Positions 1-64,000 of a DNA stretch of 64,000 nt are shown one piece after another (within the stretch, counting starts at the first letter, position 1; each line of letters begins with the position of its first letter). Under the pieces are notes generated by a model. That model ran no database searches, was not told where the DNA came from, and worked only from the letters and a program-made list of their open reading frames with translations. Source of the stretch: Pegea sp. RAD2-039 (taxonomy: Eukaryota; Chordata; Thaliacea; Salpida; Salpidae); NCBI GenBank assembly GCA_034620365.1, contig JAQGEQ010000314.1, forward strand, positions 124,001-188,000, in the 5' to 3' direction. The translations under genes and the position numbers were made by a program.

Positions 1-262
1 TTGAGTTTATTCAAAAGATGATGAAAGAAATCACTTGAAAGATATGATTTTCGGATTTTAGCTTTTCATTGATTGCAATATTTCGTTAAAAAATATAAAA
101 ATTGATTTAGAAAATTTGAAATATCAGCACATTGAAAAGTAGTGTAATGAAAGGAAGATTTAGATAGCATCTCAGCAAACCATTTTCTATTAAATTAACA
201 AAAGATAATATCAAAAGACAATTCCTAAAATTTTTAGAAATTGTATTAAGAGGTTGATAAAC

Positions 263-3200
263 TCAGCATCGATGTTCGGATACTTCTTCCCCTGATACTT
301 TTAATCGCTTGTACGAAATAACAATCATTAACTAAAAAATTCAAAATTTCAGCAAACAAATTATTCTAAAAATCAATTACTAACCACTATTATAAAACAT
401 GTTGCCACATCTACAGATACAAGAGTTACTATGTTGTCAAGAGGTAATGATGATGCCCATAAAGGTCCTAGAATCTGACCTATTCCTCTTATACTTATTC
501 TAATGCCTTGATTAAAAGCTGGAGACAGAACAGTTTACAAATAAAAGGTTAAAGATCAGATATAATTGTTATCTACAGATCAAAACTTGTTTGTTTTATA
601 AATAGATTGTAGATAAATAAAATACTAGAATTGCAAGCATTTTGAGAAGTAGAAAAAAATTTAAGTAAAAATCTTAAACAGTTTGTTTATTACTAAAATA
701 TTCAAACTTTTACATGAGCGTTTACTACAAAATAAAAGTTTAAAATCAAATCAAAATTCTACAATAGAATTAGATTTTGATATAGAAATACTTCTGTTGA
801 AGATTACCTTGAGTTTCTGAATTTGTAACTTTTGAAAACAAAGAAATCTGCGGCGCAAATAGAAATGGAAGAGTGAAAATAAAACAGAGAGATTGAATAA
901 AAAATGCGACTAAAACCCAAGTTTCTCCTGCAAAGAAAATTGCAAAAATATTTCAACAAATAAATGCTTTGTGGTTATTGTTGTGCAATCTTTTCAAAAG
1001 CTTTCAGACTATCACAATTAAGAACATTTAATGTAATTATGATGAGCTTATTGAAAATTTAGTATTCTTACCTTGAGCAGCTAGAAATGAATAATGTAAA
1101 ATTGGAACCAAAATAGCTAGAAAAATTAAACAAGAAATATATCCAACTAACAACATAGCTCGATCAGATACAGATTTGCTTAATTTGGCCATTATAGCAA
1201 AAGAGATCATGACCTGAAAAAGTAAGAATTCCATAAAAGTTAAATTATTTCAGCTTGTTGTTTGCTTAAATTAAAAAGTTGTTAATTTACAAATCAGAAA
1301 AATACAAAATCATGAAGTAAATGTGATAAATATTTGAGAAATCAACACACATCAACACCAGCGCCAACAAAGTACAAACTGTTTTGTAAAGTTGACCAGT
1401 TAAACAGTCTTTTAGTCAAAGGAGTTATCAGAGTTTCTATTCCAGTTTGAATAAACATGATGAAGAACGTGGAAGCCAAACATACAATCACTTCCTCTCG
1501 GAAAAGGTCTAGACACAAAAAAATTAGAGTTTTTGAAATTAGTTGCTCAGCTTACCTGTGAAGATGTTTCTCCAGTTTTGTACATCATCATTGGAGACAT
1601 CTTCATCACTAACTGTTTGATAGTTTTTGTGATCAGCATTAAGTAACGACTTATGCTGTTCATCTAATTTTGTGTCTTCTTCTTTAAACAAAACCAATAA
1701 AAGTAGAGAATAAATTGTCCAAATAATCGCCATCAAAAACTAGAAATAAAAAAATAATAAAGAGAGTATTTTTTAAGAATATAAACTACAACAAGCGAGT
1801 CCTCAGCACCTTAAGTCACAAAACACAAGATTTGCTTGTAAGACAAGTTATTATTGACTTGGTGTTGCTAGTCGAGGAGTTTGTACAAGTCAAGGTGTTA
1901 GAAGCAAGTGAGTCTTCAGCACCTTCAACCACCAAACACAAGATTTGTTTGTAAGACAAGTCATTATTGACTTGGTGTTGGTGGTCGAGGAGTTTTTACA
2001 AGTCAAGGTGCTAGAAGCGAGTGAGTCTTCAGCACCTTCAACCACCAAACACAAGATTTGTTTGTAAGACAAGTTATTATTGACTTGGTGTTGGTGGTCG
2101 AGGAGTTTCTACAAGTCAATGTGCTAGAAGCAAGTGAGTTTTCAGCACCTTCAGCCACCAAACACAAGATTTGTTTGTAAGATAAGCTCATTGACTTGGT
2201 GTTGCTGGTCGAGGAGTTTTTACAAGTCAAGGTGCTAGAAGCAATTGAGTCTTCAGCACTTTCAACAACCAAACACAAGATTTGTTTGTTAGATAAGTTT
2301 ATTATTGACTTGATGTTGTTGGTCGAGGAGTTTTTACAAGTCAATGTGCTAGAAGCAAGTGAGTCTCCAGCACCTTCAACCACAAAACACAAGATTTGTT
2401 TGTAAGACAAGTCATTATTGACTTGGTGTTGGTGGTCGAGGAGTTTTTATAAGTCAAGGTGCTAGAAGCAAGCGAGTCCTCAGCACTTTCAACAACCAAA
2501 CACAAGATTTGTTTGTTAGATAAGTTTATTATTGACTTGATATTGTTGGTCGAGGAGTTTTTACAAGTCAAGGTGCTAGAAGCAAGTGAGTTTTCAGCAC
2601 TTTCAACCACCAAACACAAGATTTGTTTGTTAGATAAGTTTATTATTGACTTGATGTTGTTGGTCGAGGAGTTTTTACAAGTCAAGATGCTAGAAGCAAG
2701 TGAGTCTTCAGCACCTTCAACAACCAAACACAAGATTTGTTTGTTAGATAAGTTTATTGACTTGGTGTTGGTGGTCGAGGAGTTTTTACAAGTCAAGATG
2801 CTAGAAGTAAGTGAGTCTTCAGCACCTTCAGCCACAAAACACAAGATTTGTTTGTAAGATAAGCTCATTGACTTGGTGTTGCTGGTCGAGGAGCTTTTAC
2901 AAGTCAAGGTGCTAGAAGCAATTGAGTCTTCAGCACTTTCAACAACCAAACACAAGATTTGTTTGTTAGATAAGTTTATTATTGACTTGATGTTGTTGGT
3001 CGAGGAGTTTTTACAAGTCAAGGTGCTAGAAGCAAGTGAGTTTTCAGCACTTTCAACCACCAAACACAAGATTTGTTTGTTAGATAAGTTTATTATTGAC
3101 TTGATGTTGTTGGTCGAGGAGTTTGTACAAGTCAAGGTGTTAGAAGCAAGTGAGTCTTCAGCACCTTCAACCACAAAACACAAGATTTGTTTGTAAGACA

Positions 3201-5946
3201 AGTCATTATTGACTTGGTGTTGGTGGTCGAGGAGTTTTTATAAGTCAAGGTGCTAGAAGCGAGTGAGTCTTCAGCATTTTCAACCACCAAACACAAGATT
3301 TGTTTGTAAGACAAGTTATTATTGACTTGGTGTTGGTGGTCGAGGAGTTTCTACAAGTCAATGTGCTAGAAGCAAGTGAGTTTTCAGCACCTTCAGCTAC
3401 AAAACACAAGATTTGTTTGTAAGATAAGCTCATTGACTTGGTGTTGCTGGTCGAGGAGTTTTTACAAGTCAAGGTGCTAGAAGCAATTGAGTCTTCAGCA
3501 CTTTCAACAACCAAACACAAGATTTGTTTGTTAGATAAGTTTATTATTGACTTGATGTTGTTGGTCGAGGAGTTTTTACAAGTCAAGGTGTTAGAAGCAA
3601 GTGAGTCTTCAGCACCTTCAACCACCAAGCACAAGATTTGTTTGTAAGACAAGTCATTATTGACTTGGTGTTGGTGGTCGAGGAGTTTTTATAAGTCAAG
3701 GTGCTAGAAGCAAGCGAGTCCTCAGCACCTTAAGTCACAAAACACAAGATTTGTTTGTAAGACAAGTTATTATTGACTTGATGTTGTTGGTCGAGGAGTT
3801 TGTACAAGTCAATGTGCTAGAAGCAAGTGAGTCTCCAGCACCTTCAACCACAAAACACAAGATTTGTTTGTAAGATAAGCTCATTGACTTGGTGTTGCTG
3901 GTCGAGAAGTTTTTACAAGTCAAGATGCTAGAAGCAAGTGAGTCTTCAGCACCTTCAACAACCAAACACAAGATTTGTTTGTTAGATAAGTTTATTGACT
4001 TGGTGTTGGTGGTCGAGGAGTTTTTACAAGTCAAGATGCTAGAAGTAAGTGAGTCTTCAGCACCTTCAGCCACAAAACACAAGATTTGTTTGTAAGATAA
4101 GCTCATTGACTTGGTGTTGCTGGTCGAGGAGTTTTTACAAGTCAAGGTGCTAGAAGCAATTGAGTCTTCAGCACTTTCAACAACCAAACACAAGATTTGT
4201 TTGTTAGATAAGTTTATTATTGACTTGATGTTGTTGGTCGAGGAGTTTTTACAAGTCAAGGTGCTAGAAGCAAGTGAGTTTTCAGCACTTTCAACCACCA
4301 AACACAAGATTTGTTTGTTAGATAAGTTTATTATTGACTTGATGTTGTTGGTCGAGGAGTTTGTACAAGTCAAGGTGTTAGAAGCAAGTGAGTCTTCAGC
4401 ACCTTCAACCACCAAGCACAAGATTTGTTTGTAAGACAAGTTATTATTGACTTGGTGTTGGTGGTCGAGGAGTTTTTACAAGTCAAGGTGCTAGAAGCAA
4501 GCGAGTCCTCAGCACCTTAAGTCACAAAACACAAGATTTGTTTGTAAGACAAGTTATTATTGACTTGGTGTTGCTGGTCGAGGAGTTTTTACAAGTCAAG
4601 GTGCTAGAAGCAAGTGAGTCTTCAGCACCTTCAACCACCAAACACAAGATTTGTTTGTAAGACAAGTTATTATTGACTTGGTGTTGTTGGTCAAGGAGTT
4701 TTTACAAGTCAAAGTGCTAGAAGCAAGTGAGTCTTCAGCACCTTCAACCACCAAGTATAAGATTTGTTTGTGAGACAAGTTATTATTGTTTTGGGGTTGT
4801 TGGTCGAGGAGTTTTTACAAGTCAAGATGATAGAAGCAAGCGAGTCTTCAGCACCTTCAACCACCAAACACAAGATTTGTTTGTAAGACAAGTTATTATT
4901 GACTTGGTGTTGTTGGTCGAGGAGTTTTTACAAGTCAAAGTGCTAGAAGCAAGTGAGTCTTCAGCACCTTCAACCACCAAGTATAAGATTTGTTTGTGAG
5001 ACAAGTTATTATTGACTTGGTGTTGTTGGTCGAGGAGTTTTTACAAATCAAGGTGCTAGACTGTATCAATTGCTGAAAGCTCTGTGCACTATTCAAATGT
5101 AAATTCTGCTTAATTCTATCTTTATTCACAGCTGTAAGAGCTTTTGAACTAACAGCCACGTGTTGAATGAATAAAATAAATATTCTTTAAAACTATGTAG
5201 GGTTTGATCAAGTTTATAAACTGAATTTTTTTCAGATGAAGATAAGATGAGTTTAGATTAAAGCTTACCCCCACACCAGATAAGCTGTTTACACAAACAC
5301 CTCCAATGTGAAAATCAAATGTTTTTATTCCAATAGTCAAAGCAGGTCCCAATAGCAAACCAATTTGTCGAACTGACATCAGTTGGGCTATTTTAGAGGT
5401 TCTTTCACTTTTTGATGTGTTTTTGGAGACAGTACCAAAGATAGAAGAACCAGAACCAGTACCAATACCAGCAATAAGACGAGAAAGTACAACCATTAAT
5501 GGTGACTTTGATGCCATATACATAATATTTCCTAGAAATTAGAAAATATTTATAAGATTAAAAGTTTTTTAAATAAACTATTTAAATCGAAATAAAAGAT
5601 TTTAGAAGATACCTCCTATTTCAAATAAATTGCTGAATACAATTGTAAATTTTAAAGATTGACATTTGTCAGTTATTCTTCCATATAAGGGAGCAAATAT
5701 TAATCCAGTAAAACTAAAAGCAGAAAATGCAGCTCCAAGATAAATAGGTCCGTTCGAATTTTCATTAAAAGTTGTTAAATATTCATTGATAGTTGGTAAT
5801 ATAACAGCTGAAATAGAAATTTTAAATCAATTTAATTGTGAAATATGTTGTAAAGTAGTTGATAGATAAGCATTAAAGGTAGATATACCATATTCAATTC
5901 CTGTTAGAGCAAACCAGATGCATAGTAAGAAAAAGTTTCTGTCCAT
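263..5946 (-). CDS. mfsd8: MFS transporter, MFSD8/CLN7-like
   Basis: Multi-exon gene read on the minus strand. Exons lie at about 5889-5946, 5613-5807, 5269-5531, 1556-1739, 1349-1508, 1075-1214, 805-931, 375-522 and 263-335, with GT..AG borders and matching phases. The protein starts MDRNFFLLCIWFALTGIEY, carries the MFS loop signature GRITDKC after the second helix, and has about 12 hydrophobic segments. The stretch with SRLIAGIGTGSG and the later RLFNWS..NSLYFVGAG segment resemble MFSD8 (CLN7), a lysosomal multi-pass transporter. That assignment is from family knowledge; paralogues in the same family are possible. The frame stays open upstream of the ATG to an AG at about 5964, so a further 5' exon, or a trans-splice site there, cannot be excluded. 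The C-terminus is a short polar tail ending EVSEHRC. The 3.5-kb intron between exons 3 and 4 is almost entirely the ~113-bp repeat array. Confidence 0.62.
1797..5062 (-). repeat. ~113-bp minisatellite array A, intronic
   Basis: About 29 head-to-tail copies of a unit of about 113 bp. Recurrent words are GGTCGAGGAGTTTTTACAAG and CACAAGATTTGTTTG. Three length classes are visible: 113 bp (TAAGACAAGTTATTATTGAC), 114 bp (TTAGATAAGTTTATTATTGAC) and 111 bp (TAAGATAAGCTCATTGAC). The 114- and 111-bp types keep reading frame and lose the stop, which makes long open frames on both strands at once; I do not regard these as genes. Blocks of about 11 units recur at offsets of 1238-1242 bp, a higher-order repeat. 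The array lies inside an intron of the MFS gene. The strand given is the sense of that gene; the same unit occurs near 20-21 kb in the sense of its own host gene. Confidence 0.95.
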
Positions 5947-5964
5947 AATGTGTTTTTCACTATA

Positions 5965-8900
5965 TCTATAAAAAGTTATAAAAAAAATGTTAAAAATTAT
6001 TCAATAGTGATTTAAAATACTTATTATTAATAAATAGTTATTTAAAAATAGCTCAATATGCGAAGTGGAAAATATTTAAATGATCTAAAAGCAAAATTAT
6101 TACGCAATTAGTTCAAATTTTCAAAAGTAATAACTTAAAATAGCTAAAATAAAAACTTAATTGATCAAAAAAATCAAATATTAAAACAAATAGATCAAAA
6201 TCAACTAACCTTATTTTAAATTTAATAGTTTATAAATAAGTAAAAACTTCAAACTGTATTTTAGAATATTGACTGAATTTGAATTAAGTGTTTTTATATA
6301 ATAAACTTAACAATGCATATTAGTTGGCAAATAAAACTAAAAGTCTTATAGTACAAGTAAACATGCTTGGGAAAACCCCTAAACCGAATAAAAAATAGAA
6401 AATTTTAAAAGATTATACAACTTTAAAATAATTTAGTTGACCAATTAAATAAAAATAGAAGATAGAAAGAAGCATGAAAATTTATTATTACTATTTAAGA
6501 CTTCATAAACATAAAAAATATCATTTTATAATAAATAGTTTATATTTCTATATATTTAGTTTAGTAAATACAGATATAGTTTAATTGCTATATTTAGTTT
6601 GGTAATTAACATTTTATGAATGATATTTGTAAAGTTGTTTTATAAAATTAACAAATACTTTTATTACAGCAAGTTTTCGCAATTTGAGTAATTACACAAA
6701 TAATCAACGTATTGAAATGGATCTGTTCAGCTTTTTATGAGCAATGTAGTAAACTTTGAATAATTCCACGAAAGGCAACAACTTATTGTCAAGAGGTTTA
6801 CTACCATTCAATTTTAAAACGTTTTTTTCCAGCAGTTTGATTTAAAATATGTTTTATTTGAACAGTATACATGATATTATCAATAAATTGTTAGACAATA
6901 ACAAAAACAGAGAACAAAGTTTAATATTCTTTATATTTGTTGTCAAGTTTTCAGTAACTAATTTTTAAATATTCAAAAACTTAAAGTTCTTTAGAAATCA
7001 CAAATTAGTGATTTTTTGGAATATATGTTTTGATTTTCATCAGTAACTGACCGTTTTATGCTTTGATAAATTGATTTGTAGTCTAAAAAACCATTTAAAA
7101 ATTATTTAAAAAAAGTATTTTGAATAATAGATGATTTATAAGATTCATTTATTTTAAAATCTCTGAGGACATCAATTCAGTCTTTAAAGGTTTGCCTTCA
7201 TTTAGAGAAATAGTGACTGTAAATAAAAGTTTCCAAAAATATTTAGCAAAAAACGTACAGGGTTGCCATTTATAAAGTTGTAATATTTGCTTTTTATCAT
7301 TAAACAAATATTTGCTTAAAGTTGTGAAAAACTTCTTTTAATTAAATTAAAAAGCTGAAGAGTTCAGAAAAGTTTTGCAGAGAAGTTCAATTAAAATTAT
7401 CAGAAAAACTAAAAAACGCATCACTTTTGTAAATTCTAAATCATTATAAATTTTAATAAAAAATATAATATATCATAAAATATCTAATGAAATGGTAATA
7501 GTTTTCATTAATGATAAAAGATAAATAATTAATTGAGATAACTTACAATATATTTTGAATTTTTTATTAAATTTTGTGAAAAAATATGTCTGATTATTTC
7601 ACAAAATATTTGATTATCTAAAGTTTTATTTTCTACAAATTTATATCAAAATATTTTAATTTTTTATTACCAACAGATCAAGCCAATTTGTATTTTCAAC
7701 AATTTTTTTATAAATCTAAATATTGTTTGATAAATTTAAAAAATAACTTAATTATTATTGTTTTGTTGATGGGTAACACTTTAGTAAGCAACTTTTGGAA
7801 TTAAATCTTTTCTGACGATAACCACTTAGTTTCAGTTAACAACTTTTATAACAACTAATTCGATTCTTAGCAACAATAACAATATTTCAACAAAAGTTTT
7901 TCTTTTTAAGTTTCATTAATCAGTTTGCAAAATTTATTTTGGAAGCAAAAACCTTACAGCCCATGATAAACACAATAACTTCTATACTTGTTTTTATTTT
8001 ATATATCTATGCAGCTAGCACAGCTACATGTTTGATTCTTGTAAGAAAAACTGAAGCTTATTAACAGTTCACAGGAATGGTGGTAAAAGTAAAACGATAA
8101 TTATTACTCTAACAGCTGTGTTGTGCTGATTCCACATCACATTTACATCTATTATAGCGTTTATAAGCTTGTTGGTGAATTTAATGTTTGCCAATCAATT
8201 TTGTAATAAATCCAATTTTGACGAAGCTATTTACAATTTCATTTGTATTTGTCTAAAAAACAGGATTTTATGGAGAGAACCGGAGACAATAAAACTCCAA
8301 CAAGCAGAGCTGTTTAAATTACGAAATTAACAAAATAGACATGAAATTATACTACTTAAAAATTATAATTTCAAACAAATATAAATAACTTTCAATTTAT
8401 GTAAATAATATTTGTGTTAAATTGAACTTATTTTTTCTTAGACTTTATCTTTAGGTTAAAGTTCAGTTTTTCTGTTACATATGAAGCCACAGAAATTTGT
8501 CTTTTTGATCATAATTATTCTATAAAAGTAAATAAAAATGAAAACATTTTAATTATTCCTAAATTAGCAGCTTAAAGCGAGTTATGATTCTAGATAGTTA
8601 AGATCTTACTCTTAAGAAATAAATGAACTTTTGTTAAAACTAATCGCAAACTTTGTGCAAAAAACAATCGTTTATATTTGCTACAATATTGTGTCTCCTA
8701 GCACCTTTCTAGTTAAACAAATTCTAATATCTGCCTAAACTGTTATCTAAAATATCATTTATAAAATTAATAAAACAATTGAATGGTTTGAGATTTAAAT
8801 TTTTTAGTACTTAAAGTTCAATTCTAAAAATAAGATTTTCTAAAAGTAAATTTAGATTTAAATCAATTAACAATTTATGATGAGATGAGAACACTGTTGA

Positions 8901-11620
8901 ATTGCTCAATATGTCTGTTATCAATCATGTTTAGAAATAACTAAAAGTTTAAAAATAATTTGTGAGAATGTGTGTTAGCGAGAGGTGCTCTTTTCAGGCA
9001 CCCTTCTTCGCATTTATTGTAATAAATAAATAAATAATACTTTAAAAAACTTAAATTTTTTTAAAAAATTGTATTTTTATTCTTTTATTTTATATATTTT
9101 AAAAGCATCTTCAACATTTTCACTCAAATTAAAACAATCTCATATACATTTACAAATTGAAGAAAATATTTTTGTTTAAAAATGAGCAGCCATACAGAAA
9201 GTTAGAAACAGATTTATTAAAAGCAAGAGAAGTTGATCTTTCAGAAGATAAATTTGTAAAACAAATCGATCAAAAATAACTTTTCAGACTTTTGAATGTG
9301 ATTTTTAACTTCTTATTGACTTTAAACTAAGTTTAGTGAGATACTTTTTGCTTCAAGCCTCAAACTGAAGCTTTTGTAGTTCTACAGCACCAAAAGCAGA
9401 ATGAAATGTAACTTTCTTCTTAAATATTTATAAATTATATTTAAATAAGTCTTTCTATCTCAATCTAAATATTTACAATTAATGCTTTCTATATGTTTTC
9501 AACATGACTAATTTTAGCATTATTTTTAATAAGATTAATATACTGAAACAAAGATTTGATTGTAAAAACTGTATTGTGAAAATATGTCAACTTAAACGAA
9601 GATATTTATGTGAATAAAACAACCTTCAAGAACTTTTGAAAACATTAAAAAAAAGATACAAAATTATTGTTTTAAAAAATAACTTTTGGTGTCAAAGTTG
9701 CCACTTTAAATAGCTGAATTTAGATTTGTACTAAAGTGTAAATTGTATTGACTGAAATAAAAATTGTGTCCATTTTCAGTTTGTAGTTTGAAATGTATGT
9801 AGATAAAAATTGAGAAAAAAAACTAAAAAATTTAGAGTTAATTTGAAGAAAACTATATTCAAGTATTTATTGAATATATTTGTAATTACTTCAGAATAAA
9901 AATTAATTCTTCTGCTTTCTTATTTTCTTTTTGAGAAATCAAAATTATGTCATAAAAATAACAATTGCTAGAAAAGAAATAAGTTGCACCATATACGATT
10001 TATTTACAAGTTTACTTTCAGCATAAACAAAACCATCAATAACAGTTTGTAGCTCTTTTTTGATTTAATGTTATTTTTGTTTAAATTGTTAAAAAATGAA
10101 AACATTTTATTTTAAATCATTATTTACTTTTAATAAATTTATGTAATGTATCTGAAAGTAACTTATAAAATGCATAAGAAGATAATATTTATATCTCTAA
10201 ATATAACTCCTTTATATTTGTTAGCTTTGAAAAGAACCTAATATAGAAAGTTTAAAGTAAATAAGGCGTCTTTCAGATTAAGTTTCTGAAATTAAAGAAA
10301 CCAGTAAACAATTATTTTTTGTAATCTTCAATTTCAGCTTTAAAATTCTTTAATATAAATACATGAAGTTAAAAACAAACAACAAATTCAACAACCAATC
10401 ACAAGCTTTTTATACTTTCAAACTTTTTATAGATCACCTCTAACTTTGATGTTGCAACGTTTAGCTCAATAAATTCTTTTTGGTGTTTATGATGTTTAAC
10501 TACAAAAAAAATAATCTTTTTTTAAAACAGGTTTATCCAAACAAGTTGATTAATCAAATAACTTTTTTTACATAAGTGTCTGGTCATTACGAAATCTGAA
10601 AAACATTTTTGATGACATTTTTTTGATCATATTGTCACTTTTTAAGTGTTATGATTGTTACTTAGCTATCAGTTGACAATATTACTAACTTAGGAAATTG
10701 TTTGATGACTAGAAAATATTTTTTCTTTGTTGTTAATATTTGACTAGAATAAGTAACTTATGTGTTATTATCTCAATTACTCGTTTTAATCGTAGAGAAA
10801 AAAAGCACAAACAACATAAATCTGAAAAAGTATATTAATCAGGCATTTATTAATTAGTTGAATTAAACAATTAGTCTAAACTTTTCTCTGAAAAGATTGA
10901 ACTAGCTTAGATTTAGAAAAAAAAGTTACCAAATTAAAAAGTAAAAAAATACCTTTTAGTAAAACTTATACTTTAAATGTTTTGATAATATTAGGTTATT
11001 AATAAGTATTCAAATATTAAAAATTTAGCAGATTATACTAATTCAGATTCTTTTTTATTCTAAGAAACAGTTTTGAAGTTTACTTTTTAGCTTGAAATCT
11101 AAAATCAGTTTATGTTGCTCTTATATTGTCTCGATGTAATTAAAAGCTATCTGCTTTCTGTAGTGTTTTACGCTAAAAAATAATTGAATAAAACTAGCAG
11201 AGATAAAATAAATTATATTTTTGTATAGCTGCATTTTTAATGCTTTTAGTACTTGTTCTAAATATTATTCAATAAAAGTTTGTTAAAGTAGTATGCTGTT
11301 AGAAAGGTTGTAATTAATTATTTTGTGCTATAAATTCAATTCAAATATTTATTTAGGTTTAGTAATAAAAAGATTAAAAAAAATATTATATTTTTTTGTA
11401 AATAACTTTGAATTAAAATGATTTTTTATTTATATAATTATTGTAAAATAGTTACTAAACTGAAATATATTCCAAAGAAAAATTAGCATTAAATTATTTT
11501 AATCTTTTCAATTCAATTATTCAGTTTTTAATTGATTATTTTTTTATGATTACTTAATTTTGTATTATCTCCAAACTAAACAGTCAAGTTCCATTTTTGT
11601 AGAATATTTACACATTTTTT
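5965..11620. other. AT-rich intergenic region
   Basis: No open frame with recognisable coding character was found on either strand apart from a LINE 3' tail near 9.0 kb. The sequence is about three-quarters A+T with many short homopolymers. It separates the 5' end of the MFS gene from the SORBS gene. Unrecognised small 5' exons of either gene could be hidden here. Confidence 0.5.
8955..9038 (+). mobile_element. LINE 3'-end fragment, copy a
   Basis: Short copy of a dispersed element whose end reads GTGAGAATGTGTGTTAGCG, a GC-richer stem (GAGGTGC..GCACCC) and TTCGCATTTATTG, followed by an AATAAATAAATAA tail. Three other copies are present near 26.5, 29.0 and 61.7 kb. The last retains a reverse-transcriptase C-terminus, which identifies the family as a non-LTR retrotransposon. 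This copy keeps only about the last 80 bp, as expected for 5' truncation. Confidence 0.75.
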
Positions 11621-11625
11621 TCCTA

Positions 11626-11700
11626 GGGAATTCCCCGCCTACTATTTAAAATTTCAAACTGGATACATTGCAGACAACAAATTGACTTTGCTTTTGGTGA
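11626..11700 (+). promoter_or_regulatory. possible promoter and 5' exon upstream of SORBS gene
   Basis: A GC-richer patch in very AT-rich surroundings. It contains the palindrome GGGAATTCCC at 11626-11635, which fits the Rel/NF-kappaB consensus, then TATTTAAA about 10 bp further on, then a strong splice donor (TTTTG followed by GTGAGT) near 11697. Together these would make a core promoter with a short noncoding first exon spliced to the SORBS exons beginning near 12.96 kb. This is inference from motif spacing only. Confidence 0.3.
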
Positions 11701-12965
11701 GTTACAACTAAATTAACTTTTTTAATTATAAAAAATCTAGAAATTCAGTTTTTAATACTTTCGATTGTATTTTTGTTTTACTTTTTTAATTTTTTAATTA
11801 GAAATTTTAAGTTTTATATAATTAGAAATTGTTTGTTTAATTTATAGTGAGCTTATATGTTTACTTTATTTAAATAAAAATGATAAAAATGATAAAGATT
11901 ATTTTAAATACTTGCTGAGGTAGAAGACTTTGAAGTTGTTTACAAGAACAAAGGTTTATATAAACTTTTGTATTTATTTTGGTTATTTTATTTATTTAAT
12001 AAATGGTTGCATATACAAAATAACAAAAATTGTATGACAAAAAAGAAAACAACAAGTAAGATGACTGCAGAAATGAATGAAAAGTTCCACACTTTAACAT
12101 AATTAATAAAAAAATTATAAATGCTACACAGGTATAAGTAAATATGAAATATTTGCCAGAATTAAAACCACATGTAAACAAATCTACTTTTAGTAATATT
12201 CTTTTAATAATATTTCGATAGAGGTAATAGAATCTGAAGTATTGATAGATTTTTGAGAAGCAAATTTCAAATTGTGGTTGCTTAATTGAAAAGTTATTAG
12301 TTTATTGGGTTTTATTACAGTTTTCAGTGGGTTAATTTTTAACGATAAATATTTTGATCTGTATTTTTATAGATTATACAGCGTATAGTGGTTTAGAATT
12401 TATTGTAAAATTTTGGTAGTATATACTTGTTTAGAAAAATTTTCGTTTCTTATTTTTGTTGTAAACATTTTCCAAATTATATCTAAGTTTTTATGATTTT
12501 GATAAATTATACTTCAAAGTTTTTGTTTGGAAATATTTATTATTGTTGTTTAACTGTTTATAAGAAAACTTATAAGCTTAAGGCTATTTTTATGTTCCAT
12601 TAATTTGAATTATATCTTTTGTTGTTTTTTAATCAGATTAAAAACAAAGTCTGAAGAATTAATGTAAGTTGTTATTCAAAAATTCAAATTTTCAAATAAG
12701 TATTTTGTTTGTTATAAATAGATACTTTATTAGTTTTAGTTTTGTAGAGAAATCTTAATTAAAGTTAAAGAAATAAACTTTTTAACGAATTATTAAGATT
12801 TATTTGATTATTATTGTTGAGTTTTATATCTTTTTCAGCAAATATAGATTTTAATTTGTCATCTAAAAATACTTTTTCTTTTTTGTAATCTATTTTTTGA
12901 TTATTACTTCTAATTCTTAGAAGTTTAGTTTCTTTGTCTTCTTTTTCATGATAAACTTTTAGATT

Positions 12966-15900
12966 AAACAGCCGTGTAATTGAAACTTACTTTATAGAAG
13001 GCGGTGAAGCTTATCAAAACCAATTAATCATGGCAATTACAGGCGAGTTATTCAAAATATATCCTTCTTACTTAACTTGTAAACTTACTAACCTTTACAT
13101 TATTCCAAATTAAAAATTTTAAAGCTTTATAAGAATTCTAACAATTTTCAAATAATGTTTAAACTAATCAATTCACATCGACAATATGTTTCAATACTTT
13201 GAAATTCCAGAACATTTACGTCACCTTTTATTTGTTATATTATCTTCTGACCTCAGAGTTACTTATTCAAAACAAACAATAAGTATCTTACTTTCCTTTT
13301 AATTTCTCTTCAAGTTTAAATTTTCTAAAATTTATTTCATTAAATTTAGTTTTAAAAGTTTTTCTTTTAAATGTTGGATGACGTCATTATTTGAGATTTA
13401 TTTTAGGTGATGAAGATATTAGGAATGTTATGAAGGATAATCGGATTCAAAAATCAAAGAGTCTAGATGAAGATTCGCCGAATCTTTTAGTTAGTTGTTA
13501 AACTTTCAATTTCACTTTTTGTTTAATCTTTTTTCTAAACTTTTTCACGTTTTTCTTAAAGTCAATATTTAGGTGTGTCTTCTATAGCTTTTGATTGGCT
13601 GTTTAGTTGTTACAAATCTGCGGCTTTATTATTTTATAGTATTCATCTTAAAGAAATTTCAAAAGTGTTTCAAAATTCAATTATTTTGAACAAAGTACCA
13701 ATTTGGTGTTTCTATTTTAAGTATCTTTTAAAAAATTTTCATAATATTTGAAGTTTTTGCATAATTACATATAAAAAAGACTGTAAATATGAGATAAAAA
13801 TAAAGTTCATTAAAAACTAACTTTTTTTCTTTTATTTAAGCGTCTCTTTCATGTCTTAAACAAATAGTTATTTTCATTTATAGCTATTTTATAAACTTCT
13901 TTAAGTAGATTTCAGACAACTTTTGTAGTATGTATTATCTCTAATAGTCTTGAAACTAGAAAACAGTCAGTCTTAATTAGTTATTTTTATCTATGACTAA
14001 ATTTTCTCATTCAAACGTTTTGATTACTTCATCTTAATAAGATGTAATTAAAGGCTTTTATAGAACAACTGTTTTGAAAGTAATTTTTAACTTTGTAATA
14101 GATTGACTTTGTCTTGAAATTTTTTAAGTTACATCATTGTTTTTTCTAAATAAATTTTCTTAATATTTCTAATATATAATTAAAACTAAAACTGGTTATA
14201 AAAAGTAGGCTTTATTTCGATTTCTTAAAAAAAGGCGTTTTTAAAATCACCAAACTGTCATGGTATTTTTACTTATTTTTGTTGTTGTTTATAATTGTTT
14301 CGTTTTTTTTTTAGAATAATAATATTAAGAGCTGGTACAAGCATTATGCAGCAATGAATACCAGAAGAAATACAAGACTTTCAGGTCTTTTTAATTAATT
14401 TCCTTTTAGTTTATTTTATATTTTCTTTACAGAATCAAGAAGCTCAAGTCCTGAACCTGACAATGAAAGGTTTATTTTCGAATATATTAAACAAAAAAAT
14501 TAACTTTAATAAATATTTAAGTTTGAATTTTATTGATAAATTCAAGATTTTTTTGATTTGATCTTTTAGAATGGTTCCTCATTCGTCAGTGGAGCGTAAG
14601 CATATCAGAAAAATTGGAAGTATTCACACCTATGTTCCTCCTAAAGAATATATTGTTGAAAACCAACCAGTAAGTTTTCAATTATTTGGATTTTAGATTT
14701 CAAAATCTCTTCAAAACCTTTTGTTTTATGAAACATCAAATAACTAATTATTTAATTGCTAATCTTTATCATCAGCTGTTATTTTTTTAATTTTTCAGCT
14801 GTTTTAATAAAATTTTTAATCAAATTTGAAAATATTGAAAATTTTTTAAATAATTTTTAGGTGAAATTAGATCTGAATAAAAGTCAAGTTAAAGAACCAG
14901 CAGTAAAAGTGGAAAAGAAGATATCTGTAAGAAACTTTCAATTTTTCTATTGGTTGAAAATTATATTAAAAATTATAAAGTAGAAAACGCCCACTTTAAA
15001 TTTTAAAATATTTCTGGTGTTGATGTTAAGTTTTCTGGTATTTTGTTTTATTTATACTTTTGTTTACTTTTAGTGTTTTGACTAAATTGTGAATATTTGT
15101 CAAAATAATATGAGACAAAGTGACGTAAACTAAAAATCGTGTTTCAAGTTCAATATTTGAAAATTATCTTTTTATAGCTTGTCATTTAGTTAACTATTTA
15201 TTTACTTTAAATTAATCACACCTAAGCAAAGAAAATTTGATTTAAATAGTCAATTATTCTCTAACAATTTTTAACGTTTTTCAAACTGATTTTTACAAAC
15301 TTTATGAAGAAAAACTTTTATTATTTATTCTCTCATTTCTAGCAGCTTAAACACGTTATTCAAACTTTTGGAAAAGTATTTTATTAAATAGTAATATAAT
15401 AAAACAGATTTTTTTGTATATGACACGAAAAAGTACACTAAGCCAAATAGACTGGTTATTTTTAACTTTTTTTTCATTCATTTAATCAAATATGAAAGAG
15501 TATTAGTCAAAACTTTTGATTTTTAAACATTTAAACGAAATTTATAATTTGAAAATAATTATTTTTTTAGGATTTTTCGAAACCAACAATCTATTCAAAA
15601 AAGTAAATAAAAATTGAGTTATTTCCTTTCTAGAAATTTATAAAATATTTGTTTGTAGCAAACCTACAACTTCAAAACCAAAAAAGGAAAACCAAATACT
15701 TTACAAAAGACCAACTGAAACAGAAAAATTCAATTTTACAACATCAAGAAAACCAAAAGTTCAACTCGGTTTAGAGGTAAATTCAATTGTTTTAAATTTA
15801 AAACCAAAAAACCAATTTTCCTTAAATTAAATGAAAAATAATTTTAAGTGGAAGTTAAATCTGGTTTGTTACAAACTAATCTTTAAATAAATTTGATTTA

Positions 15901-18900
15901 CTTTTTATTTAGATAATTATTTCAATAAAAAAACACAATTTAAAGGACTTTATTTTGAAAACTTTCCTGTGTTTGCTCTTTCAATAAGTTGTAACAAGTT
16001 AAACTTTAATTCAGTAGTTTGCTAACCAATCAAATAAAAGATTAATTTACAACACTGTAATTTTCTTCAACAATCTTTTCATATCAAATAATTGGACTTT
16101 GATTAATCAAATTTATTCTGATGATTTCAATTCAGTCGTTATTAATTTTGATTGTTAACTTTTGATTAATATTTAATCAGCTTTAAAATTTTCATGAACT
16201 AAAAATATGAATATTTGAATAATTTTTATGATAAACACTTTTTACTTCAACATTATTGTCAAACTCTACAATAAATTAATAAGAACTATTTCCAAGAAAG
16301 CAGCTGCTTGTGTGAATTGAAAAGTTGTGATTTTAGCTCTTATGCTTTTGTTATACCCTCTTTTATTAAAGTTCAGATAAAACGTTTCCACTATCATATC
16401 AACCATATTTTCGTTTATTTAACTTTTATTATTGTAAATCCTCAATAAGTTGAGCTTATTAACTTTCAAAATATGTCTTCTGATGTTATCCTTTGTTATG
16501 TGTTGATTGTATAGTGATGTATAAAATTATTTGATGTTTAAGCTTTTATTTAGTAAATGTCTTATTAAATAGATTAAATTTTACTTTTACAAAAGGTTTT
16601 CAAACATTTAAAAACTTAAAATAACTTTGTACAGTTTGTAAATGATTTATATTTATTGATATTAAACATCAATCTATTTTTTTCACTTCATAAAATTCAA
16701 GTGTTTCCGTTCAATAAAATTCTAATATAAAACTGAAAAAAATAAGTTAAAGTAAATTACTGAAATATCTCAGTCATTCACAAATAATCTTTAAGTACTT
16801 CTTTACTTGACAGCTAACAGAAAATTGCTAATTTTCAAACTTCTTAAGTACCTCAAGTGGCTTTAAAGCATCATTTACAAAAAGCTGAATTTGTAGACCC
16901 ATTAAATTTAAATTTAAGATCTATTAAAAACTTTCGATGAGATACTAAGTCAACATTATTTTAATCTGAAGCTAAATACAATTTAATTTGATGTTTAGAA
17001 TTTCTCATAAGTTTAATTGCTTATAATTTTCTTTTTATAAGTATCATGAGTTATATGAAATGCGTCGACGTCAAAATGAAGATATATTTTCTATGTTTCA
17101 AAATGAAGATAAAATTTGCAGTAATTTTTTGGTGAGCCAGTTCCCTGTGTGCAGCATGTTCATTTCAGCAAATTTTCAGCCATTTCCAGTTTGCTTTCCA
17201 CTTTTTCCATTTTTTTTTGCAAAGTTTTTTTGCGTTTTATTCAGTTTTTAATTTTGTCTATATTCTAATTTTCTAATTTTGATTTCTTAGAATGAAAATA
17301 GAACCAACCAATCAGTAACATCCTCAAAAAGGTAATTTTATTGTTAAATATTATTAATATATCACTAAATAACATAATTCTAAGGTTTAGTTTTTATTCT
17401 TGTGCTTATATGCAACGTAAACCTTATTAAAGTTTGTATAAATCAAAAAGTTAAAAATTTATCTCTAGTGCCGTCTAGCGGAATATTTTTATTTAGCTGA
17501 CAACCACTTAGAAAAGTCTTATTTTTAAGAAAAGTCATTTCTCAATATTGATACGCTTTTTAAACTCTAAGAATTTGTTTATTAGGCTGAATTAACTCCC
17601 ACCAAAAAGGGTTGACATTTATCATTTCTTGAAATAAACGTAAAAACCAAGAAAAAAAAGATTTCATGTTTTTTAATGTAAAAGTCGAAAATTCAATTCT
17701 CTTTGAACTTTCTGCTTTATGTTGATTATTTTGAGGAACTTAAAACGTTTTTAAACACTTTTAGGTGTTAGAAGATGTAGTCAGTATCTACGTTAGTGAC
17801 GTTTTTCCTGTGAAAACGAGAGAACTCATTTTTTCTATATTCTCTCGTTTTGATATTTCTAACGCCATGTGTTACATAGAAGCTGACTAATTTATGTTTA
17901 ATAGGAAAAACTGCTTATTTTAAAGCTATTTTAGATAACTGAAAGCTTTTTTGACATTTAAAACTATTTTTTGAAGTATTTTTTAAAACTTTTTCTAATA
18001 AATCTTCTGTTTATAGCGGAATTAAAAGGAATATCAGAACAGAAGATAAAGGTTGGTTGTAAATTTTTATCATTTAACAGTTTTTTAACATTTTAAAACA
18101 ACAAAATTGTGATGGTTTCTTTTTAAAGCTGTTTTTAAAGTGAAATTTGATAGTTTTTGTTATTTTCTATTCTATTTACATATCATGTCTCCTTACCATC
18201 ATATTTTATTTAACTTTTATTTACTTTCTCCTAACTTAACTTTCTAGGTAATCATTTTCATATTTTCAAAGCAAAATATTAAATTTAAAAAAAAAAATTT
18301 TTCAATAAATTTGCTACTGATACAAGTTTGATGACGTCATTGACGCTGAAGACGTCATAAGACTCGCGTTTAATGCAAAATCTTTACTTTTTAGGGTGTA
18401 GATGATATTTACTTTTTTTGGAATTATTACTTTTTATTTTGAAACTTTTTCTAAAACTTTTTACAACTTAATTCAAAGTCTAAACTTATTTTTCTAAATT
18501 ACCTTTTTTTTAAGAATTTTATTTTAGTTTTAAAAATATTTTTATATATGATTTAATAAACTATAATATTTAATTTTAAATTATTAAAAAAAATTTTCTA
18601 TTTATTTGAAAAATCAAATTAAAAACATTTTTAAACTTATTTTTAATAATATGTTTTGAACGTTTATTTTTATCTTATCTGTTTGATTTAATCAAATAGA
18701 AATTTATATTTAAATTAATTACATTAATTTCTTTTTTTAAAATAAGTTCCGTAGAATTCCAGAAAAGATTTTTCAAATTTTTTGCTTTTAAAATAAAACT
18801 TTTTTTAGCTTTGAATGTTTCATTAAATTTTAACTTTTTAAAATTTTCAAAAAGCTCTTTTAATATATGTAAGTTGATATAATGTTTGTGAGAATTATTT

Positions 18901-21900
18901 GAAGTTGTTATTTATTGTTTTTCTACAATTTCCAAATATTTATGTTATTTAGATAAATAGATCTTTTTTATTATAAAACAAAACAAAAAGTATTTTTTAA
19001 ACTTACATTAGTAATAAAGCTACTAAATAATACATTTTTATCTTTCAACGCCTTGAACTAAACTTAAATTGTTTTTTTTTATAGTTTTTACTGAAAAAAC
19101 GAAAATGTCATCAGATCAAGTTAGTCGAATATTTTTATTTTATTTTATTTCTATCACTAGCTTGACCTTTGAACTCAATAAAAATCACTAAAAATAAATG
19201 CGTTAGGCGGGGATCGAACCCAGTCCCCCTGATTAAGGCGAGATTTCTACAACTGAAACATTAAACTTTAATTTTGTTTATAAAAGCTGTCAATAAAATG
19301 AAATCATTTTTTCAAAAACTTACTTGGCAACATGATTTTCAAAAACTTACTTGGTAACATGATTTTCAAAAACTTACTTGGCAACATGATTTTCAAAAAC
19401 TTGCTTGGCAACATGATTTTCAAAAACTTGCTTGGCAACATGATTTTCAAAAATTTACTTGGCAACATGATTTTCAAAAACTTGCTTGGCAACATGATTT
19501 TCAAAAATTTACTTGGCAACATGATTTTCAGCAACTTACAATTCAAACAAAGATAAATCTAATAAAGTTTTTTTGACTATTTCGAAGCTTTTATAGAATT
19601 TAAAATTTATCTAACCTGATGACGTCATATGTGCTTGAAATCTACTGATGACGTCACTCACCTTTTACAGCCGAACAACGAAGCAAAGATTTGGGGAGAA
19701 ATGAAGTTCCGATTTGATGCAAAGTCTACGAAAGAGCTTCAAGCGGAAAAAAAAGATAGAATCCAAATCTTTTACAAAAAAGACCAAAATTGGTATTTCG
19801 CTGAAGATAAAAGTGGATCTCAAGGAATTGTTCCGATTTCTTATGTTGATGTGAGTATTTTGTGTGTCTTACTGTAACTGATGTTGTGATCTGCAGATTC
19901 TACCACTAGAGGGCACTCTGGAACCGACAATCATATATGGTTCAGCTGAAGCAAAATATGATTTTAAAGCGCAAACCAAAACTCAACTTTCGTTTCAAAA
20001 AGGAGATGTAATCGAACTAACAAAAAAAGTTGATAAAAATTGGTGAGTCTCGAACAAAAAAGATACAATCTAGCACCTTGACTTGTAACAACTCCTCGAT
20101 CAACAACACCAAGTCAATAATAACTTGTCTTACAAACAAGTCTTGTGTTTGGTGTTTGAAGGTGCTGAAGACTCACTTGCTTCTAGCACCTTGACTTGTA
20201 GAAACTCCTCGACCAACAACCCCAAAACAATAATAACTTGTCTCACAAACAAATCTTATACTTGGTGGTTGAAGGTGCTGAAGACTCACCTGCTTCTAGC
20301 ACTTTGACTTGTAAAAACTCCTCGACCAGCAACACCAAGTCAATAATAACTTGTCTTACAAACAAATCTTGTGTTTGGTGTTTGAAGGTACTGAAGACTC
20401 ACTTGCTTCTAGCACCTTGACTTGTAAAAACTCCTCGACCACCAACGCCAAGTCAATAATAACTTGTCTTACAAACAAATCTTGTGTTTGGTGGTTGAAG
20501 GTGCTGAAGACTCACTTGCTTCTAACACCTTGACTTGTAAAAACTCCTCGACTAACAACACCAAGTCAATAATAACTTGTCTTACAAACAAGTCTTGTGT
20601 TTGGTGGTTGAAGGTGCTGAAGACTCGCTTACTTCTAGCACCTTGACTTGTAAAAACTCCTCGACCAACAACACTAAGTCAATAATAACTTTTCTTACAA
20701 ACAAATCTTGTGTTTGGTGGTTGAAGGTGCTGAAGACTCGCTTGCTTCTAGCACCTTCACTTGTAAAAACTCCTCGACCACCAACGCCAAGTCAATAATA
20801 ACTTGTCTTACAAACAAATCTTGTGTTTGGTGGTTGAAGGTACTGAAGACTCACTTGCTTCTAGCACCTTGACTTGTAAAAACTCCTCGACCACCAACGC
20901 CAAGTCAATAATAACTTGTCTTACAAGCAAACCTTGTGTTTGGTGTTTGAAGGTGCTGAAAACTCACTTGCTTCTAGCACCTTGACTTGTAAAAACTCCT
21001 CGACCAACAACACCAAGTCAATAATAGCTTGTTTGTTTAACCAAATCTTGTATTTAGTGGTTGAAGGTGCTGAGGACTTATTTGCTTCTAGCACCTTGAC
21101 TTGTAAAAACTCCTCGACCACCAACATCAATCACTAAAAAACTAGAAACGTCATACATCGGAATGTCCACTTTGGTATATATAGACTGCAAACATCGGTC
21201 TTGATTACTTTTGGTGTTTAAAAATGTAAAGATCGATAAGTCTGTGTCTTACAAAAGTTGAATACCGCAGAGTAGTTAAGTGATAGTTATTTTTCTATCG
21301 ATTTTTCAAGGGTGTAATTGACTTTGTGAAATTTTCACAGCAATTGATTTGCTACAATTACTTTTATGGATCTTATCAAATTTCAAAAACGAATCAAAAC
21401 AAAACTCAAAAGTCTTCTAATAATTTTTAAATTATTTTTAAGGTACACTGGAAAACTGAACAAGAATATTGGAATAGTAGCAAATAACTACATCAACATC
21501 ATCAAAGACCTTGAAGTAATTCCACCAAAGCCGGCTAAAATTCCACAAGTACCTATGTACAAAAAACCAATAAGTTTAAAACCATCAAATCAAACAAACA
21601 AACAAAATATCTCGAATGATTTATCAAAACTTTCTGTATCTTCATCAGATGATACAATCGGTAAGGCTACTTTCAAATCATTCTAACATCCAATTTACAA
21701 ATTTATTTCCAGTTAGCGAAAAAATAGCAAGAGCTGCTGACTTAGCGAAGAAGGTCGTAACAAACACACCAAAATTAAATTCTATTCAAACCACAAAAGC
21801 TCCAGTTAAATACGAGTTTGACGTTGATGAATTGGAACACATGGTTCAGGGAATCACTGAACCAGAAACTCTTGTAGACCCGAATGATGTAATCGCTGTC

Positions 21901-22077
21901 TATGAAGTTAGATACGATTATACAGCTTGTAATGACGATGAACTGAACTTGAAGCGCGGTAATATGATCGAAGTTGTTGAAATATGTGATGATGGTTGGT
22001 ATGTTGGCACTTGTCTGGCTACTGGAAAGTTTGGGACCTTTCCAGGGAATTTTGTGGCGGTCGCCGAAGCATCTTGA
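12966..22077 (+). CDS. sorbs: SORBS-family (sorbin/vinexin/CAP) adaptor with three SH3 domains
   Basis: About 16 coding exons joined by consistent phases give roughly 590 residues; 5' exons may be missing. An early exon group reads NNNIKSWYKHYAAMNTRR, reminiscent of the WYK core of the SoHo domain. The middle is Lys/Ser/Pro-rich. The C-terminal half has three SH3 domains in the family arrangement: SH3-1 (19671-19850, with KFRFDAKSTKELQAEKKD and QNWYF), SH3-2 beginning in the exon ending near 20042 (EAKYDFKAQTKTQLSFQKGD) and finishing in the exon from 21442, and SH3-3 ending the protein (YDYTACNDDELNLKRG, GTFPGNFV). SH3-1 and SH3-2 are adjacent and SH3-3 is separated by a linker, as in vinexin and CAP/ponsin. 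Family members link vinculin and other focal-adhesion proteins to actin and signalling. One intron appears to use a GC donor (after 13042). The intron inside SH3-2 contains repeat array B; another contains a 27-bp minisatellite. The stop is TGA at 22075-22077. Confidence 0.85.
17778..17889. mobile_element. MITE-like foldback element in SORBS intron
   Basis: A 112-bp element bounded by 13-bp inverted ends, TAGTCAGTATCTA at 17778-17790 and TAGAAGCTGACTA at 17877-17889 (11 of 13 pair). Inside is a perfect 12-bp inverted repeat, AAAACGAGAGAA at 17813-17824 and TTCTCTCGTTTT at 17840-17851, around a 15-nt loop. The structure fits a small non-autonomous DNA transposon or a foldback hairpin. No clear target duplication beyond TA was seen. 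Confidence 0.55.
19201..19262 (-). other. tRNA-like fragment
   Basis: On the minus strand, GGGTTCGATCCCCGCC forms a recognisable T-arm (TTCGATC loop), preceded by a CAGTTGTAGAA stretch like a tRNA D-loop. The stems are imperfect (a mismatch in the T-stem and a poor acceptor stem), so this is probably a tRNA pseudogene or the head of a tRNA-derived SINE, not a working tRNA. It lies in an intron of the SORBS gene, antisense to it. Confidence 0.4.
19310..19545. repeat. 27-bp minisatellite in SORBS intron
   Basis: Eight to nine tandem copies of a 27-bp unit containing CTTGGCAACATGATTTTC, with A/G variation at one site (CTTACTTGG or CTTGCTTGG) and AACTT/AATTT variation. Because 27 is a multiple of three, both strands show open nine-residue periodic frames. 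These are a by-product of the repeat and lie in the intron just before the first SH3 exon. Confidence 0.93.
20069..21131 (+). repeat. ~113-bp minisatellite array B, intronic
   Basis: About nine copies of the same ~113-bp unit as the array at 1.8-5.1 kb, here in the reverse chromosomal orientation. Relative to transcription of the host gene both arrays have the same sense (CACCTTGACTTGTAAAAACT reading forward). It starts 27 bp after the splice donor that splits the Trp codon of SH3-2. The start GATACAATCTAGCACC matches the outer edge of the other array (GATACAGTCTAGCACC) beyond the repeat unit itself. It ends near 21131 just before ACTAAAAAACTAG. Confidence 0.95.
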
Positions 22078-22089
22078 CGTTTTAGTCAT

Positions 22090-23890
22090 TTTCTATTCTT
22101 TATAATTACAATAATTTTCTTTTGTGAAGTATAAACAGATATCTGTAAACAACCTCGTATAGTTAGCTGGTTATTCTGTTGATTGATTTATTTATTAGAG
22201 GTTGGTTTATTTTTTGTCTTTTTTTCTGAAACTGATTCTTTTTCTTTCTGATTTTTGTCAACAGTGATTATTTTCTTTTATTAAAAGTATTTTCAAATCT
22301 TTGCTTTTTTAAATCCACTTAATTTCAATAAATCAAAAGATACAATATTGTCAGAAAATAAACCAAAATACTTCAAACGTTTTCTTTAAACAAAATTCTG
22401 CAGATTTATATTTGGTTTTTTGATTTAATTTGATAAAAGTCTTTTACAGTATAGCTCTAATATAGAATTATCGATTAGTCATATAGATGTTAACTACAAA
22501 GTGACAAAATTATTACAAAATAGTAAATTGTAGTTGAAACGTTTATTGTGAAAATAGTTTTAAAATGTAAGATTAAGTAAACATAAACATTAAAAGATTG
22601 GATATTTAAAGCTTTCCAGTTTATTATTGTTTGTAAACAGAATAATATTTTGTAAGTTACTAAAGGAATATTTTTTGCGATGGTAATATTTGTATGTAAA
22701 AGAGATGGAATAATGACGTTTTATTTGCAAGATATTTTTATATATATAGTTTATAATTATCTTAAAAAGATTATGTATTTGGTTATACCTATAAAGTTAG
22801 TTAGTTAAATTTGTGAATTAATTAACAAGTTAATAAGATCAGTTGTAAATATTTGCTAGAATTAAGAGAATATCAAATTTCAACTTTATCTAAAAGTTGT
22901 TAGCAAAAGGCATGTACTTAAATAACGATCTTCTAAATATTTAAATTAATTGTAAATTATTTATAAATATTTTTACAGTTTTTCTTTAGCAACTATTTTA
23001 TAGCAATTTAAACAATAAATTATTTCCACTATAAAAAAACTATTATGATTTATATATAAACTAAACAATGATTAATTCGTGAGTATCTTGAAGTTTGATG
23101 ACGTCATCATGACGTCATCTCTGTTATTCCTACCTAGTTGTAATAAAAAACTTTAATAAGGAAGTTCTTGGTTACTTCTTCAAGTTATTTAGCATTTATA
23201 TCACCTAAAGAATGTTCTAAAATCAGACTAAGGTAGTTAAACAATATGTTCATTTAGAAATATTTAAAGTTTCTTTAAAAACAGATTATTATTATTAGGT
23301 TTAATTTGAAATTTAACTTAGTTGATAATTAGATTTTAGAAAGACAAAGTGATAACTTCATGATTTCAAATAATTATACAGGAAAGATATTTACAAATTT
23401 CCTTTTGATTATATTTTATTGTTTTAATGATTTTTTGAATTGAAAGACTTAATTTGATATTTAATAATAGTTTTTAAAAATAACTTTTATTTGTAACAAC
23501 TGATTATATACTAAGTATTTTTATCTATCTTTTTTGTCAAAAGAAAGTGAATTAGAAAACTTTTAGTTTAATCTTTATTATTTGGTTACAGAAATAGTTT
23601 TTTTTGTTTTTCTTATTTTAAAAGGTTAAGTTCTATTTCTAAATTGTTTTTATGAAATTGTTATTTCAATAAACCCTCTAAAAAACGATTTTGTTAATAA
23701 AGAGACTTATTCTCAATTTCAAACTAAGCTAAAATATTCCAAACACATTTGGTAAAAATATTGATAACTTATAAATTATTTTTTAACTATTTCCATACTT
23801 TCAAGATCTATTTTCTAACTTTGTCTATTTTTAACTTGATAAAGTTTTAGAACGGTTTATAAAAAGTTTAAAAAATCAGTTTTGATAAGT
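22090..23890. other. intergenic, SORBS to SKAP
   Basis: AT-rich sequence without recognisable coding exons. Two TGACGTCA palindromes lie 11 bp apart at 23099-23106 and 23110-23117, about 790 bp before the SKAP start codon, and could be a CREB/ATF-type element. Nothing else is recognised. Confidence 0.5.
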
Positions 23891-23894
23891 GAAA

Positions 23895-26772
23895 ATGGAG
23901 CAGGTATTAAATGATGCAATTATTCAAATGAACGGTTAGTTGAGAACTATATCTCTATTTGATAAAAGTTTATTGTTTATTGAAAGAAATTGTTCAGACT
24001 ATTAACCTTCAAATTGAGAGTTATTTACAAACCTAAAAACTCTTTATTTATCTACAACTTTTTTGTATTTTGTGTGAAACTCTTTTATTTTCAGCTGCTG
24101 TTGGTTATCTAGAAAAAAAAGATTTAAGTTCTATGACACAAGAATCAGTTAACATCGTTTGGAAATTAAAAAGATCTATTCAATCGTAATTAACTTGTAT
24201 AAATCCATTTTTTTAAATTGTTTAAACAAATAAAAAAAATTCTAAATTTAAGAATTCTTTTAATAAATTATTAAAATTTTTATAGCTGTGAAAAATTTAT
24301 TGAAAAGGAATCTTTAAATGTGAGTTTTTTAAATAAAGTTTTTAAATATATATTAACCTTTTCAACTTTTCAGAATAACCAACAGTCTATTGTATGTGAG
24401 TTTTCCTGAAATATTTCCAATTATTTTATTTATTTCATTTCAAAATTAAACTTCTTTAATTCTTGTTTTAGCTCCAAATAAAATTAGTGAAGAAGAAAAT
24501 GTTTATCAAGATAATGTTGGTTTGTATCTTCTGATTGATCTGTCCTCTTATCTGACAAATTAATTATTTTTAGAAGAGGCTGTTTATGAGGACAATATTG
24601 TAGAAACAGAAGTTCCAGTAAAAAGTATTTTTTTGTTAATTTGTAAAATATAACTTTCTATTTATTATTTAAATTGCAAAACACTTTATGAATGAAATAT
24701 AGTTTTTTTCTGAGATATTATTTTGTGGTATTTTATTTAAAATATTTTTTTCTTTTTAAATTTTACTTTCATTTTCGAAATTATTTCAAAAAATGAAAAT
24801 CTGAAGAATATTTGTTTTTTAAGTTTTTCTGAAATTATTTACTGTTAGGAAATTATGTTTCCAAGTTAGTTTTTTTTATTTATCAAAATATTCTAAAGTT
24901 TTAAAAACTGTTTTCTTTCTACTGAGCTACAATTTGAAACGTTTACTTTTATCAAAAGAATGAGATTAAATGAGACTTTTTAAGGTTTGGATTCAACTCC
25001 TTGTGAAGATTTGATTAATGTCCAAATAAGCAGTCTACTAGAGATCAAAAAAGAAACTTTCATCTCGTCTTCATGGCAGCGTCGATGGTGTGTTGTCAGC
25101 AGAGGATATTTTTTTATGTACGACAGTGCAAAAGGTTTTTAACTTTTTATACTTTCACGAAATCATCTTATTCTTGTTCTAAGACAAAAAACCTAAAGAC
25201 TATTTTGCTCTGAATGATATAATCTTTGAGAAAAATGAAGACACCAATAAGGAAACAAAAAGAAAAGGCCGATGCTTTACAATCAAAGTCACTTCGACTG
25301 GTAAAAATTATCAAGTAATAAAAAAGATTTGACTTCAAATAATTTATTGATTTTTAATCTTTTAAGTTTTGTGCTAGTGATCAAGGACTTTTAATTAGCT
25401 GGCAAAAGAATTTACAAAAAGGTAAAAATACTTCTACTTTCTAATGCAATTTAATAAAAGTTTTTTTTTGATAGATACTAACACTTCAAGATCTATTACA
25501 TCCGAAAAAGGTTTTATTGAGATTTGAAACAAAAATAAATAATTTTATAATCACCTAAATTCATATTTTATAAAAGCTTTAAAATTAATCATTAATTTTT
25601 TAATCTTCTGATAATATTTCAGCTCCAAGCTTACAAGACTCATTTGACAATGAGTTATATGATGACTTATATGATGAAGCAGGCAAGTCTGAAGATGTTT
25701 ATGTTGATACTGAACAAAATGATGTCTATGATGATGTAGAATCCCAACAAGCTGTAACAAAAGTCCCAGAACCTGTTTCAAATGATCTTGTAATCACAAA
25801 ACTTATAGCTAACATCAAATTACATTTTTTTTGTTTCAGAAGCAACAAACTGAACAGACTCGAGTAGAATCAGGTTCAATAAACATTTTATTTAGATTTC
25901 TACTATTCAATAACCTTTGTATCAAACTTTTGATAAGTTTTATGAACTTGTCTTTCTAAAATATCTTTGACAAATTTCTTTAAGTCATTGTCGAGTTGAA
26001 ACAACAAAGATAACAAAAGCAGTCGAAATAACAAATTTATTGAAGATACAATCAAAAGTCCTTAGATACAGCAGCGTTTTGAGTCTTATAAAGATGTTCA
26101 GTCACCTTTCTTGCATTTCTTACAATTATAAAGAAATGTGATGTTTAGTTTTGCAAACTTTCTAGTCATCTTCGATTAAAATACAACAATAAATAAATAC
26201 AGATTTTTCAGTGGATTATGCGAATTTCTACCAAGGTCTTTGGGATTGCGATGCAGATGAAGACAATGAATTGACTTTTAAGAGAGGAGAGCTTATAGAG
26301 ATTACTTCAAAGGTGATTAATTATCAAAATGTCTTAAAAAATATTAAACAAATTGTTAAAATTGAATATATGTATATAAATAATAATTTACAAAATGTCT
26401 TATGTAATTGTTCACTGTTATATGTTTTGAGTGATATCGAAATGCCATGTGTTACATCTTTTGCTTTCTATATTTTTGGCTAAATAGATGTTATTTGTGA
26501 GAATGTGTGTTAGCGAGAGGTGCTCTCTTCAGGCACCCTCCTTCGCGTTTATTGAAATAAATAATCAAATTATTATCTTAAAAAATGATTAAAATTGATT
26601 ATTCTTTTAATAAATTAACTCTAAAATTATTGTATTTTTAAAACTAACCAAATGATGATATTAAAATTTTTAATTAAAGGAGCATGATTGCTTTGGTTGG
26701 TGGATGGGAAGGATAAAAGATCTTACAGGTTATGTTCCTAAAATTTTCTTGATGGAAGCATATGAATTCTAA
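23895..26772 (+). CDS. skap: SKAP-like src-kinase-associated phosphoprotein (PH + SH3)
   Basis: About 14 exons spliced in phase give roughly 360 residues, close to the length of human SKAP1/SKAP2. The N-terminal helical region begins [12 protein letters not shown], the likely dimerisation segment. A PH domain follows ([19 protein letters not shown] to [12 protein letters not shown]), then an acidic linker with tyrosines in SKAP-style contexts ([23 protein letters not shown]), candidate Src-family phosphorylation sites. The C-terminus is an SH3 domain opening [12 protein letters not shown], almost identical to SKAP2, and ending [13 protein letters not shown]. The family couples integrin or immune-receptor signalling to actin through ADAP/FYB. 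The two SH3 exons are separated by an intron carrying a LINE fragment. Stop TAA at 26770-26772. Confidence 0.9.
26401..26566 (+). mobile_element. LINE 3'-UTR fragment, copy b, in SKAP intron
   Basis: A 5'-truncated copy from TATGTAATTGTTCACTG through CATGTGTTACATCTTTTGC to GTTAGCGAGAGGTGCTC and TTCGCGTTTATTG, ending AAATAAATAA. It matches the 28.96 and 61.65 kb copies in reverse complement. It is in the sense orientation of SKAP, between the two exons that encode its SH3 domain. Confidence 0.85.
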
Positions 26773-26779
26773 CTTTTAT

Positions 26780-28640
26780 AAAAATCTTTTATAAGCCAGA
26801 CATTTTGTGATTTCAATATTAGTAATTTGAATCAATTTTTTTTTCAAGTTTTTTATTCGAGTTTATTTGGTAGTACAAACGGTTTTATACATTCAAGTAA
26901 CAATCATTTATTCTGAAACTTTATTTTTGAAACATTAATAAAAAATTATCAAGTGTATTCTAATCTGACAAATTTATTAATTCTTATTTGTTTCATAAAA
27001 ACTTAGATTGGTTAGTTAGAATCTAAAAGTTTTTATGTAAAGTCATTCACAATTAGATGTTTATGATTAAGAAAACTAACTTGTAATGAAAATAATAATA
27101 AAAAATTGTTTAGTTAGTACATTCATTATTTTGATAATTACATTTTCCTAGCATTTATGCTTCAAATATTTTAATTAAATAAAACTTAATTTTATAAAAC
27201 AATTTTTTTGCTAAAGTCAAATAGTTGAAGATTTATTTTAAAGAGATTTTTTCTATACAGTCCTTAAGAACAAAATCTTGATATTAAAGGATTTGTTATT
27301 AGATTGAAATTAAACATTTAAAATAATCAGCTTTAGATGTATTTTACAAAGATTTCTAAACTAGAAAAATTAGTAAGATTTTAAAAAATGAAAAAGAGGT
27401 AAAAATTAAACTAATATTTTTGATATAGTTTACAAAAGTCCTTCTGTAGACGCTTTAACAAACCTTTTGTTGATCGAATTAAACTTTATCCGTGAGGTGA
27501 AAGCACCTAGCTGTCCGACACTAAGTTTGCTTAATTAAGTTTTTATAACTGAAGAGTAATTAAAGTTTAAAGTTTTAAATTGACTAAAATGGCTTCTTAT
27601 AAAATATTAATTTTATTAAAAGTTGAACGCTGGTAAACATTTCATGAAAATAAATAAGAAATGATATATTTTTGAAGAAAATCCACGAACAAGTTCCTTT
27701 CAGTTAATAATAATCAAATATTTCAAAATATTTATTTAAATATTTAACAAATAATAAACTATGGCGACGAAAAAAGTCTTTAAAACCCGTAGAAGGACCT
27801 TGTTAGCATAATTAATGACAAGGAGACGCAAAACTTTGAGTTTAAAACCGGAGTTGGAGCCTCGTAGGCAGTTTGTCACTGTACTCAGTGTCGCTCTGGC
27901 AACTCCTACAACGCCAGCTGCATCGATCCTTCTGTTCCATATGTATACATTGTTGGCATAGAATCCTGCTGCATGGGCAACAACTGGATAACTTCTGCCC
28001 TGGCTTATATGGACTTTCTTGGCCGAAGTAGGCCAGCAAATAAAGAAATAAATAAACTACTGCCTAAAATTGAATAAAACAATTTTATATTTTACCGAAA
28101 ATTCATCACAATAATAACTAATTCAATTACTGTTAAACATACCAAAAAATATTTGTTCTTTTGTTTAAATTAATCAGCAAGATAACCAGAAGCACTTTGA
28201 CGAAATAGATGTAAAATAAGTTTGTTGTTATAAAAATGTTACTATTTATTTAAACTTTTAACTAATTTTGATGATACACAATATAGCTTTTAGTAAATTA
28301 AACTATTTATTATAACAAAAAATTATGTTTTATTATTTATAGCAATTATACTTAAAGACTAAAGATAGTGCTTTTGGTAGAAAATGTATTTTTAATAAGA
28401 TTTACATAGATAATAACTTGACAGTCTAACTCTGAATTTTTAATTTTTGTTTGTGACTGTTTTTATGAGAGTGATAAATTATAAGTTTTTAGAAGAAGTA
28501 ATACAAATAATATTTTTTTTGCTTTCAGCTTGGATTTAAATTTTAAGAAATTAGTAATAACAAAGTTTAAAGTTTTTCAATAAAGGGGTTTACCCAGTAA
28601 ATCATGGTTCTAACTTGAAATAAAATTCATATTTAATAGT
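26780..28640. other. intergenic, SKAP to PUS3
   Basis: Mostly AT-rich and without convincing exons. The exception is a GC-richer patch at about 27770-28040, described separately as a possible degraded LINE piece. Confidence 0.45.
27770..28040 (-). mobile_element. possible degraded LINE coding fragment
   Basis: A GC-richer island on the minus strand with two overlapping frames. One is Cys-rich (SSCCPCSRILCQQC then SWRCRSCQSD), like the end of a PHD or zinc knuckle. The other continues with SGFKLKVLRLLVINYANKV, reminiscent of the start of a non-LTR endonuclease domain. A Cys finger followed by an endonuclease is seen in CR1/L2-type LINEs, so a frameshifted fragment is my best guess. A single exon of an unrelated gene is an alternative. 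Confidence 0.3.
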
Positions 28641-28643
28641 TTT

Positions 28644-31541
28644 ATGTTTGCAAATAAGATGTCATTAATAGTAAATAGGTGTTTGCGTCAATATTATTTA
28701 ATTCGAAGATGCTTTACTTCAGATGGATTTGCTACACCAAACACAACTGTGAAAAATAATTCTTTTGAACATTTATATGCTCTTGACCACGAAAAATTAG
28801 TTTATAAGTAAGTGTTTAGATTTGATTGGTTTAGAGAATGAATATTTCATTTTGATGCAGTTTATCAGCAATATCTGATATATATTTAGTTCAATAGCCC
28901 TATTTTTTAATTTCTGTGCTATAATGCAATTATGATATTATTTATATGGTTTATTATAATTTATTTATTTCAATAAACGCGAAGGAGGGTGCCTGAAAAG
29001 AGCATCTCTCGCTAACACATTCTCACAAATAATATCTATTTAGCCAAAAATATAGAAAGTAAAAGATGTAACATATGACATTTCAGTAGTCCTCAAAATA
29101 TATAACAGTGAACAATTACATATAATTATTATAATATTAAAATAATAAAAGAAAGAATAATATATTGTTTAAGTTTTTATCAAAAAGTTTTTCTTGTAAG
29201 TTATATTTTATAAATGTGCTTCTACATTGAAATTTTCAAATTAATCAGATTAGCATATAGAGTACTTTTCCAATTTATCTGTTAACAACAAATTTTATAT
29301 TTAATTTTCATTTATTTATCTTATGTTGAATGATAAAACCTTTTACTTGTTAAATATTTTTTGATTTATGTGTTACAACTTTATTTACAAATACAAATGT
29401 ACATTTATATATAAACTAACTTAATTTATCAAAACAACATTTTATTAATCTGAAGATACATGGAGATCCAGAGGAAGCTAGATTCATATCATTCTAAATT
29501 TCATCCTAAAAACTTTGATGGAAGGGACAAGGTAAAAAAATTGAATATTTGTAAATATGTGTAACAGAAAAATTTTAATTTTTTATTCTGCAACACTTAA
29601 TTCTTATTCTGTTCAGTCAAATTCTTTTCACTTTGTGACTACTTGGTTATTTCTTTTTTAATCTATCCGTAATGCCTCTAATTGTGATTATCCTAAGCTC
29701 TGTAAAGACTTCATCTCTAGAAATATATACTTGACAAAGAGCTATCTCTATACTTTAGATTATACTTTGTGTAAACAAATTAATGAAAAGTCAAGTCTAT
29801 TTCAGTTAATAATTTAAATTGATATCAAATAAACTCAAATTAAATCATTTTTTTATCAAGATAAGAATAGCAATGCCAGATGTAAGTGAAGTCATCAGAA
29901 CACGTTTCAATATGAGAAAAGTTGCTTTTAAAGTTGCTTACACTGGTTGGGATTACCTTTCATATTATTATGACTATGCATCACCTAGTAAGTACTTCAA
30001 TTGTAAATAAAGTCTTTACTCTTCCTTTTTTTATAGAATCAGGAAATTATAATTCGATTGAACGAGTTTTTTTGGAGGCTTTGTTACGTCAGCAACTAAT
30101 CACTACTATCTACAGCAAGAATAGATTAATTAGCTGTGGCAGAACAGATCAAAATGTTAGTGGTTTCTCTCAAGTTATTGTTGCAAATGTAAGAACAAAT
30201 CTGGACAAAGGGTCAGTCTTCTTTTGATTTCATAATAAGTTTTATGTTTTTAATTTCCAAATAAACTGACTGTTGTAAGAATCTTTTAGTTATGGAATAA
30301 AAAACTTTATAGATGAAGAGAATAAAAACAAAGACGAAGAACTTTTCAAGTAATTTGAATTACAAAAAAATGAAACTAAACAACTTTAATTTATGAATTA
30401 AATTTTAGTATTTCAGATGAAAGTTTAGATGAAAACGAACTGAATTACATCAAATTACTAAATGAAGCTTTACCAGTAGATATTCGAGTTTATGCTTGGT
30501 CGCCTGTATCCCGCAAATTCTCACCAAGATTTGATTGCAAGTAAGTACATCTAATTGAAGATTTGATTTTGAATATTTCGATTTTAGGATGAGAACTTAT
30601 CAATATCACTTTTACCGAGGAGACTTTGATGTTGAATTAATGGATAAAGCTGCTAAAAAGTTTCTTGGAACAAACGATTTCAGAAATTTTTGCACTAAAT
30701 CACGTGAGTTGTCTACACAATTGTACAAAATTGAAATTTATAAACTGAAATTTAGGAGAGAATGTATTTAAAACAATGGAAAGAACGTTTTATGAATTTA
30801 ATGTTGAAGTTATAGACACTGATGAAGTAAATTCACAATATGATTTGTGTGTAGCAACCATCAGAGCCAGTTCCTTCTTATATAATCAGGTTTATAACAA
30901 AAACTTTTACTTTAAATCTCATCTTATTCAAATATCTTTCTAGATACGAAAGATGATGTCTGTACTATTTGCTGTTGGATATGGAAAAGAAGAACCTGAA
31001 ATTATTGACCGAATGTTGGATATAGAAGTCACATCTGGCTTTCCAAAATACACAAAAGTGCTTGCTGAGAAATTGGTTCTTTCTGAAACTTTTTTTGATC
31101 CCAGTGAAATCCATTGGAGATATGATTTAGAAGACCTGGAACAAACGATTGAGATTATGGCAAAGAGGTATTTGAAGATTTACTCAGATAAACCAGTATC
31201 ACTGATAACCAGTCATTTAATATATTTCTATTTTTTCTGATGGAAACACTTTTTTTGTTTGTAGATATGACACGATTTCCACACGTGCTGAAATACTGAA
31301 ACAGATGATTTTACATTTATCCAATCAAACAGAAAAAGAAATGAAAACAATTTCTTCTACCTCTTTATCACAGAGCATATTCCTAAAGCAAACTATTAAC
31401 AAAGATTGGATCAGTTTTGATGAAGATAGCAGATCCTTAGATGATGCTCAAACTTCAGCTAAAAATACTGCTGTAAAAAAAGCTTTATCAAGAGGTCAAT
31501 ATAGACTCGCTGTTAGTTTAACTGAAGAACAGAATGAATAA
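28644..31541 (+). CDS. pus3: tRNA pseudouridine(38/39) synthase PUS3-like
   Basis: About ten exons with matching phases give roughly 490 residues, near the human PUS3 length. Two in-frame ATGs open the protein (28644 and 28659); the following Arg-rich stretch NRCLRQYYLIRRCF could be a mitochondrial presequence. TruA-family hallmarks are present: KVAFKVAYTGWDY, the catalytic motif CGRTD with its nucleophilic Asp (30130-30150), the MRTYQYHF strand, and RASSFLYNQIRKMMSVLFAVG near the C-terminus, with Arg-Lys before Met as in PUS3. The enzyme isomerises uridines 38/39 in the tRNA anticodon arm. The motif continues QNVSG in place of the usual KGVSA. Exon 1 and exon 2 are separated by an intron carrying a LINE fragment. 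Stop TAA at 31539-31541. Confidence 0.9.
28961..29145 (-). mobile_element. LINE 3'-UTR fragment, copy c, in PUS3 intron 1
   Basis: Minus-strand copy of the same family: TTATTTATTTCAATAAACGC at its plus-strand left edge is the tail and 3' end, then the GCACC/GGTGC stem, then sequence matching copy b back to about the TTCACTGTTATAT segment. It is antisense to PUS3 and in inverted orientation to copy b, 2.4 kb away. Confidence 0.85.
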
Positions 31542-32141
31542 AATTTCAGTTTTAATTAAATACTCGTTGAATTAGGTTTTTCGTTGAATCAAAATTAAAG
31601 TTTGTTTTCTTTCTCAAGATTCGTACATTTTGAATAGATTAAATTTTTTGACAAATTATAAGTTGATAACCACTGAGCTATATTTACAAAAATTATTGGT
31701 TTCTTTGTTCATCAAGTTATTCTTCAATTCTAAATTGTAATAATTAGAAAGAATTTTTATTTAACTTCTTTAATGTAAGCTTATAACATCTGAACAGAAA
31801 TAATAAATATAATAGCAAGATATTGTACAAGACTTTTATATATTATTCAGGATGATATTAAAAAGGTCCTTACATAGCTTTCTAGGTCTTAATGTCTTAA
31901 GCTTCTTTTACAAATAGAACTATTAGATATATTTAGAACTTTGTATTTAGTCAAAGAAACAAATAATCAAACTTTTAATCGCCTAACTTCACCGTTTAAA
32001 TATTTTATTTAAGCAAGCATTTATTTCAGAACACACAGTCTTCACCTTGAATTAACATAAAACAAATGAAAAACCGAATATAAGAAAAAGATTAAAAATC
32101 AGATCACGAATCAGTCACCGAAAAATACTTCCAAGTTATCT
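31542..32141. other. intergenic, PUS3 to microprotein gene
   Basis: AT-rich 3'-flanking sequence between convergent genes. No exon, RNA gene or repeat was recognised. Confidence 0.5.
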
Positions 32142-32354
32142 TCAATCAATACAACTTACAAATTTAACGAAAAAAACAATTGAAAGTATATGAAACCCGA
32201 TAATGAAAAGACCATGAATTACTTTGAATGAAAAAACTGATAGCCTTTTTCTTAATTCATAAAATTTTTCTATCTCATTATCAAGACTGTAAATAATGAC
32301 AAACAGAATCGTCACTTTGATGGGAAAACTTTTAAACTTTGAGATTTGAAGCAT
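32142..32354 (-). CDS. two-helix membrane microprotein, copy 2
   Basis: Intact 70-codon frame starting at a true ATG. It has two hydrophobic segments (about residues 12-22 and 46-66) around a charged hairpin with SLDNEIEKFYELR. It aligns with the upstream frame at 33617-33847 over nearly its whole length, sharing the pattern SLD..(I/L)EKFY..R and the spacing of both helices. The 3' end contains a good splice donor (GTAAGT) overlapping Val-Ser of the tail, so the last five residues may be replaced by a further exon. An AAAACAG acceptor-like site lies 10 bp before the ATG. I do not recognise the family. Conservation of frame between two diverged copies is the main support for coding. Confidence 0.5.
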   Translation of the reverse strand: MLQISKFKSFPIKVTILFVIIYSLDNEIEKFYELRKRLSVFSFKVIHGLFIIGFHILSIVFFVKFVSCID

Positions 32355-32359
32355 TTTTC

Positions 32360-33610
32360 TTTACTTCTGTTTTATTTCCAGATCACAAAGTTTATTGATT
32401 ATTGTTAATCAAATGATGCAGACAATTTTGTTCCCTAAAATTATTGAGTATTAATTCAACTTAAAAACTAAATTCAATATTTAAATATATAAAATATTTC
32501 AAACTGGCTTTTTTATTAAAAATAAAATTGTTTAAAGTTTATTAAAAGATATAGAAACACCTAAATTTACAATTAGTTTATTTTATTATTAAAAAATAAA
32601 ATAAAAGTTAAACTAAAATGAATATAAAGAATTGAAAATAATTTTATTAATAATTTATTTAAAATATTTGAGATAGAACTAAAGATAATAGAATTCAAGA
32701 TAACCTAAAACAAATAATTTCGTAAAAAATTTTCAACAAATATTTAAAGAAACTCAAATCTACATAACTTTTGCTTAAAGTGAAAACATTTGATAATTCA
32801 TTTGAATGAATTTTGATATTTTAAAAGCATTTTATTATCATCATTTTTGTTTTAACTGAAATTTTAGTCTAAAAACTGAATTTTTCATCAAATTTTCAGC
32901 TTTTCTTTTCACACATACTTTCATCAATTTATCTCGCTTTGTAATATACAAACAAAATTTTAGAAATTTCTCAAAATTATTCAGTATCTGCGAGTGAATT
33001 CTGTGACATCATCGCCGACTCAAAACAGTCTTACTAACAACTCCACATACGAATCATAACCTGAGTCATTTACTGTTACTGTAAACTACTTCTAGAGCCG
33101 AGACTGCCTTTCACCGACTAGTAGAGGTGCTAACATACACTGGTCCTCATACAACTGGTTTTAACCATAGTGGACATCAACATCAAGGTCAACGAATTGT
33201 ATATCTTATATCCGAGTTCTTATAGCTCTCGCGTTTTCTCAAAACACTAAAGACAGTGGTGTTAACTACTCACAAAAGTACTTTCCTCGCTAAATAGATG
33301 GCCCAGTATATTGTAAGTTGAAAAGCTTAATAGAGGGTTTGAACGTGACGCTATAAAGGAAGGATTATTTGGTTATTGAGGTCAGAGATGTTTCAGTTTT
33401 GCTAGGAGTTCCATAACCTCAGCTGGTTTAAATGAACTACAATAATTAAAAAGCTTTCAACAAACATACTAGTCTGATGGCTTTATTATAAATTGAAAAT
33501 TAATAATTTGTTTTAATTTCAAAATTCTTAAAAAGTAGATTCAGACAAAAACAGAGTTGATATTTTTATTCCAACATTTAAAAAATAGAATCGTGTTGTT
33601 AAAGAGATGC
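32360..33610. other. spacer between the two microprotein genes
   Basis: The left 600 bp is AT-rich. From about 32990 to 33430 the composition is clearly less AT-rich than its surroundings, with no long open frame and no match to the repeats elsewhere in the window. It could be regulatory sequence for the downstream microprotein or an unrecognised transposon remnant. Confidence 0.4.
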
Positions 33611-33616
33611 TTTGAT

Positions 33617-33847
33617 TTATATCAAACTGAAAAAGAAGTATTTTATATAAGCTACAACAGTATACAAGTGAAGAAAAATGATTAATAATGTTTGCATGTT
33701 ATTCAAAGAATAAAAATGTTGCTCATGTCTTGTCCTATAAAACTTTTCTAAAGATCTATCAAGACTGAAAGCGATGAGAATCAATCCAAGGATGTGGATC
33801 ATGATGTTGGAGCTCTCGACCTGGTAGTGGATGGTGGGTTCGGACAT
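33617..33847 (-). CDS. two-helix membrane microprotein, copy 1
   Basis: Intact 76-codon frame with ATG at 33847. Two hydrophobic helices (about residues 14-28 and 53-72) flank a polar loop with FSLDRSLEKFYRTR. The N-terminal 12 residues are polar (MSEPTIHYQVES). A TTCACTAG acceptor-like site lies 12 bp before the ATG and could be a trans-splice or 5'-UTR acceptor. It is similar to the frame 1.3 kb downstream on the same strand, implying tandem duplication. No known family was recognised. A membrane location with both termini on the same side is inferred from the two helices. Confidence 0.55.
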   Translation of the reverse strand: MSEPTIHYQVESSNIMIHILGLILIAFSLDRSLEKFYRTRHEQHFYSLNNMQTLLIIFLHLYTVVAYIKYFFFSLI

Positions 33848-33849
33848 TG

Positions 33850-35180
33850 TTCCAGTTTCTAGTGAATAATTTTCTTTCTTAAAACTTTAAATAATGGAAA
33901 CATTAAAAATGAAATAAAATTTATTTCAAGTTAGAAAAGAATTTTCTAATTTTGGTAGTTTGTTTGTAAATATAGTTTATATAAACTATCAAAAACTGTT
34001 TTAAAATAGAAAAATTATCTGTTATTTTAAAAATGAATAAATTAAATCTACAAATTATAATTTCTACTTTTCAAATGTTACTTTTAAAACTTTACTTTTT
34101 CTTTCAAATGATTATCAACAACAGATTACATAAATAAAATTATTTTATTCTTTCAATTAGAAAAGTTAATTAGATTTTTTTTTATAAATATTACAAATTA
34201 AAAAAAATATCACTAGGTACACCAAAAAAATAAGAGCTATTATTCATAATCTGTATAATATTATTATTACATTATATAAACATAAAAATATAATAAACAT
34301 AAACAATTGTACTTTAAAAACAAAGTTCAATACCTTGTTGAATTTAACTTATTCAATGAATCCAAGTAAACCTCAATGGATCAGTTTTCTAAAAAATCCT
34401 AATAGTTTATTTGGACAAAAATGAAAAAAGCCAATTTGGTAAATACTTTTAAAGGTTCAACATTCCTCTATTTTTTTTTTATCATCAAATGCAAAGTTTA
34501 CTTCTTTTGTTTCTAAGCATATCTTATAAAAATTGTAACTTTAAATCAACAGATTTCTAACAGAAGCTTTTCTTGATTCTATATAAGCAATTAATGTTAA
34601 CTTCATTTATATGGAAATAAATATCATTTCCTTTTTAAATAACTTATGTTATTCTTCATAAAACTGATCTTATTTCTATGAAAATTAGGAACAATAAGAC
34701 AGAGAGATCCCTAAAATAAGTCTACAAATAAGATTACCAATCAACTTATAAAAGTTACAAATTTGATCAAACTTAAAGAACCAATTTTTTTTGAAAGTTA
34801 TCATGTGAGTTATAAAATTAACATTTCTTTCGTAATTCTGACTACTAAGCTCAAAGTTTGTTTCGGAAATAAACTTCCAGATCTGATTTGATGACTAATT
34901 AGTATTTATTACCAAAAACTTTGTTTCAAAACTTAATTTTTCACAAATTCTTTAATTTTCTGCTTAATCAACGTAACACTAATTTTATTAATTTTTAATG
35001 CCTTTTACGATTTGTTATCAAATTAATTACTTTCTACAATATGAATTATTTACAAACTTACAAAATGTTTATTGTAGCAAATAGATAACAAAACTGTAAT
35101 CAGTAAAATAACTTTTTTTAAGATATCATTAAATTTATCTTTGTTCAGTATAATAAGAAATTCATTTTGAAGATAATCAC
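33850..35180. other. intergenic, microproteins to TSP1/ShKT gene
   Basis: AT-rich sequence with no recognised exons. It covers the upstream flank of the microprotein copy and the 3' flank of the TSP1/ShKT gene. Confidence 0.5.
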
Positions 35181-35184
35181 AAAC

Positions 35185-37720
35185 TCAGCAAAGTTTACAA
35201 GTGTTTTTACATTTAGATGCAACAGCAAAGTTGTAACAAATATTTCTAAAATAAGAACATCTTCTGCTCCCTGCTTTGTCTTTACAAGTTTTATTTTTAT
35301 CCTCTAAAAATATATAAATCATTTATTTCAGTCTAAATACATTAGCTGGAAATATCTTACCTAAAAGTTTACAGCAAGTTTTTGAACAAAATTTGCCCAT
35401 TAAGCTGTAATTAGTTGCACACATATTTAGCTTGGCTAGCATAGAGCATGGAATCAAATTACCATCGGAGTAGTATCTGCATATGTCAGAGCATCGCCCC
35501 AGAACACATTCTGTTGTGTCCCTACTCGGACCTTTACATTCATCTCCATAAAGACAAACTCTATAAAAAAAAATATTTTATTGATGATGACGTGGAAGCT
35601 AATGATAAACTCTTCTAGAACCTTTTTCTTCCACGCAGTCCTTTTCCACAAGTAACACTACAACTTCCAACTATATTCCAATTACTCCAGTAAGAACATG
35701 AGTTAAGATTACAGGCTACCACCTCAGAATCAAGTCCTTGGCATCCTTTATTTCCAACAATACCATTTAAACATTGACGAGTTTTATTAAGAAATCCGCC
35801 ACCGCAGGTTCTGCTGCATTCTGAGCTTTTCCATTCTGTCCAAGCTAAAGAAACTTTATTTATCGAACTCTAAATAACTCTGTTAGATCCAAACACGTGA
35901 CAAGAATGAGACAAAGAATAATTCACTTACAAGGACACGATTTTCTGTTGCAATTTTTCGATCTTCTATTGGAACCTTGACAACCTTTCCCGCTGCAATG
36001 ACGAAATGAAACTTTCACGCCATCGTCACCACACGAGGAGCTACACGAAGAAAACAAACTCCATTGTGTCCAAGAAGAACAAAGATCTGTTTAGATTAAA
36101 TGTTTTTCAAACTTCTAAACAAGTTTGATGTACCTTTGTTGCAGTTTTCGTATTTTATTTGAGGTCCTTGACACCCGTTGTCACCTGATCTTCCATTTAT
36201 ACAGATCCTCTTCATCTTTTGTTTTCCATTTCCACAACTTCTTGAGCACTCTCCCAGAGGCTCCCATGCGCCCCATTGTGGACAGGGAAACTCGTTACAA
36301 GCCTGATAACAGATCTTCAATCAAACTCATAAAATAAATCTATAAATTTCAGATTAAAATTCCGAATCAATAAAAAATTAGTTTTTAAAACTGATTATCA
36401 AAATCTGAAAAGAGAATTACTTCTGTTTTTTTAACTCCTAAAACTGTTTTAACCTGATATCCACCACCACAAGATTTCGAACATTTAGTTAAAGTTTCAG
36501 ATTTTTCCAGTGATGAAACTTAAATATTTAAAAACATTTTAATTTTGTAAATTATCAGTTAATCAAACTAAAAATATTAAAAGTTTATCAATAACCTTCA
36601 CAATTTTGTTCATTGCAAGTTTTGTTAACTGTACTTGAACCATTACAAGCTACATCACTTCCTTTACCAAGTAAGCAAATTCGTTTTCCAGTTCTAATAC
36701 CCTTACCACACGAAACTGAACATTCTCCAAACACAAACTCACTCCAAGTAGAACAAGGAATGTTGTTACAATCCTGTAGTTTTGAAATCATCATTCAAGG
36801 AAATTGTAACTTCAACTTAAATGTGTTTTTATACTGACTTCGAATTTGTATTTTTTTCCATTACATGATTTCGAACCTTTACAATATTTGACAAACGTTT
36901 GCTGACCTTTGCCACAAGTTTTGCTGCATTCTCCTTGTTTAATCCATTCTAGCAAATCTATTCAAAGAATTGGATTTTCATCATTAATTGAAAATCATTG
37001 ATGAGTTTTCAATGTTTCAAAAGTCATTTCAATAAATATATTGAAAAAGACTTTTAAACCTTTAGTTGTTTAACGCCATTTTAGTGTTTCAGTTATTTAT
37101 TTAAATCTGAATAAAAGACTAACAACTAACTTTTTAAGCTGCTTAAAAATTCCTTCTAATTTTAAACAACAAATTTAGATTATTTAAATTTAAACATGCT
37201 TAGTAAAGTTTACAAACTATCAAAACTTTTGAAATACTGTAAACATGTTTAAACAACCTTCGTTGTCATCATGACATTCGTTGCAAGTCTTCCTACAGAT
37301 TGAATGAAGATATTTACAATTGATCTTTCCCATTGAGCACCATGAATAACAATCCAAGCATCCACTTCCTTAAACCAAATTTTGTTGAAAAAACTTTTAT
37401 AAGAAATTTGCTTTTATTAGGCTACAGATAATTTAAACTGAAAAGTTTTTACTCGCGAATAATAAATAGTTTAAAACAATTTTTAAATTAACTAAAAAAG
37501 CTTTATATAGAAATAATTTTTTTTAAATTTAAAGAACAACTTTTACAAAACTAGAAGAAGAAATTTACTTTCACAGGAATTTTCTTGGCTTTTAACTGTA
37601 GCAACTGGAAAATTGAAAGATTGAACAGACTGCAGACATAACAGTAGCAGAAATCTAAAAGTCAAATTGTTTAAAGTCTAAATAATGTTCATCAAATACT
37701 TACACTTTCAATTCCATCAT
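35185..37720 (-). CDS. secreted thrombospondin type-1 and ShKT repeat protein
   Basis: About ten exons on the minus strand give roughly 490 residues. The start MMELKVFLLLLCLQSVQS is a signal peptide. A first ShKT-type Cys domain follows (GCLDCYSWCSMGKINC ... CRKTCNEC), then a series of TSP1 repeats with CS.(S/T)CG.G cores (ECSKTCGKGQQ, ECSVSCGKGIRTGKRIC, KCSKSCGGGYQ, ECSRSCGNGKQKMKRIC, SCSSSCGDDG, ECSRTCGGGF, SCSVTCGKGLRGRKR). Two more ShKT-like domains end the protein, the last with CKDKAGSRRCSYFRNIC and CKNTCKLC before the stop at 35185. Several W..W motifs precede the cores (SWTQWS, YWSNWN). TSP1 and ShKT modules are disulfide-rich binding domains of extracellular matrix and secreted proteins; no enzymatic domain is present. 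The third repeat appears truncated. The gene is divergent from CFAP54. Confidence 0.82.
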
Positions 37721-39274
37721 TATTTGATGGTACTTAAAGCTGTAAAAAATATTTATTGCTTTTTAATTACAGTAGTACTTTAAGATCTATTTTCACTGTC
37801 TGTTGTAATTTTTTGATCGCTATTTTAATATATTCATACTTAATAATCTTATTCAGCAAATAATAATCAATTTATATTCAACTAGTATCTTACTTGAAAC
37901 TTATTTAGAGTTAAATAAATACTTCGTATCAGATTGTTATCTTTTTTAGTCTTTATAACAGTTTAATCCACAAAAATTAGAAAACCTAGCTCGATGTGAT
38001 GACAAATTACATGAATAAAAGCATGTTACATCCGTCCAAACCATATTTGTATCATTAATTTATGCTTGTATATAACTTGAAAAATAAAATGTTCAAAAAA
38101 GGTCGTACATATCGCATATTCCTAACTAGTAGCACGATAAGAACTTTGATTTTAAACATCTACAAAACTACATACAACTTACACCTTTTTGACTTTTTTA
38201 TTTGACGTTTAATCTTACCTCTTTCAATTTCACACTTTTTAAAGTTATTATTTTAACCTCTATAACTTTTAAAAAGCAAAATCCAGATATAAAGCTGTAA
38301 CAACCTTAAACACTTTGTATTGTTATGTTAAAATTAAGTTTCTGTTACTTTGTATTTCCTTTTTGAATACACTAGAAAGTTATCTCTTCAAAAATTTTGA
38401 CTAAAAACTATTTGCTTGTATCGAAACTTCATTTGCGTTATAGTATTCTGTCTTTACTCCTTAAAATACAAATAATCTTTAGACTTTTGATGAAGCTTAT
38501 GATCTTTAAAAACATTTTAATGTGTTTTTGAAATGATTTAAATATATTGAGCTAGTAAGAATCTACTCAAAAAGATAAAAGGGAAGTTTTAGTACGCAAC
38601 GCTAGCTACAGTAGTCATGGCAATACTACAAGCCCAGAACGTTTTAAAGTTTAAAAATATTTTGCAAAACATCTGTTTTGATTTTTATAGAAGAGTTTCT
38701 ACTTCTGAATTTTATTATTATCTATCAATATTTTTATTTACTTTCTAGAATAATTTATAATTCTTTTATTATACTAAAAAATAGCTTATAACTAGTTAGA
38801 ATTTTTCTATTAAAGAGTAAAAGAATTATTGAATTTAAGATTTAATTGAAATAACTCAATATCGATATTCTAGATTTAGTTTTTAGAGTATTTAGATCTT
38901 TTTTCTCTTCTTAAGATATTTTTTAATTATTTTAATTGAAATATATGTTTTAAGTAATGTTTTTAATTTAACTAAAACCCTTTAACTTTGTTTAATTAGA
39001 GTTTATTTTTATTTATTATAAATATTTTTTGTAACTTTTAATTTTTCTTAATTTACTTTTTACTTTACCCATCATTTAGTTTTTATTATTTATATAATTT
39101 GTTTTAATTTATTAATTCACATAATTTTTAAGAATGTATTAACTTGTTAATTGCTTCATTTGAAGTTTTATAATCATAATAAAAAAAAAATCTTTGATTT
39201 TCAAAAGTGTTTCAAGATGAAATAATTCAGATTTTTTCATTTATCTTATTTATTTTTTCCAGTTTTGATAGAAT
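37721..39274. other. divergent intergenic region, TSP1/ShKT gene to CFAP54
   Basis: About 1.55 kb shared by the upstream flanks of two divergent genes. It is AT-rich throughout except a short patch near 38.6 kb holding an X-box-like motif. No exons were recognised. An acceptor-like TTTTTTCCAG sits 13 bp before the CFAP54 ATG, so its 5' leader may be spliced on. Confidence 0.5.
38611..38624 (+). promoter_or_regulatory. X-box-like (RFX) motif upstream of CFAP54
   Basis: GTAGTCATGGCAAT resembles the RFX X-box palindrome GTTNCCATGGNAAC at 11 of 14 positions when N is counted. X-boxes drive many ciliary genes, and CFAP54 is axonemal. It lies 650 bp before the start codon, within a locally GC-richer patch. 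One-motif evidence only. Confidence 0.35.
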
Positions 39275-42200
39275 ATGTCCCAAGTTCTTGCTAGTGTAGC
39301 TGCTGACTCTCTTCAGCCAGCTCACGCAAGTTATTATGGGGATATTGACAGTAAAAATCCAGTGATAATAGCTGGCGAGAAAGAACTTAATGAAGTCCTT
39401 GAGATTTTCAGCAAAAAATCCTCCAAAAAGAATTTTTCAAATGAAACTTTAAAAAGAGGGTAAAATTTTATCATGATTTTTTTATAAACTTTCAAATGTC
39501 GTTTTTTAAGTTGTAAAGTTTAAGATGAAATGTTTGTTTTATAGAAGTAATCTTCTGTTTCAAATCTGGAATAAATATGAGCCAAGATGGCCGACAGACT
39601 TATTTTATGAGCGAATGGTTTCCATTGGATATAATTTACTTGATTTAAAATCTTATAAAGTTGCACTATATCAATGTTTTCAAAGATATTTAATTACTCG
39701 GTATAAAGTCGACCCATATTGTATAGATCATGATATTAATTTGTACAAAAATACTTTTTTTCCTGAGAAACAATCGAAAAGTGATCACATCTTAACAGGA
39801 AAATCTTTGATTGTTAGTATTATTATGATTAGTTTGATAATTTATTAATATCTTTGTTTAAAGTTTTATTTAAAAGGATCTAGTTAATTTTTTTAAGCTT
39901 TTTATATCTTTGGTTTCAATTATTTGATTTTAATCAATTCAATATTTTTTTAAATAATTAGTTTTTATTTTGTGTTTAAAAGAATATTTATTCAAGTTTC
40001 AAGATAAAATTTATATATCTATAAATCTATTTTTTTTGTTTCTACTTTTTCTATATTAGTTATGCTAAAATGTGCTGTTTAAAAGCTTTTAACTGTCTCT
40101 TTGCAATAATTTTGTTTGTGTTTTCTATAAGAGCTGTATGAATTGTCATCTGTTGAATAAAATAAATGATTTGAAACAACTTTTTACAGGGAATGTCTAT
40201 TTGCAAATATCGACTAATGATAAAGAACGATATTGGAGTTGAAAGAAAACAAACTCTTGACTTGTGTGTAAAGATTTTGCATCAAATAAGATGTTTTATG
40301 CAATGTTTAATGATTGATGAAAAACTTTGTTGGCTTCTCTATAACTCCACAATAGTTATTCATGAAATTTGTAAAAATTTAACAAGTGTTGGTCACTCAC
40401 AACAGGTGAGAAATCCAATTTATGTTAAAAAAAAAAGCTAAATTAGTGTTATAGGCCATCAAGTTTCTTATATGGGCTTCTACTACCATGGAAAGTTGTG
40501 TTCCTCTCTTAACTATCAAGTATTTAGAATGGAGAACAACTTTATATTCTTCAGTCTGTTTTGCTTATTATGATTGTAATGGTGATAAACATGCACAGGT
40601 TAAAATCTTTTATAATTCAATTATATGATTCATGATTATACAATTTTTAGGATTTTGCTAGTAGAGCTTTACATAAAATAAAAGAATTGAAAGAACTAAC
40701 TGACATACAGGATTCAGAAAGTAACGAACAAGTGATTTTTAACAAGGTTTTTATGAGTTTAGAGTCAAGGAACAATCATTAAAGTGTTTTATTTTCAGGC
40801 AACTCATGAAATGGCATCTGCTGTTTTTAAAAGGTTAGTTTTTGAAAGTAGAAAAAGACCAAAAGGTTTATTGAGACCAAAAGTAAAGGCAAATTTGAAA
40901 GAAACTGCTCAAGTAAAATATGATTTGAGTTAATTCAAATAAATAAAAAGATATTTTATTCGTAGTCAACCTGGCCTCGAACCCAAACAGAAAAGTTTCT
41001 TTTTGATATGTTCAAAGGCAGTTCAGCCCAATTTCTCGCTATTATAGATGCTTTAAACTCACCTCACAAGCGAGTCTTTCAAACGAATCAATTAAACAAC
41101 GAACATGAATTTAATGAAGTTGTAAACGAACTGTTTTTTGCTGCGAAAGAGATTATTGCCGGTTAGAAACGTTTATTTGATGAAACAGAGACGCTAGAAG
41201 CGAGTTTTTTACAGGTGGGGGTGGTAATTCTTCTTCTATGGCATCTAGTTCTGATCATTCAACTCTCGTGGGAGTAAGATCTGATATGTCAATGAGAGAT
41301 CTTTCAGCTTATGGTAATCAAACGCGTTTTTATCCCAAAGTTTTTTAAACTTTTAATTCTTTTAAAGGTTATTCTGGTGTTACTTTAAGCGCTGTTGTAA
41401 AGTTGACTAAATTGGCTTTTTCATATGAACAATGGGCAACTTACAACAACTTACTTGATTGTACTTTGATATTTATTAAAGTAATTTTATTGTAATTAAC
41501 AACTTTATCAGCTGATCTGCTTAAAATTCCAGAAAAATATGGAAGAAGCCAGTGAAGAAGTAAAATATGAATACAATATCTACGAGTTGTGTCTTGCTCT
41601 TTTACTAACCACAGAAAAAGTAATCCGTCAACAGCACTTTATGCAATCATCTCCAGCAGTAAGAAAAATGACTGCTGGAAACGAAATGGATGGATTAAAC
41701 AAGACAGTAAATAATGGAGACGATATTTTATATGTTGCTGAAACATTACTTTATTGCATAAAAGAACCATCTTGTTTCGATTCAATTGGATTAGATAAAG
41801 AGCAAGCTATTACTAGGTCTTGTATATATTCGAAAGGTTGAAATATTGAAAGTATTTTGTTCGTTTTAGGGATATGCTTTTGGATGTCACCATGATATTA
41901 TGGTATAAGTGTAAACCTTTATTTTCTAAAGGTCAAATGGGTTTATGGGAAGATTCTGATTTTTCAACAAATAGTAACTTCGGAAAAGTTAGTTGTAAAA
42001 ACGACGTTTTTATACCTGGTTTCTAACATAACTTTTTAGTGGTTTCATACTTTGACTATCGTACATATGAGTTTAAATTGGATGAAAATTGGTTTAACAG
42101 ACCCTGTTTTAGTATCAGAAGTTGCCTTGAAGCTTTCTCTTGCTCTTGAAGCTGTCACTAAATTCAGTGAGTTAAAGTAGTTTCGTTGAAGACACTAAAC

Positions 42201-45200
42201 CTTGTTTTCGTTTAGATGATTACAGTGACCACGGGTTTAGCCTGCATACATCTTTTTCTTCCATTGGTAGTAGTCCATTTATGCAGCTGAATAATGCGCT
42301 TCATATAATTAAAGATGCTTTAAATGCTGTTGATTTTGGCAAACAACAATTATGTCCACGTGATTCTACAAGAATTGTTGATCTTATGATGATTACGTCA
42401 CAAAAAAAAGTATTTTAAATTTTTTTGACAAATTTTTTAGCTGAAATCTTATTTTTAGACAAATGAATTATCGATATTTGAATTGATGATAAATGATTTA
42501 AGAGTTGAGTTGTTATCTATTCACCATAGGATCAGTTTAAAATTAATATCAATGAAAAATAATTTGCCATTTCTAAATACAAACCCACAATCGTCTAATG
42601 GATATACTTTACCTGACAATTATTTGTAAGTTTTATAAATTTCATTTTATCGTTCAAATTTTTAATATTTTTTTTTGTTTCTTAATATTATTGATCAGAT
42701 AACTTTTTAAAGTATTTTTTTTTAATTTAGTGAGTTAATCTCGATGGAAAACCTTCTTGAATCAGTCGGTTCATCACCTACATCCAAATCTCTACTTTTC
42801 ATTCAACAATCACTCCAAATATACTCTAAAGATCTTTCAGAAGCAAAAGCTCTTTTAAAAAAAGCTTTTCAGGAAGTTATGAAGGAGGAAAAATATAATT
42901 TAAGGTTTAATTCCTTTCAATATATTCTAATTAGATTTTTTGTTTAATTAAAAGTTAAAAATCTTTTTTTAGATTATACAACAATAATTGCAAAGAACAA
43001 AATATCTCAGAAAATAATTCAACTCCATCAGCACCGATTTTATTATCTAGAAGTTGTACAAAAATGATATTCAAGCCACCAGTATTTAATCCAGCTAACA
43101 CTAAAGTAAGTTTTTATCAAAAATAAATAAAAATAAAACCAATTTTTAAGGTTTGTTGGTGGAAAATTTTTGGTCGAAAAAAAACGGATCTGGCTCAAAA
43201 AGTTCGATTAAATGACTTTTCATTAACAGGTTTGTTCAAAATCATCAGTTTTATCATTTTAACTTTACAAATATCAGGTACTGGGGAAGAAATACCTGCT
43301 GGAGAAGATAGTGTTTTTGTCATTAGTAATTTAGAACCAAATAAACAATATATGTTTGCTGTAGCAGCATATACAAACAGAGGAAAATTAATAGGTGCTT
43401 CAATCGGAAAAACTAGTCAAGAAATTATTTCGTCTCATGCTACTTCTATTTTAACAACTTATGGATATTTAGCTCAAGTAATTAAAACGTTTTTATTTGA
43501 TGTCAAAATCAATTTTTAATCTTTAGGTTAGTTATACTATTGAAGAAAATGAATTGTGTAAAAAAGCATGTAGTACTCTATGGAATTATTTCATTTCATC
43601 TTCAAATGTTAAAGACACAAAAATTAGAGATTATCAGTTTCAAACTCATCATTTAAACCGTAAAAAACTGATGAAAGCATCTCCTATCTTACTCCGGCAT
43701 CTGATGACTTCAGTACAGATCAATATTGATATTATCGTCCAAGAAAAAGGACTCCTCTTCAATCATTCTTATGATGAAATCGATTCTTTACCAAGTATAT
43801 TGTTGAAGTTATTCGTTTTTTATATAAAAAATTTCATGTTTAGATCAACTGCTTCGTTTGGAGTGTTGTCAGAAGATGCTAGTTGCTATAGAGCTTGCTA
43901 ATTGGTTAAATGATTCATCATCTCATCTTCAGTGTATCATACAAACATATGGATTAATTGCACCAATAATTCAAGCAAATATTCTTTCATCACATGTTAT
44001 GGAGGTTTTTTGAAAAACCACAAGATTCAAATTTTTAAAAATTCTAATTCAGATTATTTTGAAATGTTTATCTGATTTGAAAATAATCTTACCAGCTTTG
44101 AAAACCAATAAAACCATTCAAAAAAGTCAATCCATCAATCAGGTGGTCGCATGCATGAGTAACTACGTTGCTAAGGTGACTGAAAATAACCAACCAGAAA
44201 CAAGAATGATAAAAAAATAAATTTAAAGGTTGCATCTTCGAATGAAGATAGACTTCTTGCTCTGTCATCAATTCAAATCGCTAAAGATATACTAAATCCA
44301 CAAGTTGGTGTTGAAGACAGTAAAAAGACAAGTCGTAAAAAACAGAGGTAAATTTTGATGTAACTTAACTTGACAAATAACGATTATATCTCAGACTCAG
44401 ACCACAGGAGAACTTAAATGAGATTATGATGCTAGAAAGAAGATTCTCTGAGATTCAAATAAGTGTTGATCAAGTCGGAGAACTCAAAGGAACAGAAGAC
44501 TCACATGAAGTTTACGCAAAATTATATTTGATGCAGACTACAGCAGCGTTTAGAGAATTAACTAAATTTAAAAAGAGATATAAATATTTGGAATATTTCG
44601 TTTATGTTCGTGTAGTTTGTTGTACAATGTCTCATTTTTAAATCAAATTTGTTTTTAGGCTTTGAAGAAAGCTTTTCGTTGTGGTAATACTGAAACTGCG
44701 ATCACGTGGAGTAAAGATGTCCTACAAACGCTCCATAGAAGAGCAGAGATTATGAATGTTTATAAACCATTAACTTATAAAAAAACTGCTGTAGCTACAA
44801 ATGAAAATAATAATTCGAGAAAATATGCAGCTGCTGTTGTTGAGTTCGTTCAAGCGACACAAGATAAAAGTGAAAGAAAAAAAAACAACCCAACTAATAG
44901 GTCGAAGATTTTTTCTTTCGAAAATTTGAATTCTAAAAATTTGAAAAAAATTTTTTACTCAGCGCGAAAAATAAGGTTAAAAAGTTCCGCCCATTTTGGA
45001 AGCGTAAAGGAGGTCCTGGAGGTTCTCCAGAGCAAGAAGAAGAAGAGCAGATCGCAGCTGGACGTTTAACAATCTTTCTGATTCCGATGATCAAAAATTG
45101 GCAGAAAAAGAAGATATTAAGAAAAGTTGTTGATTATTTCATGATGATGGTGATCTTAAATAAATTCTTCCAGTTGACGATTGATGAAACTCCGTGGAGG

Positions 45201-48200
45201 TCGGATTTTAACCGCTTGGTGGCGCTGATGTATATGCAAATGTATTTTGAGAAGTTAGATGAACGAAGAAAAGGATTAAGAATTTCAGAATCAAATTTCT
45301 ATGATTCAAATTTCTTTAATCACGTGATTACTCCGAATCTGATCTTTATTTTCAATAAATTTGATTCTTAAACAGGAATTATGGTCTTTTCAAAACTCTG
45401 GTAAACTTGTTTCTGATTGGACGGAAATAAATGACGCTGAACAAACCAACCAATCAGGAAAGAGTCCTCGAAAAAGCTCAACTAATAAAGAGATTGATCC
45501 GTTATTTATGAAGAAGAATGATCAAGATGAACCACCAATTGAAGAGGCAGCAAGACTTGCAATCACTTATACACTGAGTAAAGAGCTAAGATCAACTCCC
45601 TGACTTGATCCTTACATCTTCAAATTCAGCATCCAATACTATTGATGAAGCAACAAGTGAAATGGCTCTTATATCTCCTCCAGGATTTAATGAACCATCA
45701 ACTCGTACTATCCTTCAAAATGATGCTTTTTCCAGCGCTCTAAAACCTGCATCATTACTTGAAAATCTTAGAGTTAGTCTTTAGTTTTTTTTCTCATTTT
45801 TTTCATCTCATCAACTACAGATTGCAACGATAAGTTTCAAGAGATCTCTTGTTCTTGCTCACCGAGGTAGACATTGGATATTACTCCAAAACAACGCACA
45901 TGACATGTTCTGGTGTTTTCAAAAAGCTCTTCAATACGCTGAAGACGGGAGTGATTCTTTTGTAATCTCTTCATCTAAAATCAAGTGAAGATCCTCTATT
46001 TTAAAGACCTTTCGCTAATCTTCTTCAATTTCAGATCGATTTTATGTAAAACTGTTGCTACTTGTGCTGATTTGTTACTAGATATGATGATGGTTGTTGA
46101 TTGTGGAGATTTGAAAGAAAATAATGAAGATTTTGGGGGAAGCAGATTTAATTTTGAACGTAAACTTGATTATTCTCATTTAGTAGACAGAAAATTCTGC
46201 TATCAAGTCATTATTACATCTATTCATTTGTTACATAACGAAACCAGGTGAGGTTTGATAAAGATGTAAATAAACTATTTCAAATCTTTCAAGATGGGAA
46301 GAGCTAGTAGACATCTGTTTAAGATTTGAAAAAGTTACTAACAGAAAAATGACAGAATTAATCGCGCCTGTTACTGCTTATGCACAGCATCAACTAAGTG
46401 AAAGGATAAAACAGTTCAATAATCAATCTACTAACAAGTTAGATCACATTTGTGTCTGTTACTTTGCTTCAAACTTTCTTTTGAAGATATGCAATGAAAA
46501 AGAAACAAGACCTTCAATCAGAAGAGTTTTCTACGGAACAAGAAATATATGAATTCGGAGAAAGAGCTTTGCAATTATCTTGTGTTCCAGTTGACTTTAA
46601 ATTAACGTAAATAGACATAAACAATTGTATGACCAACAGAATTACATCTGTCTAATCTTATGTCTTCCTAGTTAGATGATCTTTAAACAGACTTCTTCAC
46701 AGCATCTATTATTTTGATCTTCAAACTCTCTAAACTTCATCTATTTATTTACTAATCTTTTCAAATCCGTTTTTGCTCGTTTTTCTTAAAAGATCTTTTT
46801 GGACATTTTAATCACAACTTATTTAGATAATTTTTATTCAAACTCTTAAAAACTTTAAACTACATCTTTTAAACGTTTCAACTTCTGCTAGAAAATAAAT
46901 AATTTATTTAAATTTGAAATCCAGCATTAAACAGTTATGAATTAATTCATCAAATTTAAAAGATTCATTTTTAAACTTTTTCAACATTTTTTCAGAATGA
47001 AGAAATTGAAGGAAATAATATCAAAATCTCAATATGTGTCTCGTTCACTAAAACATTCCAGAAATTTATTGGCACTTTACCTTGCCTCACATCAATTTGA
47101 TAAAGAACGAACCCACAACAAAAAGTTATTCTAAAAAGTCATTTTTAAACAAAATACATAAAAAAAAAAGCTTATTTCAGAATTCATAAAACTATTGATG
47201 AAAATGGAAGTAAATTCGTTGAGATGGCAAAAGCTCCAATAAAACCAACTGAAATCCATTTCAAAACAATTCAAATTAATACTCAACCACTAACAGAGAA
47301 ACAAGCAAATAATCTCATTAATTCTTATCTCAGGTTTCTCTATAACTTCAATTTATTGAAACTAAATTAAAAATTTGTAGAACAATTGAACTTTTAAAGT
47401 CATCATCACAATTTGATCTATGTGCTCAAGCTTATAATGAGTTAGCAGATATATATTGTCACCAAGGTAATATAAAAACTGCACAGAAATATTGGAATTC
47501 ATCTCTTGATCAGGTTTAATTTATATTTAATCAGATAAAAATATAAATAATTTACTTAACAGATATTTAAAATGGAAGATGCGATAAATAAATGGAGAGA
47601 TTTAGTAAAAGAAGATATGAATTTATCTGAAAAAATTCTTGAAATCTGTGGGTTTTGGGGTTGTTTTCATGCTATTACAGTTGCAGGAAAAATAGGTTAT
47701 TTCATTATTTGTTAAATTTCTCATAAAAATTCTGATTTCTATTTTAAACCAGGCGAGTTTTGCTTATCAAACACAGAAGATAGAATCAAACATGCATTAT
47801 TAATAAGTCAATTAGTTTGTGCTTTATTCAAATCTTCATTACCTCATCCAATAAATGAATGTGATTATTTATTATATGAACTAATACCACAGCAATGTAC
47901 TGAAAATATTGAGTTGTTAACATTTGCTCATGTAAACAGGCAAGTATATAATCGTGTGTTCAGTTTACTAACTTGTCTAATTTGTAGAATTCTCCCACCT
48001 CATATAATTAACCCAGGGTATGAGTTATTAAACGCAATTAGTATTTTCTCTGATCAATATCGAAGCAATCTACCTTCAGTTATAGCGTCTCTACATTGGG
48101 CGTGTAATCAACTGATTGAAAAAGAATATTTCATCAAATCTTTACCACTTTTAACTTTATATCAATATTTTGCGACCTTTCATGCCAGGTTTGTTAGTAA

Positions 48201-51200
48201 CTTTTAACTTTCAAATCATTAATTAATCTTTTTTATACAGAGACGTAAAGAGAAGTGTTTTATGTAGATGTTTGAAGCTACAAGTTTTAACAAAAATGAA
48301 AGATTTTCAATCAGCCTCTCAGACAGCAATCTCTTTATTATATGGATGTTGTCTTCCTCATTCTACTGATGTAGGCTATGCACCAATTGAGTCATACCCA
48401 ATAAATTCATATTTAGACAGCTCAAAACCTTTTACCTCACCAGAAAATTTACAAGTAAGAAATTTAAAAACTTGCGAATTATTTTATTAATTTTTTTGTT
48501 TAGGTTTTAGAAATATTATCTGGAAAAAGAGTAAGTCAAAAGATTGCAGCAAAATATGGTCCTCAATTGACATGTGAAGTTTCGTGCACTGTTTCTTATT
48601 TATTAATTACAATAGCAAGTGTGGTTGATGTTGTACCTCAAAAACCAACTATGTTAGATTTAAAGTTTGTTTCCTCGTTCAAACATCATGATAGCGACAA
48701 TAAATTAAGGTCTGTTTTTAAATTATTTAATTGTAAACACTGTTTCACGTAATAATTCCTAAATTATTTAGAAAATCTAAAACTACAAAAAAAGTAAAAG
48801 AAGGAAAACAAACTTTACCAGCAGTTCAAGTTGATATGGAAAAACATTCACTTTTATCTGTATTATCTTCTCATAATGTTTCAAATCTTCAAATAAATCA
48901 TATATTTACTTCAATGGATAAGCCACTCAGTATCGAGCTTTTTAAAGGTTCAGATTGATTCCAATCATTTTCTGACTAATTATACGAATCTATTATAGGT
49001 ATGCTTCTAGCGGTTGCTGAAAATATAACTCTGAGTGTCTTGAGACCTTTAGAAAATACTTTAAGCACGTTCCCTATTGGTCCTGCTGAGTTATGGTTAA
49101 TAATTCAAGGCAGGTTGAATCTTCTTTTAATCAATCGTCAGAATCAAGTAAATAATTCGTAATTTTGAAATAATTAATTAATCTGGTGAAATTAGATGTC
49201 TTCTTTGAGTGCATGTCAAATTTTAAAAGCAATGAAGTATATGCAAGATTCGAAAATATTTAATAAATCAGAAAATAAGCGAGAAAAAACTAAATATAAG
49301 GTGAGGTGGTTGTTTATGTCGATAGATATTTCGATATTTTGTTTTTTAGATGATTGATTCTTTCTATGAATCGCGTTTAAATTCGAGTCTTTGGTTAGAA
49401 TGTCATTATCAGTTTTGTTTGTCGCTTTCATTACAAGTCAAAGTAAGTGAAAAAAAGCAGATATATTTTCACAGGAATTATATTTATTTGTCTCAAATAC
49501 CTTTCAATTTAAGTTAATATTAAAAATATATTTGTAGATTGACGAAAATAATTTATCAAGCACAATTGACGATAAAGAAATACAAATGCATGTAGCTGAA
49601 GGAAGTAAACAAGCTGACAGTTTTAAAGATTTACAAACCAAAGCATATTATCTTATACTTGTAAGAAAATTCAGTTTTGTGATCAGTAATTATCTACAAT
49701 TATCTTTGTAGGAGTCCTCATTAGATGGAGTTACTAGTAAAGAAAGTCAGAGTCTTCTTAAAGATGCAATTGATTGTTTTGATCAGATACCTTATTTATC
49801 TGAAGTTGCTAAAGAAAAATTAGCAGAAGCGACCTTAAGATTAGTGGATGCTAAAATTTTAACTGGAGAAATTGATAATAGATTGGTACAACACCTTCAA
49901 ATGTTTATTTGATTCTTATGATGTCTTCATGACAAATTTTAAGAATTAAAATTAAACTCAGTTGATGTTTTTAATATATTTTAAAACTATTTTTTCATCA
50001 AGTCATATAGTTGCCTTAAAATAGTATCTTGTTTAGATCTCAAAAACTTATGAAGATGTCATCTCTTTGCTGTTAATGAAGTCCGTAGATGAATGGGAAT
50101 ACTTGGATGATGGTGGCTCATCTCTTGCTCTTCCTCTAAAGAATCCTTACTCTTCTAATCACATCCTACTAGTTCATTCAAAGCTTCGATATGCTATCTC
50201 GTTACAACAGGTTCATCTTCATCTTCAAGCTTCTTTAAGATTCATTTGATCTTTTATAGAGAGCTTTAAAAAATGATGAGGATCTAGATTTGATGCTGAA
50301 GATATTAAAAGAGTCAGAACAACTCTGCAAAGTTTTGTATAACGCAGATTTTCTTCTAGCAGAGATTACTTATTACCTTTGCAAGGTTAGTCGTCAGCAG
50401 CAATAAATCTTTAAACAAATCTTATTCTGGTTCTCTCAGTTTCTAAGGGTAAAATCAAATCATGATACAATCAGATCAGTTCATACGAAGACTAGAAAGT
50501 TCTTATCGGAGATGATGTCGAATAAATCCAGTTCTTTAGAATTAATCCGATATTTCTGTTTAGAAATGGCTTTAATTGAAATAAAAATATCTGAAAATAA
50601 GGTACGACTAACATAATATCATCATTAAGATAATATCAGGATTTAATTCAGATAAATACTAATTTTGATGAAGAAGCATCAAATGATGAAGATATCTTGA
50701 GTTTTGATTTACTTTCAAATTATTCTGAAGCTAAAAAAAGAGCAATTAATCAGATCTATAATGCTTTTTATTACCAAAAAATGGATAAGATTAGAGCATC
50801 TCTATTTACGAATAGTAATGTAAGATCTTCTTAACATAGAAACCAAAAACTCATAATTGATTGACAGGTTACTGATGAACAATTAACCCCAGAAGCAACT
50901 GACTCAATTCCTGATTTTGCTATAATGGACACGTCATCTCACTACAATAAACTTCCAACTAATTTGTTATTTGAACGAATTTTTCATGATGATGACGATA
51001 CAAGAGTGACTCTACAGATGAAACCAGATGAATTTGATTTTGATTCGTTTGTAGATGCGATAAGAAAACAGAAATCTCCTTATTGTAGTTGGTTGTTATT
51101 TCTCAAATACAAAACTTCACTACAGCGGTTTGAAATTTCTTCAAATTTCTTTTCTTTCTTAAAATAAAAACTTTTTTTCAGCAAACTTCGAGTAACTACC

Positions 51201-51852
51201 AACAACCTCTCTAAAGTCAACCATGCGTATCCAAGTGACGTCACACGCAATGTAATGACGCCATTAAACTATAGAGACTACTACATCCGCTTCAACAAGA
51301 TCAATGATTTCTTATCATCCAATTTTGGACCTTATTCAGAAACATATGAGTCTCCTCCACCAAATCTTCCAAAATCTTTTGTTTGCTTGCAGTGGTATCG
51401 TAATGACGTAACTGTTGGCCAGGTTACACTTATTTGGGCAGCAGTATCTGGTACTCAAATGTACTGTGGGACAAAGATGGTACCCACCGACCAACTTTTA
51501 CAGATGTCACGTGGTTTAAATTTGTTGAAACAGGTCAGTTGTTGATTGGTTGGATCGTTTTTTTTTATGTTGAAATTTACAGCAAACTGAAGAAAATTTC
51601 CATCTGAAGAAAAGTGAAATTGAATCAAAAACTCAACCAGTGAGTAAAGAGTTACAAGATCAGTGGAAAGATGAAGTTAAGAAGATTGCGTCTTTGTTAT
51701 CAACAACATCAATTGAAAATTTAGAAGATTTTGTCATAAATTTAAAAACTGTTGAAGCTTTAAGTAATTTGTTGGTAATTGGTGGTTTTTATGATAAAAA
51801 AAATCCGGTTTTTAAGTTGCTAGTTCAAATTTTATGCTCACATTTCACTTAA
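39275..51852 (+). CDS. cfap54: CFAP54, ciliary central-apparatus protein
   Basis: Several dozen short exons across 12.6 kb spell a very long protein. The N-terminus matches CFAP54: SYYGDIDSKNPVIIAGEKEL, LFQIWNKYEPRWP, then KFLIWASTTMESCVPLL. Further on is a fibronectin-III-like segment with VRLNDFSLTGTGEEIPAG and MFAVAAYTNRGKLIGASIG (exons near 43.2-43.5 kb), a hallmark of this family. Many helical TPR-like segments follow, including YNELADIYCHQGNIKTAQKY and a WRSDFNRL motif. The protein ends LVQILCSHFT at 51852. CFAP54 is part of the C1d projection of the axonemal central pair and is needed for ciliary and sperm motility. I followed the frame through difficult stretches: at 44.9 kb an intron of about 60 bp (about 44901-44961) restores the frame, and near 45.1 kb a short intron precedes LTIDETPW. 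I saw no disabling break. The start ATG at 39275 lies just after an acceptor-like site. Confidence 0.93.
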
Positions 51853-52600
51853 AACTATTTCCTAAACTTGTACAGTTAGTATTTTCAAATAATTTGTGAA
51901 ATAATTCATTCATTTCTAAACAACTTAATCAATTTCTATTAATATTTGTCTCAAATAAGTTAATAAAACGAAATTTTCAAATTAATGGTTTTTTGTTGAA
52001 AGTATTCGACTTGAAACAAAAGCACAAAAGCAAGTTTATGATTTTGATATATTTTGTAACGGTTTACAGTTCTTCAAGAAGATAGTTTGTCTAAAACAAG
52101 ATTATATCATCTCTAATCTTTCTTTTAATCATCTAATTGTTCTGATAATTCCACTTCTTATAAAATCTTTAAAAATGTTAATCAGGATTTAGTTAAGACC
52201 TTTTTTTTAAAAACTCAATTCTAGTCAAGATTATTTTTAACTAATTTCATATCATAAGAGATTGGATCAAACAAATAAAACTAAAAATTTTCTATAAAAA
52301 TGTTGAAAGGTTTGTAGCAAAGCTGTTATCACAAAAATCAACATTTTTTCATTTATTAATAATAAAACTGAATGAGTCTAAGTTATCTTGATGGTGACTG
52401 AAAATTTAGGAGGAAAAAATAAACGGAAGACATAATATTATGTCTAGAAGATCTGATGACTTGATGTAGTAATTTTAAAACAATTTTGATCAACTAACCA
52501 TAATCATTAGCTTAAACATTTAGCTTTAAAAGTTCGATCACAAAACTTTAAATATCAAAACATTTCATAAAAAAGATAAATAACTTTTAATAAATGTAGA
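51853..52600. other. convergent intergenic region
   Basis: The 3' flanks of CFAP54 (plus) and the B3GALT6 cluster (minus) meet here. AT-rich; no exon, RNA gene or repeat recognised. Confidence 0.5.
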
Positions 52601-52602
52601 AA

Positions 52603-53535
52603 TTAACCTCGAATACAACATTCAGATGGTTTTGATGACCAATTATATTCATAAGGACGGAAATAAGTTGTTTCTTTTAAACATATTTTACCATTAACCC
52701 TTAAATTGTTTGACTTCATCTTCAAATCATCGATACTTTGTTTATGGGAAATTAAAAATGAATTTAAACAACCACGTGATTTATATTCAGTATCAAATCT
52801 GACGTCATGACGACGATTTATACGTAATGCTGCTGTCCAAACACCAATTGTTACATCTTCACTTAAATACATCTCAAAAAGTTGCCAATTAGTCGAGATA
52901 TACGCGACGATGTCACGTGACAACAAATATCCACCACCACGAGCGTATGGGAGATAATAATCACACAATTTCCAGTTCTGTTCTTTCCAAACCCCTGTCT
53001 TCTTCACTCGACCACGTCCGTAAAAGTACCCCCAATACAGCATGACGTCATCACGACGTAACTCGCGGTATAAGAGCGCGACACGGACGAATGAATCATC
53101 ATCTACTTTAAGCAGAAAGTCGAAGTTGAAATTGGTGTTGATGTAATCGAAACTTTTGGCGAGTTTTAAAGTTAATGATTTATATTTGTCGGTGAGATCG
53201 GGTAATAAAATCATATCCGCCGACTTTGAAGCTTCCATTTCCAGCGAAATTAGTAAATCTTTCTCGAGGTCTTTTGTTCCTATTACAAATCGAAAAATGG
53301 CGTCATCGCCGATTCCGTCATGCTCTATTGCGTCAGCAATCCATGTATTGCGGATGACGTCACGACGTTCTCGATTTAGAGGACTGGTAATAATCAAAAC
53401 GAACAATCGAACAGAATAAGAGTGATTATTGTGTAAAGAAGGTTTTTTTAGAAAGTTTGTTGGCTTCCAAAAAAGAAATAAACAAAAAAAGAAAAATGAA
53501 AAACAAAAAAAAAATTTTTTTTGTCGAAATTTCAT
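52603..53535 (-). CDS. b3galt6: beta-1,3-galactosyltransferase 6 (GAG linker synthesis)
   Basis: Uninterrupted frame of 310 codons, single-exon like its vertebrate counterpart. It is a type II membrane protein: short basic N-terminus, then a Phe-rich membrane anchor (residues about 8-24). The GT31 domain shows RRDVIRNTW, the metal-binding DDD in LLKVDDDSFVRV, then YWGYFYGRGRVKKTG, LCDYYLPYARGGGYLLSRD, SEDVTIGVW and FDTEYKSRGC, all matching B3GALT6. This Golgi enzyme adds the second galactose of the Xyl-Gal-Gal-GlcA linker on which heparan and chondroitin sulfate are built. It is distinctly less AT-rich than its neighbours and contains three TGACGTCA sites. Its ATG overlaps the LYRM9 stop by 4 nt (ATGA), so it probably shares a transcript with the genes upstream. 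Confidence 0.95.
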   Translation of the reverse strand: MKFRQKKFFFCFSFFFFCLFLFWKPTNFLKKPSLHNNHSYSVRLFVLIITSPLNRERRDVIRNTWIADAIEHDGIGDDAIFRFVIGTKDLEKDLLISLEMEASKSADMILLPDLTDKYKSLTLKLAKSFDYINTNFNFDFLLKVDDDSFVRVALLYRELRRDDVMLYWGYFYGRGRVKKTGVWKEQNWKLCDYYLPYARGGGYLLSRDIVAYISTNWQLFEMYLSEDVTIGVWTAALRINRRHDVRFDTEYKSRGCLNSFLISHKQSIDDLKMKSNNLRVNGKICLKETTYFRPYEYNWSSKPSECCIRG

Positions 53536-53762
53536 TTTAATTTTTTCACTAAATCGTCATCAATTTTATATTTGTTCAAAATCCATTTAGCGTCTTCTAC
53601 AGATTTCTCGATGAGCTGATTTATCCGTTCCTGATCAGTCTCGTCACGAAAAGACTCGAAATTACTTCTAATTAGATATCGATAATGACGTTGATTTGAT
53701 TTAGGTAACAGGAAACAACACTTTAGTAAATATTTATAAAGTTCTTTTGGAGTTTTTGTCAT
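53532..53762 (-). CDS. lyrm9: LYRM9-like LYR-motif protein
   Basis: 76-codon frame beginning MTKTPKELYKYLLKCCFLLP; the start at 53762 follows a strong acceptor directly (TTTCTTTGCAG then ATG). The LYR-family core is present, here as LYK with a later HYRYLIRSNFESFRDETDQE and AKWILNKYK, matching the length and end of vertebrate LYRM9. LYR proteins are small mitochondrial helical bundles that bind acyl-ACP and assist complex assembly or Fe-S delivery; the exact role of LYRM9 is not settled. It lies 42 nt after the APH1 stop and overlaps the B3GALT6 start by 4 nt. No introns. Confidence 0.88.
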   Translation of the reverse strand: MTKTPKELYKYLLKCCFLLPKSNQRHYRYLIRSNFESFRDETDQERINQLIEKSVEDAKWILNKYKIDDDLVKKLK

Positions 53763-53804
53763 CTGCAAAGAAATTAGAAAAAAAAATTTCGAAGTAAAAA
53801 AAAA
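53763..53804 (-). promoter_or_regulatory. 42-nt intercistronic spacer with splice acceptor
   Basis: Between the APH1 stop (53805) and the LYRM9 ATG, the minus strand reads two runs of nine T followed by CTAATTTCTTTGCAG. CTAAT can serve as a branch point and the final CAG abuts the ATG. This is the form expected of a spliced-leader trans-splice acceptor inside an operon. No poly(A) signal AATAAA is in the spacer. Confidence 0.6.
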
Positions 53805-54530
53805 TTAGGAACGGTTGGTACATGCTTTGAAAAAATCGATCAAATTTGAATATTTGCCGCCCATAGTGATAAAACTCGCGGCCATCATGATTACCATGGT
53901 TACATAAACGCTTGTTATCTTAGCTGCTACACTGGGTACCAATGTAATCATAGCTACAAATAGATGTGAAGCAGGTACAATTATATAATGAAAATACTGC
54001 TTCTTTTCAAATGATTGAAAAGCGATAATATTCCAACAAATGTTATTGAAAACGACAGAATTACTGATAAGGGCGGAAATAAAGAAGTAATTATGAGTTT
54101 GTCCTTGAATACCAGTTACTCCTGGTCCAGACAGTTGGGCTAGGACGTTTACAATTGAAAATAAACATTCCATTAAACCAAAACCAAACCCAGCTACATA
54201 TGGAAGTCTGTGGTTTTTAATGCAATTGACTTCAGATACTGTGAGTGCTTCTGATAAACCATCCTTAGCTTTTGCCATAATTTTATAAAGAGCAAATCTA
54301 AAAACTTCTTGGAGTAAAACACTGACAACAACTGAAAAAGCTAACTGTTGACGTAGTGGCACCACAGCAAGCCAAATAAGAGATGTAAATAGTAATGATA
54401 AAAGCCAAAAAAAACTTCCAATAACCATCAGAATAATTCTTATTGGATATTTACTGATGGTGACAACAAAAAGTGAAATTGAAGGCCCTAAAGCCACCAA
54501 AGCACAACCAAATAAAAGAACTAAAGTCAT
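53805..54530 (-). CDS. aph1: APH1, gamma-secretase subunit
   Basis: Uninterrupted 241-codon frame with seven hydrophobic segments, the expected topology and length for APH1. Typical features are FGCALVALGPSISLF at the N-terminus, LLQEVFRFALYKI, LPYVAGFGFGLMECLFS (the GxxxG-bearing fourth helix), LSGPGVTGIQG and PASHLFVAM. APH1 scaffolds gamma-secretase with presenilin, nicastrin and PEN-2, which cleaves Notch and other type I proteins. Of the two conserved intramembrane histidines, the second (in SHLF) is present, but the first position, 26 residues earlier in FNNICWN, is Asn. An acceptor-like TTTATAATAG lies 9 nt before the ATG. It is the first cistron of the APH1-LYRM9-B3GALT6 cluster. Confidence 0.93.
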   Translation of the reverse strand: MTLVLLFGCALVALGPSISLFVVTISKYPIRIILMVIGSFFWLLSLLFTSLIWLAVVPLRQQLAFSVVVSVLLQEVFRFALYKIMAKAKDGLSEALTVSEVNCIKNHRLPYVAGFGFGLMECLFSIVNVLAQLSGPGVTGIQGQTHNYFFISALISNSVVFNNICWNIIAFQSFEKKQYFHYIIVPASHLFVAMITLVPSVAAKITSVYVTMVIMMAASFITMGGKYSNLIDFFKACTNRS

Positions 54531-56200
54531 TTTAAGCTTCTATTATAAATCTGTAAAGACCAAATGTTATATTGATAGCAGATAATTTATGATAAAGTTT
54601 ATATCTAATATTTATTTCCATAAAAATTTTTAAAATGATTATAAATATATAAATATATAAACATAATAAACTAAATAAGTTAATAAAACATATAAATACT
54701 GAAATTAAAAGTATTAATGTGACAAATTAATACAATTAAAAGTCAATAATAATAATAAACTAAATTTCAAATTATAATTTTATTAATTTATTAAAATTAT
54801 TTTATGAATAAACTGAATACAAATTTCCATAAAATTTTTTAAAGTTCAAATTTTTTAAGTAAAAATTATCTTAATAAATATATATTTTGTAATTCTGAAG
54901 TTAACAAATAGTTTGCTTGATGTATATCATCTTTACAACTTTAATAAATAAATAAATAAAAAATATTAAAAGTTTTATACCTTGATAAAAGTTTAAAAAA
55001 TTATTTAGACAAAAAGTTAGATTAAAAATATAGAAAAAGTAAAAACTTTCAAAGTAAAAAAACTTTAATAAAATTATTCTTTATTAATATTTAACTCAAA
55101 AATTTTTATTTCCGGAAATATTTAAAACACAATTTTTACAAATTAACAACTTTATAAGACGTTAGTAGATATTAAAATGTTTGTTCTGAATAATAAACAA
55201 TATTTTCAAAAAGATAAAAATAAATATTCAAATAGCATAGTATAACTTTATTTCTAAATCGATATTATTTATTATTAAGTTTGATTTTCAGATATAATCA
55301 AATAGAGCTTAATACATAAAATTGTAAAAGTTACAAAATCATAATAAATATTTGATTGAATATGACCCGTATGTTAACAAAATGGACAAAAACGAAAATG
55401 GAACTTCGAAAAAACTAATATAAGCGTTACATGAAAGAACTTAAAAATAATAGTTTTGTTCAAAGCAAAAACTAAAAGTTTCAAAATTATCTCATAATAA
55501 AAAAATGTTGATTATAGAAAAATACTGAAAGATCTTAAGTAAAACATTTCAGCATAAGTAGTATAAAGAAAAAATAGAAACACTGCAAAGATAAATTTAT
55601 ACAAGGTATAACCAAATTAGAAATCAATAAGATACAAAATAAATCGAAAAATTGAAGAAAATAGTTGCCTTATATACTACTTAATCATAATTTTAAAAGA
55701 AGTAACAAAATTCACCGTAGTGTCAGAAAAAAATTATAAAATGTGCCTACCCCAGTAAAAAGACTATTTATAAAATTGATGCAATTTAATTTTATGATGG
55801 TTGACTAATATGTCGTCGGTATGCTGTAAAGTTAATAAGTTAAACAATGATTTGTCAAAACAAGCTTTTTATTTTCAACTTTAAAAAAACTATTAAAGAA
55901 ACTTTTACCTTTTCATCACATTTACAATTTTTAGGCAAAAAACTCGACAAGTATTATTTAAATGGAATAAAATTTGCTGAACTAAACTTAAGTAAACATT
56001 TTTTAGTGATAACTTTACAGATATCATAATTAATATTGGTTGTTAGATACAAAATTTTCAAATATGCTACCTACTGCTATCTACTTATCTGTTGAATTTA
56101 TAGTCAAATGCAATTTTCTCAGAAAGTAAAAAAATGTTTCTTGTTAGCATTTTAGAGATTTTTTAAATAAGCGAAATAGAAAAGGAAAAAAAGTAGATAC
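54531..56200. other. intergenic, APH1 to GH9 gene
   Basis: Extremely AT-rich 1.7 kb. No exon, RNA gene or dispersed repeat recognised. It includes the promoter side of the APH1 cluster and the 3' flank of the GH9 gene. Confidence 0.5.
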
Positions 56201-59200
56201 TTAATGTAAAAACGTACAATAAGCGTTCAAATACAAAATATAAGAAACAATTAAATAAATAAAAGAGAAATTAATTGTTTCGGTGGAGTTACACATTTCT
56301 TTCATGATTCTAAGTTCATCAATTCTATTTTCGTCTTCATTCTTCCAAAGTTTCCAAATATTCCAAGCTTTTACACAATGACCGACTTTTGAGTTCACGC
56401 AATTCTGGTAGCCCTCCCATCTAAAACAGAGATTTGATAAAATGTCTTAAAGCACTTTTGGCACCAAATCTCAAAGTTAATCGATTAATTGAAAAAACAA
56501 AATAATAATTTAAACTGAAATATGTTTATACTGTTTCTATCTTTTAATAAACTTGTAACAAATTCTGAATATACTTTGTAAAGTTAACCAGTAAATACAA
56601 ACAAGTTTAAAAATAATAAGTTAATTTATCAATCGACTCAAACGTCTTTATTTAATTGAAAAAACTTTTTAAAAACTTAACTTATAAACGTAAAATAAAA
56701 CATTAAGTTTTTAGAAAGACTTATTTAGTCATCAATGATTTATAAACCTGCAATCTGAGTGGTTTTTATCTTCTTTAAGACATTGTTGAAATGATGATGT
56801 AAGTCCTCTAGTTAGGCATTTACTGATAGACTCTATAAAGTTCCAATAAACAAATTATATTCTATTTATGTTACTAATAATATTTCATCAGCAGCATACC
56901 TGTTTGTTTATCTACACAATCAATATCTTCTTTGGAAAACCAAACTGATGTTTTAAGTTCGGCATTCCAAAAAATAAAACTCGACCAAACATTTTCTCTG
57001 CATCTTGAACTTAATTTATTACAACATTCCTAAAAGTCAATTAAACTTCCATTATTTCAAATCATTTCACTTTTGTTGTTTATTACAACTAATTTTAAAA
57101 ACCTGGAAGGCTTTGTAGCGACAGAAATGCCGTTTTCTCGAAGGGTGGTTCTTAAATTGATCTCTTGGTATTGAGCACGCTTCAAATACAGTTTTAGGAT
57201 CACATCGAAACTCTAAAACAATTTATTCAAAATAACTCAACTTTAAATTTCATATGAAGCAGTAAATGAATTACCTTTTTGAACTGTTGGAATTACTGTT
57301 GTTGGTTTATCCACACGAATAAGTTTAACTGATTGTTTAGTCTTAAAGTCAACTGATGACTGATTAAAAGATAAAGTTGTCGTGGGTTCTGTTGTCAGTT
57401 TTTCACTTGGAACTTGTGATGTAGTTGACTGATCAGTTGCCAAAACTTTTCGTTTAAATGTATCAGTTGTAATCTCTTCAATATTTTCTTTATCAGATGA
57501 CTTTGTTGTCAGATTGCTTTCTGTTATTTCATTGGTTGTTGGTGCATTTGTAATACTTTCTGTAATTTGAATGGTTGTTGGTGCATTTGTAATACTTTCT
57601 GTAATTTGAATGATTGTTGGTGCATTTGTAAAGCTTTCATTTACTCCAGTGAACTGTTTAGGTGTTGTTGTAACTTTTTCTGTGATTTCAATCACATTTT
57701 CTTCAGTCATATATTCAATTGAGTCAATAATCTCATCAATATTTATATAACCATTTGTAAAATCACTTTGCCAGTTATTAGCAAGCAAAGTTCCTTCATT
57801 TGTCGTAATTGTTGTTAAAGATGGAGAAGTCAAGGAAGATATAGTAGATGTTGGTGAAGATGTAGATGTTGGTGAAGATGTTGTTGGTGAAGATGTAGTA
57901 GTTGGTAATGGATTTATTTCTAAGAACTTCAAAGCAGCAACAGTAGATTGAAAACAAGCATTTTGCTCAAGTGATACTTTTGTAAATCTGCCGAAACATT
58001 TTCTTATTAAATTCAGATAAATCTTCAACTTCATCACCTGCTCTCTACTCGCTTATCATCAAAGAAATCGTTTTTATCTGGACCTGCCACTAGTGCTCCG
58101 TATAAAATATTCGGATTACTTTGATCGCTCCGAAGATCAGAGATTCCACACTCCAGCGGAGGTAAGGGACACGAACTTAATCTGCATAGAGATCAATTCT
58201 AAGACAAACTTTCAAATGATACTTTAAAGTTTTTCACTTACCGATGATATGGTCTTTTTGGTGGGGTAGGTCCGTAACCAACAAGGTAACTGCCTCGACC
58301 GCTATCACCTAACATATACCTAATCTGCTTTTCAGCAAAATTATGGTACTTTTCTGGCTTGATACCAAGCCGGGCAGCTTGTAGACAGATGAAGGACACA
58401 CCAGCTGAATATTTAAGAGGGGAACGATCGTTTATATATAGAAGACCTAATGGTGTGAACCTGATGTAAATTAATAATAAATTTTGGGACTTTTTTAGAT
58501 CTTTAGAGTACCTTGCATCTTCATTATCTATAAATTGATCACAAAATTTCTCTATCGAATTCTTATATTCCTGTTTTCCAGTTATTTTGGCAAATAAAAT
58601 ATCTACTGCAGGTGTTTTTTCATCATAAAAAAATCCTTTTAAAGTAATTCGTTCTTTTAAATTAAAACTTCTATAAAGTGGCTGAAAAAAATAATTTTAA
58701 GCAAAAAAAAAATCAAAATATTTTCTGTGTGTACCTCAGCATATTTCTCAATGTATACTTTCTCTCCAGTTGCCATGAACAACCACAAAGAGGCCCATAC
58801 AATCTCATCTTCATATCCTGACACAGATCTGTAGTAGGGAGCAGCATCTTGAATTGATCTATGAAGACACATCTCATTCTAAACTCTTTTGAACGTCAAA
58901 GATTTACCGATGGTATCTTTCACGATATTTGAAAGCAAATTGAAAAATTTCTTTAGAATGTTTCACTAATAAATCAGCATAATCTGAATCGTTAGCAATT
59001 ACACGAAAAACTAATGAAGCAGCAGCTAATGAAGCAGCCATTTCAGCAACTAAATCACTTCCCGCTTTATCTTTATCTAATTTAAAAGCTTTTCGTTGAA
59101 TATTTAACATATCTTCCGGTCTTTTCCAAAACTTTTTCTCCACTTTTGCTTCACCAACCTTAAAAAAAAATTCAATTTTCATCATAATTTCAAATTCTTC

Positions 59201-62200
59201 TCTTTTCTACCTGTCCATATAATTCATACTCAGACACGTGGCACTTGATAAAGTAGTCTGTGGCCCATTTTATGGCCTTAATCACTTGAGGCAGCTGACC
59301 GGCAACTTGGTAAGCATCTTTATACTCTATTACTCCCCAACTTAAAACAGTTGTTGTGAAGGCCATTGGGAAGTTAAATTTGATGAAACCATCTCCATTA
59401 AAGTATCCTCCGCTGAATTAAAAGAGTGAGAAGATGAAAATGATGAAGATTAAGGACCTTAGATCTTCTCCGTTTATTCCTACATCATCTTCGAATTGAG
59501 AAGATCTCCATGAGACACGATTATCAGCAGGGAGTGCCCCTGATCTTTGCGCTTCATAGAAGAGGAGAGATTTAGTGAGGACTTCATTAAGATCATGATG
59601 GATTGAGAAAGATTGGGAGACTTTCATCCTTAATTCTTCTAAATTTGGGTCTGAAAATGTTTCTCCAAAAACCTAGGAATTTAAAAAGTTTAAATTTTTT
59701 GATTTTAATTCATCATTTTACTTGAAGCTGAAGAATTCCTGCTGATAAACACTGAAGTCCCGCGTTGAAGAGGAGCGAGACCTTATTACAAGGATCTAAT
59801 CGATCCTCAACATCAAAGTGATCCCAGCTAATCAATAAAAAAAATCTTCATCTTTTGAATGATGAAGATTTGAAACTAACTTATCAGGACCAGAAACTAA
59901 TGCTCCTTCTAAAATCTGAGGATTAGGTTGATCAGATTTAGCAAACGTCCAATCACAAGCCTCAGGTGGACTTGGACATGAACTGGCACGATGATATGGT
60001 CTTGTTGGTGACTTTTCACCAAAACCAACCACATAACTTCGACCACCATCGCCTAGATATTTCATTTTTTAAATTTAAATTAATTAATTGGATAATTTCA
60101 AACCTAAAATATAAGATAATTGACGATGTGCAAACAGCTGTAGACTTCTTGATAAGATTCCTAGTTTAGAAACGAGAAGACACGAAAACGCGATATTTGC
60201 TGAGTTCATTAGAGGTGCCTCGTTATCTAAATACAATAAACCTTTTGGTGTGTATTTAGCGCCACCACCTGGCAACATAAACAAACAGAGATCCGTCAAA
60301 CTGCCGAGATATTCCTGCCTACAACAACAGTAAAATTGTGTTTGTTGAATATCTTTGTAGTTTTACTTGTTTGTTATTTGAGCGAGTAGAATAGTAACGC
60401 CAACTCTTTTATCATTCCAATCAAACTTTCGCATTTCTTTTTTACCAATTTGGCTTTTTTTTAACCTGCTTTCAGCTTTTTCTAGATATTCATTTTTATT
60501 TGTTGCTTTAAACAACCAAGCAGCTGCCCACGCTAATTCATCATAATAACCTTCGGAACTAAAATTATTTTATTTTAATTTGAAATTAATCTTTTTTCAA
60601 CCAACTTACGCGTATTTAGAAGCAGTAGGAATACTAGTTTGGTATTTTCCTCTGTATCTTTCAGCAAACTCGAATAATTGCTCCGAATGTTTCAAACATT
60701 TTCTACAACAGAAATATTCTTGAAAATCGTTGAATATTCAATAAACAAACTAACCTAGCGTAAACAGGTTTAGTAATATTAAAAAGTAGATAAGTTGTTG
60801 CTAATGTAGCTGCAGTTTCCGCAGCTAAGTCAGACCCAGGTTTACTCCGAGTTAGCTTAAAAGATTGTCTTTGATAATTCATATCTTCTGGTCTTCCCCA
60901 ATAAACATTTTCTACTTCTTCTGTTGAAACCTGTAAAGTAATATTTGTAATTGCGCCAAAAAGGTTTGTTGAAAACCTGAGCGAATAATTCGTAGTTCGA
61001 CGAATGACATTTAAGAAAGTAATCCGAAGACCATTGAACAAGATTGAGAACTTCTGCGTACTGCTGGGAAGCAAGATATGAGTTCTTGAACTCAATGACA
61101 GACCAAGCGATTAAAGTAGTTGAGAATGCCATCGGGAAATTATATTTCACAAAACCGCCGTCTGTTTTAAAGTAAAATGTTTTTATCGTTTTTATTATAA
61201 TAAAAAAACAAAATTTGAAGAGATTTTTTACAAATTATCTAAAAAAATAAAAGATTTTGATTGAAACAAACGGAAACTTTTAAATATTTCATCTTAGAAT
61301 TTAAACTGTTGTCGTTTACCACTTACCTACATAATAACCACCAACCAGGTCTAGTTGGTGGTCAAGACCATCTCTAGTTGCTGAATGAGATCTCCAAGAG
61401 ACACCATCATTAGCTCCAGGCGAATTTATTAGCATCCCAGATCGTTGAGCCTTAAAAAACCTCAGAGATAAAATGATGACTTGCCTCAAGTTGTATTTGA
61501 AATTCAAGGATGCGAGACTTGGTGGAGTTTTTGGGGGAGGGTTTGTTGACTGCCTAGAAAATAATCAGAAGTTAGAAGAAATTTAAAAAAGATTTCTATT
61601 TCGAAGTTCATTTTCGAAATCAAATTTTATCGTTTTTTTTTATATCATTATTTATTTATTACAATAAACGCGAAGGAGGGTACCTGAAGAGAGTACCTCT
61701 CGCTAACACACATTCTCACAAATAACATTTATTAGTTAAAAATATAGAAAGCAAAAGATGTAACACATGACATTTCAGTAGTCCTCAAATCATATAACAG
61801 TGAACAATTACATGGAATTATTATAATATTAAAAAAAGAAAAAAATACAGTTTAGAAATGATAATGTTGACAATGTTATAACGGTTCAACTTCTGCTTGA
61901 ACAACGCGAGCGACTTCGACATGACAATGTCTGATGGCAGCTGGTTCCAAGCACTAAGTTAAGTTGGAATATAGAAAGTAACAGATGTAACACACGGTAT
62001 TTCGATAGTCCTCAAAGCATATAACAGTGAACAATTACATGGAATTATAATAATATTAAAAAAGAGAAAAAAATCACAGTTTAGAAATGACAATGTTGGC
62101 AATGTTATAACGGTTCAACTTCTGCTTGAACAATTTAAGTTTAAAATAATGAAAAAAGAGACTTACTGAGAGCTTGTGGAAACTGTAGAGTCAGTTTTCA

Positions 62201-62890
62201 TCCACCAAGGAGTACTTATAGTGCTGAGTTCATCAGCACCCAGAAAAGTAGTTGTTGTTGTTGTTTCAGTTGTTGTTGTTCTGTAACCAACAAACCAATT
62301 CAATAAAATTTAAGTGATTTATCTTCTTCTGACTTTGGTAACGTGATCGTTTCACTAATCTTTCCTCCAGTAGCTCTCATTAATGCTTCCTCTACGGTCT
62401 CATACTCATCTTTCATAGCGATGAAAAGAATTTGAGCATTAGGTGGCTCAGAAGATATCTCTGATGATAGAAACCAACTAAAGACGATCTCAACACTCAA
62501 ATCTTTGATTACTTGCTTGAAAACGGAGATTCCTTTTGCCTAAAGCGTCGATATGAAGAACTTTGTTATGATCTAAAGGAAGAATGACGTAAAGTCTTCC
62601 ATCTAGATGAGAGCCTGCTAGATATCCTTCAAAAAACTAAAAATATTTTAATTTATCGAAGCGTGAACTGTAACTTTCTCACTAACTTTAAAATCGCTTA
62701 CAGGTGAATCAAACAAAATATATATAATCCACCCATAAGGGAACTTCTTAACTGCTGGGAACGTTACTGAACCCTCAAAACCACCAGGCCATTTTGTTTC
62801 TACTTTAAAATCAGCGAACATCACCTCACTAGTTACTAGTTTGCTTATAAACATCAGCAACAACCATATATCAAATACTTGTAACCTCAT
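56201..62890 (-). CDS. tandem GH9 (endoglucanase-family) protein, probably catalytically inactive
   Basis: About 23 exons with matching phases give roughly 1,550 residues. Order: signal peptide (MRLQVFDIWLLLMFISKLVTS); a family-2-like carbohydrate-binding module (KVETKWPGGFEGSVTF, YGWIIYILF); a Thr-rich linker; GH9 module 1 (about 61.55-59.72 kb); GH9 module 2 (about 59.67-57.95 kb); a Ser/Thr/Pro mucin-like linker; a Cys-rich domain (57.2-56.3 kb); and a hydrophobic C-terminal tail after CNSTETINFS suggesting a GPI anchor. Family landmarks occur in both modules: FF(K/E)AQRSG-like entry, NFPMAF, RPEDM, GSDL.AE, RPYHR..SSCP and GPD. The canonical GGYYDAGD site is GGYYVDGG in module 1 and GGYFNGDG in module 2, and the catalytic Glu in NEVA is Lys in both (NKVS, TKVS). 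Both modules therefore look inactive. The modules are joined in frame across one intron. A LINE sits in the intron before module 1. Confidence 0.88.
61649..62145 (-). mobile_element. non-LTR retrotransposon (LINE) fragments, copy d, two pieces
   Basis: On the minus strand the piece at about 61960-61649 begins inside coding sequence: LSAWNQLPSDIVMSKSLALF then KQKLNRYNI, the standard C-terminus of CR1/L2-type reverse-transcriptase ORFs (a WN.LP..I motif). Its 3' UTR with the conserved stem and an AATAAATAA tail follows. Immediately upstream, 62145-61963 is a second, shorter copy carrying LFKQKLNRYNIANIVISKL followed by the first part of the same 3' UTR, cut off where the other begins. Both lie in the intron between the Thr-rich linker and GH9 module 1. 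These define the family of the fragments at 9.0, 26.5 and 29.0 kb. Confidence 0.85.
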
Positions 62891-63679
62891 GTTTTACCTT
62901 AGTTTACTAACCAAACCTACATATAAAATCACCTTTAACTATTTCTTTTTAGTTTAATTTTAACTTTTATGCTTTAAAGTATGAAAAACACTGACTAAGA
63001 AATTTAAAACTGCTGTCATAATGAAGTTCTTTAACTAAATTGTTCATATTGATAGAGACATACTTTCAAAAGCCTCAGGGCATTATGAGAGTGTAGTAAC
63101 TTCCTTATTCATATTTCTTCTAATCTAATACGTTATCCAAGTCAATGGCATTTAGACAAATTAATTGGTTTATTTAGTTGGTTTATTGTCAACTTTATTG
63201 ATTTTTGAAATAAAAGTCAATAAAAATTACTTTTAAATTTAAAATTAAACAATTTAAATGAATTTTAAGTAAAAACCTGAACATAAAACTGGGTTTTGAT
63301 AAAAAGTTATTTTTCAATCTGTTTAATTTCAAATTCTTTCACTAAAAAGTTTCTCAAACTTTACCAGATTAATTTTAGAGTTGCCACAAACCTTATTGGC
63401 ATTTATGACGTTTTATAGATTCAATCTAAACTATTTTTTAATCTTAAAATAAGTCTTCAATTTAAAATATTTCACTAGTAACTAAAAAATGTTTTTTTTT
63501 CAATAGTAATAAAATTAACTGATTAATTATTTATTAACTTGACTTGATAGTACAAATCACTTTATAATCACCAACTAAATCACTTTAAACAATCCGAACG
63601 AGATGTGTTGTAACAATTGAGTTGGAAGTAATTATTTAATTAGATTTCTTGTGAATTGATAAGAAAATTCACCGAGCTA
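62891..63679. other. intergenic, upstream of GH9 gene
   Basis: AT-rich 5' flank of the GH9 gene and 3' flank of the partial gene at the window edge. An acceptor-like TTTGGTTAG lies about 20 bp before the GH9 ATG. Nothing else recognised. Confidence 0.45.
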
Positions 63680-63909
63680 TTATTTGTGAACAGTTAGAAG
63701 TGTATAAGTGGATAAATAGAAAAAAAGTAAAAAAAAATCGAATACTACAAAGAAAGTAGAAACTTGAAAAAGTTTCAAATCTTCACTAACATCTTTCAAT
63801 CTTAATTGAGTTTCGTTTTTTAGTTTAAAAAAAATTTGGAAACACTGAAATGATGACGTCATCGTTACTTCTTACATTCGGAAAGTTGATTGGTCATTGA
63901 GATGAGGTC
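63680..63909 (-). CDS. possible tail-anchored membrane protein, 3' end of gene
   Basis: The last exon (63680-63843) encodes a charged helix with heptad-like spacing (FKLKNETQLRLKDVSEDLKL) followed directly by about 25 hydrophobic residues (VSTFFVVFDFFLLFFYL...) and a stop. This is the layout of a tail-anchored protein. An upstream exon at 63876-63909 (DLISMTNQLSE) has a good acceptor (TATTTTCTAG) and donor (GTAAGA) and joins in phase, but the intron would be only 32 nt. Alternatively translation starts at the ATG at 63862 with no intron. The family is not recognised. Confidence 0.4.
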
Positions 63910-63913
63910 CTAG

Positions 63914-64000
63914 AAAATATGAAGATCAGGAAGTGATGAAGATCAGGAAGTGATAAAGATCAAGAAGTGATGAAGATCAAAATGTGATGAGGATCAGGAA
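63914..64000. repeat. 17-bp tandem repeat at window edge
   Basis: About five diverged copies of a unit near ATGAAGATCAGGAAGTG run to the end of the window and probably continue beyond it. They lie next to, or in an intron of, the possible tail-anchored protein gene. Confidence 0.85.

Follow-up and report, generated by a model that had tools for sequence, protein, structure and literature searches.

A tunicate gene encoding two fused GH9 cellulase modules that both lack the catalytic triad

Introduction

Animal GH9 endoglucanases, among which we take 1ks8 to be the termite, 3wc3/8ihw the Eisenia and 4zg8 the Perinereis enzyme, are homologous over the whole domain (E 3e-126 to 3e-103) to two modules encoded by a gene that we describe here from the tunicate Pegea sp. 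RAD2-039. These modules are 44-48% identical to 1ks8 and 43-44% identical to 8ihw, yet they lack Asp54, Asp57, Glu412, His124 and Tyr417 of the enzymes, and they are fused in a protein that also carries a stalk, a Cys-rich domain and a hydrophobic tail. Plant KORRIGAN is membrane-bound through an N-terminal anchor. It too is a GH9 protein of a cellulose-making organism, and it is described as a cellulase that forms part of the synthesis machinery (PMC10334666, PMC10986139). The catalytic acidic residues of GH9 cellulases are described as strictly conserved (PMC6032398).

Non-catalytic hydrolase relatives are better described in GH18, a family said to have expanded into chi-lectins, insect Idgfs and other chitinase-like proteins through loss of the active site, with some members being sugar binders or organisers of a polysaccharide matrix (PMC3662789, PMC4738247); the Drosophila Idgfs have been suggested to play a structural part in the chitin matrix (PMC4738247). 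Fold and polymer differ there (GH18, chitin), and sugar binding, demonstrated for some of those proteins, is putative here. Tunicate CesA, described as a GT2 with a GH6 domain, provides a tunicate cellulase domain without its catalytic Asp (PMC7464555, PMC10334666), a position at which Oikopleura GH6-1 is reported to have Lys (PMC7464555). That domain is of bacterial origin and fused to a synthase, whereas the modules considered here are GH9 and number six, in four genes.

To our knowledge, how the tunicate epithelium attaches to its cellulose coat and how that coat is organised are largely unexplained. A cellulose-making animal that has intact non-catalytic GH9s alongside triad-bearing paralogues offers concrete candidate genes for these functions and, if our reading is true, would add to the GH18 chi-lectins another case of matrix-degrading enzymes turned binding or structural proteins. 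Our search, which covered mostly open-access literature, found no title or abstract opening describing such non-catalytic animal GH9s.

Results

The window is the whole stretch of contig JAQGEQ010000314.1 that was analysed, 64,000 nucleotides long, and the coordinates of the gene and its parts refer to it. On its minus strand, our spliced gene model runs from an ATG at 62890 to a stop at 56201 and has 24 exons encoding 1505 aa, with GT..AG borders in 23 of 23 introns and a frame without internal stop. The chance of a stop-free run of 1505 codons is ~1e-48 at the base composition of the CDS, an overstatement in that the model exons had been picked as open; the GC content of the CDS is 37%, against 28% for the window. 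The GH9 exon boundaries were reproduced by a profile-based spliced aligner, the profile of which was built with the two modules themselves among its members. The original prediction of two complete GH9 modules joined in frame at 57950-61552 holds in that this span takes in both modules of a single spliced gene; the gene itself extends further, over 56201..62890.

The protein has a modular layout, encoded throughout on the minus strand. Exons 1-3 (62334..62890) specify a stretch that is signal-like by hydropathy alone (hydrophobic aa 3-19) and an N-terminal CBM2-like domain, followed by a Thr/Ser-rich linker in exon 4 (62167..62280; Ser+Thr 47% across aa 151-205). GH9 module 1 (M1; exons 5-12, 59722..61553) joins module 2 (M2; exons 13 to the first part of 20, 57909..59672) in frame across the 49-bp intron 12 (59673..59721). 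By sequence both belong to the family: against Pfam Glyco_hydro_9 (PF00759; profile length 444, cut-off 27.7 bits), M1 scores 381 bits (E 1e-113, profile 7-442) and M2 389 bits (E 6.8e-116, profile 3-442), and the top PDB match of each is 1ks8 (E 2.6e-115 and 3.2e-126, respectively). Exon 20 continues into a Ser/Thr-rich stalk (57275..57908, aa 1114-1324; Ser+Thr 36% across 211 aa) that includes a 39-bp tandem repeat of about three units (57517-57638). Exons 21-24 encode a domain with 13 Cys (56291..57212), and the candidate GPI-signal-like or membrane-anchoring tail (56201..56290), recognised from hydropathy only, reaches a value of 1.74 at aa 1481-1497, 8 residues from the C-terminus.

The N-terminal domain scores 11.9 bits with CBM_2 (PF00553), below the Pfam cut-off of 24. 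It resembles a domain upstream of the GH9 module on contig C3 (E 1e-6 to 8e-6), and the domain upstream of the paralogue on C59, with its exons joined by eye, scores 28.9 bits against the same cut-off. A CBM_2 profile search of the whole genome gave no match at E 0.01, probably because the domain is split among exons. The Cys-rich domain matches no Pfam family even at an E cut-off of 1, and its four matches in the genome are all the pseudo-GH9 gene itself.

Neither module has the Asp/Asp/Glu triad of GH9 cellulases. GGYFDAGD is replaced by GGYYVDGG in M1 and GGYFNGDG in M2, and NEVA by NKVS and TKVS, the motifs of both modules being as first reported. Alignment to 1ks8, with all six codons re-read from the window, places Val at Asp54 (GTA, 61328..61330), Gly at the base Asp57 (GGT, 61154..61156) and Lys at the acid Glu412 (AAG, 59782..59784) in M1, and Asn (AAT, 59397..59399), Gly (GGT, 59388..59390) and Lys (AAA, 57978..57980) at the same positions in M2. 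Among residues to which we attribute subsite roles in the cleft, Trp301, Arg305, His359, His124 and Tyr417 are changed in M1 and M2 alike, and Trp127, Tyr206, His360 and Arg361 are retained by both, with the qualification that at Tyr206 M1 has a gap in the alignment of bacterial relatives and Tyr in the other alignments. A rough dN/dS between M1 and M2 is 0.39 (dN 0.55; dS 1.41, near saturation). The prediction that both modules of a preserved gene have lost the triad is upheld. Changes in the second GH9 motif are not diagnostic, because its His and Arg are described as varying in some other GH9 proteins (PMC6032398).

Alternative splicing that would restore the triad, a check named in the original prediction, was sought at the first site of M1. 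Counting the one used in the gene model, five in-frame donor/acceptor joins are available near the exon 5/6 boundary; none of the five gives DAGD, and no tested join restores Asp. The remaining altered codons lie inside exons. If intron 12 were left unspliced, M1 would terminate after two codons (VK stop).

A profile search that scored the best candidates places at least nine GH9 modules at seven or more loci in the genome. Among the nine listed, three keep the triad (C15, C59 and C6) and six, in four genes, are without it, with Glu412 replaced in every one (K, K, S, R, A and D). Contig C262 carries a second fused pair, which likewise ends in a hydrophobic tail. Upstream of the non-canonical modules on C18 and C3, on the same strand and linked to them by genomic position only, lie a thyroglobulin-1 domain and a sushi-like region (below cut-off), respectively. 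The model ends of C18 and C262a are inexact: a spurious 3-residue start was trimmed and a spurious 8-base last exon retained in C18, and 9 residues were added at the end of C262a from the read frame.

Six enzymes share 106 invariant positions, seven of which are lost by all six non-canonical modules, where 0.04 are expected; the maximum in 20,000 permutations was two, in a test that counts related modules as independent. These positions are Glu412, Tyr408, Ala414 and Tyr417 (the last three within five residues of Glu412), Ala55, which adjoins Asp54, Ala106 and His124. In the best 80 of 395 confirmed bacterial relatives, Glu412, His124 and Ala414 are invariant (80/80), as are Trp301, Arg305 and His359, while Ala106 is Cys in 23 and Tyr408 is another residue in 8; at positions 54-57 this control is uninformative, the search patterns having contained DAGD. 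Viral contigs scanned with the module alignment gave 247 pattern matches, with no relative among them.

The tunicate identity of the host is supported by contig C14, where GT2 (39.2 bits, at 72156, with QRSRW in its ORF) and GH6 (27.5 bits, barely over the cut-off of 27, at 74494) domains adjoin ~2 kb apart on the same strand. This is probably a CesA-like locus, with the GT2/GH6 adjacency of tunicate CesA.

Discussion

In regard to function, the explanation that we prefer, at roughly even confidence, is that two GH9 modules make up a non-catalytic protein which is secreted and tethered to the membrane, a GH9 counterpart of the chitinase-like lectins. Judged by its residues, the protein is almost certainly catalytically dead, and it is probably tethered to the cell surface; that it binds glucan seems to us slightly short of an even chance, and a role in the tunic or house matrix is put forward more tentatively. 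The GH9 barrel would be retained in both modules with hydrolysis made impossible, the tail would serve as an anchor at the epithelial surface and the stalk as a spacer, and glucan chains of the cellulose matrix that the animal makes would be held or sensed by the GH9 modules or by the CBM2-like domain, a role for which non-enzymatic chitinase-like proteins in chitin matrices offer a model. Loss of the active site in a preserved hydrolase domain, the mark of chi-lectin-like carbohydrate-binding pseudoenzymes, applies here, and the presence of full-triad paralogues, of the second fused, tailed pair and of the CesA-like locus in the same genome supports this explanation. The signal-like start, the stalk and the hydrophobic tail also lend some weight to the earlier idea of a matrix or receptor component. 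Because Trp301, Arg305 and His359 are changed in both modules, the cleft may bind only weakly or no longer at all. A broader conjecture, which we regard as rather unlikely, is that tunicates made digestive GH9 cellulases into a cell-surface receptor family, the cellulose equivalent of chi-lectins, in which paired "cellulectins" anchored in the membrane would hold or sense the self-made cellulose coat.

Alternatively, the dead barrels may have given up sugar binding and now serve a surface receptor as modules for adhesion to, or recognition of, other proteins. The loss of five cleft residues (Trp301, Arg305, His359, His124 and Tyr417) from both modules points this way, as do the receptor-like layout suggested by the stalk and Cys-rich domain and the thyroglobulin-1 and sushi-like regions, placed by genomic position, upstream of other non-canonical modules. 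However, both modules retain Trp127, Tyr206, His360 and Arg361, and a CBM2-like domain precedes them. We consider this a genuine but minority possibility.

An improbable third explanation is that the protein is soluble and regulates the active paralogues, either as a decoy that covers cellulose against the animal's own GH9 enzymes or as a partner of them. Triad-bearing and triad-less GH9s do occur within one genome, Idgfs have been proposed to shield chitin from chitinases (PMC4738247), and retention of intron 12 would free M1 from the anchor; that retention, however, is a possibility read from sequence only, and the full-length protein carries a tail that resembles an anchor. Because the model rests on genomic DNA of one assembly, one may also consider that the gene is decaying, that the assembly is in error or that two genes were taken as one, but this is very improbable given 1505 codons without a stop, 23 clean introns and the GC contrast between CDS and window; two separate genes in particular are ruled against by the 49-bp gap between the modules and the parallel fused pair on C262, and no signal-like start was seen by eye ahead of M2. 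Least credible is an enzyme with a different reaction that uses other residues, such as the shifted Asp of VDGG or GDG, for although an acidic residue persists one or two positions from the lost ones in both modules, base and acid are gone along with His124 and Tyr417, and the catalytic acidic residues of GH9 cellulases are described as strictly conserved (PMC6032398).

As to the origin of the fused pair, the original prediction took the shared Glu-to-Lys change as a sign that activity was lost before an internal duplication, which is not supported as stated. That order of events is not established, because intron positions differ between M1 and M2, tree support for grouping them is weak (82/50) and the four other non-canonical modules have other residues at Glu412. 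The two modules are 46% identical and have only one of seven introns each at exactly the same position (116, phase 0), for which reason we reject a recent internal duplication; they share 11 private residues, compared with up to 10 for other pairs. In the best tree, built without the catalytic columns and with 20 of the best 80 bacterial rows, the six non-canonical modules do not form one clade and C262b is very long-branched, yet constraining them as one group is not rejected (p-AU 0.243). Introns at 55 (phase 1) and 116 (phase 0) tell little, since triad-bearing paralogues have them too. An intron at 207 (phase 2) is assigned to M1, C262a and C262b and is absent from M2 and C3; in C18 there is one at 210 (phase 2). 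The pattern hints at common ancestry for part of the non-canonical set.

Gene structure and domain layout

The original prediction placed two fused GH9 modules at 57950..61552; the feature lies there but extends beyond those coordinates, within a real, intact and unusual gene on the minus strand that runs in 24 exons from an ATG at 62890 to a stop at 56201 and encodes 1505 residues (CDS 4518 bases) without an internal stop. All 23 introns are GT..AG and 20 measure 45-73 bp. The longest, intron 4 (613 bp), contains a direct duplication of ~165 bp (window 61741-62133; 89-91% identity, spacing 227-229). The model was assembled by hand and then script-checked, and a purpose-written spliced aligner recovered the GH9 exon boundaries from genomic DNA, an agreement that is not fully independent because the aligner's profile consisted of two enzymes plus modules 1 and 2 (M1 and M2) themselves.

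The protein begins with a signal-like hydrophobic stretch (aa 3-19) and an N-domain whose resemblance to CBM2 is below the Pfam cut-off (11.9 bits versus 24). A linker with 47% Ser+Thr leads into M1, M2, a stalk (36% Ser+Thr), a Cys-rich domain (13 Cys; no match in a Pfam search) and a C-terminal hydrophobic stretch ending eight residues before the protein end. Judged by hydropathy, this layout suggests a secreted, membrane-tethered protein, possibly with a GPI tether.

Loss of the catalytic residues

The Pfam GH9 profile matches M1 and M2 nearly end to end (1e-113 and 6.8e-116), and the best solved relative of both is endoglucanase 1ks8, from a termite. At the catalytic triad Asp54/Asp57/Glu412 (1ks8 numbering), M1 has Val/Gly/Lys and M2 has Asn/Gly/Lys, so that the modules are GH9 by sequence but, judged by the triad, not GH9 cellulases. 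The gene model and the 1ks8 alignment thus bear out the predicted fusion of two modules that have lost their catalytic residues. Only the first of the altered codons sits at a splice junction, and none of the five in-frame donor/acceptor joins around it, including the model's own, restores DAGD.

A Pfam GH9 search of the genome (105.7 Mb, 387 contigs) gave 41 exon-level matches confined to seven contigs; these counts are lower bounds. They represent at least nine modules, all nine of which were modelled. The triad is kept in three, named for their contigs C15, C59 and C6. Besides M1 and M2, it is not kept in C262a (Asp/Gly/Ser), C262b (Asp/Thr/Arg), C18 (Val/Asp/Ala) and C3 (Asp/Gly/Asp). The two C262 modules (about 412364-417097, minus strand) form one reading frame once two GT..AG introns (64 and 53 bp) are removed, and C262b continues within the same ORF to a hydrophobic tail, which together indicate a second tandem pseudo-GH9 gene whose product is probably anchored. 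A thyroglobulin type-1 domain (about 258012-258305, Pfam E 2e-10) lies just upstream of C18 and shares its strand, and upstream of C3 are a sushi-like region (below cut-off) and a domain similar to the N-domain of the window protein; these upstream domains likely belong to the same genes as the GH9 modules. With the C262 pair, C18 and C3, the tandem gene brings the number of non-catalytic GH9 genes in this tunicate to at least four. Reverse-transcriptase-like ORFs, recognized by eye, lie downstream of two GH9 genes (C3, about 2704463-2704672; C15, about 258317-258466).

Residue loss in these six non-canonical modules is, as read from the alignment, not random decay. Six enzymes (1ks8, 8ihw, 1js4, C15, C59 and C6) agree at 106 invariant positions, seven of which are altered in all six non-canonical modules: Ala55, Ala106, His124, Tyr408, Glu412, Ala414 and Tyr417. 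Permutation within modules predicted 0.04 shared losses, with no more than 2 in any of 20,000 trials, although this result overstates independence because the modules are related. The loss rate is 53% at the 18 invariant positions no more than six residues from a catalytic residue, versus 22% elsewhere. The best 80 of 395 bacterial relatives all carry Glu412, His124 and Ala414, and 79 have Tyr at position 417, while position 106 is Cys in 23 and position 408 is other than Tyr in eight; this set is uninformative for positions 54-57 because it was retrieved partly by the DAGD pattern. At position 106, five non-canonical modules have Cys and one has Thr, and the three canonical ones have Ala. The rough dN/dS between M1 and M2 (0.39; dN 0.55, dS 1.41) is only a hint of constraint because dS is near saturation.

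Origin of the tandem modules

The prediction that activity was lost before an internal duplication is not supported in that form. M1 and M2 do pair in a tree built with the catalytic columns left out, but only with support 82/50 (not starred), and they have 11 private residues found in none of nine other rows, compared with up to 10 for other pairs. Only one of seven intron positions in each module is identical (116, phase 0). M1 has three introns in common with C262a (55 phase 1, 116 phase 0 and 207 phase 2), of which only 207 phase 2 is missing from the triad-bearing paralogues. The modules may derive from either an old duplication or a fusion of two paralogues, and Lys412 may be inherited or convergent.

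Proposed function and known relatives

In M1 and M2 the triad is absent, the active-site region is changed and the reading frame is preserved. We infer that neither module is hydrolytic, and the protein would most likely serve as a tethered binding or structural protein on a surface facing the animal's cellulose matrix. The main rival is a pure protein-recognition role, and the residues that bear on sugar binding give a mixed picture: both modules retain Trp127, Tyr206, His360 and Arg361, and both lack Trp301, Arg305 and His359, a trio present in every one of the best 80 of 395 bacterial relatives. Here we assume that the subsite roles of these seven residues are those of Cel9A.

The tunicate host is supported by a candidate cellulose synthase (CesA) arrangement on contig C14, where a GT2 domain is followed ~2 kb further on the same strand by a GH6 domain (27.5 bits, barely above the cut-off of 27). 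The GT2 ORF contains QRSRW, which fits the cellulose-synthase QxxRW motif. Tunicate cellulose synthase is described as GT2 plus GH6 in PMC7464555 and PMC10334666. This GH6 domain was the single match in a genome GH6 search, which at the sensitivity used did not find a separate GH6-1 gene as reported for other tunicates (PMC7464555).

The tandem gene encodes a pseudoenzyme derived from a polysaccharide hydrolase, which is a known kind, and represents neither a new fold nor new chemistry. Closest in manner of working are GH18 chitinase-like proteins such as TCLL, a chi-lectin that lost activity via active-site mutation (PMC3662789), and the insect Idgfs, for which a structural, non-enzymatic role in the chitin matrix is proposed (PMC4738247). 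Within tunicates, the catalytic Asp is also missing from the CesA GH6 domain, where it was probably lost before larvacean branching, and from Oikopleura GH6-1, which has Lys in its place (PMC7464555). The available part of PMC6011409 does not mention inactive GH9 members, and we found no description of inactive animal GH9s in the open-access papers searched, judged by title or start of abstract.

Other features of the window

Two 113-bp tandem repeat arrays (1792-5060, ~29 copies; 20069-21137, ~9.5 copies) apparently share a unit; their consensus units are reverse complements by eye, with several frames open. At 35326-36834 (minus strand), thrombospondin type-1 repeats within one ORF (Pfam E 8.5e-11) are followed by a Cys-rich segment that is ShK-like by eye only and lacks a Pfam match. 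On the plus strand, a run of ORFs at about 39500-52000 is apparently one very long multi-exon gene, which we presume to resemble a ciliary protein such as CFAP54; none of three ORFs tested had a Pfam match. Two adjoining single-ORF genes on the minus strand encode a galactosyltransferase (52606-53556, E 6e-29) and the gamma-secretase subunit APH-1 (53808-54539, E 7e-74, whole profile).
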